Virus record (IMG/VR): IMGVR_UViG_3300046616_000054 | Location: 1 to 44,005 of that record | Origin: a virus | DNA length: 44,005 bases | Strand: one strand, 5' to 3' | Shown: positions 1-44,005 of the stretch, piece by piece | Layout: every line of letters starts with the position of its first letter | Numbering within the stretch: the first letter of the stretch is position 1 | Made by a program: the position numbers and the translations under genes | The notes under the pieces: model-generated | Seen by the model: only the letters and a program-made list of their open reading frames with translations | Told to the model about the DNA's origin: nothing | Database searches by the model: none

Positions 1-352
1 CGCCAAGGGTAAGGCAGCAGCCGCCGCAAAGGCCGCAGCACCAGCCAAGCCTGCACCACAGCAGGGCCCACAGCCGGCCAAGGCAGTCGGTATCGCCAAG
101 GCGAACTCCCCGATCGCTCGAGCAGCGGCCACCATCGCCAACGCTCCGGTCGCCAAGGTTCCGTCCCGCGCCAACGCCAATCAGGCCACGGTGAAGAAGT
201 CGGCACCAGCCCCAGCCGCAGCAGCTCCGAAGCAGGGGCCAACCCCCGAAGGCGTCTGGTACGCCAAGAAGGGCTCCGCGATCTCCACGGCAGCCGCTCG
301 TCGGGCTAATGCTCCCAAGGTCCGTGCAGCTCTGGCAGCAAGGAACAAGTAA
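1..352 (+). CDS. 3' part of Ala/Lys/Pro-rich basic protein (gene cut by the window ends)
   Basis: Codons run in frame from position 2 to the TAA at 350-352. The 5' part lies at 43694-44005. Joined across the circular junction the gene codes for 178 residues. This part is very rich in Ala, Lys and Pro and looks unstructured, with a short ordered stretch near the end (GVWYAKKGSAISTAAARR). The stop overlaps the next ATG as TAATG. Function is unknown. Its place behind Rz1 and before other likely virion genes suggests a structural or DNA-associated protein, which is inference. Confidence 0.8.
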   Translation, partial: AKGKAAAAAKAAAPAKPAPQQGPQPAKAVGIAKANSPIARAAATIANAPVAKVPSRANANQATVKKSAPAPAAAAPKQGPTPEGVWYAKKGSAISTAAARRANAPKVRAALAARNK

Positions 353-609
353 TGGCCAATCTCGCAGCACTCAACGCAGCAACCGATGGTGTCCTGGTCC
401 AGGCCGGCGACATCTTCGACGTTTCCGTATCGGGCACCTTCGTGGCTACGGTCTCCCTTCAGCGCTCCAAGGACAACGCGATTTGGTTCACTGTCGAGGA
501 CATGACGGCCCCGGCCCAGAAGACCGGCTCCAGCGGCTCGGCATGGTACTACCGTCTCGCCGCAACCGCATACACCTCAGGCACCGTAGTGGCGGACATC
601 TGGAAATAA
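352..609 (+). CDS. small beta-rich putative virion protein, 85 aa
   Basis: The ATG overlaps the stop of the gene before it. The protein has no membrane segment. It shows alternating hydrophobic residues and Gly/Ser/Thr turns (for example VSVSGTFVATVSLQRS and YYRLAATAYTSGTVVADI), the pattern of a small beta sandwich. Similar short beta proteins occur near tail and fibre genes of many phages, so a structural or decorating role is plausible. The sequence gives no catalytic motif. Family membership was not checked. Confidence 0.75.
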   Translation: MANLAALNAATDGVLVQAGDIFDVSVSGTFVATVSLQRSKDNAIWFTVEDMTAPAQKTGSSGSAWYYRLAATAYTSGTVVADIWK

Positions 610-610
610 G

Positions 611-2263
611 GTGAACGTACTCACTCCGGTCCTCCCGAGCGTTCTTCGGAGCGTCCTCTGGAGTTCGACCAGCTTGTCCGTACCAACGGCCCCGCCGCCC
701 TGGGTACCGGACGCCAACCGATATATGCCCGCAGCGACCGGCACACGCTGGCCTTCTGGCAGCACGGCAACCCCGTGGACATATCCGGCAGGCCTGAACT
801 ACCAGTGCTCCAAGCTGTTCTTCGGGTCGCCCGATTATCCTACCAATGACTTCCTGGTCCCCTTCGTTGGCTTCGCGCTGACCGAGGGCGGTAACGCACC
901 GCAGGAAACCCAAGGTCCAACCACAGACACGCTCCTCGACGAGGCGTTCTTCATCCACCCCAATGGCACCGAATACCCGATCCTCTTCGGAGGTCTGGCG
1001 GCAGCCACGATCACGGCAAACACAGGCATCGTCTACGGGCAGGTAACCCTCCCGACCGCGCTCCCTGCTTGGTCCATCTTCGGTATCCGCACGGTCTACC
1101 ACGGCAACGTAGGTGACAGCCGATTAGGGTCTTACCGCATCCAGCGGCACCGTGGTGAGAAGTATTGGGGCGCAGGCGACCTCGCATCCATTCGAGCCCT
1201 AGCGTCAGCCAATGGTCCTTCTACGACAACTCTCGACCCTGACAATTGGTACAACACGGTAGGCAACGCCACCAACTCCCAGACGCAGGCCTATGGTCCA
1301 GCCCTGGTCCTCGCCAAGGGATGGGATGGCCGTCCGGTCCCTTTGATGCTGGCAGACAGCCTTACCGAACGCCAGGAGATCGCAGCCTCTGCCGACGCTC
1401 GTCGTAACATGGGCATCTGGCGGCGCTGGCTAGACCAGAGAGATCCGGTTTGGGGAAGCATCATTCCGCTCGTCATGGGTGTCCCTGGTACGCACTCCGA
1501 ATACGAGTTGGCCGGCTCTGGCTCCTCCATAGCCACCAGACGATGGGTCATGATCGACTACATCGCCACCAACTTCAACGGCGGCAAACCGATCTGGACA
1601 TTCGTGCTTGATCAGTCAGGACGTAACGACACCACGTCTACCCTTAGCTTGTGGCAGAGCCGAAAGTTCGGCGCTGACGACCGCGTCAAGGCAAGATATC
1701 CCGGCGTTCATATGGTGGGCATCACCATCATGCCGACATTCACGTCTACTGACGGGGGTCGTACGGTTGCCGGCTATTCCGTAAATTCCACCTGGAACCC
1801 AGTGACTGGTGTCCTGGCAAGCCTGAACGCTTCGATCATATCCAGCCCTCGGTTCGCCAAGGTCATCGACATGTTACCCGCGTTCATGTCGGACACAGAT
1901 CCAACCAAGGGCCCAGCGGCTGAGATGTTCCCTCTGGGGAATGTCATCGGCCACCCAGGTAACCAGGACGGTGTCACCAACTGGAGCACAATCAAGCTTC
2001 CGGCGAATGTGCCGTTGGGCTGCCGCATCCTGATCGAATACCAGCCAGGACTATGGACAGGTAGAACCCTCAGTGCTCGGACCGACAACGGCGACGGTAC
2101 AGCGGACTATCAGGTGGTCGAGGTCTTGCCCACCAATGTCCAGGACAACGCGACGATCCTCGGCACCGGCATGCACACTGACTTCGTCCATCCGGCCCTA
2201 CACGGTGTCCTGAGGACAGTCAGCCGTATCCCGCAATACGAGAAGTCCAAGTTCTATCCATGA
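611..2263 (+). CDS. SGNH/GDSL-hydrolase-like virion protein, putative receptor or polysaccharide esterase
   Basis: The GTG start follows GGAAA by four bases. Residues from about 240 to the end carry the blocks of an SGNH hydrolase in order: Ser250 in LADSLTE (block I), Asn339 in SGRND (block III), and Asp524 and His527 in TDFVHPALHG (block V, Asp-x-x-His). The first ~240 residues have no recognisable motif and could attach the protein to the particle. SGNH domains on phage tail proteins usually deacetylate surface glycans. The gene lies just before capsid instead of beside the tail fibre, which is unusual. Virion location is inferred from context; the active-site blocks are seen directly. Confidence 0.78.
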   Translation: MNVLTPVLPSVLRSVLWSSTSLSVPTAPPPWVPDANRYMPAATGTRWPSGSTATPWTYPAGLNYQCSKLFFGSPDYPTNDFLVPFVGFALTEGGNAPQETQGPTTDTLLDEAFFIHPNGTEYPILFGGLAAATITANTGIVYGQVTLPTALPAWSIFGIRTVYHGNVGDSRLGSYRIQRHRGEKYWGAGDLASIRALASANGPSTTTLDPDNWYNTVGNATNSQTQAYGPALVLAKGWDGRPVPLMLADSLTERQEIAASADARRNMGIWRRWLDQRDPVWGSIIPLVMGVPGTHSEYELAGSGSSIATRRWVMIDYIATNFNGGKPIWTFVLDQSGRNDTTSTLSLWQSRKFGADDRVKARYPGVHMVGITIMPTFTSTDGGRTVAGYSVNSTWNPVTGVLASLNASIISSPRFAKVIDMLPAFMSDTDPTKGPAAEMFPLGNVIGHPGNQDGVTNWSTIKLPANVPLGCRILIEYQPGLWTGRTLSARTDNGDGTADYQVVEVLPTNVQDNATILGTGMHTDFVHPALHGVLRTVSRIPQYEKSKFYP

Positions 2264-2509
2264 AGAATAACCCCCGGCTGGTCACTGCTTAGCACACCAC
2301 CGGGGCAAGTACCCAATCCTACGAACGTTCGAGCAAGTCACACTGACCTTTTTAGGCGGTGACTACTGGAACCAAGTGTCTCACAGAAAGACGACTTGTG
2401 ACCCGAATACTATCCCTTGAGGGGGATGGTGCAAGGATAATCTCAATGAACCTTCCGTGTTGCTCTTAGGTCCGCGCAAACCTCAGAACATCGTAAGGAA
2501 AACTACCAA
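2264..2509 (+). other. 246-bp leader between SGNH gene and capsid gene
   Basis: No credible ORF is present. It holds a 10-bp stem at 2272-2305 (see separate entry) and a small stem ATCCC/GGGAT at 2412-2427. T7 has its strongest late promoter at this place. I find no copy of the 16-bp TAGGTTGCCCCCTAGC element here, only a weakly similar TTTTTAGGCGGTGACTA at about 2350. The stems could be processing sites for the very abundant capsid message. Confidence 0.5.
2272..2305 (+). terminator. stem-loop without T-tract upstream of capsid gene
   Basis: CCCCGG-C-TGGT (2272-2282) pairs with ACCA-CCGGGG (2296-2305) around a 13-base loop, with one bulged C. No run of T follows, so it may be an RNA-processing or stability hairpin instead of an intrinsic terminator. 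Confidence 0.4.
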
Positions 2510-3433
2510 ATGGCTAACGCTATCGTATCTCCGTTGGGTCAGGCTAACGGCGCAGGCGCATCGGATGCACTGTTCCTCAAGGTCGCCACTGGCGAAATCA
2601 TCACGGCATTCTCGCGCACGTCGCAGTTCGTCGACAAGCATCAGGTCCGCACCATTGCCAACGGCAAGTCGGCCTCCTTCTACGCCACGGGCCGCTCGGC
2701 CAACGCTGGCTACCACGTTCCCGGCACGGAAGTGCTCGGCGGCACGATCCCGGTAAACGAAGTCGTCATCACCATCGACGACCTGCTCCTCACCTCGACG
2801 TTCATCGCGAACATCGAAGAGGCCAAGCTGCACGTTGACGTTCGTGGCGAGTTCACCAAGCAGATGGGCGAAGAACTCGCTCAGGCCTTCGACCGCAACG
2901 TCGCCATCAACGGCGTCCTGGCTGCTCGTCAGGCTGCCCGCGTAACCGGCCTCGCTGGCGGCGGCAAGCTGATTGGTGCCACGTACCTCACCGACGCCCA
3001 GGCATTCGCTGACGCCCACTTCGACGCCGCTGCCCTCCTGGATGACAAGTTCATTCCGGCTGGCGAACGCTACTCGTACATGAAGCCGGCGCAGTACTAC
3101 GCCCTCGTCAAGACCACCAAGGTCATCAACAAGGACTGGGGTGGCGAAGGTTCGTACGCCAACGGCACGGTCGCAATGATCGCGGAAATCCTCCCGGTCA
3201 AGACGGCTAACCTGCCGAACACCAACCTCACCACGGGCAAGTACCAGGGTGACTTCTCGAAGACCGCTGGTCTGATCACGCACCGCTCTGCGGTCGGTAC
3301 GGTCAAGCTGATGGATCTCAAGGCCGAGAGCGAATACCAGATCGCCCGTCAGGGTACCCTGTTCGTCGCTAAGTACGCCATGGGCCACGGCCCTGTCCGC
3401 GCTGAAGCCGCGATCGAACTCGCAATCGCCTAA
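2510..3433 (+). CDS. major capsid protein (T7 gp10-like)
   Basis: The 307-residue product forms the icosahedral head shell. It has the character of T7 gp10-type HK97-fold proteins: an N-terminal region with AFSRTSQFVDKHQVRTIANG, then FYATGRSANAGYHVPGTE and the conserved INGVLAARQAAR stretch, ending in EAAIELAIA. Length is normal for the family (T7 gp10A about 345). The start is preceded by GTAAGGAAAA. The gene is flanked by its own long leader and by a strong terminator just downstream, as expected for the most highly expressed structural gene. No frameshift product like T7 gp10B is evident. Confidence 0.95.
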   Translation: MANAIVSPLGQANGAGASDALFLKVATGEIITAFSRTSQFVDKHQVRTIANGKSASFYATGRSANAGYHVPGTEVLGGTIPVNEVVITIDDLLLTSTFIANIEEAKLHVDVRGEFTKQMGEELAQAFDRNVAINGVLAARQAARVTGLAGGGKLIGATYLTDAQAFADAHFDAAALLDDKFIPAGERYSYMKPAQYYALVKTTKVINKDWGGEGSYANGTVAMIAEILPVKTANLPNTNLTTGKYQGDFSKTAGLITHRSAVGTVKLMDLKAESEYQIARQGTLFVAKYAMGHGPVRAEAAIELAIA

Positions 3434-3443
3434 TCCCACCAAG

Positions 3444-3474
3444 CCGGGGCTCCTAACGGGGCCTCGGTTTTTTT
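3444..3474 (+). terminator. intrinsic terminator after capsid gene (T-phi-like)
   Basis: CCGGGGCTCC (3444-3453) pairs with GGGGCCTCGG (3458-3467) over 10 bp with two G-U pairs, around the loop TAAC, followed directly by seven T. T7 has its main late terminator T-phi in exactly this place, behind gene 10. Confidence 0.92.
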
Positions 3475-3490
3475 CGTTCAAGGAACCCTT

Positions 3491-4084
3491 ATGTCTTCAC
3501 TTGATGGCTTGACGCCACTCACGGAGCTTGAGGCTGTCAACGTAATCCTCGCGACCACTGCATCCAGCCCGATCTCCACGCTGGACGAGAACGAGATTAC
3601 CGACGCCTCCCTGGCCCGCAATACCCTCCGCGCGACCCTCGTCGAAGTGCAGACGCAAGGGCTGTCGTTCAACACCGAAAGCAACTACACGATCACGCCG
3701 GATCAGTCCGGTCAGATCATCCTGCCCCGCAACACCCTGAAGGTGGACACGGACGGCTCCGACGCCACGACCAACGTCGTCCAGCGCGGCACCAAGCTCT
3801 ACAACAAGGACGACCACACCTACATCTGGACCAAGCCGATCTCCCTGGAGATCACCCTCGGCTTCCCGTTCGATGAGCTGCCGCCCTACGTCGCCAACTA
3901 CTGCATGATCCGCGCGGCACGTAAGTACCAGGATCAGTACTTCGGTGACGGACAGGTCCATAGCTTCACCGAGCAGGACGAGCTGGTCGCCCGTGCGTCC
4001 CTCATGGATGCCGAGATCGACCTCGCTGACCCGAACATGCTGACCGACAGCCAGTTCATGCAGGGGCTCCTGGCACGTCGCTAA
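3491..4084 (+). CDS. tail tubular protein A (T7 gp11-like)
   Basis: The 197-residue protein forms the gatekeeper ring joining portal and nozzle. It matches the gp11 family in length and features: N-terminal LTELEAVNVILATTASSPIS, the central ILPRNTLKVD and a C-terminal RAARKYQDQYFGD helix followed by acidic helices ending LLARR. It is the first gene behind the capsid terminator. The stop overlaps the next ATG as TAATG, so the two nozzle genes are translationally coupled. The start follows CAAGGAA. Confidence 0.93.
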   Translation: MSSLDGLTPLTELEAVNVILATTASSPISTLDENEITDASLARNTLRATLVEVQTQGLSFNTESNYTITPDQSGQIILPRNTLKVDTDGSDATTNVVQRGTKLYNKDDHTYIWTKPISLEITLGFPFDELPPYVANYCMIRAARKYQDQYFGDGQVHSFTEQDELVARASLMDAEIDLADPNMLTDSQFMQGLLARR

Positions 4085-6531
4085 TGGCCCGCATCTCTGG
4101 TGTCATCTCGAACTTCATCAATGGCGTCTCGCAGCAGGCAATGGCCCTGCGAATGGCGTCTCAGGGTGACCTGCAAATCAACGCACACTCCACGATCGTC
4201 GATGGTCTCATCAAGCGGCCTCCGCTGGTCCGTGGCCCTCAGTTCGTAGGTGACTTCACCACCAACCCAATCCACTGCCACCCGATCAACCGGGACGTGA
4301 CGGAACGCTACGAGACCATCTGGTCGAAGGCCGGCGTCCGCGTCTTCACGCTCGACGGTGTGGAACGACAGGTGACCTATCCCGGCGGTCTGCAGTACCT
4401 GCAATACGTAGGCACCCTAAAGGAACCCCCGTACCGCACGGTCACCATAGGCGACTACACCTACCTGACGAACACCCAGCGCTCCGTCCAGATGGATGCT
4501 AACGCGCTTGAGCGGTCCCAGCCTTACGAGGCGATGATCTACGTCATGGCCGGCAATTACGGCAAGACCTACAGGATCTTGATCGACGGTGTGGAATACG
4601 CCAACTACTCGACGCCTGACGGTACCTCTGGTGCCCAAAGTCCCGGCGTGGATACGGCCTACATCGCACGGCGTCTGGCGACCGGCGAGACCAAGGATCT
4701 CGGCAACACAGTCAATGGAAACGCGGCGTGGGTCTACAAGGCCACCGACAAGAACCTGACGACCACCACGTCTGGCTTTAGTATCTCGGCTGGCAAGGGT
4801 GTCATCTACCTGTCGCGCTCGACGCCGTTCACGGTCACCGTGGAAGATGGCTACAACGGCCACGCCATGAAGGCCATCCAGTACGAGACCCAGGACTTCT
4901 CCGATCTCCCGGCCTACGGTTATCCCGGCGTGGCTGTGAAGGTGAAGGGCTCGGTCACCACGGCCTATGACGACTACTATGTCCGCTTCACGCCCAACGA
5001 TAGCTCCTATGGTATCACTGGTGGCAAGTGGGTGGAATGCGCCAAGCCTGGAAGCCGTCTGGCCTTCGACGCTGAGACGATGCCCCACGCCCTGGTCCGT
5101 CAGTCCGATGGCACGTTCGCCTTTGGTCCTGTGACCTGGGAGCGCCGCCGCTGCGGTGACGAAGTGACCAGCCCGAGCCCCTCGTTCGTTGGCTCCCCGA
5201 TCAATGAGATCTTCTGGTTCAAGAACCGCCTGGGCTTCCTCTCTGGGGAGAACAGCATCTTGGGCAGGGCAGGGGGTCCGTTCGATTGGTGGAAGACGAC
5301 CGCCACCACGACCATGGACGACGACCCGATCGACGTGGCCTCTTCGGAGACCGACGTGTCCGTGCTCAGATCTGCGGTGGGCTTTGCTGACCGGCTGATC
5401 CTGTTCTCCGACCAGTCCCAGGCTATGCTCGCCGGCAATGACACGCTCACCTACAAGACGGTCAACATCAAGCCTTCGACGGCTTACAGCATGTCGTCCA
5501 GGTGCAGGCCGGTGGTCAATGGCGACAACGTCTACTTCCCGGTGAAGCGAGGCCAGTTCTCGATGATCCGCGAGTACACCATCGACCCCGCAAGCGACCT
5601 TGGTAAAGCCGAGGACATCACCGGCAACGTGCCGCAGTACCTCCGTGGCGAAGTGATCAAGATGCGAGCCTCTACCCATGAGGACGTCTTGGTCATCCAG
5701 ACTGACGAAGGTGGCGGTGGGCTCTACGTCTACAAATACTTCTATCAGGACCGCAGCAAGGTTCAGTCCTCCTGGTCCCGCTGGGAGTTCACCGACGTCA
5801 CCAACATCTTCGACTTCTGGTTCATCGAGAGCAAGCTCTACGTCCTGCTCAGGTCAGCCTCGGGTCGCGTGTGGCTGGAGACCGTAGACATCCAGGCCGG
5901 CAACGTGGACGACGGCATGACCTTCCTTGTGAACCTCGACCACCGTGTCTTGCTTCCTGGGACAGGCCGCACCTACGACCCGCTGACCGATCGGACCACG
6001 GTACCTGGGGATCTCACCGGTAACACCTTCGTCCTCGTAAGTGGCGCTGGTGGAACGAACATGGGCCCTGGTCTACTGCTGCATCCGCTGAGCGTCACCT
6101 CGGTGTCCTTCCAGCTCGTCGGTGACCTGCGTGACCTCCCGATCTACGTCGGTCGTGACTACACCTCCAGGTTCCGGCTCTCGACGATCTACCTCAGAGA
6201 GACCGGCCCACAGGGCAACCCGATCGTCAGGACCGAAGGCCGGCTGCAGTTGATCAAGCTGCTCGTCCGCTACGGCAAGACCGCCTACCTCAGGGCAGAG
6301 GTCTCGCTGCAGGGTATGGCCCCGCGCTCCTACGCGACCAATGGCCGTGTCATGGGCGACCCGATGAACCGTGCCGACAGCATCACGCTGGGCGACGGTG
6401 TCCTCTCGGTGCCGCTGCTCGGCCAGAACGACAGGATCTCTGTGGAGCTGGTCAACGACAGCTACCTGCCTTCCTCGATCATCTCTGCGGAGTGGATCGC
6501 CAACTTCAACGCTAAGACAAAGAGGGTCTAA
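4084..6531 (+). CDS. tail tubular protein B (T7 gp12-like nozzle protein)
   Basis: At 815 residues this is the size of T7 gp12 (794). It begins with the family hallmark ISGVISNFINGVSQQA and continues with LQINAHSTIVDGLIKRPP. The interior has FWFKNRLGFLSGENS and DDDPIDVASS, also typical. The product forms the conical tail nozzle on which the fibres sit. It shares bases with the genes on both sides (TAATG overlaps), consistent with one morphogenesis operon. Confidence 0.95.
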   Translation: MARISGVISNFINGVSQQAMALRMASQGDLQINAHSTIVDGLIKRPPLVRGPQFVGDFTTNPIHCHPINRDVTERYETIWSKAGVRVFTLDGVERQVTYPGGLQYLQYVGTLKEPPYRTVTIGDYTYLTNTQRSVQMDANALERSQPYEAMIYVMAGNYGKTYRILIDGVEYANYSTPDGTSGAQSPGVDTAYIARRLATGETKDLGNTVNGNAAWVYKATDKNLTTTTSGFSISAGKGVIYLSRSTPFTVTVEDGYNGHAMKAIQYETQDFSDLPAYGYPGVAVKVKGSVTTAYDDYYVRFTPNDSSYGITGGKWVECAKPGSRLAFDAETMPHALVRQSDGTFAFGPVTWERRRCGDEVTSPSPSFVGSPINEIFWFKNRLGFLSGENSILGRAGGPFDWWKTTATTTMDDDPIDVASSETDVSVLRSAVGFADRLILFSDQSQAMLAGNDTLTYKTVNIKPSTAYSMSSRCRPVVNGDNVYFPVKRGQFSMIREYTIDPASDLGKAEDITGNVPQYLRGEVIKMRASTHEDVLVIQTDEGGGGLYVYKYFYQDRSKVQSSWSRWEFTDVTNIFDFWFIESKLYVLLRSASGRVWLETVDIQAGNVDDGMTFLVNLDHRVLLPGTGRTYDPLTDRTTVPGDLTGNTFVLVSGAGGTNMGPGLLLHPLSVTSVSFQLVGDLRDLPIYVGRDYTSRFRLSTIYLRETGPQGNPIVRTEGRLQLIKLLVRYGKTAYLRAEVSLQGMAPRSYATNGRVMGDPMNRADSITLGDGVLSVPLLGQNDRISVELVNDSYLPSSIISAEWIANFNAKTKRV

Positions 6532-6998
6532 TGCATAACTTTCGTGAGGCTACGGTGGCCGACATGGTCGCCCTGGCCCCACGTCTGCGACCAGAAGACC
6601 GCGCTGAGTGCCTAGCGGCATCCGGCGTTGAACCTGAAATCTCCATGCCGGCTGCGGTCGGCCTGGGCCCAACGTGGGTGTGGACCATCAACGATCGACC
6701 AGAGTGCGCCTTAGGTGTCATTGCGGTCGACGAGGTCCCCCACTGCGGGGCTGTCTGGATGCTTGCGTCCCCCGAAATCCTCAAGCACGTCCGCTACATG
6801 GTCACCCGACTGAAGGACGTGATCGACACCATGCACGACCACTACCCGCTCCTCGGGAACTACGTGGACGTCCGCAACACCACCCACATCTCATTCATCA
6901 AACACTGTGGCTTCTCGCTCCTCAGGGTCATCCCAGACCATGGCGTCGAGCGCAGACCATTCATCGAATTTGCGAAGCTAAGGAACCCACATGTGTGA
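6531..6998 (+). CDS. internal virion protein A / GNAT-like protein (gp13 position)
   Basis: The 155-residue product lies where T7 has gene 13, between nozzle and internal core genes. It starts REATVADMVALAPRLRPEDRA and ends VDVRNTTHISFIKHCGFSLL, the arrangement of GNAT acetyltransferase-like folds (N-terminal helix, C-terminal N..H..F....GF signature). Members of this phage family are annotated both as internal core proteins and as acetyltransferase-like. Whether it binds acetyl-CoA cannot be told. The gene overlaps its 3' neighbour by 8 bases. Confidence 0.75.
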   Translation: MHNFREATVADMVALAPRLRPEDRAECLAASGVEPEISMPAAVGLGPTWVWTINDRPECALGVIAVDEVPHCGAVWMLASPEILKHVRYMVTRLKDVIDTMHDHYPLLGNYVDVRNTTHISFIKHCGFSLLRVIPDHGVERRPFIEFAKLRNPHV

Positions 6999-7518
6999 TC
7001 CCATCTCGCTTGCGTCCTTCGCCGTAGGTGCCGCAAGTCAAGTCTCGAGCTTTATGAGCGCAAGCCAGGAAGCCCAGACACAGAACAAGCTGGCCGAGAA
7101 CAACCGTATCGAAGCGAACCGAGCCGCCGCTGACCAGTACGCCTCCATCCAGGAGCGCATGCTGCAGGAGCAGGCAGCCTCAGGACGCGAACTTGAGACA
7201 GCCAACAAGGATGCTGCCAAGGCCCGCGCGACAGCGTCAGTGACCTCTGGTGAGGCCGGTGTGACCGGTATCTCCGTCGACAGCCTCCTTGCCGACTACA
7301 ACGCCCAGCAGGGCCAGTTCGAACGCACCACTGCCCAGAACCTCAAGATGACCCAGGACGGCCTGAGGGACCAGTTGAAGAGTGCCAAGGCTAACGCCGA
7401 GGGTCGCATCAACTCCGTCCAGAAGGTGGCCAAGCCATCGCTGGCACCGTTCGCCATCGGCATCGCTAGCAGCGGTCTCGATGCATACACCTCCAAGATC
7501 AAGAGGAACACAGAGTAA
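6991..7518 (+). CDS. internal virion protein B (T7 gp14-like)
   Basis: The 175-residue product begins MCDPISLASFAVGAASQV, the usual start of gp14-type core proteins, with a short hydrophobic segment. A long Ala/Gln/Glu-rich helical stretch follows (about residues 25-130). The T7 homologue is ejected and inserts in the outer membrane as the first part of the DNA channel. Both ends overlap neighbouring genes. Confidence 0.88.
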   Translation: MCDPISLASFAVGAASQVSSFMSASQEAQTQNKLAENNRIEANRAAADQYASIQERMLQEQAASGRELETANKDAAKARATASVTSGEAGVTGISVDSLLADYNAQQGQFERTTAQNLKMTQDGLRDQLKSAKANAEGRINSVQKVAKPSLAPFAIGIASSGLDAYTSKIKRNTE

Positions 7519-9530
7519 TGGCCAACGGTCGCGTAGAAGTTAACCCGAGCCTCCAGCTCAACACCCAGCTCCGGCCCCAGGCCACCGCAGTGGACACCTT
7601 CGCCACCCCGGCGCAGGCTCCGATCGACAAGAGCCTCGAGCGGTTGTCTCAGGCCCTCGCTGGTTTCAGCACCTCGATCGATAGCTATGGTCAGGTCGCT
7701 GCCATCAAGGACAAGGCTGCCACCGACGAAGCCTTCAAGCTCGAAAAGGCCAGGCAGTCCGGTCTCTCTTGGGAGCAGCTCCAGGAAGAGCGTAAGAATG
7801 GTACCCTCCCGGCTTACAAGGACCCGATCAGGCAGGCCGGTATAGAAGCAATCCAGGGGATGGTCCGTGGCCGCTCGCTCAGCGATGCCATGCAGAACCA
7901 CCTCAAGACCGAGTATGATCCTGAGAAGGATGGCTCCGTCCGCGACTACGTCCAGAAGATGCAGCGTGAGGCGATCGTAGGCATGACCGACAGTCAGGCC
8001 ACCCAGGTCCTGGCGCAGTCGAACAGCGTTGCCGATTGGGGCGAAGGCTTCCTCAACGACAAGAAGAATACCGAGATCATCGACGGTGCCAAGGCGTCGG
8101 CCTACCAGTACATGGACACCCAGGTCGTCGATGGGATCAAGAACAACACGTCCCCCGAAGAGATCGCCCAGAAGATCTGGTCCAACTATGCGGCCAAGTC
8201 GACCAAGGGATTCCTCGGTGTCGACTACAAGGACCTCGACAACTCGACCCTGGCCATTGCTCGGAACTACGCCGACAAGAGCCCTGCGGTTGCCCTGGCT
8301 CTCCTCACGACCCCGAAGAAGGGCACGGACGGGATCACCGGCTCACTGCTGGACAACCCGCGCCTCCGTGAGCAGGCCGACAACATCATCGCCACAGCCA
8401 ATCGGACCCTCGATCTGCAGGAGAAGAAGACGCTGGAGGATGGTGTCGCCCAGGCGGCGCTGGAAGCTCTGAACAACAAGAGCCTCAACAGTGTCCGTGA
8501 CGTGGCCCTCAAGACCACCAGGGGCACCGAGGTCAACGTATCGGCTGATCAGGTGAAGAAGCAGGGCGTCCAGCTCTACCTCGACAAGGTCTCCCCGCAG
8601 CTCCAGAAGGACTTCCACGAGAGTGACGAGGACCGTCTGCAGCGTGAGTTCGTGACCCTGAACAACGCCGGCCAGGATCACCCCTACATCAAGGGCGAAG
8701 TCAACGGCATCAACGCCCTGGCCACCCCAGCAACCATGGCCGACCCTGAGGCTCGCGACAGGCTACTTCAGCGCACCAACCGCGCTGTCTGGCTGATGAA
8801 CGTCGGCAAGAACAGTGGCATCCAGTACATGGACGATGAGAAGGACCGGAAGTTCGCTATGGCCTACTCGACGTTCAAGAGGGTCAGCCAGCATGACGGC
8901 TCGACGATGTCGGATGATGCAGCCCTGACGGCTGCCATGGAAACCACCAACCCATCCGTGGGTGGCGTGGGCAACCTGAGCCGTGACGCACAGGAGAGCA
9001 TCGACCAGAAGGTCCGTGACGATATCGCAACGAAGCCAGGGTGGCTCTGGGGCCGCAACGGGACATCCCCGACGAACTTCTCGGTTCCCCGGCAGATGGT
9101 CACCGATCTCGCCACCAAGTACGTCATCGGCGGCCTGGACGAGGATGCGGCGATCGAAGCTGCGGTCGTGGATGTCTCCAAGTCTGTCCTCACCTACAAC
9201 GGAATCGTGCTGACCAAGCCGAAGGGCTTCCAGCTCAATGATGACTTCGAAGAGGTCGTAGGTTCCCACATCACCGACTGGGTCGCGGCTAACCCCAAGA
9301 CCATGCGGGATAATGGGCTCAGCAGCGCCGATGACCTCTCCATCAAGGAGGTCAACGACCCCTACGGCAACAATAGTGGCGGCAGGTTCCGCCTCGTCCA
9401 CGCCGACGATCTCAAGCCGGTGATGGATGACGAAGGCCGCATGGTTGTCATCTCGGTCCAGCAGCTCCGCGAGGAGAAGGCTGCGATCAAGGACAAGAAG
9501 AACCGTAAGGCAATCAAAGACACCCAATAA
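7518..9530 (+). CDS. internal virion protein C (T7 gp15-like)
   Basis: The 670-residue product starts NGRVEVNPSLQLNTQLRPQATAVDTFATP, as internal core proteins of T7-like phages often do. It continues with long charged helices and has no membrane segment. It sits between gp14-like and gp16-like genes, which fixes its role as part of the ejected internal core that spans the periplasm. Length is somewhat below T7 gp15 (747). The ATG overlaps the stop of the gp14-like gene. Confidence 0.9.
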   Translation: MANGRVEVNPSLQLNTQLRPQATAVDTFATPAQAPIDKSLERLSQALAGFSTSIDSYGQVAAIKDKAATDEAFKLEKARQSGLSWEQLQEERKNGTLPAYKDPIRQAGIEAIQGMVRGRSLSDAMQNHLKTEYDPEKDGSVRDYVQKMQREAIVGMTDSQATQVLAQSNSVADWGEGFLNDKKNTEIIDGAKASAYQYMDTQVVDGIKNNTSPEEIAQKIWSNYAAKSTKGFLGVDYKDLDNSTLAIARNYADKSPAVALALLTTPKKGTDGITGSLLDNPRLREQADNIIATANRTLDLQEKKTLEDGVAQAALEALNNKSLNSVRDVALKTTRGTEVNVSADQVKKQGVQLYLDKVSPQLQKDFHESDEDRLQREFVTLNNAGQDHPYIKGEVNGINALATPATMADPEARDRLLQRTNRAVWLMNVGKNSGIQYMDDEKDRKFAMAYSTFKRVSQHDGSTMSDDAALTAAMETTNPSVGGVGNLSRDAQESIDQKVRDDIATKPGWLWGRNGTSPTNFSVPRQMVTDLATKYVIGGLDEDAAIEAAVVDVSKSVLTYNGIVLTKPKGFQLNDDFEEVVGSHITDWVAANPKTMRDNGLSSADDLSIKEVNDPYGNNSGGRFRLVHADDLKPVMDDEGRMVVISVQQLREEKAAIKDKKNRKAIKDTQ

Positions 9531-9548
9531 CCAACATAGGAGGCCCGT

Positions 9549-12500
9549 TTGAGGCTCACATCAGATCAAGTTGTTTCCGGCCTCGTTCAGCGCGGCGTCC
9601 CCGACCACGTCGCCAAGGGCGTTGCCATGAACTTCGGTGACGAGAGTGGCTTCGACACGGGCATCCAGGAGAAGAACCCAAGGGCTGGCCGTGGTGGCAT
9701 AGGTCTCGCACAGTGGACCGGCCCCCGCCGCGTGGCCCTTGAGCAGTACGCTGCGTCTAACGGCAAGTCAGTGGACGACGCTGACACCCAGCTCGACTAT
9801 TTCATGGAAGAGAACCAGGGCCCTGAGGCTAAGGCCTGGGCTGCCGTCCTGAACTCCAAGGACGAGAAGGAAGCCGCAGCAGCATTCGTCACCCATTGGG
9901 AGCGACCGGCTGCCGAGCATCTTGCATCCCGCACCGCAAAGTACACGGGTGGCGCTGGTTACGTCGCGTCGACCGAGGTCAACCTTCAGTCCGACACGGC
10001 GCAGATCGACGGCGCTCCCCGTGCGGATGATCCTGAAGAGACCAGCCTCTGGCAGCTCCAGAAGGACGCCTTCAATCAGGAAAGCACTCTTGCCTACCTG
10101 ATGAACAGCAACCCCTACCGCGACGACCCGAACTTCAAGGCCCCCTCGGAAGAGCAGCGCCTGAAGGACCTCCTCGATCGCGGCCTGGACCCTGAGCACT
10201 ATGCCAAGTTCACGGGCGGCTCTACGTCAGCCGACGGCTACAATCGCCAGCTTCAGAATGCCGTGGAAGACAGCGAACGCCTCAAGCGCCTCCAGGGTGC
10301 CGGCATGACGGGCGCTGCCCTCCAGATCGCCAACCAGTTCCTCGATCCGGTCTCCCTGGCAACCGATGTTGTCGTGGGCGCTGTGGCTCCCCAGATCGTG
10401 TTCGGCAAGCGGGCAGGGCAGGTATCCCGTGTCCTCGTCGGTGCTCTCAGCGCTGGCTCTGGTGCCCTGGCATCGACCGGCCTGAACTACGCGGTCAACC
10501 CTAATGCCACCAAGGCCGATCTCCTGATGGGCGTTGCATTCGGCATTGGTGTCGGTGGTGTCGCCGGCAAGCTCATGTCCCGTGGCGCGACCATGGGTGA
10601 GGGCGTCCAGCTCCAGCGCCTCGGCCAGCGTGTCATCGCTGAGCACGAAGGTGTCCCTATGGGCTCCGGTTTCGGCGGCGCGGCTCCGTCTGGCGTCAAT
10701 GAACCGAGGCTCCCGTTCGAGGCTCCGATCTCCGAACTGGACCATGCCGACATCGCTAAGACCGCCTTCGGTGGTGCCCGTGCAGACCTCTCTGCCCAGC
10801 TCGACAAGTCACCCCTGGTCACCACCCGTGCCCTCGGTGGCGCTCTGGTGCAGGATGGTACCGGCAAGCTCGGTGGCGCGATCAACGGCAAGGCTGCCTC
10901 GGAGGAGGCTGAGAACTTCGTCAACGAGTTCCGGTCTGTCTACTTCCGCACCTACAAGGCGCAGCTCCAGAAGGTCTTCGACCGCGAAGGCGCTGGCATG
11001 ACCGACAGGTTCTGGAAGGGTACGACCGAGCGCAAGTTCAACGACGACGTCGATCGCTACGTCCGCGACCGCACCTACGCTGGTGGCGACAAGTACAGCG
11101 AAGAGGTCCGCACGGTTGGCAAGGTGATCCGCGACAACCTCAAGGAACTCAACCAGCTCCAGAAGAACCCATGGAAGCGTGAGGGTCTCGAAGGCCGCTC
11201 CGTATTCGGCCATGAGAACATCCCTGACAACGCCTACTACATGCCGCGTGAATGGCAGTCCGCCAGGATCGCCGCCTCCTACAACACCTACGTCAAGGGC
11301 ACGTTGGACGATCTGTTCTTCGGTGCCTTCCGGTCGGCTAACGCTGACATGGAGGAGGGTGCGCTACGCAAGCTGTCTGGCGCTTTCGTCAAGAGCTTGA
11401 CCGACCGCAGCCTCGGCCTGGACGACAATGTCATCAGGACGCTCTCGGGCGACAACGTTGATGAGATGGTCGAGATGCTGGTGAAGCATAAGGGCCTGAG
11501 CGAGGAAGACGCCAAGGACATTGCCGAGAACTTCCGCAAGGTTCCCAAGGGTGACGCTGGTCGCGATACGCACCAGAGACGCCGGTCGCTTCTCGACGAG
11601 GAGTACCAGCTTCCCTACAATCCCCGCACGGTCCATGGTGTCACCGAAGACAAGCCGCTGTCCATCCGCGACCTGTTCAACACCGACGCCACCGCAGTCC
11701 TCGATCGCTACACCAGGAACGCCGCTGGCAACATCGCCATGGCCCGTATCCGCGTGGCCGACCCGAAGTCTGGCAAGCTCGTCATCGACGGCCTGACCAG
11801 CCAGAAGGAGATCGACGGCTACCTCGACCTGATGCGCAAGGAAGCAGCCGACAAGGGCACCCCGCCCAACGTCGTCGCCAAGGACATCAAGAACGTCGAA
11901 CTCGCCATCAACGCCATCAAGGGTCATCACGTCGATGGTCTCGAGGGCACCGAGCTGGGCTTCTGGCTCCGCTCGATCCGCAAGTTCAACTTCTCCCGCA
12001 TCATGAACCAAGCCGGCTTCGCTGCCGTGCCTGAGCTCGGGAACATCGTGGGATCTGCCGGCCTCAAGGCTGCGCTGACCCAGATGCCCGCCGTTCGCCG
12101 TATGGTGACCGACGCTGGTGAGCTTGCCCTCAAGGACGGGCTGGCCGACGACATCGAGTACGCCCTGGGCATTGGCACTGAGCGGCTGAACCGCTACGCA
12201 CCCAGCGATGTCTATGACGACGTGATGTCTGTCGTGGACGATGGTTCGCGCGGCTGGCGTGACCATGTCAGCAACGCCCTGGAACGGGCCAATAGGGTGA
12301 CCGCAGACGCCTCGGGCATGTCGTTCATCGACGCTACGACACGTCGGTGGGCATCCAAGGCCATCATCCAGAACTTCGCCAACATGGCAGCCAAGGGGAA
12401 GGGGATCTCGGCAAAGCGTCTGGCCGACCTCGGTATCGACGAGGCGATGTCCAAGCGCATCATGAAGGAGATGAAGAACCCCGACTTCATACCCATGAAG

Positions 12501-13202
12501 GGTCAGAAGGTGACCGGTCTACGCTTCGACGGTGCCAAGGACAAGGAAGCTGCGGAGTACTTCCGCCGCGCTGTGATCCGCAAGACCAACCAAGTCATCC
12601 AGAAGAACGACGTGGGCAACCTCATGCCGTTCATGAATGGCGCGGTGGGTAAGGTGATCATGCAGTTCCGTTCGTTCATGGCGGCTTCCTACGTCAAGAA
12701 CTCCCTCAAGTCCCTACACATGCGGGACCAAGAGGCTGTCGTAGGGGCAGCGGTCACCACGGGCATCGCATACCTCACTTACGCGCTGCAGATGCAGGCT
12801 CAGGCCATCGGACGCAGCGACCGTGAGGAGTTCCTAGCGAAGCGTCTGGAGACCGGCAACCACATCAAGTCGGCTATCGCCCGCTCTGGTTGGTCGTCGA
12901 TCGCACCGATGCTCATCGACACGGTAGTGCCGGCGCTGGGCGGTAACGCTCAGTTCTCCTACGCCCGTACCACCGGCCAGACGTCGAACATCCTGTTTGG
13001 TAACCCGACCTTCGGCCTGCTCGACGATATCGCCGGTGCCACCAAAGCAGGCGCCGGTGCCATGCGCTCTGGTCCGCTATCCCAAGAGGAACTGAGGGCC
13101 TTCCAGAAGATCTCTGCGTTTGGGAACGCGCTTCCGGCACTGATCTCTTACAACACCCTCATCTCCGACAACCCCGAGCGGGCACCTCGCAGCGCTCGAT
13201 AA
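9549..13202 (+). CDS. internal virion protein D with N-terminal phage tail lysozyme domain (T7 gp16-like)
   Basis: The 1217-residue core protein starts with TTG at 9549. The start is chosen because AGGAGG (9538-9543) stands five bases upstream. Residues 1-130 look like a phage tail lysozyme domain: FGDESGFD with the candidate catalytic Glu32, then [14 protein letters not shown]7 gp16 has a lytic transglycosylase domain here instead. The rest is long, mostly helical, with a hydrophobic stretch near residues 250-330. The product should be ejected, cut peptidoglycan locally and help pull the DNA in. It ends with PERAPRSAR. Confidence 0.92.
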
Positions 13203-13212
13203 GAACAAGCTG

Positions 13213-13236
13213 GGCGGGACCACTGCGTCCCGTCCT
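13213..13236 (+). terminator. 9-bp stem-loop before the tail fibre gene
   Basis: GGGCGGGAC (13213-13221) pairs with GTCCCGTCC (13228-13236) with one G-U pair and a six-base loop. No T-run follows. Weak terminator or RNA-processing hairpin. Confidence 0.5.
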
Positions 13237-13258
13237 CTCCACTCTTGCAAGGAATACC

Positions 13259-14533
13259 ATGGCCACCGAAATTCTCTCTTACGTCTTCTACGACAGCGAC
13301 GGTTCCACGCTGGATTACACCTTCGACTTCCCGTACCTCGATCGAGACCACGTCAGGGTCTACATCAACGGCGCACCATTCGGTGACTTCGTCTGGATGG
13401 GTGCCTATGCCCTCCGCTTCAATACCGCCGCAGCGCTGGACACCAAGATCCGCATACGGCGCGAGACCCCGGCAGCCCAGCCGCTGACCGTGATCGGCAA
13501 TGGTGCATCCCTCCGTGCCGAGGATCTCAACCGGCAGGCACTGCAGTCCATGTATGTGGCGCAGGAGGCCCGCGACGAAGCGAACTACATCGCCACCGCG
13601 TCCATCATCGCTCCTGAGAGTGACGCTGGCCGTGTTGACTTGATCCTTCCGTCGATCGAGGACCGCCGTAACAGGCTCATGGGTTTCGATGGTGACGGCG
13701 GCTTCCGCATCTTCACCGACGAGGACATGCCCAAGGGACCGCAGGGCGATAAAGGCCCCGTAGGTGACCGTGGTCCGATCGGCCCGACTGGCGTCCAGGG
13801 ACCTCAGGGTGCCACTGGTCCTGTTGGTGCCGCATTCGAGCCCGACGCATCCGGTGTCACTGCCGACCGAGCCACCTTTGACGCCCAGCCTAAGGGCTTC
13901 GCCTTCCTCGACCTCACGACCAAGCAGATGTATTTCAAGGTCAGCAACACCTCAGGCGACTGGTCGACCGCTGTCTCCTTCGGCGTCGGCCCTCAGGGCA
14001 TCCAGGGTGTCCAGGGTCCTGTCGGTCCTACTGGCCCTGCTGGCGCTACCGGCGCTGAAGGCAGCGGCCTCGTATGGCGTGGAACCTGGAGCGCGGTCGA
14101 GACCTACACCCGTAAGGATGTGGTCTACTGGAACGGCTCGTCCTACGTCCTGACCTCGGTCACCGACAGCATCAACGATGAGCCGCCGATCGCTACCACC
14201 AAATGGGCGCTCGTCGCCAAGCAGGGTATCGCTGGCCCGACCGGCGCTGTTGGTCCGACTGGCCCGACGGGCCCTCAGGGTGCCACTGGTCCGACCGGAG
14301 CTACCGGCGCTCAAGGTCCGACTGGCGCTCAAGGTCCTACAGGTCCTCAGGGCTCCCAGGGTCCTCAGGGTTCCACTGGTCCTACTGGTGCATTCCCGGT
14401 TGCCAGTGGTGCCTATGGCTCCTTCCTACTAATCGGCACAAACTCCCCACCGGCTGGCTGGTCACTCCGTGGCTTCGTCCAGGTCGGAGCAACCCAGGGC
14501 ATTGGTGTCGGTCTGATCCAGCGGACCTCGTAA
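13259..14533 (+). CDS. tail fibre with T7 gp17-like N-terminus and collagen-like shaft
   Basis: The 424-residue product begins with the particle-binding domain of T7-like fibres (about residues 1-120: [19 protein letters not shown], then [20 protein letters not shown]). Three Gly-X-Y collagen-like shafts follow near residues 158-200, 244-270 and 321-381, rich in GPT and GPQ. Between the last two is a small domain with [19 protein letters not shown], which resembles chitin-binding (CBM5/12-type) modules. The short C-terminus has no chaperone or depolymerase domain, so receptor binding probably depends on the two genes downstream. ATG follows AAGGAATACC. Confidence 0.92.
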
Positions 14534-14889
14534 TGAACGACGACTTCATCAACCCAGGGGAGGTGGCCAAGCGCCCCTCCCTAGAGGCTGACATCAAGAA
14601 GACGGACCTAACGACCTACTACACGGTCACCGCAGCCAACGCCCAGATCGAGACCAGGGGCAGCGCCTGGGGACAATACTGGGCCAACGATCGCGTGTCG
14701 AACCTAGCGTTTCGTAAGGTCAGCCCCAGCAGCTTCACCATCCCCGACAACGGTCTGATGATGTGCCCAGCCGGCGCGGTCTTCACCGGCATGAACATGC
14801 AGGGAACCTCTAACAACCCCGCCATGACCTACCACTACCTCCAGGCCTACGACCCCGTCCGTGGCTGGGTCACCTTCTCAGGATCTTGA
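14533..14889 (+). CDS. small protein after tail fibre, putative fibre tip or receptor-binding component
   Basis: The ATG overlaps the stop of the fibre gene (TAATG). The 118-residue product has a charged N-terminus and a beta-rich C-terminal half (NGLMMCPAGAVFTGMNMQG, TYHYLQAYDPVRGWVTFSGS). The latter resembles the small globular tips of phage fibres. No catalytic motif is visible. Coupling to the fibre gene suggests a fibre partner; function is otherwise unknown. Confidence 0.8.
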   Translation: MNDDFINPGEVAKRPSLEADIKKTDLTTYYTVTAANAQIETRGSAWGQYWANDRVSNLAFRKVSPSSFTIPDNGLMMCPAGAVFTGMNMQGTSNNPAMTYHYLQAYDPVRGWVTFSGS

Positions 14890-14891
14890 TC

Positions 14892-15479
14892 ATGGACATC
14901 GTAAACTTCGGCCACTTCACGGCCAGCACAGACGACGGGATCGTGCTCTTCACGAACGAGGACGGCCAGGACTGGTACGAGCTTCGAGCCGGCCTGACGA
15001 CCTGGGACACCAATGGTTCCTTCGTCGATGCCATCTATGGCGCATGGGCCCTGGTCGATCCTACCGGCGTCATCACCAACGTCGAATACGACCCCTCGCG
15101 CTTGGTGCCTGGAGACCGCACGGTCCTCGGTATCGACGCAGCATGGACCGATGTCACCCCAGGCCACCTATATCAGGCCGGCGAGATCGTTCCGCCACCC
15201 GCGCCAACCGCAGACGAACTCAGGGCCAACTTCCCCGAGCTGAAGCCAACCACGTTCTGGAAGGCTGCCCGAGAGATCGGCGTCTACAAGGCGGACATCC
15301 TCATCAAGATCAACGCGATCGAGGACGTAGCGCAGCGTGAGGACGCCCTCATCGACCTTGAGGAGTGCCTGGGCTTCCTGCGGCTGAACCCGCTCGTCGT
15401 CTCCTTCACCTCGACCTACAACATCACCCCTGAACAGCTAGACGATCTTTGGCTATGGGCAGCAAACAAACAGGCATGA
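14892..15479 (+). CDS. unknown protein, putative tail fibre-associated or fibre assembly protein
   Basis: I choose ATG 14892, eight bases behind AGGA; a TTG six bases upstream is the alternative. The 195-residue product has an N-terminal beta-rich half (about 1-95), a proline linker (VPPPAPTADEL) and a helical C-terminal half ending PEQLDDLWLWAANKQA. This layout resembles small fibre-assembly proteins of tailed phages. No clear family assignment is possible from sequence alone. It lies between fibre and holin genes. Confidence 0.75.
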   Translation: MDIVNFGHFTASTDDGIVLFTNEDGQDWYELRAGLTTWDTNGSFVDAIYGAWALVDPTGVITNVEYDPSRLVPGDRTVLGIDAAWTDVTPGHLYQAGEIVPPPAPTADELRANFPELKPTTFWKAAREIGVYKADILIKINAIEDVAQREDALIDLEECLGFLRLNPLVVSFTSTYNITPEQLDDLWLWAANKQA

Positions 15480-15667
15480 CTATTGTGGAACACAACACGA
15501 CCGTCGTTGCGACTACCGCACTGATGACCCCCTTCTGGCTACCGAGCTTGACTTCGGTGTCTCAGGTGGCCGCGACGATCACCCCCATCCTCGGCGCAAT
15601 CTGGCTCACCATCCAGATCGTGACCAAGACCTCCGAATGGATAAGGAAGCGCAATGAAGACAAATAG
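15476..15667 (+). CDS. class II holin (T7 gp17.5-like)
   Basis: A product of 63 residues from ATG 15476, which overlaps the stop of the gene before it as ATGA. ATG 15455 and TTG 15449 are in-frame alternatives. Hydrophobic segments lie near residues 10-25 and 30-47, followed by a strongly charged tail (KTSEWIRKRNEDK) like the ending of T7 gp17.5. Position between fibre and small terminase is the T7 position. It should form the inner-membrane lesions that start lysis. Confidence 0.82.
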   Translation: MTIVEHNTTVVATTALMTPFWLPSLTSVSQVAATITPILGAIWLTIQIVTKTSEWIRKRNEDK

Positions 15668-15923
15668 TGACAGCATGGCAGCTCTGTTCGACAACTTCGC
15701 GGACGAGCTGGCCAAGCTGATGAAGGAAGGCAAGACCGTCGTCGACAAGGACGGGGAGGTCCACAAGATCACTCCCGACGCCGCGACCTTCAATGTCGTC
15801 CGTCAGTTCCTCAAGGACACCGGCACGAACATCGCCCCCAACTCCAGCAAGAAAGTGAACGAAATCGCCGAAATGCTCCCCTTTAGTGGGTCTGAGCACG
15901 ACGACGAAGTCGAGTATCACTAA
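15654..15923 (+). CDS. small terminase subunit (DNA maturase A, T7 gp18-like)
   Basis: The 89-residue product has the size and position of T7 gp18. It contains the family helix DAATFNVVRQFLKDTGTNIAP and an acidic C-terminus. It recognises the concatemer DNA and hands it to the large subunit. ATG follows GGAAGCGC and overlaps the holin gene by 14 bases. Confidence 0.88.
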   Translation: MKTNSDSMAALFDNFADELAKLMKEGKTVVDKDGEVHKITPDAATFNVVRQFLKDTGTNIAPNSSKKVNEIAEMLPFSGSEHDDEVEYH

Positions 15924-16046
15924 CAGCAGCCCACACAGCCCCGCTCAGAGCCTTCGTCCTTTTCTGGACCGATGGCCTATCCCAGTGCCTCCGTGCCTCT
16001 GGGCGGGCGGCTGTGTGACCCAATCTCTCCACTATCAGGAATATTA
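15924..16046 (+). other. gap between terminase subunit genes
   Basis: No convincing separate ORF. The reading frame of the large subunit stays open upstream to an ATG at 15972, but homology to T7 gp19 begins near GTG 16047. The last part carries the leader motif CTCTCCACTAT followed by CAGGAATATTA, seen with variations before other genes. Confidence 0.5.
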
Positions 16047-17774
16047 GTGACACAACTGAAGTCCTCGACCGCGCTCAACGTGCAGGCCGACCCAATCCTG
16101 TCCAATTTCAAGAACTTCCTCTTCCTGGTCTGGAAGCAGTTCCTCGACGGCAAGCTGCCGACACCTGTCCAGTACGACATCGCAGACTTCCTGCAGCATG
16201 GCCCGAAGCGCTCCGTTATCGAGGCCTTCCGTGGCGTGGGTAAGTCCTGGGTCACCTCGGCCTTCGTGGTCTGGTGCCTGCTCCGCAACCCGAACCTGAA
16301 CATCCTGGTCATCTCGGCCTCGAAGAACCGCTCTGACGACTTCTCGATCTTCACGATGCGCATCATCCTTGAGATGCCGATGTGCGCCCACCTGATTCCT
16401 GGGCCTGACCAGCGCTCGTCCATGATCGCCTTCGACGTCGGCCCTGCCACCGCATCGCATGCCCCGTCCGTCAAGTCGCTCGGCATCAACTCTCAGATCG
16501 CCGGCAGCCGTGCAGACATCCTGATCGCGGACGACATCGAAGTCCCGAACAACTCCGACACCCAGATCAAGCGCGACTTGCTGGGCGAGAAGGTCAAGGA
16601 GTTCGACGCCGTCCTGAAACCAGGGGGCCGCATCATCTACCTGGGAACTCCTCAGTCCGAACAGTCGCTCTACAACGTCCTGCCCGAGCGTGGCTACATC
16701 ATGCGCGTCTGGCCGGCCAGGTACCCCTCTGAGCTGCAGTTGGCCAAGTATGGTCCGCGACTAGCTCCGATGATCACCAAGGCTCTCAGTGCTGCTGCTG
16801 ATCGCGGTGAGGACATAGCCGGCAAGTCTACCGACCCGCAGCGCTTCTCCGACACCGACCTCGGTGAACGAGAGCTGTCCTATGGTCGCTCAGGCTTCGC
16901 CCTGCAGTTCATGCTCGACACCAGCCTGTCTGACGCGGACAAGTTCCCGCTGAAGCTCTCCGACCTGATCGTCCTACCGATGGACGTCAATCGTGCCCCT
17001 AAGGCTCTATCGTGGGCCTCTGGTCAGGACCAGCGCATCGATCACCTCCAGGCGGTCGGGCTCCCTGGCGACGGCTACTACCGGCCCATGTGGTACGACA
17101 AGGACAGCCTACCCTACGAGGGCTCCGTCATGTTCGTCGACCCCTCCGGTCGCGGTGGTGACGAGACTGTCTGGGCTGTGGTCAAGCACCTTCACGGCAA
17201 CCTGTTCCTCACGGCCATGGGCTGCGCTCGCAACAAGGGCTACGACAAGACGGTCCTGCGGGACATCCTGAAGTGCGCCGCCAAGCAGAAGGTCAACAAG
17301 ATCCTGGTCGAGCCTAACTTCGGTGACGGCATGTTCGCCCAGCTCCTCCGCAACGAGGCTCAGGCCCTGAACGTCTACAAGGTCGAGATCGAGGACAGCG
17401 ACTGGGCTAAGAACCAGAAGGAGGTCCGCATCATCGACACCCTAGAACCCATCATGAACCAGCACAGGCTGATCGTGTCGGAGGAGGTGATCGACTGGGA
17501 CTACAGGTCCACAGAGGGCTACGCTCGCGAGGAGCAGACCTACATGCGCCTGATGTACCAGCTTACCCGTCTTACCGCTCAGCGGGGCTCCCTGGCCAAG
17601 GACGACCGTGTTGATGCACTGGCGGGGGCTGTTGCCTACTGGATCGAGTTCCTTGCCCGTAACGACAAGACCTCGGCTAAGCAGATGCAGGAGGATGCCC
17701 TTCAGGCTGAGCTGGATAAGTTCCTAGACTTCTTCGGTGATGGGGCTCAGGGCTCTGCCCTTCGCTTCTTCTAA
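16047..17774 (+). CDS. large terminase subunit (DNA maturase B, T7 gp19-like)
   Basis: The ATPase and nuclease of the packaging motor, 575 residues from GTG 16047, which follows AGGAA. T7 gp19 features in order: FLVWKQFLDGKLPTPVQYDIADF, Walker A AFRGVGKSW (Lys66), SVKSLGINSQIAGSRADILI with Walker B ADILIADDIEV, motif GRIIYLGTPQSE, and the nuclease acidic residues in FVDPSGRGGDE, EPNFGDGMF and KDDRVDALA. Length matches T7 gp19 (586). It is the last late gene and is followed by a stem-loop and a phage promoter candidate. Confidence 0.96.
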   Translation: MTQLKSSTALNVQADPILSNFKNFLFLVWKQFLDGKLPTPVQYDIADFLQHGPKRSVIEAFRGVGKSWVTSAFVVWCLLRNPNLNILVISASKNRSDDFSIFTMRIILEMPMCAHLIPGPDQRSSMIAFDVGPATASHAPSVKSLGINSQIAGSRADILIADDIEVPNNSDTQIKRDLLGEKVKEFDAVLKPGGRIIYLGTPQSEQSLYNVLPERGYIMRVWPARYPSELQLAKYGPRLAPMITKALSAAADRGEDIAGKSTDPQRFSDTDLGERELSYGRSGFALQFMLDTSLSDADKFPLKLSDLIVLPMDVNRAPKALSWASGQDQRIDHLQAVGLPGDGYYRPMWYDKDSLPYEGSVMFVDPSGRGGDETVWAVVKHLHGNLFLTAMGCARNKGYDKTVLRDILKCAAKQKVNKILVEPNFGDGMFAQLLRNEAQALNVYKVEIEDSDWAKNQKEVRIIDTLEPIMNQHRLIVSEEVIDWDYRSTEGYAREEQTYMRLMYQLTRLTAQRGSLAKDDRVDALAGAVAYWIEFLARNDKTSAKQMQEDALQAELDKFLDFFGDGAQGSALRFF

Positions 17775-17783
17775 CGCTGCCTA

Positions 17784-17810
17784 TGAGACCCTGGTACCAC
17801 TAGGGTCTCA
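17784..17810 (+). terminator. stem-loop after large terminase gene
   Basis: TGAGACCCT (17784-17792) pairs perfectly with AGGGTCTCA (17802-17810) around a nine-base loop. No T-run follows. It marks the end of the late operon. It may stop phage polymerase or act in concatemer processing. Confidence 0.6.
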
Positions 17811-17820
17811 CCTCTGTTGA

Positions 17821-17837
17821 ATAGGTTGCCCCCTAGC
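17821..17837 (+). promoter_or_regulatory. candidate phage RNA polymerase promoter, copy 1 (genome end)
   Basis: ATAGGTTGCCCCCTAGC shares 16 identical bases with copies at 29802 and 39473. The sequence matches 9 of 14 core positions of the SP6 promoter (AGGTGACACTATAG), including the terminal TAG where transcription would begin. It lies behind the terminase and ahead of the early region, as T7 phi-OR and phi-OL flank the genome ends. Confidence 0.75.
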
Positions 17838-17855
17838 ATGGGTCCCCCTATGTCC

Positions 17856-17885
17856 CCTATGGTTACCTATGGTCTACCATGGTCT
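17856..17885 (+). repeat. three degenerate 10-bp tandem units around CCWTGGT
   Basis: Units CCTATGGTTA, CCTATGGTCT and ACCATGGTCT follow each other with 10-bp spacing. More scattered CCATGGT/CCTATGGT words occur to 18240. T7 has short CCTAAAG repeats beside its terminal repeats, so a packaging or replication role is possible. Confidence 0.6.
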
Positions 17886-18320
17886 TACCTAAGGGGAACG
17901 TAGGCCACCATGGTCCCACCCGAGGGAGACCAAGGCCACCAGGGTCATACCCAGTAGCCATTGGGTTAGGGGCCACCCCGAGAGGGGAACCCCCAGTAGG
18001 GTCTACCTTAGCCAGCCTTAGGGGAACCAGGGTTGACTTTGGTGGCAAGGGTGTCCGATGTTTTCACCAGAAATCTACGAAGTGGCATCATATAGATGGA
18101 CCGCGCGGAAGACCCCCCTGGTACCCCCTCGATCGGCTAGGCGGCTGGCCGGATTGTCCCACGGATTAGCCCACGGGGCCAGATTATCCAATTAAATCAA
18201 TGGTATCCACTAGATCTAACATCCTATTCCCTATGGTTTCATGGGTGGCGAGGGCTATCTGTGCATTCAATACCGTTCAAGGTTGAACATGTTTAGCTCG
18301 CGTGTGAGATGATCGGTGTT

Positions 18321-18329
18321 TGATACAAT
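18321..18329 (+). promoter_or_regulatory. possible host sigma-70 extended -10 promoter
   Basis: TGATACAAT has TG one base ahead of TACAAT (five of six matches to TATAAT). No good -35 box stands at 16-18 bases. It is one of few promoter-like words in the presumed early promoter region. Confidence 0.3.
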
Positions 18330-18491
18330 CGTATGCGATCTAAGCGCACAAGACACCATAGCCCACGATAGGCGAACGCACGACACCATAGCCCACGATA
18401 GCAGCGCTCAAGATATCATCGGTTCCTGCCTAATCGAGCACGATAGTAGCGCATACGATCCCTTAGGTCATCGATAGTATCGCATCCGATC
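18328..18491 (+). repeat. cluster of ~30-bp period direct repeats and an inverted repeat
   Basis: A 20-bp word GACACCATAGCCCACGATAG is repeated exactly at 18352-18371 and 18382-18401 (period 30). A second pair, CGATAGTAGCGCATACGATC (18441-18460) and a copy with two changes (18472-18491), has period 31. ATCGTATGCG at 18328-18337 is the exact inverse of 18450-18459. The layout is iteron-like. Confidence 0.85.
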
Positions 18492-18551
18492 TAATCGTGT
18501 CCGCATGCATCCCTGGTAAGCGTGGTTTGGTCGACCGGCGCAGCGCTGGCA

Positions 18552-18584
18552 GACCGTGGTTGACCGTGGTTGACCGTGGTTGAC
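18552..18584 (+). repeat. three perfect 10-bp tandem repeats GACCGTGGTT
   Basis: Three exact units at 18552-18581 and a partial fourth (GAC). Each repeat contains TTGACC or TTGACG, a -35-like word, one helical turn apart. No matching -10 box stands at the right distance, so a protein-binding array is as likely as a promoter cluster. Confidence 0.85.
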
Positions 18585-18919
18585 GCTCGAGCCCCTTACG
18601 CGCGTTCAATATCCCGCGTGTATCGCGTACATGCGCTTTCTGTCTCTTCAGTGAAGGCATTAGATTTGCAGTGTCATGCAGAAATATCGATGTGTTTTCA
18701 AAGGCTTGTCATTTTATTATCGGTTGGATGAAAAAGACTGTTGCAATAGTGGGCGGGTTATGAGATCTTTCAATCACACCAAACGAAGCGCCTCGGCGGG
18801 ACGGGGTGGCGGGGAGCTTCCTCCTCACTGGCACTAAGCAGCGAGCCTGACAACCTCACTGAGTTCTTTGACAACTGAATAATTACCGGACGTCACCCAG
18901 TCCTTCAACATAGGTGAGC

Positions 18920-19028
18920 GCCACGCCGCAAGGCTGGCAGGTAAGGAAACCGAGCCTAAAGGCTGCGAAAGCCGATCGGAACCAACACTGAATTGCTTAC
19001 TTCTCAGCCGGTCTAACCACGGGCTGAG
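18920..19028 (+). promoter_or_regulatory. structured leader RNA of the early operon
   Basis: A hairpin at 18920-18938 has stems GCCA/TGGC and GCC/GGC with a GNRA loop GCAA. Two mutually exclusive four-pair stems share GGCT (18961-18964): AGCC at 18953-18956 or AGCC at 18970-18973. A perfect seven-pair stem CTCAGCC/GGCTGAG closes at 19003-19028, 29 bases before the first early ATG. The stems are seen; a regulatory role is inferred. Confidence 0.45.
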
Positions 19029-19057
19029 CGATGATCAATTCAACCATAGGGCAACCA

Positions 19058-19159
19058 ATGTTCAACATTACCACGCGACGGGTCGGCGGTCTGCGCTTCC
19101 TCAAGATTGGCCGCTTCACTCTCATGTTCTGCCTCTCGAAGGATTACAAGCCGCTATGA
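19058..19159 (+). CDS. small basic early protein, 33 aa
   Basis: The ATG follows ATAGGGCAACCA. The product FNITTRRVGGLRFLKIGR... is rich in Arg and Lys and ends in SKDYKPL. From memory, such 'TTRRVGG-LRFLK-GR' peptides begin early operons of related alphaproteobacterial podoviruses; this was not checked. Role unknown, possibly a host-takeover peptide. The stop overlaps the next ATG (ATGA). Confidence 0.7.
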   Translation: MFNITTRRVGGLRFLKIGRFTLMFCLSKDYKPL

Positions 19160-19230
19160 TCACCGCCGCTGTCGTCATCGCCGCGATCATCCTCTTCTTC
19201 CATTGCAACGACGTTAGCCACCTCCGCTGA
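19156..19230 (+). CDS. single-span membrane peptide, 24 aa
   Basis: It starts in an ATGA overlap with the gene before it. Residues 2-15 (ITAAVVIAAIILFF) form one hydrophobic segment, followed by HCNDVSHLR. Function is unknown. Very short, but coupling and composition support translation. Confidence 0.55.
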   Translation: MITAAVVIAAIILFFHCNDVSHLR

Positions 19231-19256
19231 CCTGAGTTGCCTTTAGGTAGCGCCCG

Positions 19257-19364
19257 TTGTTTCCCTGCAACGTGGCTCTATCCAAGGCGCATCTCGCCGC
19301 TGCCGCGTCCGCTCGAGCCTTCATGATCAACGGTCTGACAAGCCACATGAAGAGGGACCACTGA
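19257..19364 (+). CDS. possible small early ORF, 35 aa
   Basis: Frame open from TTG 19257 (or GTG 19272) to TGA 19362-19364, product with ALSKAHLAAAASARAFMING. There is no clear Shine-Dalgarno sequence. The 224 bases between 19230 and 19454 would otherwise be empty. Kept as a weak candidate. Confidence 0.3.
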   Translation: MFPCNVALSKAHLAAAASARAFMINGLTSHMKRDH

Positions 19365-19453
19365 GCCTGTCGTAATGGCTCCATCGGAACCACAGCCGCA
19401 CCATAGCTGCGCCTTACTCTCTTCGCTTCTCCAACCATTGCATGAGGATAACC

Positions 19454-20221
19454 ATGTTCCAAGGAACACTGATCCGATCGGGCAACAATGCCAAGACTGT
19501 CAAGGGCGACGGCGTCTATGAAACCGCCATCATGTACCTTGCACCATCGAGCCTGTCGGGGACGAATGTCTGCCCGATGGCTGAGCAGGCCGGATGCATT
19601 GCCGGCTGCCTGAACACTGCAGGCCGGGGCCGCTTTAGCCAAGTCCAGACGGCTCGCATCAATAAGACCAAGCGCTACTTGGCTAGCCGCACCGCGTTCA
19701 TGGCTGATCTGGTCGCGGATCTCGAGCGCTTCGCCGCTTACTGCCACCGCAAGGGCGTCAAGCCTGCCGTGCGTCTCAATGGCACCAGCGACATTCAATG
19801 GGAGGTCGCCCACTTCGCCAGCCGTGGCGACCAGCGCGGCTCTGTCTTCGAACTGTTCCCTGAGATCCAGTTCTACGACTACACCAAGGTCTACAAGCGG
19901 GTCTATCGTGACCTCCCGGCCAACTATCGGTTGGTTTTGAGCTACTCGGCGGCTCACAGCGCCTATTCGGATGCTGTCGTAAAGGCCGCAGCGGAGACCG
20001 GCTCTAACATCGCTGTTGTCTACCGCGACAAAGACACTCGCGACAACGCCATGCCATCCGGTGACGCCCTGGGCTACGACGACGGCTTCAAGCGCATCTA
20101 TCGCCAAGTCATCGACGGGGACAGCGACGACATGCGCTTCCTTGATCCGACCGGCGTCATCGTCGGGCTCTATGCCAAGGGCGCAGCTAAGCGCGACACC
20201 TCGGGCTTTGTCGTGGGCTAA
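19454..20221 (+). CDS. GP88 family early protein
   Basis: I choose ATG 19454 because GAGGA stands five bases upstream; ATG 19442 has no ribosome site. The 255-residue product carries the hallmark of the GP88 family (PF17338): a Cys-rich segment NVCPMAEQAGCIAGCLNTAG with three Cys, then GRFSQVQTARINKT and RLNGTSDIQWE, then YDYTKVYKRVYR. The family is widespread in phages and its biochemical role is unknown to me. The conserved Cys cluster could bind metal, which is inference. The leader contains TCCAACCATTGCAT, repeated before the next gene. Confidence 0.85.
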   Translation: MFQGTLIRSGNNAKTVKGDGVYETAIMYLAPSSLSGTNVCPMAEQAGCIAGCLNTAGRGRFSQVQTARINKTKRYLASRTAFMADLVADLERFAAYCHRKGVKPAVRLNGTSDIQWEVAHFASRGDQRGSVFELFPEIQFYDYTKVYKRVYRDLPANYRLVLSYSAAHSAYSDAVVKAAAETGSNIAVVYRDKDTRDNAMPSGDALGYDDGFKRIYRQVIDGDSDDMRFLDPTGVIVGLYAKGAAKRDTSGFVVG

Positions 20222-20263
20222 TGCCTGCACTATTCCAACCATTGCATCAACGGGAACAACGCA

Positions 20264-20833
20264 ATGACCACCATCCGCAAGCAGGCCAATCAGGCAAAGC
20301 GCGACATAGCCGCCGCTGACGCTCCGTTCACCCACGCCACCCGCGATGAAATCGTCCGCTCACTAAAGAGGGCCGGATACAAGGCCTTAGGCAGGGGGGC
20401 CTTCGCGGTCGCCCTGGCGCATCCCGATCGCCCTGACGTGGTCATCAAGGTAGGCCAGCGCAATAGCTCGAAGTTTCAGCATCTCACCGACCACTTCCCT
20501 GAATACGTCGACTTTCTCAAGGGTACGGGGACACGCTCAACGTTCGCCCTGAAGGTCTACCACATGGAGTGGATCTCAGGCCGCGAGGGCGGCACCTACG
20601 CCGCTGTTGTCGAGCGCTGCAAGGCCAGCAAGGGCAGTAAGGCGCAGAAGGCTGTCACCTATAGCAGCTACGTGGTCAGCGGCAGTTCATGGGACAGGGC
20701 CGTGACCGCCTCGTCAAAGCCGGCCACCCGCTTCATCCGTCGCTTTGCCGATCTAGGCGCTCTCGATCTCCACGCGAAGAACGTGATGCTCCGCGCCAAT
20801 GGCCAAGCCGTCATCACCGACCCGCTCTGCTGA
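20264..20833 (+). CDS. minimal protein kinase-like early protein
   Basis: A 189-residue protein with the landmarks of the kinase fold in order: glycine-rich loop GRGAFAVA (Gly43-Gly45), VVIKV with Lys62, catalytic loop LDLHAKN (Asp168, Asn173) and a TDP (Asp186) in place of DFG near the C-terminus. It is much shorter than T7 gp0.7 but sits at the same early place. The T7 kinase phosphorylates host RNA polymerase and other proteins. Here the activation and substrate-binding lobe after Asp186 is absent, so it may be a pseudokinase or a kinase of a small substrate. Start follows CGGGAACAACGCA. Confidence 0.75.
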   Translation: MTTIRKQANQAKRDIAAADAPFTHATRDEIVRSLKRAGYKALGRGAFAVALAHPDRPDVVIKVGQRNSSKFQHLTDHFPEYVDFLKGTGTRSTFALKVYHMEWISGREGGTYAAVVERCKASKGSKAQKAVTYSSYVVSGSSWDRAVTASSKPATRFIRRFADLGALDLHAKNVMLRANGQAVITDPLC

Positions 20834-20842
20834 GGACAACCA

Positions 20843-21007
20843 ATGTCAACCTACGTCATCGCCAAGGTCTCCCGCAGCAAGTGGGAGCTTCGCCACAGCC
20901 AACCGGGGTGGATCGGCACCCACATCGGTTTCTATCCCTCCAGTAAGAAGGCCGAGGTCACCGCCAGGGTGCTCGCCGGTCGAACAGGAAAGGTCGTGAT
21001 CCAGTGA
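20843..21007 (+). CDS. small unknown early protein, 54 aa
   Basis: The ATG follows AGGACAACCA. The product is basic, with alternating polar and aromatic residues (STYVIAKVSRSKWELRH), compatible with a small beta fold. The stop overlaps the next GTG. No family recognised. Confidence 0.75.
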   Translation: MSTYVIAKVSRSKWELRHSQPGWIGTHIGFYPSSKKAEVTARVLAGRTGKVVIQ

Positions 21008-21267
21008 GCCAGTCAATCGATCGCTGGTGGGAGACCATCAAGACCCACTACGGCACCCTCGACAACTTCGACGATGCCGGCACCGTTCGCATCATGCGTA
21101 ACCAGTGCCGCGCTGTGGTTGCTGACAACCTTGTGACCCTCGTCCTTCTCGAAGACCACCCCGAGGAGGCCGCTGACTGGGAAGCCAGCACGAAGGACGA
21201 ACAGGACAGGGTCAACGAAGTCCTCGCCGCATGCTGCGCGTGGCTGAAATCAAGAGGTCTCGAATGA
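21004..21267 (+). CDS. small acidic helical early protein, 87 aa
   Basis: Starts with GTG in a GTGA overlap. The product is acidic and mostly helical (for example DHPEEAADWEASTKDEQDRV) with a Cys pair in ACCAW. No known motif. The stop overlaps the next ATG (ATGA). Confidence 0.78.
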   Translation: MSQSIDRWWETIKTHYGTLDNFDDAGTVRIMRNQCRAVVADNLVTLVLLEDHPEEAADWEASTKDEQDRVNEVLAACCAWLKSRGLE

Positions 21268-21527
21268 AAAACATCCTCGTCAAGAGCACCACCAAGACGT
21301 TCTTCTGCCACCCGACGACCGGCGCAAACATCGGCCATACCCGCTACGGCAGCCACCTCATCCTCAGGTTCGACCTGCCGGAGTTCATCGAAGCCCACGG
21401 CTTCCCGCTGCCTGAGACGATCGACATCATCGACCTTGGCTATTGGTACGTCCCTTTCGACGACCTGCTTGCCGCGCCGCTCTATGAGCCGCCGGTCTGG
21501 CACACCCGTGAGCAGGAAGCCGCCTGA
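21264..21527 (+). CDS. unknown early protein, 87 aa
   Basis: I choose ATG 21264, in an ATGA overlap and behind AAGAGG, over an upstream in-frame TTG at 21231. The product starts KNILVKSTTKTFFCHP and has a centre of IDIIDLGYWYVPFDDLL. No membrane span or known motif. It is followed by three coupled membrane peptides. Confidence 0.78.
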   Translation: MKNILVKSTTKTFFCHPTTGANIGHTRYGSHLILRFDLPEFIEAHGFPLPETIDIIDLGYWYVPFDDLLAAPLYEPPVWHTREQEAA

Positions 21528-21616
21528 TGGACATCACCACCGCATTCGCCGCCGCGATCTTCTTCGTCGGCTTCATCCTCTGGCTTCAAGTGAAGGCAAT
21601 CACCACCAATGACTGA
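21527..21616 (+). CDS. single-span membrane peptide, 29 aa
   Basis: Starts in a TGATG overlap. One hydrophobic segment (FAAAIFFVGFILWL) then a short polar tail. First of three tiny membrane proteins in a row. Function unknown. Confidence 0.6.
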   Translation: MDITTAFAAAIFFVGFILWLQVKAITTND

Positions 21617-21734
21617 ATTGATCCTCCTCTGGTTCGCTTGGCACGTCGTCGCGCCGATCTTCTTCATCCTCGCGGTCGCCACGCTCGTCCTCATTGTCTG
21701 GCTGATCCGCAGGATGCGGAGGATGCTGAAGTGA
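21609..21734 (+). CDS. membrane peptide with basic C-terminus, 41 aa
   Basis: Overlaps the gene before by 8 bases. The product is hydrophobic from residue 4 to 32, ending RRMRRMLK, so the tail should face the cytoplasm. Function unknown; superinfection exclusion or inhibition of a host membrane system are options without direct support. Confidence 0.65.
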   Translation: MTELILLWFAWHVVAPIFFILAVATLVLIVWLIRRMRRMLK

Positions 21735-21853
21735 TCGCCGCCGCTCTCCTGACCACCCTTCACTACCTCGTCGTCCTCGGCGGCGCTACGGCGCTCGTCC
21801 TGGCCTTCGTGGTCATCGTCATCTGCCTCAAGGACAACTCACCGTGCATCTGA
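21731..21853 (+). CDS. membrane peptide, 40 aa
   Basis: Starts with GTG in a GTGA overlap. Nearly all of residues 2-32 are hydrophobic (LVVLGGATALVLAFVVIVI), followed by CLKDNSPCI. Function unknown. Confidence 0.62.
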   Translation: MIAAALLTTLHYLVVLGGATALVLAFVVIVICLKDNSPCI

Positions 21854-21996
21854 ACCATCCCAAACTCGTCGCCGCGCGTAAGGCAGCGGTCGCCCACCTC
21901 GGCAACGTTCGTATCCCTTCGCCGGCTGCGGCCATGGTCAAGAACTGCGCCTATCACATCACCGGGGCTGCGGCTTCCGGCGTTCGCTTCGCATAA
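21844..21996 (+). CDS. small basic protein, 50 aa
   Basis: Starts with GTG 21844 inside the gene before it (10-base overlap). The product is basic and Ala-rich (HPKLVAARKAAVAHLGNVRI). Function unknown. It closes the chain of coupled small genes. Confidence 0.55.
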   Translation: MHLNHPKLVAARKAAVAHLGNVRIPSPAAAMVKNCAYHITGAAASGVRFA

Positions 21997-22022
21997 CCAT
22001 CGACAACCAAAGGACATCTGAC

Positions 22023-22553
22023 ATGAACACGAAACTCCTCCTCGGCAAGACCCTCACCACCATCTATGACGTCCAGGTCATGATCGTCGACTTCACCGCC
22101 TGGGGCGACATCGTTGGTATGCGCTCCGATGGCGACGGCTGGCGCGATGACAACGGCTACGTCGAAAAGGCCAAGGACCTCGGCCTGACCGTGCCCAATG
22201 ACCCGACATTCTGGTACATCGGAGATTGGGAGATCAAGGGCGTCATGGTCCCGACGACCACCTACGTCGCTCAGCCGGTCGACGACTTCATCGCCAAGGA
22301 AGAGGCACGGCTCGCTGCCCTGCCGGTCATCCCTGCCGAACCGATCGAACCCACGGCACCGATGACAGCTCAGGTCCTCCAGATGCTGCGCAAGAAGGGC
22401 GATGTGACCACGATCGAGGCCCAGGGTGTCCTGCGCTGCCGGTCGCTGTCCAAGCGCATCACCGAACTGAAGCGCCTCGGCCACAAGATCACCCGCACAC
22501 TGCACGAAGACCACACCGGTCAGCGGTATGCGCGGTACATTCTGGCCGCGTAA
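22023..22553 (+). CDS. HTH_39-type DNA-binding protein
   Basis: The ATG follows AAAGGACATCTGAC. Residues 1-100 have no recognised motif. The C-terminus (about 110-176) matches the HTH_39 helix-turn-helix type of phage proteins: MTAQVLQMLRKKGDVTTIEA, then RCRSLSKRITELKRLGHKI and GQRYARYIL. It may regulate early transcription. The inverted repeat immediately downstream (22557-22614) is a possible target, by position only. Confidence 0.85.
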   Translation: MNTKLLLGKTLTTIYDVQVMIVDFTAWGDIVGMRSDGDGWRDDNGYVEKAKDLGLTVPNDPTFWYIGDWEIKGVMVPTTTYVAQPVDDFIAKEEARLAALPVIPAEPIEPTAPMTAQVLQMLRKKGDVTTIEAQGVLRCRSLSKRITELKRLGHKITRTLHEDHTGQRYARYILAA

Positions 22554-22556
22554 GGG

Positions 22557-22614
22557 TTCTGTTTCGGTTCACACTTCGTTCGAGGGTACAGAGTGTGACC
22601 AAACTGCGACAGAA
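22557..22614. promoter_or_regulatory. large interrupted inverted repeat, candidate operator
   Basis: GGTTCACACT (22566-22575) is inverse to AGTGTGACC (22592-22600) with one bulged T. The match extends with GTTT outside and TTCTGT (22557-22562) to ACAGAA (22609-22614). It lies between the early operon and the lysogeny genes, just before an AT-rich stretch (CATAAT at 22643-22648) that may be a -10 box. Confidence 0.6.
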
Positions 22615-22663
22615 CGACTCACGATCACGTTTATCTGTAAATCATAATATATCATGATGGACA

Positions 22664-22984
22664 GTGAAAACGTTTACATTTATGAGATCACCAAGCCAGG
22701 GGGCAGAGGGTTTTAGCGTTTCCTCGAACAGCCTTGGTGATCTCCTAACCCCCAACAAGTCTAAGAACACTCCCCCTAACGAGGACGCAAGCATCGTGTA
22801 TGCAACTGCCCGCGACTACTTTGAGAGCATCAACCCCGAGGCGGCGGATCTGATGCCAGACTACGACGAAGACACTGCATGGCTCATTGCGCAGTCAGAA
22901 GCGCGGGGCCTGCGTACAATCTTTCCGACAGACGCGACGGAACCGTTATTTACGGTAGAACTTTTGCACGAACGCTTTAATTAG
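22664..22984 (+). CDS. unknown acidic protein at the start of the lysogeny module
   Basis: Frame open from GTG 22664 (ATG 22682 is the alternative) to TAG 22982-22984, 106 residues. The C-terminal half is acidic (PEAADLMPDYDEDTAWLIAQ). Codon use is less GC-rich at third positions than neighbouring genes, suggesting recent gain. There is no known fold. Position between an operator-like repeat and a MarR-like gene makes a regulator possible; that is inference. Confidence 0.6.
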   Translation: MKTFTFMRSPSQGAEGFSVSSNSLGDLLTPNKSKNTPPNEDASIVYATARDYFESINPEAADLMPDYDEDTAWLIAQSEARGLRTIFPTDATEPLFTVELLHERFN

Positions 22985-23070
22985 CCTCTTGCAATTATCT
23001 CGTTCTTGAGGAAGATTGCCCCTGTGAAAAGAAAATAAGCATCAACCGAGTGAAGGTGGATACACACACT

Positions 23071-23418
23071 ATGGTACAGGTCCAGAACAGCACCGCCAAG
23101 GCAGCCCGCAAGGCCGCATCAATCATCGAAGAGTTCCGCAAGCTGAACGCTGAGATGCAGGCACAACAAATGGCGATCTTCCTCGCCGTGGTAGCAAAAC
23201 CTGAGAGCACAATCACCGATCTCGCGAACGTCACCGGTCACTCGACTGGCACCGTATCGCGGAACGTCGCTGCTCTCAGCCAGACGCATCGTAAAGGCAT
23301 GCCGGGTCTCGATATCCTTGTCGCCAAGGAAGACATCATGGACCGGCGCAACAAGCGGATCAGCCTGACACCGAAGGGTGTGCGCGTGATGGCCGCACTG
23401 GAGGCATTGCTTGATTGA
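23071..23418 (+). CDS. MarR-like winged-helix transcriptional regulator
   Basis: I choose ATG 23071 (AAGGTGG about 12 bases upstream); GTG 23050 is in frame with a poorer site. The 115-residue product has a helical N-terminus, then MAIFLAVVAKPESTITDLAN, the recognition helix region GHSTGTVSRNVAAL, and a wing DIMDRRNKRISLTPKGVRVM, all in MarR order. It overlaps the integrase start, so the pair is one operon. A role in the lysis-lysogeny decision is inferred. Confidence 0.82.
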   Translation: MVQVQNSTAKAARKAASIIEEFRKLNAEMQAQQMAIFLAVVAKPESTITDLANVTGHSTGTVSRNVAALSQTHRKGMPGLDILVAKEDIMDRRNKRISLTPKGVRVMAALEALLD

Positions 23419-24403
23419 AGAACGTGGTCAAAGCTACCGCGCCAAGTTCATGGTGGCGGGGCAGAAATTCATGGCTTCCTTCGCCAAACGCGAAGATGCC
23501 GAGGACTGGGAAACGGAGACACGGCGGCGCATCAAGCGTGGCCTTCCGGTCGAGCAGCCGGTCGCCATGATCGGCGGCGGTGACGTGGGGACTGTCGGGA
23601 ACACGGTCAAGCGCGTCATCAAGGACTACTGGGAACCGTCGCGAGGCGGTGAGGGGCAGATCGCCAACGCCAACTACTTCCTGAAGTGGGTCGGGCCGGC
23701 CACCTCGAACACCGAGGCCTTCTCTGAGAAGACCCAGGCCGACTTCAGGCAACATCTGATCGACGAGCGTGGCGTAGCGCCGACCACGGTCAACCGCTAC
23801 ATGTCGATGATCCGCACGGTCTGCGACAAGTCGAAGATCAAGTTGGACTTCGATCTGCCCCACGACAGCAGGGCGGAAAGGGAGAACGGTCGCGATCGGT
23901 TCTTTACCAAGGCCGAGTTCGAGACCATCGTCACCTGGATGACCGAGAATGGCTTCCACAGACAACGAGACTTCTTCATCTTCCTGACGCACTCCGGTGC
24001 CCGTCCGTGGACCGAGGGTGAGCCGCTGAAGTGGGCCGATGTCCGCGACGGTCAGGTCACCTTCCGCAGGACGAAGACCGGTCGCCCTCGCACCATCCCT
24101 CTCTCACCGAGGGCGCTTGAGGCGGTCAACAATCAGCGCGAGCTGGGCCAGAACGGGCCGTGGACGGGCATGCGTTGCCGCACCATGGTCGACTTCTGGA
24201 AGGTCGTGAAGGCCAACATCGCCGGCCTCGACGACACGGTCATGTACACCTGCCGGCACACATGTGCTTCCTGGCAGGCGCAGGACGGTATATCGCTGTA
24301 CCATATCGGCCAGTGGATGGGTCACACCAACCCGCTGACGACGCAGCGCTACGCCAAGCTGGCACCGGAGCATCTCCAGGCCAACATGGTGTCGTTCCAG
24401 TAA
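23411..24403 (+). CDS. int: tyrosine-type integrase
   Basis: Starts with TTG 23411 seven bases behind GGAGG, overlapping the regulator gene by 8. The 330-residue product has an N-terminal arm-binding part (RAKFMVAGQKFMASFAKRED), a core-binding helical domain (about 60-160) and the catalytic domain: Arg in THSGARP, beta-hairpin Lys in RRTKTGRPRTIPL, Arg-His in YTCRHTCASW, His in MGHTNP and nucleophile Tyr in QRYAKL. The first His of the usual HxxR box is Tyr, a tolerated change. It should recombine the attP region directly downstream with a host tRNA-Leu gene. Confidence 0.95.
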   Translation: MIEERGQSYRAKFMVAGQKFMASFAKREDAEDWETETRRRIKRGLPVEQPVAMIGGGDVGTVGNTVKRVIKDYWEPSRGGEGQIANANYFLKWVGPATSNTEAFSEKTQADFRQHLIDERGVAPTTVNRYMSMIRTVCDKSKIKLDFDLPHDSRAERENGRDRFFTKAEFETIVTWMTENGFHRQRDFFIFLTHSGARPWTEGEPLKWADVRDGQVTFRRTKTGRPRTIPLSPRALEAVNNQRELGQNGPWTGMRCRTMVDFWKVVKANIAGLDDTVMYTCRHTCASWQAQDGISLYHIGQWMGHTNPLTTQRYAKLAPEHLQANMVSFQ

Positions 24404-24493
24404 TACCTTGACTACCTGGGTCAGCGGCGGTAAACGCCGGTCGCTCGGGTTCCACACTAGATCCCAGAGAGCCTCGCGGTCTGGTCTAAGGTG

Positions 24494-24811
24494 TGGGAAA
24501 ATGGGTGGGAGAATTTCTCCCATGGGATAAAATCGGCCTCGCGGCTGTGATGGAATTGGTAGACATGCGGGATTTAGGTTCCCGTGCCTTTTCAAAGGCT
24601 TAGGAGTTCGACCCTCCTCAGCCGCACCATCCGAGATTTTCCCATGGACCAGATTTAGGTTCCCACCCGCAACCTTCTCCATAGTGCAACTATCCCACAA
24701 AGCGAAATAATTACAGCCCACTAGCGGCGGCATTCCATGGGAAAATGGATGTCTCCACTGGTGCAATAGATTTGTGGGAAAATCCCCGATGGGAAAAAAG
24801 GATGGGAAAAT
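24494..24811. other. attP: attP region with repeated arm-type boxes
   Basis: The word TGGGAAAAT occurs exactly at 24494-24502, 24738-24746, 24775-24783 and 24803-24811, and inverted at 24636-24644. Near copies lie at 24506 (TGGGAGAAT), 24523 (TGGGATAAAAT) and 24790 (TGGGAAAAA). The array surrounds the tRNA and two copies of GATTTAGGTTCCC (24571-24583 and 24652-24664). This is how integrase arm sites flank a core. The last boxes reach the ATG of the next gene. Confidence 0.8.
24541..24629 (+). tRNA. tRNA-Leu(UAG), complete with encoded CCA
   Basis: All arms fold: acceptor GCGGCTG/CAGCCGC (7 pairs), anticodon stem CGGGA/TCCCG with loop TTTAGGT and anticodon TAG at 24575-24577, a class II variable arm GCCTT/AAGGC, and T arm AGGAG-TTCGACC-CTCCT. 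CCA is at 24627-24629. It lies 137 bases behind the integrase gene and overlaps the presumed attachment core. It may serve as a tRNA for CUA codons, restore the host gene after integration, or both. Confidence 0.95.
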
Positions 24812-25327
24812 ATGAAGAAACTGATCGCAATCGCCTCAGCGCTGACCCTGCTCGCCGGCACCGTAGAGGCTGGTTCTCGAAGCTCGGGCGGTGGCTTTCG
24901 GAGCAGCTCACGCTCCTTCAGCCGGTCGTACTCGGCCCCTCGCACCTATGGCTCGTCGTCGAGGAACAGCTATGGCTCGCGCAGCAACACGACCGTGATC
25001 CAGAACCACAACTACGGGGGCGGAAGCTCGGGGATGGGCAGCGGCATGTTCTGGGGCTACCTCCTGGGCAACTCGATGGCATCGCATCCTGCACCGGCTG
25101 CGCCCTCTGTCGTAGTTGTACCCCAAGGTGCTTCTCCTGCGGCACCCGTTTACCCAAACGTCTCCACTGTTGCACCCGTTGCACCAGCGCAGCCACAGGT
25201 CATCGAGCAGCCACCTGAGCAGGACGAGGGCGGCATCGGGTTCTTCGGCTGGCTGATGATCCTCCTGGGTCTCGGCGGTGCGGGATGGTGGACCTACCGC
25301 TTCATGAACCGGAGGGCGATCGCATGA
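24812..25327 (+). CDS. exported Ser/Gly-rich protein with C-terminal membrane anchor
   Basis: The ATG directly abuts the last TGGGAAAAT box, whose GGATGGGAAAAT also provides the purine-rich ribosome site. Residues 1-20 are a signal peptide (KKLIAIASALTLLAGTVEA, then GS). A Ser/Gly/Arg-rich region (about 21-75), a Pro/Ala/Val-rich stretch and one membrane span (IGFFGWLMILLGLGGAGWW, about 141-160) with basic end follow. The protein should be anchored with most of it in the periplasm. Possible roles are superinfection exclusion or lysogenic conversion, by position only. Confidence 0.82.
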   Translation: MKKLIAIASALTLLAGTVEAGSRSSGGGFRSSSRSFSRSYSAPRTYGSSSRNSYGSRSNTTVIQNHNYGGGSSGMGSGMFWGYLLGNSMASHPAPAAPSVVVVPQGASPAAPVYPNVSTVAPVAPAQPQVIEQPPEQDEGGIGFFGWLMILLGLGGAGWWTYRFMNRRAIA

Positions 25328-25533
25328 AGGCACACCTCCTCACCATCACCATCATCGTGACCTTCGTCGCCTTGCTGACCGCAAGCATCCTGTCCGTGGA
25401 CTTCGCCGCGATCTTGGGGCTCATCTTCGTGGTCTGCGGGGTCTCGTTCGTGGCCTGGGCGATCTATCTGGTCATCCTCGGCTCAGTCCGCATCCACCTC
25501 TACGGGAACCGATATGGCCGCCACTACTACTAA
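25324..25533 (+). CDS. two-span membrane protein, 69 aa
   Basis: I choose ATG 25324 in an ATGA overlap with the gene before. Two hydrophobic segments (about 5-25 and 28-55) are followed by a basic Tyr-rich tail (GNRYGRHYY). Coupling suggests it works with the exported protein. Confidence 0.78.
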   Translation: MKAHLLTITIIVTFVALLTASILSVDFAAILGLIFVVCGVSFVAWAIYLVILGSVRIHLYGNRYGRHYY

Positions 25534-25711
25534 CCCACGCTGCCTGATCAGCTCCGTCCGTCTCAAGGGTGACCAGCCGGCTGCCTTCAAGACACGCACG
25601 TCCTGCCATGGGTCCAATCCCTATGGCGGGGTCAACGACTACTTCGTCAGACACGCCGATGGTTCCTACTTCATCGCGCCGCTGCTCCTCTTCGTAAGGG
25701 CGACCAGATGA
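25514..25711 (+). CDS. unknown small protein, 65 aa
   Basis: ATG follows GGGAACCGAT and overlaps the membrane protein by 20 bases. The product has two Cys (PRCLISSV, TSCHGSNPYGG) and a hydrophobic end. No family recognised. Confidence 0.68.
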   Translation: MAATTTNPRCLISSVRLKGDQPAAFKTRTSCHGSNPYGGVNDYFVRHADGSYFIAPLLLFVRATR

Positions 25712-25830
25712 ACGACCACGTCACCGAAGTCTACCGGTGGGGACAGTGGTGGCGAAAGATCAGCCCTGGCTGGATCAAAGGCCGGCGACCCACAATCAGA
25801 TACATCCCGCTCGATAGGAGAGCCGCATGA
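25708..25830 (+). CDS. small basic Trp-rich protein, 40 aa
   Basis: Starts and ends in ATGA overlaps. The product is rich in Trp and Arg (YRWGQWWRKISPGWIKGRR), suggesting nucleic-acid or protein contact. Function unknown. Confidence 0.68.
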   Translation: MNDHVTEVYRWGQWWRKISPGWIKGRRPTIRYIPLDRRAA

Positions 25831-26513
25831 CCAAATACACCCCCGCAATCTATGGTGCCGCTCCGGTCGACCTGGGCCGCGTTGATCTCGACGTTTCGGA
25901 GATGATGTTCTGGCTCTATTGCCCGATCAAAATCCCCGGCGCGATCGCTGAGCATTACCCTGACCAGCTCGAAAAGTACGTCCACCTGATCAATGCCGTC
26001 TACGATGACGTATGCAAGACCTATGGCATTGGTCGGTGGCGTGACAGCTACGTCTACCTCTCGGCCAAGGTCACCCACGTCACCCCAGACGCTCCAGGCA
26101 ACCGCCCTGGCTGGCACAGCGACGGCTTCCTGACGGACGACCTGAACTACATCTGGGCCGATCGCAACCCGACCGAGTTCTTCGTCAGAGACGACCTGAT
26201 GACGACTTACTCTGACCACGCCCAGTCGATGAGGCACTTCGAAAGCCACATTCAGTGGGGCATCGAGCGTCTCGGGTACCAGACTGAACACGCCAAGGTC
26301 AACCACCTCTACCGGCTCGACCAGACGAACATCCATCGCGTCTCCAAGAACGTCGAGAGCGGCAAGCGGGCCTTCCTCAAGGTGTCGCTCTCCGACAAGC
26401 CGTACTTCCAGCTAGGCAACTCGATCAACCATCACCCTCTGTTGAGCGATCACCCCAGGCCGACCGTAGAACGCCAAGCCGAGCGCAACTGCCCGCAGGC
26501 GGTGGCGGCATGA
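25827..26513 (+). CDS. putative 2OG-Fe(II) dioxygenase
   Basis: A 228-residue protein with the iron and cosubstrate ligands of 2-oxoglutarate dioxygenases: His97-x-Asp99 in PGWHSDGF, distal His170 in NIHRVSKN, and Arg181 eleven residues later in SGKRAFLKVS, the usual spacing for the 2OG-binding Arg. Segments around these (YVYLSAKVTHV, AFLKVSLS) look like the strands of the double-stranded beta helix. Possible substrates are a DNA base, an RNA or a host protein. Family level is inferred from motif spacing only. It sits in the coupled gene string leading to the RNA polymerase. Confidence 0.7.
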   Translation: MTKYTPAIYGAAPVDLGRVDLDVSEMMFWLYCPIKIPGAIAEHYPDQLEKYVHLINAVYDDVCKTYGIGRWRDSYVYLSAKVTHVTPDAPGNRPGWHSDGFLTDDLNYIWADRNPTEFFVRDDLMTTYSDHAQSMRHFESHIQWGIERLGYQTEHAKVNHLYRLDQTNIHRVSKNVESGKRAFLKVSLSDKPYFQLGNSINHHPLLSDHPRPTVERQAERNCPQAVAA

Positions 26514-26701
26514 AGGACTTCGTAGACCAGGAACTCTTCATCGGTGATCTCGTCGTCGAGGGAGGTGGCTCACGCCGAGCAGGCCTTCATGGCCCGTACG
26601 TCGTCGTCGGCTTCAGCGAGAAGATGGTGAAGGTACGGGTCAATGGTGCCCATTCACCCTATAGGGCACCACAGTCCCTGGTGAAGCTCGGCTACACATG
26701 A
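26510..26701 (+). CDS. small SH3-like protein, 63 aa
   Basis: ATGA overlap at both ends. The product has FIGDLVVEG, YVVVGFSEKMVKVRVNG and SLVKLGYT, which suggest a small beta barrel of the KOW/SH3 sort. Function unknown. Confidence 0.7.
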   Translation: MKDFVDQELFIGDLVVEGGGSRRAGLHGPYVVVGFSEKMVKVRVNGAHSPYRAPQSLVKLGYT

Positions 26702-26886
26702 AGGACGCCTACGTCCACTCTGGCGAGCTGCTGATCATCAAGCAGCGGGGCCTTCATCGCTGGACCACGCATCCTAAGCGGGATGACTTCGCGGTCTGGT
26801 ACTCGAATAAGATCGTTGCGCAAGGTGGTCGAGAGATGACCGAGCGCGTCTTTATGGAAAGGTCAGCATGTTCTGGAAATCCTTGA
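26698..26886 (+). CDS. unknown small protein, 62 aa
   Basis: Coupled to the gene before by ATGA and overlapping the next by 19 bases. Basic, with HSGELLIIKQRGLHRW. No family recognised. Confidence 0.65.
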   Translation: MKDAYVHSGELLIIKQRGLHRWTTHPKRDDFAVWYSNKIVAQGGREMTERVFMERSACSGNP

Positions 26887-27131
26887 ATGACTTCCTCAAT
26901 CCGCCCCCACGTAAGACGCCGGCTGAGATCGAGGCTGACCGCAGGCAGCGCCTGATCGACGAATGCAGCTTCGGCCACTACCCCGGTGCCCTAACCATGC
27001 CCATACATCCCATGAAGCGGGACAGGCTGTCGTGCATGTTCTGCCCGTGTGACCTCCCACTGCCTAAAGACTACCGCATCAAGCGCGGCGGTTCGCTCGG
27101 CGGCGGCTGGGATACTGTGGAGGTTGGATGA
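26868..27131 (+). CDS. small protein with Cys cluster, 87 aa
   Basis: ATG follows AAAGGTCAGC. A helical charged region (KTPAEIEADRRQRLIDEC) is followed by CMFCPC near residue 57-62, which could bind zinc together with the Cys near 33. Function unknown. Confidence 0.68.
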   Translation: MFWKSLNDFLNPPPRKTPAEIEADRRQRLIDECSFGHYPGALTMPIHPMKRDRLSCMFCPCDLPLPKDYRIKRGGSLGGGWDTVEVG

Positions 27132-27301
27132 CGCCCGATCCAGAATGGAAGCCGCTCTGGGGATTCGTTGACCCACCACCAGCACCACCAGGGTACTCGA
27201 TCGAGGTCGAGCGCGATTGCTTCCTGGGGTTCGTGATCTCCTACCGCTACGTTCCTGATCTCGACACCCAGGCGCGGATGGCCATTGAGGGCTATAATTG
27301 A
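27128..27301 (+). CDS. small proline-rich protein, 57 aa
   Basis: ATGA overlap at its start and TTGA overlap with the polymerase at its end. The N-terminal half is Pro-rich (FVDPPPAPPGYS), the rest is beta-like. Its translation probably drives polymerase translation by coupling. Confidence 0.68.
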   Translation: MTPDPEWKPLWGFVDPPPAPPGYSIEVERDCFLGFVISYRYVPDLDTQARMAIEGYN

Positions 27302-29763
27302 CACCATACGAACGCCAAATCCAACTCGAAATAACCATGGCCGGCCTCGGTAGCGAGAGGTTCCGCGTTCGCTACGATAAGAACATGGACCAGAACCGAG
27401 CGTCCCAGACGGACAGCGGCTTGGTCCTCGTCAAGCGGGCCATCACACCACTAGCGGAGGCTATCGAGGCCTTCGTCGACGATGTCTACTCTGGTCGGCC
27501 TGGGCCCAAGGCGGTCGCCGCCAAGCTGATCAAGGGTATGAACTACGGGGCGGTCTCCCTGATCGTCACCCGCATCATCCTCAACCGGCTCATGTCGAAG
27601 AAGGCCGTCGGCTACACCACCCTGGCACGGCTCGTCGCGGTGGGGCTCGAGGATGAGGCCCGCTTCAGCAAGTTCGAGACCGAGCACCGAGACCAGTTCC
27701 GGCTGGTGGAGGACCGCCTGTCGAAGGACGGGGCAACCGAAGCCCACAAACGCACCGTGCTGGCCTACGCAATGGGCAAGTACAACGTGCCGTGGGATCG
27801 CTGGGCCGGCACCGATCGGCTGCACCTCGGCTTCAAGATGATCGAGATGTTCTGCGACACTACAGCCCTGGCCGAGATCCTCACCGGGGCAGACAGCGCC
27901 GACAAGGATGTCAGGGTCGACCAGTATGTCGTCCAGATCACCGAGAAGGCTGCCAAGTGGGTCGAGGCGGCGGCGCTCAAAGGCGAGGAGCTGGCTCAGT
28001 TCTTCATGCCGATGATCATCCAGCCGAAACCATGGGCTGGCCTCAGTGGCGGCGGGTACTTCTCGAATGCCGTCCGGCCACTGCCACTCGTCAAGCGGTC
28101 CAGGCAGGAGCATCGCCGGCTGCTGGAGGGTGCCGACCTCAGTGTCATCTACGACGGCCTCAACGCCATCCAGGGCACGGCATGGCAGATCAATCCTGAA
28201 GTCCTCTCGGTCATGCGGCATCTGATGTCGGTTGGCTCGGGGGGGGTGGGGCTGGTCAGCCTGGACGACATCCCGCTACCGGACAAACCCTTCGACATCG
28301 ATACCAACCTGGAGGCCGCGAAGAAGTGGCGCTGGGAGGCGAGGGACGTCCACAACGAGAACTACGCCCTCAAGCTGGCCCGCAAAGGTCAGAACGATCT
28401 GATGGAGGTGGTCAACCGGTTCGAGCATGAGCCGCGCATCTTCTTCCCTCACAATCTCGACTTCCGAGGACGGGCGTATCCAATCCCATCGCTGCTGCAT
28501 CCGCAGGGCACCGACGTCGTCAAGGGTCTGCTCCGGTTCTCCGAGGGTCTGCCTTTGGGTGACGATGGTGAGCGCTGGCTGGCCATCCACGGGGCGAACT
28601 GCTTCGGGGTGGATAAAGTCTCGTTCGACGATCGCGTGGCCTGGGTCGAGGATCATGAGGTGCTGATTGCCGAGGTTGCCAGGGACCCGCTCGGGTTCAA
28701 ATGGTGGACCAAGGCCGACAGCCCCTGGTGCTTCCTATCGTTCTGCTTCGAGTGGGCCAATCGGCACACCGAGGGCTTCGTGTCGCACATCCCTGTGGCG
28801 CTCGACGGCTCCTGTAATGGCCTGCAGCACTTCTCTGCCATGCTGAGAGACAGCATCGGTGGCGTTGCGGTGAACCTCACCGACAGCGAGAAGCCGCAAG
28901 ACATCTACCAACGTGTTGCGGACGTTGCCATGGCCAAGCTGCGTCTAATTGCTTGCACTGATGCAGTAGTTGACGAGATGCAGAAGGATGGCAAGCCGAC
29001 GCCATTCGATCGGCAGCGATGGGCGGAAGGCTGGGTCCACTTCGGGCTCAACCGGAAGACCACCAAGCGTCCGGTCATGGTCCTGCCATACGGCGGCACC
29101 CCTCGGTCCTGCCTGAAGTACGTCCAGGAGGCTGTGGCCGAGCGGATCAAGGACGGGCAGGAGCACAACTTCGGTGACGAGCTGGGCAAGGCGACCGGCT
29201 TCCTGAGCACTCTCATCTGGGAGAGCATCGGGGACGTCGTCGTGGCTGCCAGGGATGCCATGGCGTGGCTCCAGGGTGTCGCTCGGGAGATGTCGAAGCA
29301 CAACCGGCCTCTGATGTGGGAGACGCCCTCGGGCTTCATCGCATACCAGGACATCCGGGATGTGTCGGCGCGGCGGATCAAGACCAAGCTGAACGGCACC
29401 CTGGTCTACCCGCGCCTACCGGAAGAGGCCGATACGATCAACTCGTCGAAGCAGGCGACGTCGATCAGCCCCAACTTTGTCCATAGCCTCGACGCGGCGG
29501 CATTGTTCCGCACCGTCTATGCTCTGTTCCTCCAGGGGATCACCTCGTTCGCCATGATCCACGACAGCTATGGCACCCACGCCTGCCACGCCACCAAGCT
29601 GTCCAACGCGCTCCGTTCCGAGTTCGTCGCGATGTACCGAGGGGATGTTCTGACAGCCTTCCTCTCCCTGCTCGACACCGACGACACCGACATCAAACCG
29701 AGGCCCCCGATGGGAACCCTCGATCTACAGGAGGTACTCAAAGCCAAATACTTCTTTGCCTAA
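27298..29763 (+). CDS. single-subunit DNA-directed RNA polymerase (T7 gp1-like)
   Basis: An 821-residue T7-type polymerase. TTG 27298 is chosen because GAGG stands seven bases upstream and because the N-terminal helix (RQIQLEITMAGLGSERFRVRY) aligns with T7 residues near 30-50. Motifs: PHNLDFRGRAYP, motif A VALDGSCNGLQHFSAMLRD (Asp503), motif B KRPVMVLPYGG (Lys590, Tyr598), motif C FAMIHDSYGT (His755, Asp756), and the C-terminal Ala after FF, like T7 FAFA. It should transcribe middle and late genes from the repeated 16-bp element. No stem-loop terminator separates it from the genes behind attP. Confidence 0.97.
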   Translation: MTPYERQIQLEITMAGLGSERFRVRYDKNMDQNRASQTDSGLVLVKRAITPLAEAIEAFVDDVYSGRPGPKAVAAKLIKGMNYGAVSLIVTRIILNRLMSKKAVGYTTLARLVAVGLEDEARFSKFETEHRDQFRLVEDRLSKDGATEAHKRTVLAYAMGKYNVPWDRWAGTDRLHLGFKMIEMFCDTTALAEILTGADSADKDVRVDQYVVQITEKAAKWVEAAALKGEELAQFFMPMIIQPKPWAGLSGGGYFSNAVRPLPLVKRSRQEHRRLLEGADLSVIYDGLNAIQGTAWQINPEVLSVMRHLMSVGSGGVGLVSLDDIPLPDKPFDIDTNLEAAKKWRWEARDVHNENYALKLARKGQNDLMEVVNRFEHEPRIFFPHNLDFRGRAYPIPSLLHPQGTDVVKGLLRFSEGLPLGDDGERWLAIHGANCFGVDKVSFDDRVAWVEDHEVLIAEVARDPLGFKWWTKADSPWCFLSFCFEWANRHTEGFVSHIPVALDGSCNGLQHFSAMLRDSIGGVAVNLTDSEKPQDIYQRVADVAMAKLRLIACTDAVVDEMQKDGKPTPFDRQRWAEGWVHFGLNRKTTKRPVMVLPYGGTPRSCLKYVQEAVAERIKDGQEHNFGDELGKATGFLSTLIWESIGDVVVAARDAMAWLQGVAREMSKHNRPLMWETPSGFIAYQDIRDVSARRIKTKLNGTLVYPRLPEEADTINSSKQATSISPNFVHSLDAAALFRTVYALFLQGITSFAMIHDSYGTHACHATKLSNALRSEFVAMYRGDVLTAFLSLLDTDDTDIKPRPPMGTLDLQEVLKAKYFFA

Positions 29764-29765
29764 AC

Positions 29766-29791
29766 GTCTCCACTGATGCAACTATCGCAAC
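29766..29791 (+). repeat. copy of the CTCCACT...TGCAA leader repeat
   Basis: GTCTCCACTGATGCAACTATCGCAA resembles stretches before the ssDNA-binding gene (31331-31358), in the attP region (24675, 24751) and elsewhere. Here it precedes a candidate promoter by about 10 bases. Confidence 0.6.
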
Positions 29792-29801
29792 GGTGGATGC
29801 A

Positions 29802-29818
29802 ATAGGTTGCCCCCTAGC
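29802..29818 (+). promoter_or_regulatory. candidate phage RNA polymerase promoter, copy 2 (middle genes)
   Basis: ATAGGTTGCCCCCTAGC directly behind the polymerase gene, identical in 17 bases to copy 1. The upstream GGTGGATGCA is similar to GGTGGAAACA before copy 3. It would drive the DNA-metabolism genes. Confidence 0.8.
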
Positions 29819-29848
29819 TCTTTTCGATTTCCAACGAAGGATCATACG

Positions 29849-30049
29849 ATGAAACATAACATTACCCTAAGGTTCGGTGCGGCTCACAACAGTCTTACCG
29901 TGGGTGACATCAGCCTCGACCTGAACAGCCTCAACAAAGATCAGCGATACGAAGCCCGCAAGGCTTTGATCGAGGGCCTCAAGTCTGAGCGTTACTTCAC
30001 CCGAGGTGCCATGCAGCGCAACAAAGCTTTCCGCAAGGTGGCTGCATGA
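29849..30049 (+). CDS. small conserved-type phage protein, 66 aa
   Basis: I choose ATG 29849 with GAAGGATC upstream. An in-frame TTG-type start at 29807 would run through the promoter element. The product begins KHNITLRFGAAHNSLTVGDI and ends basic (QRNKAFRKVAA). It is the first gene behind promoter 2. Function unknown. Confidence 0.8.
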   Translation: MKHNITLRFGAAHNSLTVGDISLDLNSLNKDQRYEARKALIEGLKSERYFTRGAMQRNKAFRKVAA

Positions 30050-30150
30050 GCGGACCGGAGGCAATGACCTACGCGGTGTGCTTCCTGCTCATCGCTCTAC
30101 TCACCTTCGTCATCTTCAGCAACAACGGAGGTCCCGATGCCACGGCTTAG
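30046..30150 (+). CDS. single-span membrane peptide, 34 aa
   Basis: ATGA overlap with the gene before. One hydrophobic segment (CFLLIALLTFVIF) in the middle. Function unknown. Confidence 0.6.
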   Translation: MSGPEAMTYAVCFLLIALLTFVIFSNNGGPDATA

Positions 30151-30409
30151 GCTCAATCGTGACAAGATCAACATGGCCAAGCCTCGCGAAGTTGCGGCGG
30201 CGGTCATGATGACGCTCAACGGCCTTCAGGATTACACGCCTGAGATCCAGGTCATGGGCGCAGCGGCAGTCTTCCTCGAACTCGCGGAAGCACTCGACAT
30301 TCCTCCTCAGGAAGTCTTCGCCGCAACAAAGAACCTCATCAACGGACAGGACGGCAAGCGTGCAGAGTTCACGGCCATCCAGGACTACATCCAAGGAGAA
30401 TTGATTTGA
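30137..30409 (+). CDS. unknown helical protein, 90 aa
   Basis: The ATG stands five bases behind GGAGG. The product is helical, with PREVAAAVMMTLNGLQDY and a central AAAVFLELAEALDIPPQEVF. No membrane span of full length. Similar small proteins are common in podovirus middle regions. Function unknown. Confidence 0.78.
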   Translation: MPRLRLNRDKINMAKPREVAAAVMMTLNGLQDYTPEIQVMGAAAVFLELAEALDIPPQEVFAATKNLINGQDGKRAEFTAIQDYIQGELI

Positions 30410-31173
30410 CCGCACCGAAGTTCAAAGCCGGCGACGTCGTGAAGTGCATCCGCGTAGACAACTCCGCCTTCAGCCACTACCGGGGCAAGCTGACGCAGGG
30501 CAAGGAATACACGGTGATCCGTGGGTTCATCAGCGACGGTAACAGCCTCGTCGCGGTCAAGGGTGACGACGGCCACACCACCGAAGCCTTCGCCTCGCGG
30601 TTCAAGCTGGTCCCGGTTGTCCCGGTTGGCATCGTGGCGGGTGACGTCGTTCGATGCGACAACCCAGGTCCCTACGATCTGACGAAAGGCCGGTTCTATC
30701 TGGTTCGTGATACCGACACCAGTGGCCTCGACAAGTTCGTCACGGTCACCGACGACAATGGTGCCGATGCCCACGCCTTCGCTAACCGCTTCGCCTTCCA
30801 CAGCAAGTCGAGCCGCTTCAACATGCCCTACGGCACCAAGGCCCAGGCTGAAGTCGAGAAGGCCCGCGCCGAACGTAAGGCCACCGAGGCTGCCCGTAAG
30901 GAAAAGGGTAAGGCCCGCGCTGCTGCTGCTGCTACGGTCGATTACAGTGAACTCGAGAAGCGTGTCATTGCCCATTACATGACCGCCCCGTACGGCACAC
31001 CGAAGCCGACCCCGGTGGTCAAGAAGCCACTCCTGTTCACCTCGCTAACCGAGGAAGACGTTCACGCAGCGCTGTCCACCTACCTCCGCGCCAAGCTGCC
31101 GATCGGCCTCCGTGTCGTCGACATGGACAAGACCACCGAAGGATACAAGCTCACCCTGGGTGTCCCGGCATGA
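30406..31173 (+). CDS. protein with two SH3-like repeats, 255 aa
   Basis: Starts with TTG 30406, seven bases behind AAGGAG, in a TTGA overlap. Residues 5-70 (FKAGDVVKCIRVD ... ASRFKLV) and 78-132 (VAGDVVRCDNPG ... ANRFAFH) repeat one domain, each with GDVV and a final RF motif. An Ala/Lys/Glu-rich helix (about 145-178) and a C-terminal domain (LTEEDVHAALSTYL) follow. Function unknown; nucleic-acid binding is possible. Confidence 0.8.
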   Translation: MTAPKFKAGDVVKCIRVDNSAFSHYRGKLTQGKEYTVIRGFISDGNSLVAVKGDDGHTTEAFASRFKLVPVVPVGIVAGDVVRCDNPGPYDLTKGRFYLVRDTDTSGLDKFVTVTDDNGADAHAFANRFAFHSKSSRFNMPYGTKAQAEVEKARAERKATEAARKEKGKARAAAAATVDYSELEKRVIAHYMTAPYGTPKPTPVVKKPLLFTSLTEEDVHAALSTYLRAKLPIGLRVVDMDKTTEGYKLTLGVPA

Positions 31174-31307
31174 CCACTCGCAGAGCCCTAGCAGTCGCCC
31201 TGATCCTCTGGAAGCGTGACCAGCACATTCCGGTCGATCTCTTCGTCAAGCTCACCAATGAAGGCCACGACGTACCTCGCCTCGAAGCGAAGTATCGCCG
31301 CGCTTAG
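31170..31307 (+). CDS. small early/middle phage protein, 45 aa
   Basis: ATGA overlap. The product TTRRALAVALILWKRDQHIP with a second half EGHDVPRLEAKYRRA is of a type I have seen repeatedly in T7-like phages without known function. Helical, no full membrane span. Confidence 0.75.
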   Translation: MTTRRALAVALILWKRDQHIPVDLFVKLTNEGHDVPRLEAKYRRA

Positions 31308-31330
31308 GCTCGCCTGAGCTACGCCTAATC

Positions 31331-31367
31331 CTCTCCACTATTGCAACAATCGCACAAAGGAATACAA
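31331..31367 (+). promoter_or_regulatory. leader repeat before the ssDNA-binding protein gene
   Basis: CTCTCCACTATTGCAACAAT followed by CGCACAAAGGAATACAA. The first part recurs at 13236 and 16024 and in altered form at 42504, each time ending in an A-rich AGGAATA/AAGGAAATA ribosome site. It may be a processing or regulatory signal. Confidence 0.5.
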
Positions 31368-32087
31368 ATGGCCAACGACAAGCAGAAGCGCACTGAAGCC
31401 GTCAAGATCACCACCCCGCGCGGCCCAGCCGTGTACCCGAAGCTCGACCCTGCAAACCCGGATTACGGTTCGGAGCAGTACCCGATCGAGGGCGGTGCGT
31501 TCTCCGTCCAGGTTCGACTGGTCGAGAGTGATCCCCAGGTCCAGGCGCTGCTCGCCAAGATCGAGAAGGTGATGGAAGTCGCCGAAGCCGAGGCTCTCGA
31601 GAAGTTCGCAGCCCTCCCGGTAGCCACCCGCAAGAAGCTCGGTGAGGCCAAGAAGCAGGACTTCTTCACCCACGTCTACGACGAGGACGAGAACGAGACC
31701 GGCGAGATCATCCTGAAGTTCAAGATGAAGCACTCCGGTACCACGCAGAAGGGCAAGGACTGGAAGCGTTACCCGACGCTGATCGACGCCAAGCTTCAGA
31801 AACTGAAGAAGGGCACGGCCATCTGGGGTGGCTCTGTGGTCCGCGTGTCGGGCGGCGCTTTGCCGTACTTCGTCGCCGGCCAGGGCACCTTTGGTGTCTC
31901 GCTCCAGCTCGAAGGTGTCCAGGTGATTGAACTGGTCTCCGCTGGTGGCCGCTCGGCCAAGGACATGGGCTTCGAGGAAGAGGAAGGCTACGAAAGCAGC
32001 GACGGGTTCTCCGAAGAGGAAACCTCGGACGACGCTGGTGAAGCCGGCTCCGACGAGAAGGCTCCTGCCGGCTCGGACGACTTCTAA
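31368..32087 (+). CDS. single-stranded DNA-binding protein (T7 gp2.5-like)
   Basis: A 239-residue protein with the gp2.5 layout: core with PKLDPANPDYGSEQYPIEGG and KMKHSGTTQKGKDWKRYPTLIDA, IWGGSVVRVSGGALPYFV, and a very acidic C-terminal tail (about 200-239) ending in DDF. The terminal Phe in an acidic tail is needed in T7 for binding polymerase and helicase. ATG follows AAAGGAATACAA. Confidence 0.94.
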   Translation: MANDKQKRTEAVKITTPRGPAVYPKLDPANPDYGSEQYPIEGGAFSVQVRLVESDPQVQALLAKIEKVMEVAEAEALEKFAALPVATRKKLGEAKKQDFFTHVYDEDENETGEIILKFKMKHSGTTQKGKDWKRYPTLIDAKLQKLKKGTAIWGGSVVRVSGGALPYFVAGQGTFGVSLQLEGVQVIELVSAGGRSAKDMGFEEEEGYESSDGFSEEETSDDAGEAGSDEKAPAGSDDF

Positions 32088-32089
32088 TC

Positions 32090-32512
32090 TTGGCTCGCAA
32101 GATATCTCTGGCACAGGCCGCGAAGCTCAAGGGCTTCCGGTCTGGACTGGAAGACAAAGTGGCCGCTGAACTCATCGCTGGCGGTCACGCATACGAATAC
32201 GAGAAACTGAAGATCGAGTACGTCAAGCCTGCTCGCAAGGCCAAGTACACTCCCGACTTCAAGATCCTCGCGAACGGCATCATCGTGGAAACGAAGGGCC
32301 GCTTCCTGACCGAAGACCGGCAGAAGCATCTGCTGATCAAGAGCCAACACCCGGCATACGACATTCGGTTCGTGTTCTCGAACTCTCGGACGCGCATCTC
32401 CAAGGCGTCCAAGACGACATACGGCATGTGGTGCGAGACCCACGGCTTTCTCTACTCCGACAAGTCCATCCCAACATCGTGGCTCCATGAGCCCCCGAAA
32501 GGTATCCAATGA
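32090..32512 (+). CDS. endonuclease I, Holliday junction resolvase (T7 gp3-like)
   Basis: Starts with TTG 32090, three bases behind the stop of the ssDNA-binding gene; there is no strong ribosome site and no nearer ATG or GTG keeps the active site. The 140-residue product keeps the T7 catalytic residues: Glu21 in RSGLEDK, Asp56 in YTPDF, Glu67 and Lys69 in IVETKG. RFVFSNSRTRISK also matches. It resolves branched DNA and breaks host DNA. Confidence 0.94.
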   Translation: MARKISLAQAAKLKGFRSGLEDKVAAELIAGGHAYEYEKLKIEYVKPARKAKYTPDFKILANGIIVETKGRFLTEDRQKHLLIKSQHPAYDIRFVFSNSRTRISKASKTTYGMWCETHGFLYSDKSIPTSWLHEPPKGIQ

Positions 32513-32739
32513 TCAAGTCGCTCCTCTCTCTCGTCTCGTTCGCCCCGTCGTTTGATGGTGCACTGGCCTCGCTCCAGAAGACCCTCGACAAGCTCGACGC
32601 CGTGGTCGCCCACCAGGATCGTAAGGCCGCGAAGCACGACCGTCTGATCACCAAGCACAACGAAGCTCTGACCGCTGCCATGGATGCCGGTGACCGTGCC
32701 AAGCGCGTCTCCGATCGCCTCGCAACGCTGCTCGCCTAA
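32509..32739 (+). CDS. small coiled-coil protein, 76 aa
   Basis: ATGA overlap. After a hydrophobic N-terminus the product is one amphipathic helix (LASLQKTLDKLDAVVAHQDR ...) rich in Lys, Ala and Asp. Function unknown. Confidence 0.72.
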   Translation: MIKSLLSLVSFAPSFDGALASLQKTLDKLDAVVAHQDRKAAKHDRLITKHNEALTAAMDAGDRAKRVSDRLATLLA

Positions 32740-32749
32740 GGAGATCTGA

Positions 32750-33001
32750 ATGAGACCAATCTCGATCGACGAACTGAAGGAACACGCTCGCGAACTTCCG
32801 CCTGCCAGCAGGGCCCGTGGTGAGCGTCATTGCATGATGCGCCGGGGTAGGCTGCATCCCAGCTATTACGAATATGCCAAGCAACCTTGTAACGACTTCA
32901 CCTACGACAAGCTGGAGTTCCATGCCAACCGTGGTTGCCTTGACGGGACCGTGGTCTGGTACTGGACCCACCGCGACGTGATCGTGCGGGTCGACATCTG
33001 A
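32750..33001 (+). CDS. unknown protein, 83 aa
   Basis: ATG stands seven bases behind AAGGAG. Basic N-terminal half with RGERHCMMRRGR, then YYEYAKQPCNDFTYDKLEF and a beta end TVVWYWTHRDVIVRVDI. Three Cys could bind metal. Function unknown. Confidence 0.75.
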   Translation: MRPISIDELKEHARELPPASRARGERHCMMRRGRLHPSYYEYAKQPCNDFTYDKLEFHANRGCLDGTVVWYWTHRDVIVRVDI

Positions 33002-33273
33002 TGGACGCGACCAAAGCACAACTGATCCTCCAGGAAGACTGCGAAGAGCAGGAGTTCTACGAGGCTGAGACCTCCGAGGAGATCACGGACCAAAGCCGGT
33101 GGTCGACCTTCTACGAGCAGGTGTTCAAGGACACCCGTGATGGCACCTTCTGGGAAATCTCCTGGTCTCGCGGCTCAACCGAGCAGCAGGATTTCGGTGT
33201 CGAAGACGTGTCGGTACAGCAGGTCTGGCCGCGTGAGGTCACTCGAACAATCTACGTGAACTCACCAGAGTAA
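33001..33273 (+). CDS. unknown acidic protein, 90 aa
   Basis: TGATG overlap. Acidic product (QEDCEEQEFYEAETSEEITD) followed by a beta-like half with FWEISWSRGSTE and PREVTRTIYV. Probably a small enzyme regulator or structural accessory of the replication block; no family recognised. Confidence 0.75.
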   Translation: MDATKAQLILQEDCEEQEFYEAETSEEITDQSRWSTFYEQVFKDTRDGTFWEISWSRGSTEQQDFGVEDVSVQQVWPREVTRTIYVNSPE

Positions 33274-33277
33274 CCAC

Positions 33278-34975
33278 TTGGAAGAAAGCGAATTTGTACG
33301 CAAGGAACCGTGCCCATCGTGCGGTTCCCGAGACAACCTTGGCCGATACTCCGATGGCCATGCCCACTGCTTTGGGTGCGGCTATCGAGAGCGTGGTAAC
33401 GGAGAGAAATTGGAAACTGACGAACAGGTCGAGAGGCCCAAGGCAAAGAACCTGCTGCCGATAGGCGAACCCGCCGACTGGAGCAGCCGCAAGATCGACC
33501 TGGAGAGCGCCACCAAATGGGGCTTCACTCGGTCGGAGATGGCCGGCGAGGCTGTCCGCATCTTCAACTACCGCAACGTCAACCAGCAGATCGTCGCTCA
33601 GAAGGTTCGCTTCGCCAACAAGGACTTCAAGTTCCTGGGCGACACCAAGAATGCCGGCCTCTACGGCATGCACCTCTGGCGCGACGGCGGCAAGAAGCTG
33701 ATCATCACCGAGGGTGAGGTCGACGCGATCTCGATCAGCAAGGCGCAGAACCACAAGTGGCCTGTCGTCTCCGTCCCCAACGGGGCCCAGGGTGCACACG
33801 CGGCGCTGAAGAAAAACCTCGAGTGGCTGCAGAAGTTCGACGAGGTCATCCTCTGCTTCGACATGGATGAACCGGGGAGGGCGGCGGTCGACGATTGCGT
33901 CAAGCTGTTCGAACCTGGGAAGTGCAAGACGGCGATCCTGCCACGTAAGGACGCCAACGAAATGCTCATGCATGGTGAAGTCCAGAAGCTGATCGACTGC
34001 CTATGGGGTGCCAAGGTCCTCCGACCGGACGGCATCGTGGACGGCAGCGATCTCTGGGACATCATGGAGGAGGACGACACTGAGGATCACTTCGATCTTC
34101 CGTGGGCCAAGATCAACGAGATGACACTCGGCGGTCGCAGCGGTGAGCTGATCACCCTGACGGCAGGTTCGGGCATGGGCAAGTCGGCCATCATCCGTGA
34201 GGTCGTCGACCATCTTCTCCTGACCACCGCAGACAACCTCGGCATCCTCATGTTGGAAGAGCCGATCAAGCGGACAGCACGGGGCCTCGTCGGTATCCGT
34301 TTGTCCAAACCTATCCACCTTGACAAAGATCTCGCTACTGCAGAGGAGAGACGCGCTGCTTACGAAGCTACGGTTGGAAGCGGCAGGGTTTTCCTGTACG
34401 ACCATTTCGGTTCAACTTCCTCGGATAACCTACTGGCTAAGATACGTTATCTGGCCAAGGGGTGTGGATGCAAACGCATCTTCCTCGACCACCTCTCTAT
34501 CGTTGTCTCTGGTCAGGAAGACGGTGACGAACGTCGAAACATCGACTTCATCATGACCGCCCTGGCCACCCTGGCTCTCGAATGTGACATCACGATCTTC
34601 CTGGTGACGCACCTCAAGAGACCGAGCGGTGACAAGGGTCATGAGCAGGGGGCTGAAGTCTCCCTGGCGCAGCTCCGTGGTTCCCATTCGATTGCCCAGC
34701 TCTCGCATACCGTCATCGGCATCGAGCGCAACCAGCAGTCCGACGAGGAAGTCACCGTTGGGGGACAACTCCTCCTGGTCAAGGAAATCACCACCCTGCG
34801 TGTCCTGAAGTGTCGCTGGACCGGCGAGACCGGACTGGCCGGCTGGCTGTCCTACAATCGCAAGACCGGACGGCTCTCCGAGATCCACTCAGATCCATTC
34901 GCTGACAAGAGCGAGAAGACGAACCGGGGCGCAGTGTCCAGCTTCGAAGACGAGAGCGAGGACCTTCCCTTCTGA
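33278..34975 (+). CDS. DNA primase-helicase (T7 gp4-like)
   Basis: The 565-residue product starts at TTG 33278. Order: zinc finger Cys12, Cys15, Cys31, Cys34; TOPRIM primase with ITEGEVDA (Glu145) and CFDMDEPG; linker; RecA-type helicase with Walker A GSGMGKS (297-303), the FLDHLSIVV strand and the LRGSHSIAQLSHTVIGIERN segment with the arginine finger. The acidic C-terminus SSFEDESEDLPF ends in Phe, as in T7 for contact with the polymerase. It shares four bases with the next gene (CTGA). Confidence 0.95.
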   Translation: MEESEFVRKEPCPSCGSRDNLGRYSDGHAHCFGCGYRERGNGEKLETDEQVERPKAKNLLPIGEPADWSSRKIDLESATKWGFTRSEMAGEAVRIFNYRNVNQQIVAQKVRFANKDFKFLGDTKNAGLYGMHLWRDGGKKLIITEGEVDAISISKAQNHKWPVVSVPNGAQGAHAALKKNLEWLQKFDEVILCFDMDEPGRAAVDDCVKLFEPGKCKTAILPRKDANEMLMHGEVQKLIDCLWGAKVLRPDGIVDGSDLWDIMEEDDTEDHFDLPWAKINEMTLGGRSGELITLTAGSGMGKSAIIREVVDHLLLTTADNLGILMLEEPIKRTARGLVGIRLSKPIHLDKDLATAEERRAAYEATVGSGRVFLYDHFGSTSSDNLLAKIRYLAKGCGCKRIFLDHLSIVVSGQEDGDERRNIDFIMTALATLALECDITIFLVTHLKRPSGDKGHEQGAEVSLAQLRGSHSIAQLSHTVIGIERNQQSDEEVTVGGQLLLVKEITTLRVLKCRWTGETGLAGWLSYNRKTGRLSEIHSDPFADKSEKTNRGAVSSFEDESEDLPF

Positions 34976-35148
34976 CCGACGACCATACCAACGAAAACAT
35001 TCCTTCGAGCGTCCACATCAAACGCTCGGGGGAGACCATCACCCTCAAGTTCCGCACGGCCACGATCACCCTGACGAAGACTGGGGCTGCCGATCTGGCA
35101 CACGCAATATTGGAGATGACCACTGTCCCTATCAAACAAACTGGCTGA
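34972..35148 (+). CDS. small protein with apparent CTG start, 58 aa
   Basis: The frame has no ATG, GTG or TTG except near its 3' end (TTG 35110, ATG 35116). CTG 34972 overlaps the helicase stop as CTGA, the same spacing as the many ATGA overlaps here, and GAGG lies about ten bases upstream. The product is protein-like: TNENIPSSVHIKRSGETITL followed by FRTATITLTKTGAADLAHA. Function unknown. Confidence 0.68.
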   Translation: MTDDHTNENIPSSVHIKRSGETITLKFRTATITLTKTGAADLAHAILEMTTVPIKQTG

Positions 35149-35350
35149 CATCATTCTCGCTGAGAAGGAGCAATACCGCCAGCTCTACAACAAATACAAA
35201 GACCTCGAACGACACGCACATTCCCTTGCGACTGCCGTTGAAGATGCCCGTCGGCACCTAAGCGACACGCACGAGAAGCTCAAGGCATCCCAGGCCGAGG
35301 TCAGGTCACTCGACGAACTGTGTGGCGAACTGTCGGGCATGAAGTCCTGA
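35123..35350 (+). CDS. coiled-coil protein with apparent CTG start, 75 aa
   Basis: An in-frame TGA at 35117-35119 limits the frame. The only ATG lies three codons before its end, and no GTG or TTG occurs. CTG 35123 stands seven bases behind GGAG (35112-35115). Codon third positions are GC-rich as in neighbours. The product is a charged amphipathic helix (LAEKEQYRQLYNKYKDLERH ...) ending LCGELSGMKS. The stop overlaps the polymerase ATG (TGATG). It may assist replication; unknown. Confidence 0.75.
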   Translation: MSLSNKLADIILAEKEQYRQLYNKYKDLERHAHSLATAVEDARRHLSDTHEKLKASQAEVRSLDELCGELSGMKS

Positions 35351-37338
35351 TGGAGACCCTCGTCTTCGACATCGAAAGCGACGGCCTGATACCCGAGATG
35401 ACCGTGGTCCACTCCCTGGTCATCAAGGATACTGCAACGGGCTCGGTGGTTCACTTCACCGACCACGACTACCCAGGCGCTCTGCCTGTGGCCACTGGCG
35501 TCAAGGTCCTGATGGACGCCTACTGCATCGCCGGCCACAACATTCAAGGCTTCGACATCCCGGCCATCGCGAAGATCTACCCTTGGTTCAAGCCGAAGGG
35601 CATCGTTCTCGATACCGTGATCATGTCACGCATGATGTACCCAGACATGCGAGACGCCGACTTCCGGCAAGCCGAGAAGAGCGAGAAGACTGGCAGCAAG
35701 TGGATACCAGGGCAGATGTACGGTCGCCACAGTCTGGAAAGCTGGGGCTATCGCCTCGGTCTATGGAAGGGCGACTACGGTAAGGAACGCGAGGCCATGG
35801 GTAGAGCCCTCGGTCTCAAAGGTCCTGAGCTGACCGCCTACGTCTGGGGCAAATGGTCTGTAGCAATGCAGGACTATTGCGGCCAGGACGTTGAGGTAAC
35901 GCATGCACTGTTGCAGAAGTTGCAGAAGAAGAACTTCTCCGACGAAAGCATCCGCATCGAGCACGACGTCCAGCGGATCATCAGCCGGCAGGAAGCCCAC
36001 GGTTGGGCCTTCGACGAGAAGGCTGCTGCTGAGCTTTACGGCAGGCTCCGTGGTGCCCAGAGCGAGATCGAAGACAAGCTGGCTGGCATCTTCGCACCAT
36101 GGTTCCGTTTCGACGGCGTCATGACACCGAAGGCCGACCGGTCGGTCAAGCGTACCGATCTCGACGTCACCATCACCAAGCGCCGGTTCAGCGACAAGAC
36201 CGGCAAGGAACTGACGCCGTATGTCGGGCCCGTTCAGGAGCACTACTCCGAGGACGCGCCCTACACCAAGATCAAGATGAAGCCGTTCAACCCTTCATCT
36301 CGTCCCGACATCGCGAACCGACTGAAGACGATCTACGGGTGGCAGCCGACGCTGTTCACTCCTGATGGTCAGCCGAAGGTCGACGATGAAGTCCTGAGTG
36401 GTCTGAAGTATCCGGCAGCAGCCCTGCTGACCGAGTACCTGCAGATCGACAAGCTCACCGGCATGCTGGCCGAGGGCAAGGAAGCTTGGCTCAAGGCGGT
36501 CAAGAACGGGCGCATCCATGGCCGTGTGAACACCATGGGCACCGTGACTTCACGCATGACGCACTCGAAGCCGAACATGGCCCAGGTGCCGTCAGGCAAG
36601 GTGAAGTACGGCCACGAATGCCGCGCCCTGTTCATCGCGAACAAGGGTCAGGTGCTCGTCGGCTGTGACGCTGATGCGCTCGAACTGCGCTGCCTCGCTG
36701 GCTACATGGCCCGCTGGGACGATGGCGCTTACATCAAGACCATCCTTGAGGGGAAGAAGGAAGACGGCACGGACATGCATACGCTGAACGCTAAGGCGCT
36801 CGGCTGTGACCGTGACACCGCCAAGACATGGATCTACGCCATGCTCTACGGTTCCGGCGACTTGAACCTCGGGTCAGTCCTGGGTGTCCGTGGCTCCGAC
36901 CAGAAGGTTGCGGCAGCGGGCAGGGCGGCACGTACCAAGTTGATGAAGGCCTTCCCGGCACTCAAGAAGCTGGTCGACGCATGTAAGGATCGGGCTGGCC
37001 ACGGTAGGCTCAAGGGTCTCGATGGTCGCTATGTTCCGATCCGCTCGGCACACTCGGCCCTCAACACGCTCCTGCAGTCTGCGGGTGCCATCATCATGAA
37101 GAAGGGTCTCGTCATCCTCGACAACCTGCTTCAGGCCGAAGGGTTCGTCCCAGGCGTCCACTACGAGTTCGTCGGCAACATCCACGATGAGTGGCAGATG
37201 AGCGTCAATCCCGACATCGCCGATCGCGTTGGCTTCCTAGCCACCGAGGCAATCCGACTGGCCGGCGAAGCGCTGAGCTTCCGCTGCCCATTGAAAGGTA
37301 ACTACGACATTGGCCCCGACTGGGGAGCTACTCACTAA
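35350..37338 (+). CDS. DNA polymerase I-type replicase (T7 gp5-like)
   Basis: ATG 35350 is chosen for the TGATG overlap; an upstream in-frame GTG would add ten residues. The 662-residue product has the 3'-5' exonuclease (FDIESDG with Asp7 and Glu9; DTVIMSRMMYPDMRDAD; QDVEVTHALL) and the polymerase domain: motif A GCDADALELRCLAGYMARWD (Asp440), motif B AKTWIYAMLYGSGD, motif C NIHDEWQM (Asp613). The exonuclease motifs look complete. The end GPDWGATH is like T7 GPNWAICH. Host thioredoxin use is possible but not visible. Confidence 0.96.
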   Translation: METLVFDIESDGLIPEMTVVHSLVIKDTATGSVVHFTDHDYPGALPVATGVKVLMDAYCIAGHNIQGFDIPAIAKIYPWFKPKGIVLDTVIMSRMMYPDMRDADFRQAEKSEKTGSKWIPGQMYGRHSLESWGYRLGLWKGDYGKEREAMGRALGLKGPELTAYVWGKWSVAMQDYCGQDVEVTHALLQKLQKKNFSDESIRIEHDVQRIISRQEAHGWAFDEKAAAELYGRLRGAQSEIEDKLAGIFAPWFRFDGVMTPKADRSVKRTDLDVTITKRRFSDKTGKELTPYVGPVQEHYSEDAPYTKIKMKPFNPSSRPDIANRLKTIYGWQPTLFTPDGQPKVDDEVLSGLKYPAAALLTEYLQIDKLTGMLAEGKEAWLKAVKNGRIHGRVNTMGTVTSRMTHSKPNMAQVPSGKVKYGHECRALFIANKGQVLVGCDADALELRCLAGYMARWDDGAYIKTILEGKKEDGTDMHTLNAKALGCDRDTAKTWIYAMLYGSGDLNLGSVLGVRGSDQKVAAAGRAARTKLMKAFPALKKLVDACKDRAGHGRLKGLDGRYVPIRSAHSALNTLLQSAGAIIMKKGLVILDNLLQAEGFVPGVHYEFVGNIHDEWQMSVNPDIADRVGFLATEAIRLAGEALSFRCPLKGNYDIGPDWGATH

Positions 37339-37963
37339 GACCTGCACCGTATGCTTCGAGGTAAAGGAAACCTCGGAGTTCCCTACTTGGAAAAAGCCGC
37401 CTCGAGCGGGTAAGTTGTATTCCTATTGTAAGGACTGCAATCGAACCATCGCCCGTGAGGGCATGCAAAGGTGGCGTCTGGCCGCCAAGGGGGTCTTCGT
37501 GCCCCCACCTGAGCCACCCAAGGCCACCAAGGCTACGGTCTCCGTACCACCGCTTGAACCACCCCTGGCCACCAAAGCCAACGTCGATGCCATCCTCGCT
37601 GCCATCCCGGCAATGGAGGCCTCGGAAGCACGTCCTGCGCCGGTCGCTCGACCCCGCAAGGTAAAGCCAAAGAAGGAAATCGTTTACGTCATCGTCCACC
37701 CAATGTGGCCGAGGTACGTGAAGATTGGCCATTCGTCCAACCCGTCAGCCCGTCTCGTCACCTACAATACCGGCGACCCATTCAGGAGATATGCCTTTGC
37801 GTACAAGCAGAATGTCACAGATCGTATCGTTGCTGAGCGCGATATACATGCGCTGCTGGCTAGCTATCGCTTCGAGAAAACGGAGTGGTTCCACATCCAC
37901 ACCGACGACGCAATTGCTGTCATCAAACGTTATCACTCTTGCAACAATGTCGCCAGTGGATGA
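37310..37963 (+). CDS. zinc-ribbon plus T5orf172/GIY-YIG-like protein
   Basis: Frame from TTG 37310, inside the polymerase gene (29-base overlap). The 217-residue product has an N-terminal zinc ribbon (Cys12, Cys15, Cys40, Cys43), a linker with two copies of a PPxEPPxATKA unit, and a C-terminal domain of the T5orf172 type related to GIY-YIG nucleases: IVYVIVHPMWPRYVKIGHSS, then RLVTYNTGDP and EKTEWFHI. It could be a free-standing homing nuclease or a DNA-binding regulator. Ribosome site AAGG is 11 bases upstream, rather far. Confidence 0.8.
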   Translation: MAPTGELLTKTCTVCFEVKETSEFPTWKKPPRAGKLYSYCKDCNRTIAREGMQRWRLAAKGVFVPPPEPPKATKATVSVPPLEPPLATKANVDAILAAIPAMEASEARPAPVARPRKVKPKKEIVYVIVHPMWPRYVKIGHSSNPSARLVTYNTGDPFRRYAFAYKQNVTDRIVAERDIHALLASYRFEKTEWFHIHTDDAIAVIKRYHSCNNVASG

Positions 37964-38021
37964 GAAAGCCATGGAAGACAACCTCACCAACACCTACGGC
38001 ATCAGGAGCATCTACGCATGA
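37947..38021 (+). CDS. possible 24-aa peptide
   Basis: ATG 37947 to TGA 38019-38021, inside the end of the gene before it and in ATGA overlap with the next. Product SPVDEKAMEDNLTNTYGIRS ... A shorter version starts at ATG 37971. Spacing supports it; function unknown. Confidence 0.4.
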   Translation: MSPVDEKAMEDNLTNTYGIRSIYA

Positions 38022-38170
38022 TCAAGAACATCAAGAACAAGTACGTCCGCCGCGCAGTCTTGCTGGCCGCCATCGTCCCCATTGGTATTTTCGTTACGGC
38101 CTTTGGTGCCGTCCTCGGTGTCATGGATCTGCTGTCTGAACTCAAGGATGCGGCGGTTCGCGCTTGGTAA
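38018..38170 (+). CDS. single-span membrane protein, 50 aa
   Basis: ATG follows CAGGAGCATCTACGC. Basic N-terminus (IKNIKNKYVRRA), one hydrophobic segment (VLLAAIVPIGIFVTAFGAVL) and a charged end. Function unknown. Confidence 0.7.
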   Translation: MIKNIKNKYVRRAVLLAAIVPIGIFVTAFGAVLGVMDLLSELKDAAVRAW

Positions 38171-38919
38171 AACGCACAATCCTAATCGACGCAGACATCT
38201 TGATCGTCTCTGGCTGTGCAGCCGGGATGAAGGAATTTGAAGGCGAGGACGACGAGTGGTATTACTCGATCGACCTCAAGGAAGTGAAGAACACCCTCCT
38301 CAACACCGTTGAGCAATTCAAGAAGGAGCTGGAGGCCACCGATGCGGTCCTTTGCATTTCACGAGGAACTACCTTCAGGCACCGAATATTTCCAACCTAT
38401 AAAGGTGGACGCGGCAGGAAACCTCTTGGTGTTGGTGAGGTTAAAAGGTGGCTTGTCGACGATCATGGAGCTAAGCTCAAAGAGGGCATTGAGGCTGATG
38501 ACACGCTGGGTATCCTCTCGACGCACCCTTCACTGATCTCCGGTGAGAAGGTCATCGTCTCAGCCGACAAGGACCTGAAGACGATCCCAGGAAACCTCTA
38601 TCACGGAGGCCAATGGCTGGAGATCGACGAGGCGACTGCCAGGTACAACTGGCTCCTCCAGACGCTGACCGGCGATACGACCGATGGCTACCCTGGTTGC
38701 CCTGGGCTCGGCGCGGTGACCGCAGGAAAGCTCCTCGACAAGCTCGACATCGAGAACGAAGAAGAGTGGTGGCCGGCGATCGTCGGTGCCTACGAGAACA
38801 AGAAGCTCGATGAAGAGTACGCCCTGACGCAGGCCCGCTGCGCCCGCATCCTCCATTACACCGACTACGATTTCAAGAAGAAGGAAGCGATCCTCTGGCG
38901 ACCCAAATCCTCGCTCTGA
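38164..38919 (+). CDS. 5'-3' exonuclease (T7 gp6-like)
   Basis: Starts with TTG 38164, overlapping the stop before it by seven bases. The 251-residue product has the flap-nuclease acidic residues: LIDADILI (Asp9, Asp11), PTYKGGRGRKPLG, IEADDTLGI, VSADKDLKTIPG, and the helix-hairpin-helix region LTGDTTDGYPGCPGLGAVTA. It removes primers and degrades host DNA. A CTG-started kinase gene overlaps its 3' end by 25 bases. Confidence 0.92.
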   Translation: MVKRTILIDADILIVSGCAAGMKEFEGEDDEWYYSIDLKEVKNTLLNTVEQFKKELEATDAVLCISRGTTFRHRIFPTYKGGRGRKPLGVGEVKRWLVDDHGAKLKEGIEADDTLGILSTHPSLISGEKVIVSADKDLKTIPGNLYHGGQWLEIDEATARYNWLLQTLTGDTTDGYPGCPGLGAVTAGKLLDKLDIENEEEWWPAIVGAYENKKLDEEYALTQARCARILHYTDYDFKKKEAILWRPKSSL

Positions 38920-39461
38920 CTGGCCCAGCCGGCTCCGGTAAATCCGAGGCTGCCAAGTACCTGACCTATGGCCACGGCTTCACTCCGGTGAAGTTCGCTG
39001 GTCCGCTGAAGGCGATGCTCTCGGCTTTCTATCGTGCCTGTGGTCTGAACGACGACGAGATCGACCGGAAGATCGAAGGCGACCTGAAGGAGGTGAGCTG
39101 CCCGTATCTCTGCGGTCAGACACCCCGGCATGCAATGCAGACCCTCGGCACCGAATGGGGACGCAAGTTGATCGGGGACAATCTCTGGATCAACGCATGG
39201 CACTCCAAGGTGGAGAAGGTGGCCGGCCCTGTCGTCACGGATGACTGCCGGTTCCCGAACGAGGCCGTGGCCCTCCACAACAAGGAAGGCGACCTGATCA
39301 AGCTGAAGCCCAAGGTCCAGCGCCGTGGCACCTCGGATCACGTATCGGAGGAGGGCGTCCACGACGACTACTGCCACCACATCATCCACAACGACGAAGG
39401 CATCGGCAAGCTCCGAGCGTCTATAGACGAAATACTCTATCCACTCTCAGGATCTTCTTGA
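38895..39461 (+). CDS. deoxynucleoside monophosphate kinase with apparent CTG start
   Basis: The 188-residue product starts (M)ATQILALTGPAGSGKSEAA; the P-loop (residues 10-17) must be translated, yet the first GTG in frame (38988) lies behind it. CTG 38895 stands seven bases behind AAGGAAG. Later features fit dNMP kinases: VKFAGPLKAML, TPRHAMQTLGTEWGRKLIGD, WINAW and VTDDCRFPNEA. A -1 frameshift from the exonuclease gene would be the alternative expression route. It supplies dNDPs for replication. Confidence 0.82.
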   Translation: MATQILALTGPAGSGKSEAAKYLTYGHGFTPVKFAGPLKAMLSAFYRACGLNDDEIDRKIEGDLKEVSCPYLCGQTPRHAMQTLGTEWGRKLIGDNLWINAWHSKVEKVAGPVVTDDCRFPNEAVALHNKEGDLIKLKPKVQRRGTSDHVSEEGVHDDYCHHIIHNDEGIGKLRASIDEILYPLSGSS

Positions 39462-39472
39462 GGGTGGAAACA

Positions 39473-39489
39473 TTAGGTTGCCCCCTAGC
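39473..39489 (+). promoter_or_regulatory. candidate phage RNA polymerase promoter, copy 3 (late genes)
   Basis: TTAGGTTGCCCCCTAGC, 16 bases identical with copies 1 and 2, 12 bases behind the dNMP kinase stop and 16 before the first late gene. It would drive the portal-scaffold-lysis block. Confidence 0.8.
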
Positions 39490-39504
39490 ACTCGAAGGTG
39501 ATTG

Positions 39505-39693
39505 ATGGACGATGCTCCCTATGTACCCCGTGATGTAGTCGAATGGCTTCAGAAAGCCTTCCCTAACGAAATTCCCCACGACCTCCTATCCCTGAACGAA
39601 AGGGCCACCGGTGCCCTACATGGAAAGCGCGAAGTCATCGCGTTCCTTGAGGCTGCCTTAGCGGCCCAGGAAGAAAGCCATGTGTCCACCTAA
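39505..39693 (+). CDS. small protein at head of late operon, 62 aa
   Basis: ATG 39505 follows AAGGTG. Helical acidic product (YVPRDVVEWLQKAFPNEIPH, then ALHGKREVIAFLEAALAAQ). Related small proteins are often found just before the head genes of T7-like phages. Function unknown. Confidence 0.8.
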   Translation: MDDAPYVPRDVVEWLQKAFPNEIPHDLLSLNERATGALHGKREVIAFLEAALAAQEESHVST

Positions 39694-39907
39694 GAAGCCT
39701 AAGATCCAGAAGGCTGACCCTGTCCAGGCAGCGCCGCCTCCGGTTGACGCGCCGCAGGCACCCGTCCTCAATGAGGTGGGCACCAGCGGCACCGATGCCG
39801 ACCTTGCCAACGCTGCTGCAAAGCGCAAGGGCAAGAAGTCTCTCGTCAATTCCCTCACGTCCAAGCCGGTCTCCCGGCCCCAGATTGGCGTTAACGTACC
39901 GATCTAA
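39680..39907 (+). CDS. small virion-type protein (T7 gp6.7/gp7.3-like)
   Basis: 75 residues starting MCPPKKPKIQKADP, then a Pro/Ala-rich and Lys-rich unstructured chain. Start and position just before the portal match the small T7 virion proteins gp6.7/gp7.3, needed for infectivity. The match is by composition, start and place only. The stop overlaps the portal ATG. Confidence 0.7.
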   Translation: MCPPKKPKIQKADPVQAAPPPVDAPQAPVLNEVGTSGTDADLANAAAKRKGKKSLVNSLTSKPVSRPQIGVNVPI

Positions 39908-41499
39908 TGGCTGAAGTCGAAACGACCATCACAGCCAAGGCCCTGTACGATTCCCTCACGCAGGACCGCAACCCTTATATCACCCGAGCCGAGCGCAACG
40001 CCAAGCTCACGGTGCCCTACCTCTTCCCGAAGAACGGCATCAGCCCCGCGTCCGACCTGGACGACACGAACCAGTCCCTCGGTGCCCGTGGTATCCGACA
40101 TCTGGCTTCCAAGCTGCAGCTCGCCCTGTTCCCCGTGAACTCCCCGTTCTTCAAGTACCAGATCGACGACCTCGCCCTTCAGGCACTCATGAAGTCCGAT
40201 GGGAAGCGCGGCGAAGTCGAACGTGCCCTTAGCGCCCGTGAACGAGCCGTCATCTCCGAGATGAACGCTTCCATGTTCCGACCGATCAGCTTTGAGGCAT
40301 GCCGTCAGCTTCTGGTCTCCGGCAACTATCTCCTCTTCATTCCCAAGAAGGGTAAGCCTCGCGGTTTCCGTCTGTCGTCCTATGTCGTCCAGCGTGACGC
40401 CTCGGGCAACATCCTTGACATCGTCGTCAGGGAGGAGATCGCCAAGACTGCCTTGCCTCCCGAAATCCGAGCAGCCCTGCCGGTGGCTAACGCTGCCGAC
40501 GCCCGTGAAGCCAAGATCGAGGTCTACACCAAGATCAGCCTGAGCGAAGACGGTTCTAAGTACGTCATCACGCAGGAGGTCCTAGACCAAGTCGTGGCCG
40601 GCGCTTACTCAGGCGAATACCCTGCTGACAAGCTCCCCTGGCTGCCGATCCGCCTGACCTACATCGAAGGTGAAGACTATGGCCGTGCGTTCGTCGACGA
40701 ATACGTTGGCGACCTGACGTCCCTCAATGCACTGACCGGAGCAATCCGAGATGGCACCATGCAGGCCGCAAAGGTCATCTGGCTCATCGCTGCCAACTCG
40801 ACGACGTCCGCTGCAAAGCTGGCCAAGGCCGAGAATGGCGGCTTCGTCCAGGGATCGAAGGATCACGTCACCTGTCTCCAGATGGAGAAGGCTGCCGACT
40901 TCAGTGTTGCCGAACGTCTCATTGGTGCCCTGACCGAACGCATCTCCTACGGCTTCCTCCTCAACAGCGCCATCCAGCGCAACGGGGAACGAGTGACCGC
41001 AGAAGAGATCCGCTTCATGGCCGGCGAACTCGACCAGGGCCTCGGTGGCATTTACTCGCTGCTCTCCGAAGAACTCCAGATGCCTGTCGCCAAGCTCTAT
41101 GGCCAGCGCATGGAAGCCGTTCGCAAGGTACCGCCGCTACCAAAGGAAATCTCCAGCACGTCCATCGTGACCGGTCTGGATGCCCTGGGTCGCGGTAATG
41201 ATCTGACCAACCTCGATACCTTCGTCGCAGGAGCTGCACAGCTCTTCGGCCCTGAGATCGTCAAGGAACGGATCTCGCCCACGGAATACTTCAAGCGCCG
41301 TGGCGCAGCCCTCGCGATCGACACTGGTGGCCTTGTGCTCACCGACGAAGAGATCGCAGCCCAGCAGGATGCCGAGCATCAGAGACAACTCGCAGTAGCC
41401 GCAACACCGAATGCCGTAGCCCAAATGGGTGGTGGCATGCGTGATGCACAACAGCAGGCGGCAGATGCCGAAACAGCTCAAGCACAAGGAACAGAATGA
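39907..41499 (+). CDS. portal protein, head-tail connector (T7 gp8-like)
   Basis: 530 residues, as T7 gp8 (536). Typical stretches: AKALYDSLTQDRNPYITRAERNAKLTVPYLFP near the start, RGIRHLASKLQLALFPVNSPFFKY, and FLLNSAIQRNGERVTAEEIRFMAGEL followed by LGGIYSLLSEELQMPVAKLY. The C-terminus is Ala/Gln-rich. It forms the dodecameric DNA gate. TAATG overlap at the start and ATGA overlap at the end. Confidence 0.96.
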   Translation: MAEVETTITAKALYDSLTQDRNPYITRAERNAKLTVPYLFPKNGISPASDLDDTNQSLGARGIRHLASKLQLALFPVNSPFFKYQIDDLALQALMKSDGKRGEVERALSARERAVISEMNASMFRPISFEACRQLLVSGNYLLFIPKKGKPRGFRLSSYVVQRDASGNILDIVVREEIAKTALPPEIRAALPVANAADAREAKIEVYTKISLSEDGSKYVITQEVLDQVVAGAYSGEYPADKLPWLPIRLTYIEGEDYGRAFVDEYVGDLTSLNALTGAIRDGTMQAAKVIWLIAANSTTSAAKLAKAENGGFVQGSKDHVTCLQMEKAADFSVAERLIGALTERISYGFLLNSAIQRNGERVTAEEIRFMAGELDQGLGGIYSLLSEELQMPVAKLYGQRMEAVRKVPPLPKEISSTSIVTGLDALGRGNDLTNLDTFVAGAAQLFGPEIVKERISPTEYFKRRGAALAIDTGGLVLTDEEIAAQQDAEHQRQLAVAATPNAVAQMGGGMRDAQQQAADAETAQAQGTE

Positions 41500-41624
41500 C
41501 CGACGAAGTAAAGCCCGTCGTGGCACCGAAGACACCCAAGGTCACCAAGCCGAAGCCCGTTGAAACGGATCTCCCTGAAGGGGCTGTCCGTCTTCTGACC
41601 GGCGGGGTCTATATCCCGTCGTGA
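41496..41624 (+). CDS. small protein between portal and scaffold, 42 aa
   Basis: ATGA overlap with portal, TGATG overlap with scaffold. Pro/Lys/Thr-rich (EVKPVVAPKTPKVTKPKP) with an ordered end AVRLLTGGVYIPS. Function unknown; coupling suggests a head component. Confidence 0.72.
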   Translation: MTDEVKPVVAPKTPKVTKPKPVETDLPEGAVRLLTGGVYIPS

Positions 41625-42487
41625 TGGAAAGCGTAACCGTAGGCGCAGCGTCAACTCCCTCCGAGGAAGAGGCGCTCGCCGCTCTCACAGCCGAGGCCGA
41701 AAGCGCCCCGACGACAACCGAAGAAGCCCTGGCTGCCCGTGACGCCTCGAAGGAAGCACCGAAGCTCCCTGAGAAGTTCAAGTCCACGGAAGACCTCCTG
41801 AAGGCCTACCAGGAGCTGGAGCGCAAGCTCGGCGCTGGTGAAGCTGAAGTTGAAACCGAGGTGACCGAAGAGGTCGCTGAAGTTGTCGAAGACGAACTCC
41901 CCGAGGACCTTGAGGTCACCGAGGACGACGTTGAGGAAGCATCCGCTGAAGAAGCCGCTGAAGGTGAAGACGACGAAGAGCCCCTCACAGGCATCGAAGT
42001 CGTTGAGTACCTGACCGATCGCTTCGCAGCGCAGGACGGCACTCTCTCCGACGACGACTACGCCCTGGCTGAAGAGATGGGCTACGACCGCGCAATGGTC
42101 GACGGCTACATCGCTGGTCAGCAGGCTCTTGCCGAGCAGGCCACAGTCAAGATCCACGAAGCTGCTGGTGGTGCTGATGCACTCCAATCCATGCTGGTCT
42201 GGGCTGCAACCGGTCTGACCCCGGCTGAGATAGAAGTCTACAACTCCACCCTGGCTGACAATGATGTCTCCAAGGCTACCGCTGGTGTCGCAAAGCTCCG
42301 TGCAGCCTACGAGGCTTCCCAGGGCATCGAACCTAAGCTCCTCGGTGGCAAGCCTGCCCGAGCAGAAGCTTCCGTCTTCACCTCATGGGCTGAAGTCACC
42401 GCCGCAATGTCCGACCCGCGCTACGGCACGAAGGACGCCAAGTACACTGCAGACGTAGCCGCCAAGCTGGCCCGCTCGTCCATCTAG
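41624..42487 (+). CDS. scaffolding protein (T7 gp9-like)
   Basis: ATG 41624 overlaps the stop before it; GTG one codon earlier is an alternative. 287 residues, extremely acidic in the first 130 (runs of Glu), with the gp9-type end ASVFTSWAEVTAAMSDPRYG followed by KDAKYTADVAAKLARSS. It directs capsid assembly and leaves the prohead. In T7 the capsid gene follows directly; here six genes intervene. Confidence 0.93.
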   Translation: MESVTVGAASTPSEEEALAALTAEAESAPTTTEEALAARDASKEAPKLPEKFKSTEDLLKAYQELERKLGAGEAEVETEVTEEVAEVVEDELPEDLEVTEDDVEEASAEEAAEGEDDEEPLTGIEVVEYLTDRFAAQDGTLSDDDYALAEEMGYDRAMVDGYIAGQQALAEQATVKIHEAAGGADALQSMLVWAATGLTPAEIEVYNSTLADNDVSKATAGVAKLRAAYEASQGIEPKLLGGKPARAEASVFTSWAEVTAAMSDPRYGTKDAKYTADVAAKLARSSI

Positions 42488-42494
42488 TAACGTA

Positions 42495-42535
42495 CCCCTC
42501 ACGCCTCTCCACGATGCGCATCAGAGGGGTCTTTC
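42495..42535 (+). terminator. long-loop stem after scaffold gene, weak terminator
   Basis: CCCCTC (42495-42500) can pair with GAGGGG (42524-42529), followed by TCTTT. The loop holds CTCTCCACGATGCGCATC, including a GATGCGCATC palindrome. Could also be a form of the leader repeat. Confidence 0.35.
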
Positions 42536-42547
42536 CCAAGGAAATAC

Positions 42548-42949
42548 ATGCCTGTCACTCTCAGCGCCTCAAGCGTCGAGAAGCTGAAGGCTGTGCATCC
42601 TGACCTCGTTCGCGTGGTCAAGAGAGCGGCATCAATGTCTTCCATCGACTTCACGGTCATGGAAGGCACCCGCTCGGTTGCCCAGCAGAAGCTGAACGTC
42701 GCCAAGGGTGTCTCGTCCACCATGAACTCTCGCCATATCCCCGGCAAAGACGGCCTCTCGAAGGCTGTTGACCTCGTCCCCATCGTGGGTGGCAAGGCCT
42801 CCTGGGACTGGGCGGTCTACAACAAATTCGCGCCGATCGTGAAGGAAGCTGCAAGGCTTGAGAATGTCCCCCTCGAATGGGGCGGTGACTGGAAGACCTT
42901 CAAGGACGGGCCTCACTACCAACTGCCGTTCAAGCAGTATCCGAAGTGA
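42548..42949 (+). CDS. endolysin, L-alanyl-D-glutamate endopeptidase type (M15/VanY-like)
   Basis: 133 residues with zinc ligands His63 (NSRHIPG), Asp75 (AVDLVP) and His123 (GPHYQL), and acid Asp120 in the WGGDWKTFKDGPHYQL signature of M15C peptidases. There is no signal peptide, so release depends on a holin. ATG follows AAGGAAATAC. It starts a lysis cassette placed between scaffold and capsid; T7 uses an unrelated amidase elsewhere. Confidence 0.93.
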   Translation: MPVTLSASSVEKLKAVHPDLVRVVKRAASMSSIDFTVMEGTRSVAQQKLNVAKGVSSTMNSRHIPGKDGLSKAVDLVPIVGGKASWDWAVYNKFAPIVKEAARLENVPLEWGGDWKTFKDGPHYQLPFKQYPK

Positions 42950-43173
42950 CCCATAAGCACTCGACCAGGAAGACTTCGAAGCTCTGGTTGGGTGTCGCCA
43001 TGGTCCTATCGTGGATTGCCCTATTCGCTGCGCTGGCGCTCAAGCTTGAGACCGCAGCAGTAGGGGTCACCGTTCTCATCCCCGCGATGTACACGGCCTA
43101 CACCACGATCGGGCACATGGACTATCGCCGCATCCTATCCAACACCCAATCACCGGAACCGTATCCCCAATGA
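42946..43173 (+). CDS. two-span membrane protein in lysis cassette, holin candidate
   Basis: Starts with GTG in a GTGA overlap with the endolysin. 75 residues: basic N-terminus, two hydrophobic segments (LWLGVAMVLSWIALFAALAL and AVGVTVLIPAMYTAYTTI) and a polar end. Between endolysin and Rz it is a natural second holin or an antiholin; the holin-like gene at 15476 stands in the T7 place. Confidence 0.8.
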   Translation: MTHKHSTRKTSKLWLGVAMVLSWIALFAALALKLETAAVGVTVLIPAMYTAYTTIGHMDYRRILSNTQSPEPYPQ

Positions 43174-43496
43174 CACCTGTCTATAAGTGGCTGGCATCGC
43201 TCCTCGCCGTCCTCGCTGTTGTCGGGATCATCTACGGCAAGGGGCGGCTCGATAGTGCCCACAAAGCAGAACTCGCTGAAGTCACCAGCCAACTTGCCGA
43301 GGTAACGCAGCTACGGAAGCTGGAGAAATCCGCCTACGCCGCTGATGCCCTCCTGGCTAAGGCGCAAGCCGACAAGCTTGTCCATCTGAACTCTGAACTA
43401 ACAGGACTGAACGCATATGTTGACGCGCTTCAAGATGCTGATCGTGAGTGCCTTAGTGGCGCTGACACTGACAAGCTGCGTCAGCTTTGGCAGTAA
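43170..43496 (+). CDS. Rz: i-spanin (Rz-like)
   Basis: ATGA overlap. 108 residues with one N-terminal membrane anchor (WLASLLAVLAVVGIIYG) and a periplasmic coiled coil (AHKAELAEVTSQLAEVTQLR ...). With the lipoprotein encoded inside its 3' end it should fuse inner and outer membranes at lysis. Confidence 0.9.
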   Translation: MTPVYKWLASLLAVLAVVGIIYGKGRLDSAHKAELAEVTSQLAEVTQLRKLEKSAYAADALLAKAQADKLVHLNSELTGLNAYVDALQDADRECLSGADTDKLRQLWQ

Positions 43497-43707
43497 GCAG
43501 TTATCTCCTCTTTACCCTGAGCTACCTTCGGACCTTCGCATCTGCTTCGATCAAGAAGTACCGCGACCGAAGGAAGGTCCGCTGACCAAACGGCAGACCA
43601 TGGTGCTCATCGGGGAACTCAAGAAATCCGAAACAACGAAGACGGCATGCGGCATCCGCCTCATCCAGTTCTACGACAACCTGGGTGGAACCAATGTCCG
43701 AATTTAG
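43417..43707 (+). CDS. Rz1: o-spanin lipoprotein (Rz1-like)
   Basis: Starts at ATG 43417 within the Rz gene in another frame (80-base overlap). Signal peptide LIVSALVALTLTSC with lipobox LTSC and the lipidated Cys. The remaining 75 residues are Pro-containing and polar. Overlap and lipobox are diagnostic of Rz/Rz1 pairs. An ATG six codons later is an alternative start. Confidence 0.9.
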   Translation: MLTRFKMLIVSALVALTLTSCVSFGSKQLSPLYPELPSDLRICFDQEVPRPKEGPLTKRQTMVLIGELKKSETTKTACGIRLIQFYDNLGGTNVRI

Positions 43708-44005
43708 CAAAGCATTCCGCGCCGCTCGGTCAGCCGGCAAGAAGGTCTTCTCCTGGAACGGCAAGTCGTACACGACCAAGCTGAAGGCGAAGGCCGACCC
43801 TAACAAATCCCCGTCCTCGCGCAGCGCCACCTCTGGTCCTCCGAGCGACAAACTCCAGCGGGCCGTCGATTCGGCAACCGCCAAGGGTAAGGCAGCAGCC
43901 GCCGCAAAGGCCGCAGCACCAGCCAAGCCTGCACCACAGCAGGGCCCACAGCCGGCCAAGGCAGTCGGTATCGCCAAGGCGAACTCCCCGATCGCTCGAG
44001 CAGCG
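43694..44005 (+). CDS. 5' part of Ala/Lys/Pro-rich basic protein (continues at position 1)
   Basis: ATG 43694 follows GGTGGAACCA and overlaps the Rz1 stop by 14 bases. The first 30 residues, FRAARSAGKKVFSWNGKSYT, form a motif often seen at the start of small phage proteins (basic helix then W-NGK-Y-T). The rest is Ala/Lys/Pro-rich. Bases 43879-44005 duplicate 1-127; the frame continues across the junction (offset 186 bases, 62 codons). Confidence 0.85.
   Translation, partial: MSEFSKAFRAARSAGKKVFSWNGKSYTTKLKAKADPNKSPSSRSATSGPPSDKLQRAVDSATAKGKAAAAAKAAAPAKPAPQQGPQPAKAVGIAKANSPIARAA
43879..44005. repeat. 127-bp exact terminal redundancy with 1-127
   Basis: The last 127 bases equal the first 127. 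They lie inside one gene and the frame is continuous, so this is the k-mer overlap of a circular assembly, not a biological terminal repeat. Confidence 0.95.

Follow-up and report, generated by a model that had tools for sequence, protein, structure and literature searches.

T7-like phages were long taken as strictly lytic, and the existence of T7-like prophages raises the question of how these keep a self-activating RNA polymerase silent. The question was addressed with IMG/VR record IMGVR_UViG_3300046616_000054, analysed over its whole stretch of 44,005 nucleotides (the window), for which a first-pass annotation had proposed that integration may itself switch off the lytic programme, since attP separates the early region from the polymerase gene. 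The window ends share a 127 bp overlap; the record therefore represents a closed genome of approximately 43.88 kb, and its intact attP identifies it as the free form of the phage. Judged by its sequence, the phage is T7-like and its nearest records are the rhizobial phages Lo5R7ANS, RHEph01 and Pasto.

Organization of the window

The gene order on which the first-pass annotation was based (early side, integrase, attP, polymerase) is real, as both the coordinates and the profile matches hold. The relevant features are as follows.

18300..19440, + strand: presumed early leader and promoter region, with repeats, downstream of the terminase gene; host promoter signal not above chance
20264..20833, + strand: early gene related to phage protein kinases inhibiting host transcription (T7 0.7 type; phrog_15752, E 8e-15)
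23050..23418, + strand: MarR-like transcription regulator (phrog_9665, E 9e-30), integrase directly downstream
23411..24403, + strand: tyrosine integrase (PF00589, E 9e-12; phrog_1, 4e-38)
24494..24811, unstranded: attP with seven arm-type-like sites at 24494, 24523, 24644 (reversed), 24738, 24775, 24790 and 24803
24541..24629, + strand: complete tRNA-Leu(UAG) (ARAGORN), cloverleaf fold with a long variable arm
24650..24662, + strand: attP core CAGATTTAGGTTC, the same sequence as in the anticodon-loop region of tRNA-Leu(UAG) in rhizobia
24753..24765, + strand: putative phage-type promoter CTCCACTNNTGCA between attP and polymerase; exact copy at the matching place in the relative L009
24812..25327, + strand: open frame for a small protein, the gene nearest to attP on its polymerase side (the "exported protein" of the first-pass annotation)
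25162..25174, + strand: second putative phage-type promoter, within a fast-changing open frame; exact in relatives L002, L003 and L009
25827..26513, + strand: phage protein with a family match only (phrog_1843, E 1.5e-36)
27298..29763, + strand: T7-type single-subunit RNA polymerase (PF00940, E 2e-104; phrog_414, 5e-254)
29768..29780, + strand: putative phage-type promoter directly 3' of the polymerase gene; further copies at 31333 and 13237

A family search with the 24812..25327 product gave no match. Homologues of the regulator were found in Lo5R7ANS (Lo5R7ANS_11, 2e-24), LUZ100 (gp10, 7e-24), P-SSP7 (011) and HTVC109P (gp09). The window shares with the module of temperate Autographiviridae a polymerase of the single-subunit T7 type and, on one strand, the order of a MarR-like regulator, directly followed by a tyrosine integrase, and then the polymerase, whose gene lies approximately 2.6 kb to the right of the attP core. 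The order regulator-integrase-attP-polymerase is already known (PMC10134795, PMC8776855). The assignment of these elements to the lysogeny module of a temperate T7-like phage, taken jointly with the regulatory reading proposed below, is given an even chance of being correct.

Related prophages are cut between integrase and polymerase

The polymerase was used to scan one genome per species of 84,980 bacterial and archaeal species, which gave 79 loci. In Rhizobium sp. BK376 the host tRNA-Leu(UAG) gene is interrupted within its anticodon loop, with its 5' half directly next to the polymerase end of the prophage: the initial 41 nt of the host gene join phage sequence that matches the window rightward of the core, and 2.0 kb downstream the polymerase begins. 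The other prophage end, on a separate contig, bears the integrase together with a complete tRNA-Leu(UAG) of the phage, the core and the remaining 3' half of the host tRNA gene. Both ends share the 13 bp core CAGATTTAGGTTC, and the window core is identical. The phage of the window presumably uses the same site in its own host.

Integrase and polymerase were found on one contig in 25 genomes (11 from one set and 14 from another), at opposite prophage ends, on the same strand and approximately 36-43 kb apart. In relatives the polymerase comes to lie 0.2-2 kb from host DNA. The predictions that integration would place the regulator-integrase pair and the polymerase at opposite ends, and that the polymerase would come to lie next to host DNA, were borne out in relatives. 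When contigs that extend 5 kb or more upstream of the polymerase are counted, the integrase was present within 4 kb upstream in 19 of the 22 virus contigs and absent from this distance in 54 of the 63 genome contigs. Across many lineages, and with different tRNA genes as targets, the prophages remain cut between integrase and polymerase. In a T7-like prophage of Pseudomonas petrae (L053) and in another of a Bacillota genome (L040), host genes are followed by the integrase and then by the polymerase, both genes thus lying at the same prophage end.

In six genomes (G001, G002, G010, G011, G014 and G015) cores of 11-17 bp split tRNA-Leu without rebuilding it. In G010 and G011 the host tRNA-Leu(UAG) exists only as two halves, separated by approximately 43 kb, and in G001 only as two halves on different contigs. 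An intact tRNA with a 5' part of phage origin was found at the integrase end in G006, and seven prophages (G007, G009, G017, G018, G019, G031, G043) look like cases of classical tRNA reconstruction. Automatic core calls for G005, G030, G035 and G039 fell on unrelated tRNA clusters and were left out; the junction mapping found no core for G003, G012, G021, G023, G025 and G044.

Structure of attP

The first-pass placement of attP at 24.5-24.8 kb is supported by the arm-like sites and by the crossover points of relatives, and requires a correction as to the core. All seven copies of TGGGA[T/A]AA (TGGGAWAA) in the 44 kb genome fall within 24494-24811, three to the left and four to the right of position 24650-24662, where CAGATTTAGGTTC forms a second copy of the anticodon loop 20 bp behind the tRNA gene. 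A core within the tRNA gene itself was ruled out, because the arm sites centre on this second copy and the prophage junctions use it. The attP stretch is nearly invariant in a relative of 80% identity (L003), and the tRNA of L003 carries a compensatory stem change though the surrounding stretch is almost the same. The attP of Lo5R7ANS is built alike, with CAGATTTAGGTTCC flanked by GTGACAA arms.

The phage tRNA-Leu replaces the split host gene

Relatives show marks of tRNA-dependent lysogeny. The core is short and the tRNA is not reconstructed (neither BK376 junction has an intact tRNA), and the disrupted host gene has no other intact copy: in five lysogen genomes two UAG arms each were found, one of the split host gene and one of the phage copy, the latter being the only intact tRNA-Leu(UAG). 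In the six genomes with a split tRNA-Leu the anticodon of the phage tRNA is that of the split host gene (6/6). As judged from these maps, the tRNA-Leu(UAG) at 24541-24629 takes the place of the host gene broken by integration. Such a replacement is already known for Lo5R7ANS-like prophages of two S. meliloti strains (PMC11476347).

For the group of the window it was ruled out that the tRNA is a relic of imprecise excision, because the phage tRNA is complete, carries the anticodon of the split gene and diverges from the host gene (identity of 76-85% across four copies from phages or prophages). Among 50 contigs with the integrase just upstream of the polymerase (two of them counted twice) 22 have a tRNA in the module, always including tRNA-Leu. 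Together these features suggest that the tRNA-Leu beside the integrase in T7-like phages would be a replacement gene and not a relic. Tested with the Rfam tRNA model, the tRNA copy of the window gave no match and its 94% identical L003 relative scored 53 bits.

Known from actinophages and reported for prophages resembling Lo5R7ANS, tRNA-dependent lysogeny is extended by these maps to additional T7-like prophages, from both alpha- and gammaproteobacteria.

Promoters and terminator-like hairpins

Host-type promoters had been presumed by the first-pass annotation at 18.3-22.6 kb, but neither a sigma-70 scan nor a scan for the rhizobial CTTGAC/CTATAT consensus gave a signal above shuffled sequence in this region. 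A boxA-like early leader, searched with a stricter pattern, had no match in three host genomes. In the attP-polymerase interval, too, no host-type promoter was found above shuffles by either consensus scan; a TATAAT shortly ahead of the polymerase start lacks a corresponding -35 element.

Five exact copies of CTCCACTNNTGCA are present in the window, all on the + strand, against 0.05 expected. An iterated promoter matrix proved to be overfitted and was dropped in favour of this exact pattern. Both motif positions between attP and polymerase recur in the BK376 prophage. We infer from the T7-like CACT element, the strand bias and the positions that the copies are phage-type promoters. With such promoters near its gene, the polymerase unit looks self-activating, i.e. 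silent without polymerase and explosive with it.

Integration also brings in the promoter of the host tRNA gene. This promoter faces the polymerase in BK376, G002, G006, G010, G011, G014, G015, G019 and four further loci, and faces away in G007, G009, G017, G018, G022, G031 and G043; in Pasto it would face away as well, to judge by the attP of this phage. The orientation is not conserved: where the junction could be mapped, about half of the prophages have the host promoter directed toward the polymerase. A terminator-like hairpin lies 52-94 nt past the core in approximately 10 of 15 promoter-facing cases in comparison to 1 of 8 facing away; this contrast (one-sided Fisher about 0.02, by hand) is post hoc, comes from related sequences and is only suggestive. 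The hairpin is absent from the window, L003 and their closest kin, so that transcription from the host tRNA promoter could extend toward the polymerase in these.

Possible role of the separation

In relatives the integrase recombines the short core of attP with the host tRNA-Leu gene at its anticodon loop; that gene is split and not rebuilt, and the phage tRNA-Leu beside the integrase takes its place. In the proposed scheme the polymerase would thereby be cut off from the early promoters, presumably active ones, and since its own promoters would be silent without polymerase, the circuit in the lysogen would be off. In many relatives the hairpin past the core would serve as a terminator keeping the host tRNA promoter from restarting the polymerase. 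Excision would rejoin the early region to the polymerase across attP and let the positive feedback fire.

The reading put forward here, to which we give the even chance already mentioned, is that the separation may be a contributory cis lock, with a trans repressor, probably the MarR-like regulator, needed for establishment and immunity. The separation works solely in cis and takes effect only once the phage has integrated, so it offers no protection against a superinfecting phage; since the phage-type promoters stay with the polymerase, the polymerase of such a phage would restart the prophage, and the cis effect cannot confer immunity. A more elaborate version starts from the presumed dependence of the lysogen on the phage-borne tRNA-Leu, because of which the integrase-tRNA end would have to stay transcribed. 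The position of attP would let this essential transcript run without reaching the polymerase, integration would act as a cis lock on the self-activating polymerase, the terminator past the core would be an insulator against the host tRNA promoter, and excision would reconnect the parts and fire the switch. Taken as a whole, this version is tentative and rather unlikely.

A sizeable probability, somewhat short of even, belongs to the explanation that attP lies beside the integrase as usual, the integrase lies upstream of the polymerase by descent, and the separation has no regulatory role, lysogeny depending wholly on repression of the polymerase promoter in trans by the MarR-like regulator. 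The layout is indeed common to the group by descent, the regulator is conserved beside the integrase, a repressor model has been published for LUZ100 and Pasto (PMC10134795) and T7-like prophages without separation exist. It accounts less well for a cut between integrase and polymerase kept across many lineages and different tRNA targets, and for hairpins placed mainly where the host promoter faces the polymerase, which suggest that read-through from the junction matters.

The stronger claim of the first-pass annotation, that integration alone turns the lytic programme off by removing the early promoters, survives only in part: the early side is removed from the polymerase, as the gene order and the prophage maps demonstrate, and no internal host promoter stands above chance, but the separation is not supported as a sufficient switch. 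It cannot act before integration or in trans, the host tRNA promoter is swapped in, a MarR-like regulator is present, cyanophages integrate but stable lysogens of them were not found (PMC8776855), and unseparated T7-like prophages exist; sufficiency is therefore improbable. The opposite idea, that the polymerase is put under the host tRNA promoter on purpose and the prophage senses host growth, agrees with the host tRNA-Leu 5' half and upstream sequence that precede the polymerase in BK376 and others. We consider it very improbable, as about half of the prophages have the host promoter pointing the other way and, in those where it points at the polymerase, a hairpin usually lies between the two.

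In the literature no statement was found that integration disconnects the polymerase from early promoters, although an earlier one is possible in Boeckman et al. on Pasto; likewise, no description was found of a terminator insulating the polymerase from the host tRNA promoter (promoter exchange). The prophage maps give a testable layout of host tRNA promoter, core, terminator, phage promoters and polymerase.

Comparison with known systems

The first-pass annotation had likened the arrangement to the integration-dependent immunity of mycobacteriophages, where the attachment site lies within the repressor gene. The likeness is loose: attP of the window (24494-24811) is downstream of the integrase, which ends at 24403, the regulator ends at 23418, and no control gene is interrupted. 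What is shared with mycobacteriophages such as BPs (PMC4557955) is that integration itself would alter the expression of a control gene.

Among T7-like phages, Mesorhizobium phage Lo5R7ANS has the same order regulator-integrase-tRNA-Leu(UAG)-core-polymerase. In its prophages in Sinorhizobium meliloti AK21 and RU11/001 inactivation of tRNA-Leu(UAG) and its replacement by the phage gene were reported (Vladimirova 2024, PMC11476347). It differs from the window in the restriction and methylase genes between integrase and attP, the GTGACAA arms, a weak hairpin past the core and a polymerase of 55% identity. Pseudomonas phage LUZ100 likewise has a MarR-like regulator, an integrase and then a polymerase with its own phage promoter. 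According to its transcriptome, integrase transcripts mostly end at a terminator before the polymerase, T4 mapping right after the integrase, and the phage promoter precedes the polymerase; its authors obtained no lysogens, took the tRNA-Leu for a relic of imprecise excision and proposed the MarR-like regulator as the repressor of the polymerase promoter (PMC10134795). The cyanophages P-SSP7 and S-TIP37 share the order regulator-integrase-attP-polymerase with a core in tRNA-Leu; both integrate, and stable lysogens were not found (PMC8776855). No replacement tRNA was found in their integrase-polymerase interval.

tRNA-dependent lysogeny was described in actinobacteriophages (Guerrero-Bustamante and Hatfull 2024, PMC10865867). 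Here, in contrast, it would concern T7-like podoviruses of proteobacteria and mostly tRNA-Leu, the phage tRNA being a presumed requirement, and att also divides the early region from the RNA polymerase gene.

A closer parallel than the mycobacteriophages is offered by Tn916: transcripts of its transfer genes arise only across the joined att site (Celli and Trieu-Cuot 1998, as cited in PMC6540685). In that element att separates the promoter from the effector genes, and excision alone brings them together. In the window the early region and the polymerase lie on opposite sides of att in the same direction, and no early promoter stood above chance in the scans. Tn916 is a conjugative element with measured transcripts, and its effectors are transfer genes, whereas in the T7-like prophages the effector would be a self-activating polymerase.

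Genome ends and the early region

Since the same 127 bp are found at both ends of the record (1-127 and 43879-44005), the genome is closed and measures about 43.88 kb. The record is nevertheless classed as one without end repeats.

Repeats and promoter-like motifs were located as follows:

18349-18490, degenerate direct repeats around CACGACACCATAGCCCACGATAG
18547-18584, three tandem 10-bp units around GTGGTTGACC
18863-18881, early-leader sequence GTTCTTTGACAACTGAATA, which resembles boxA
20225-20237, early-region sequence CTGCACTATTCCA, an imperfect phage-type promoter
28953-28965, promoter-like TTGCACTGATGCA within the polymerase gene

The CACGACACCATAGCCCACGATAG-type degenerate repeats, a possible replication or packaging signal, are also carried by relatives in differing copy numbers. 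The CTTTGACAA part of the boxA-like stretch is conserved in the relatives L002 and L003, and the element might be the mark of early transcription under antitermination; a stricter boxA-like pattern gave 0 matches in three Rhizobium genomes. Both promoter-like sites recur in L002 and L003, and the one inside the polymerase gene is an exact motif in two further relatives, L009 and L090.

Attachment site and its variants

tRNA-Leu was called by ARAGORN in the window (24541-24629) and in L003, whose copy (94 % identical) scored 53 bits with the Rfam tRNA model; no match to this model was reported for the window gene.

At 5550-5790 the polymerase relative L090 (84 %) retains similar arm-like sequence, and its integrase-polymerase interval contains neither tRNA-Leu nor the Leu core; the core seems to have been exchanged for one matching another target. 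In the T7-like prophages of Pseudomonas petrae (L053) and a Bacillota genome (L040) the order is host genes, integrase, polymerase, with the attachment site on the opposite side of the integrase.
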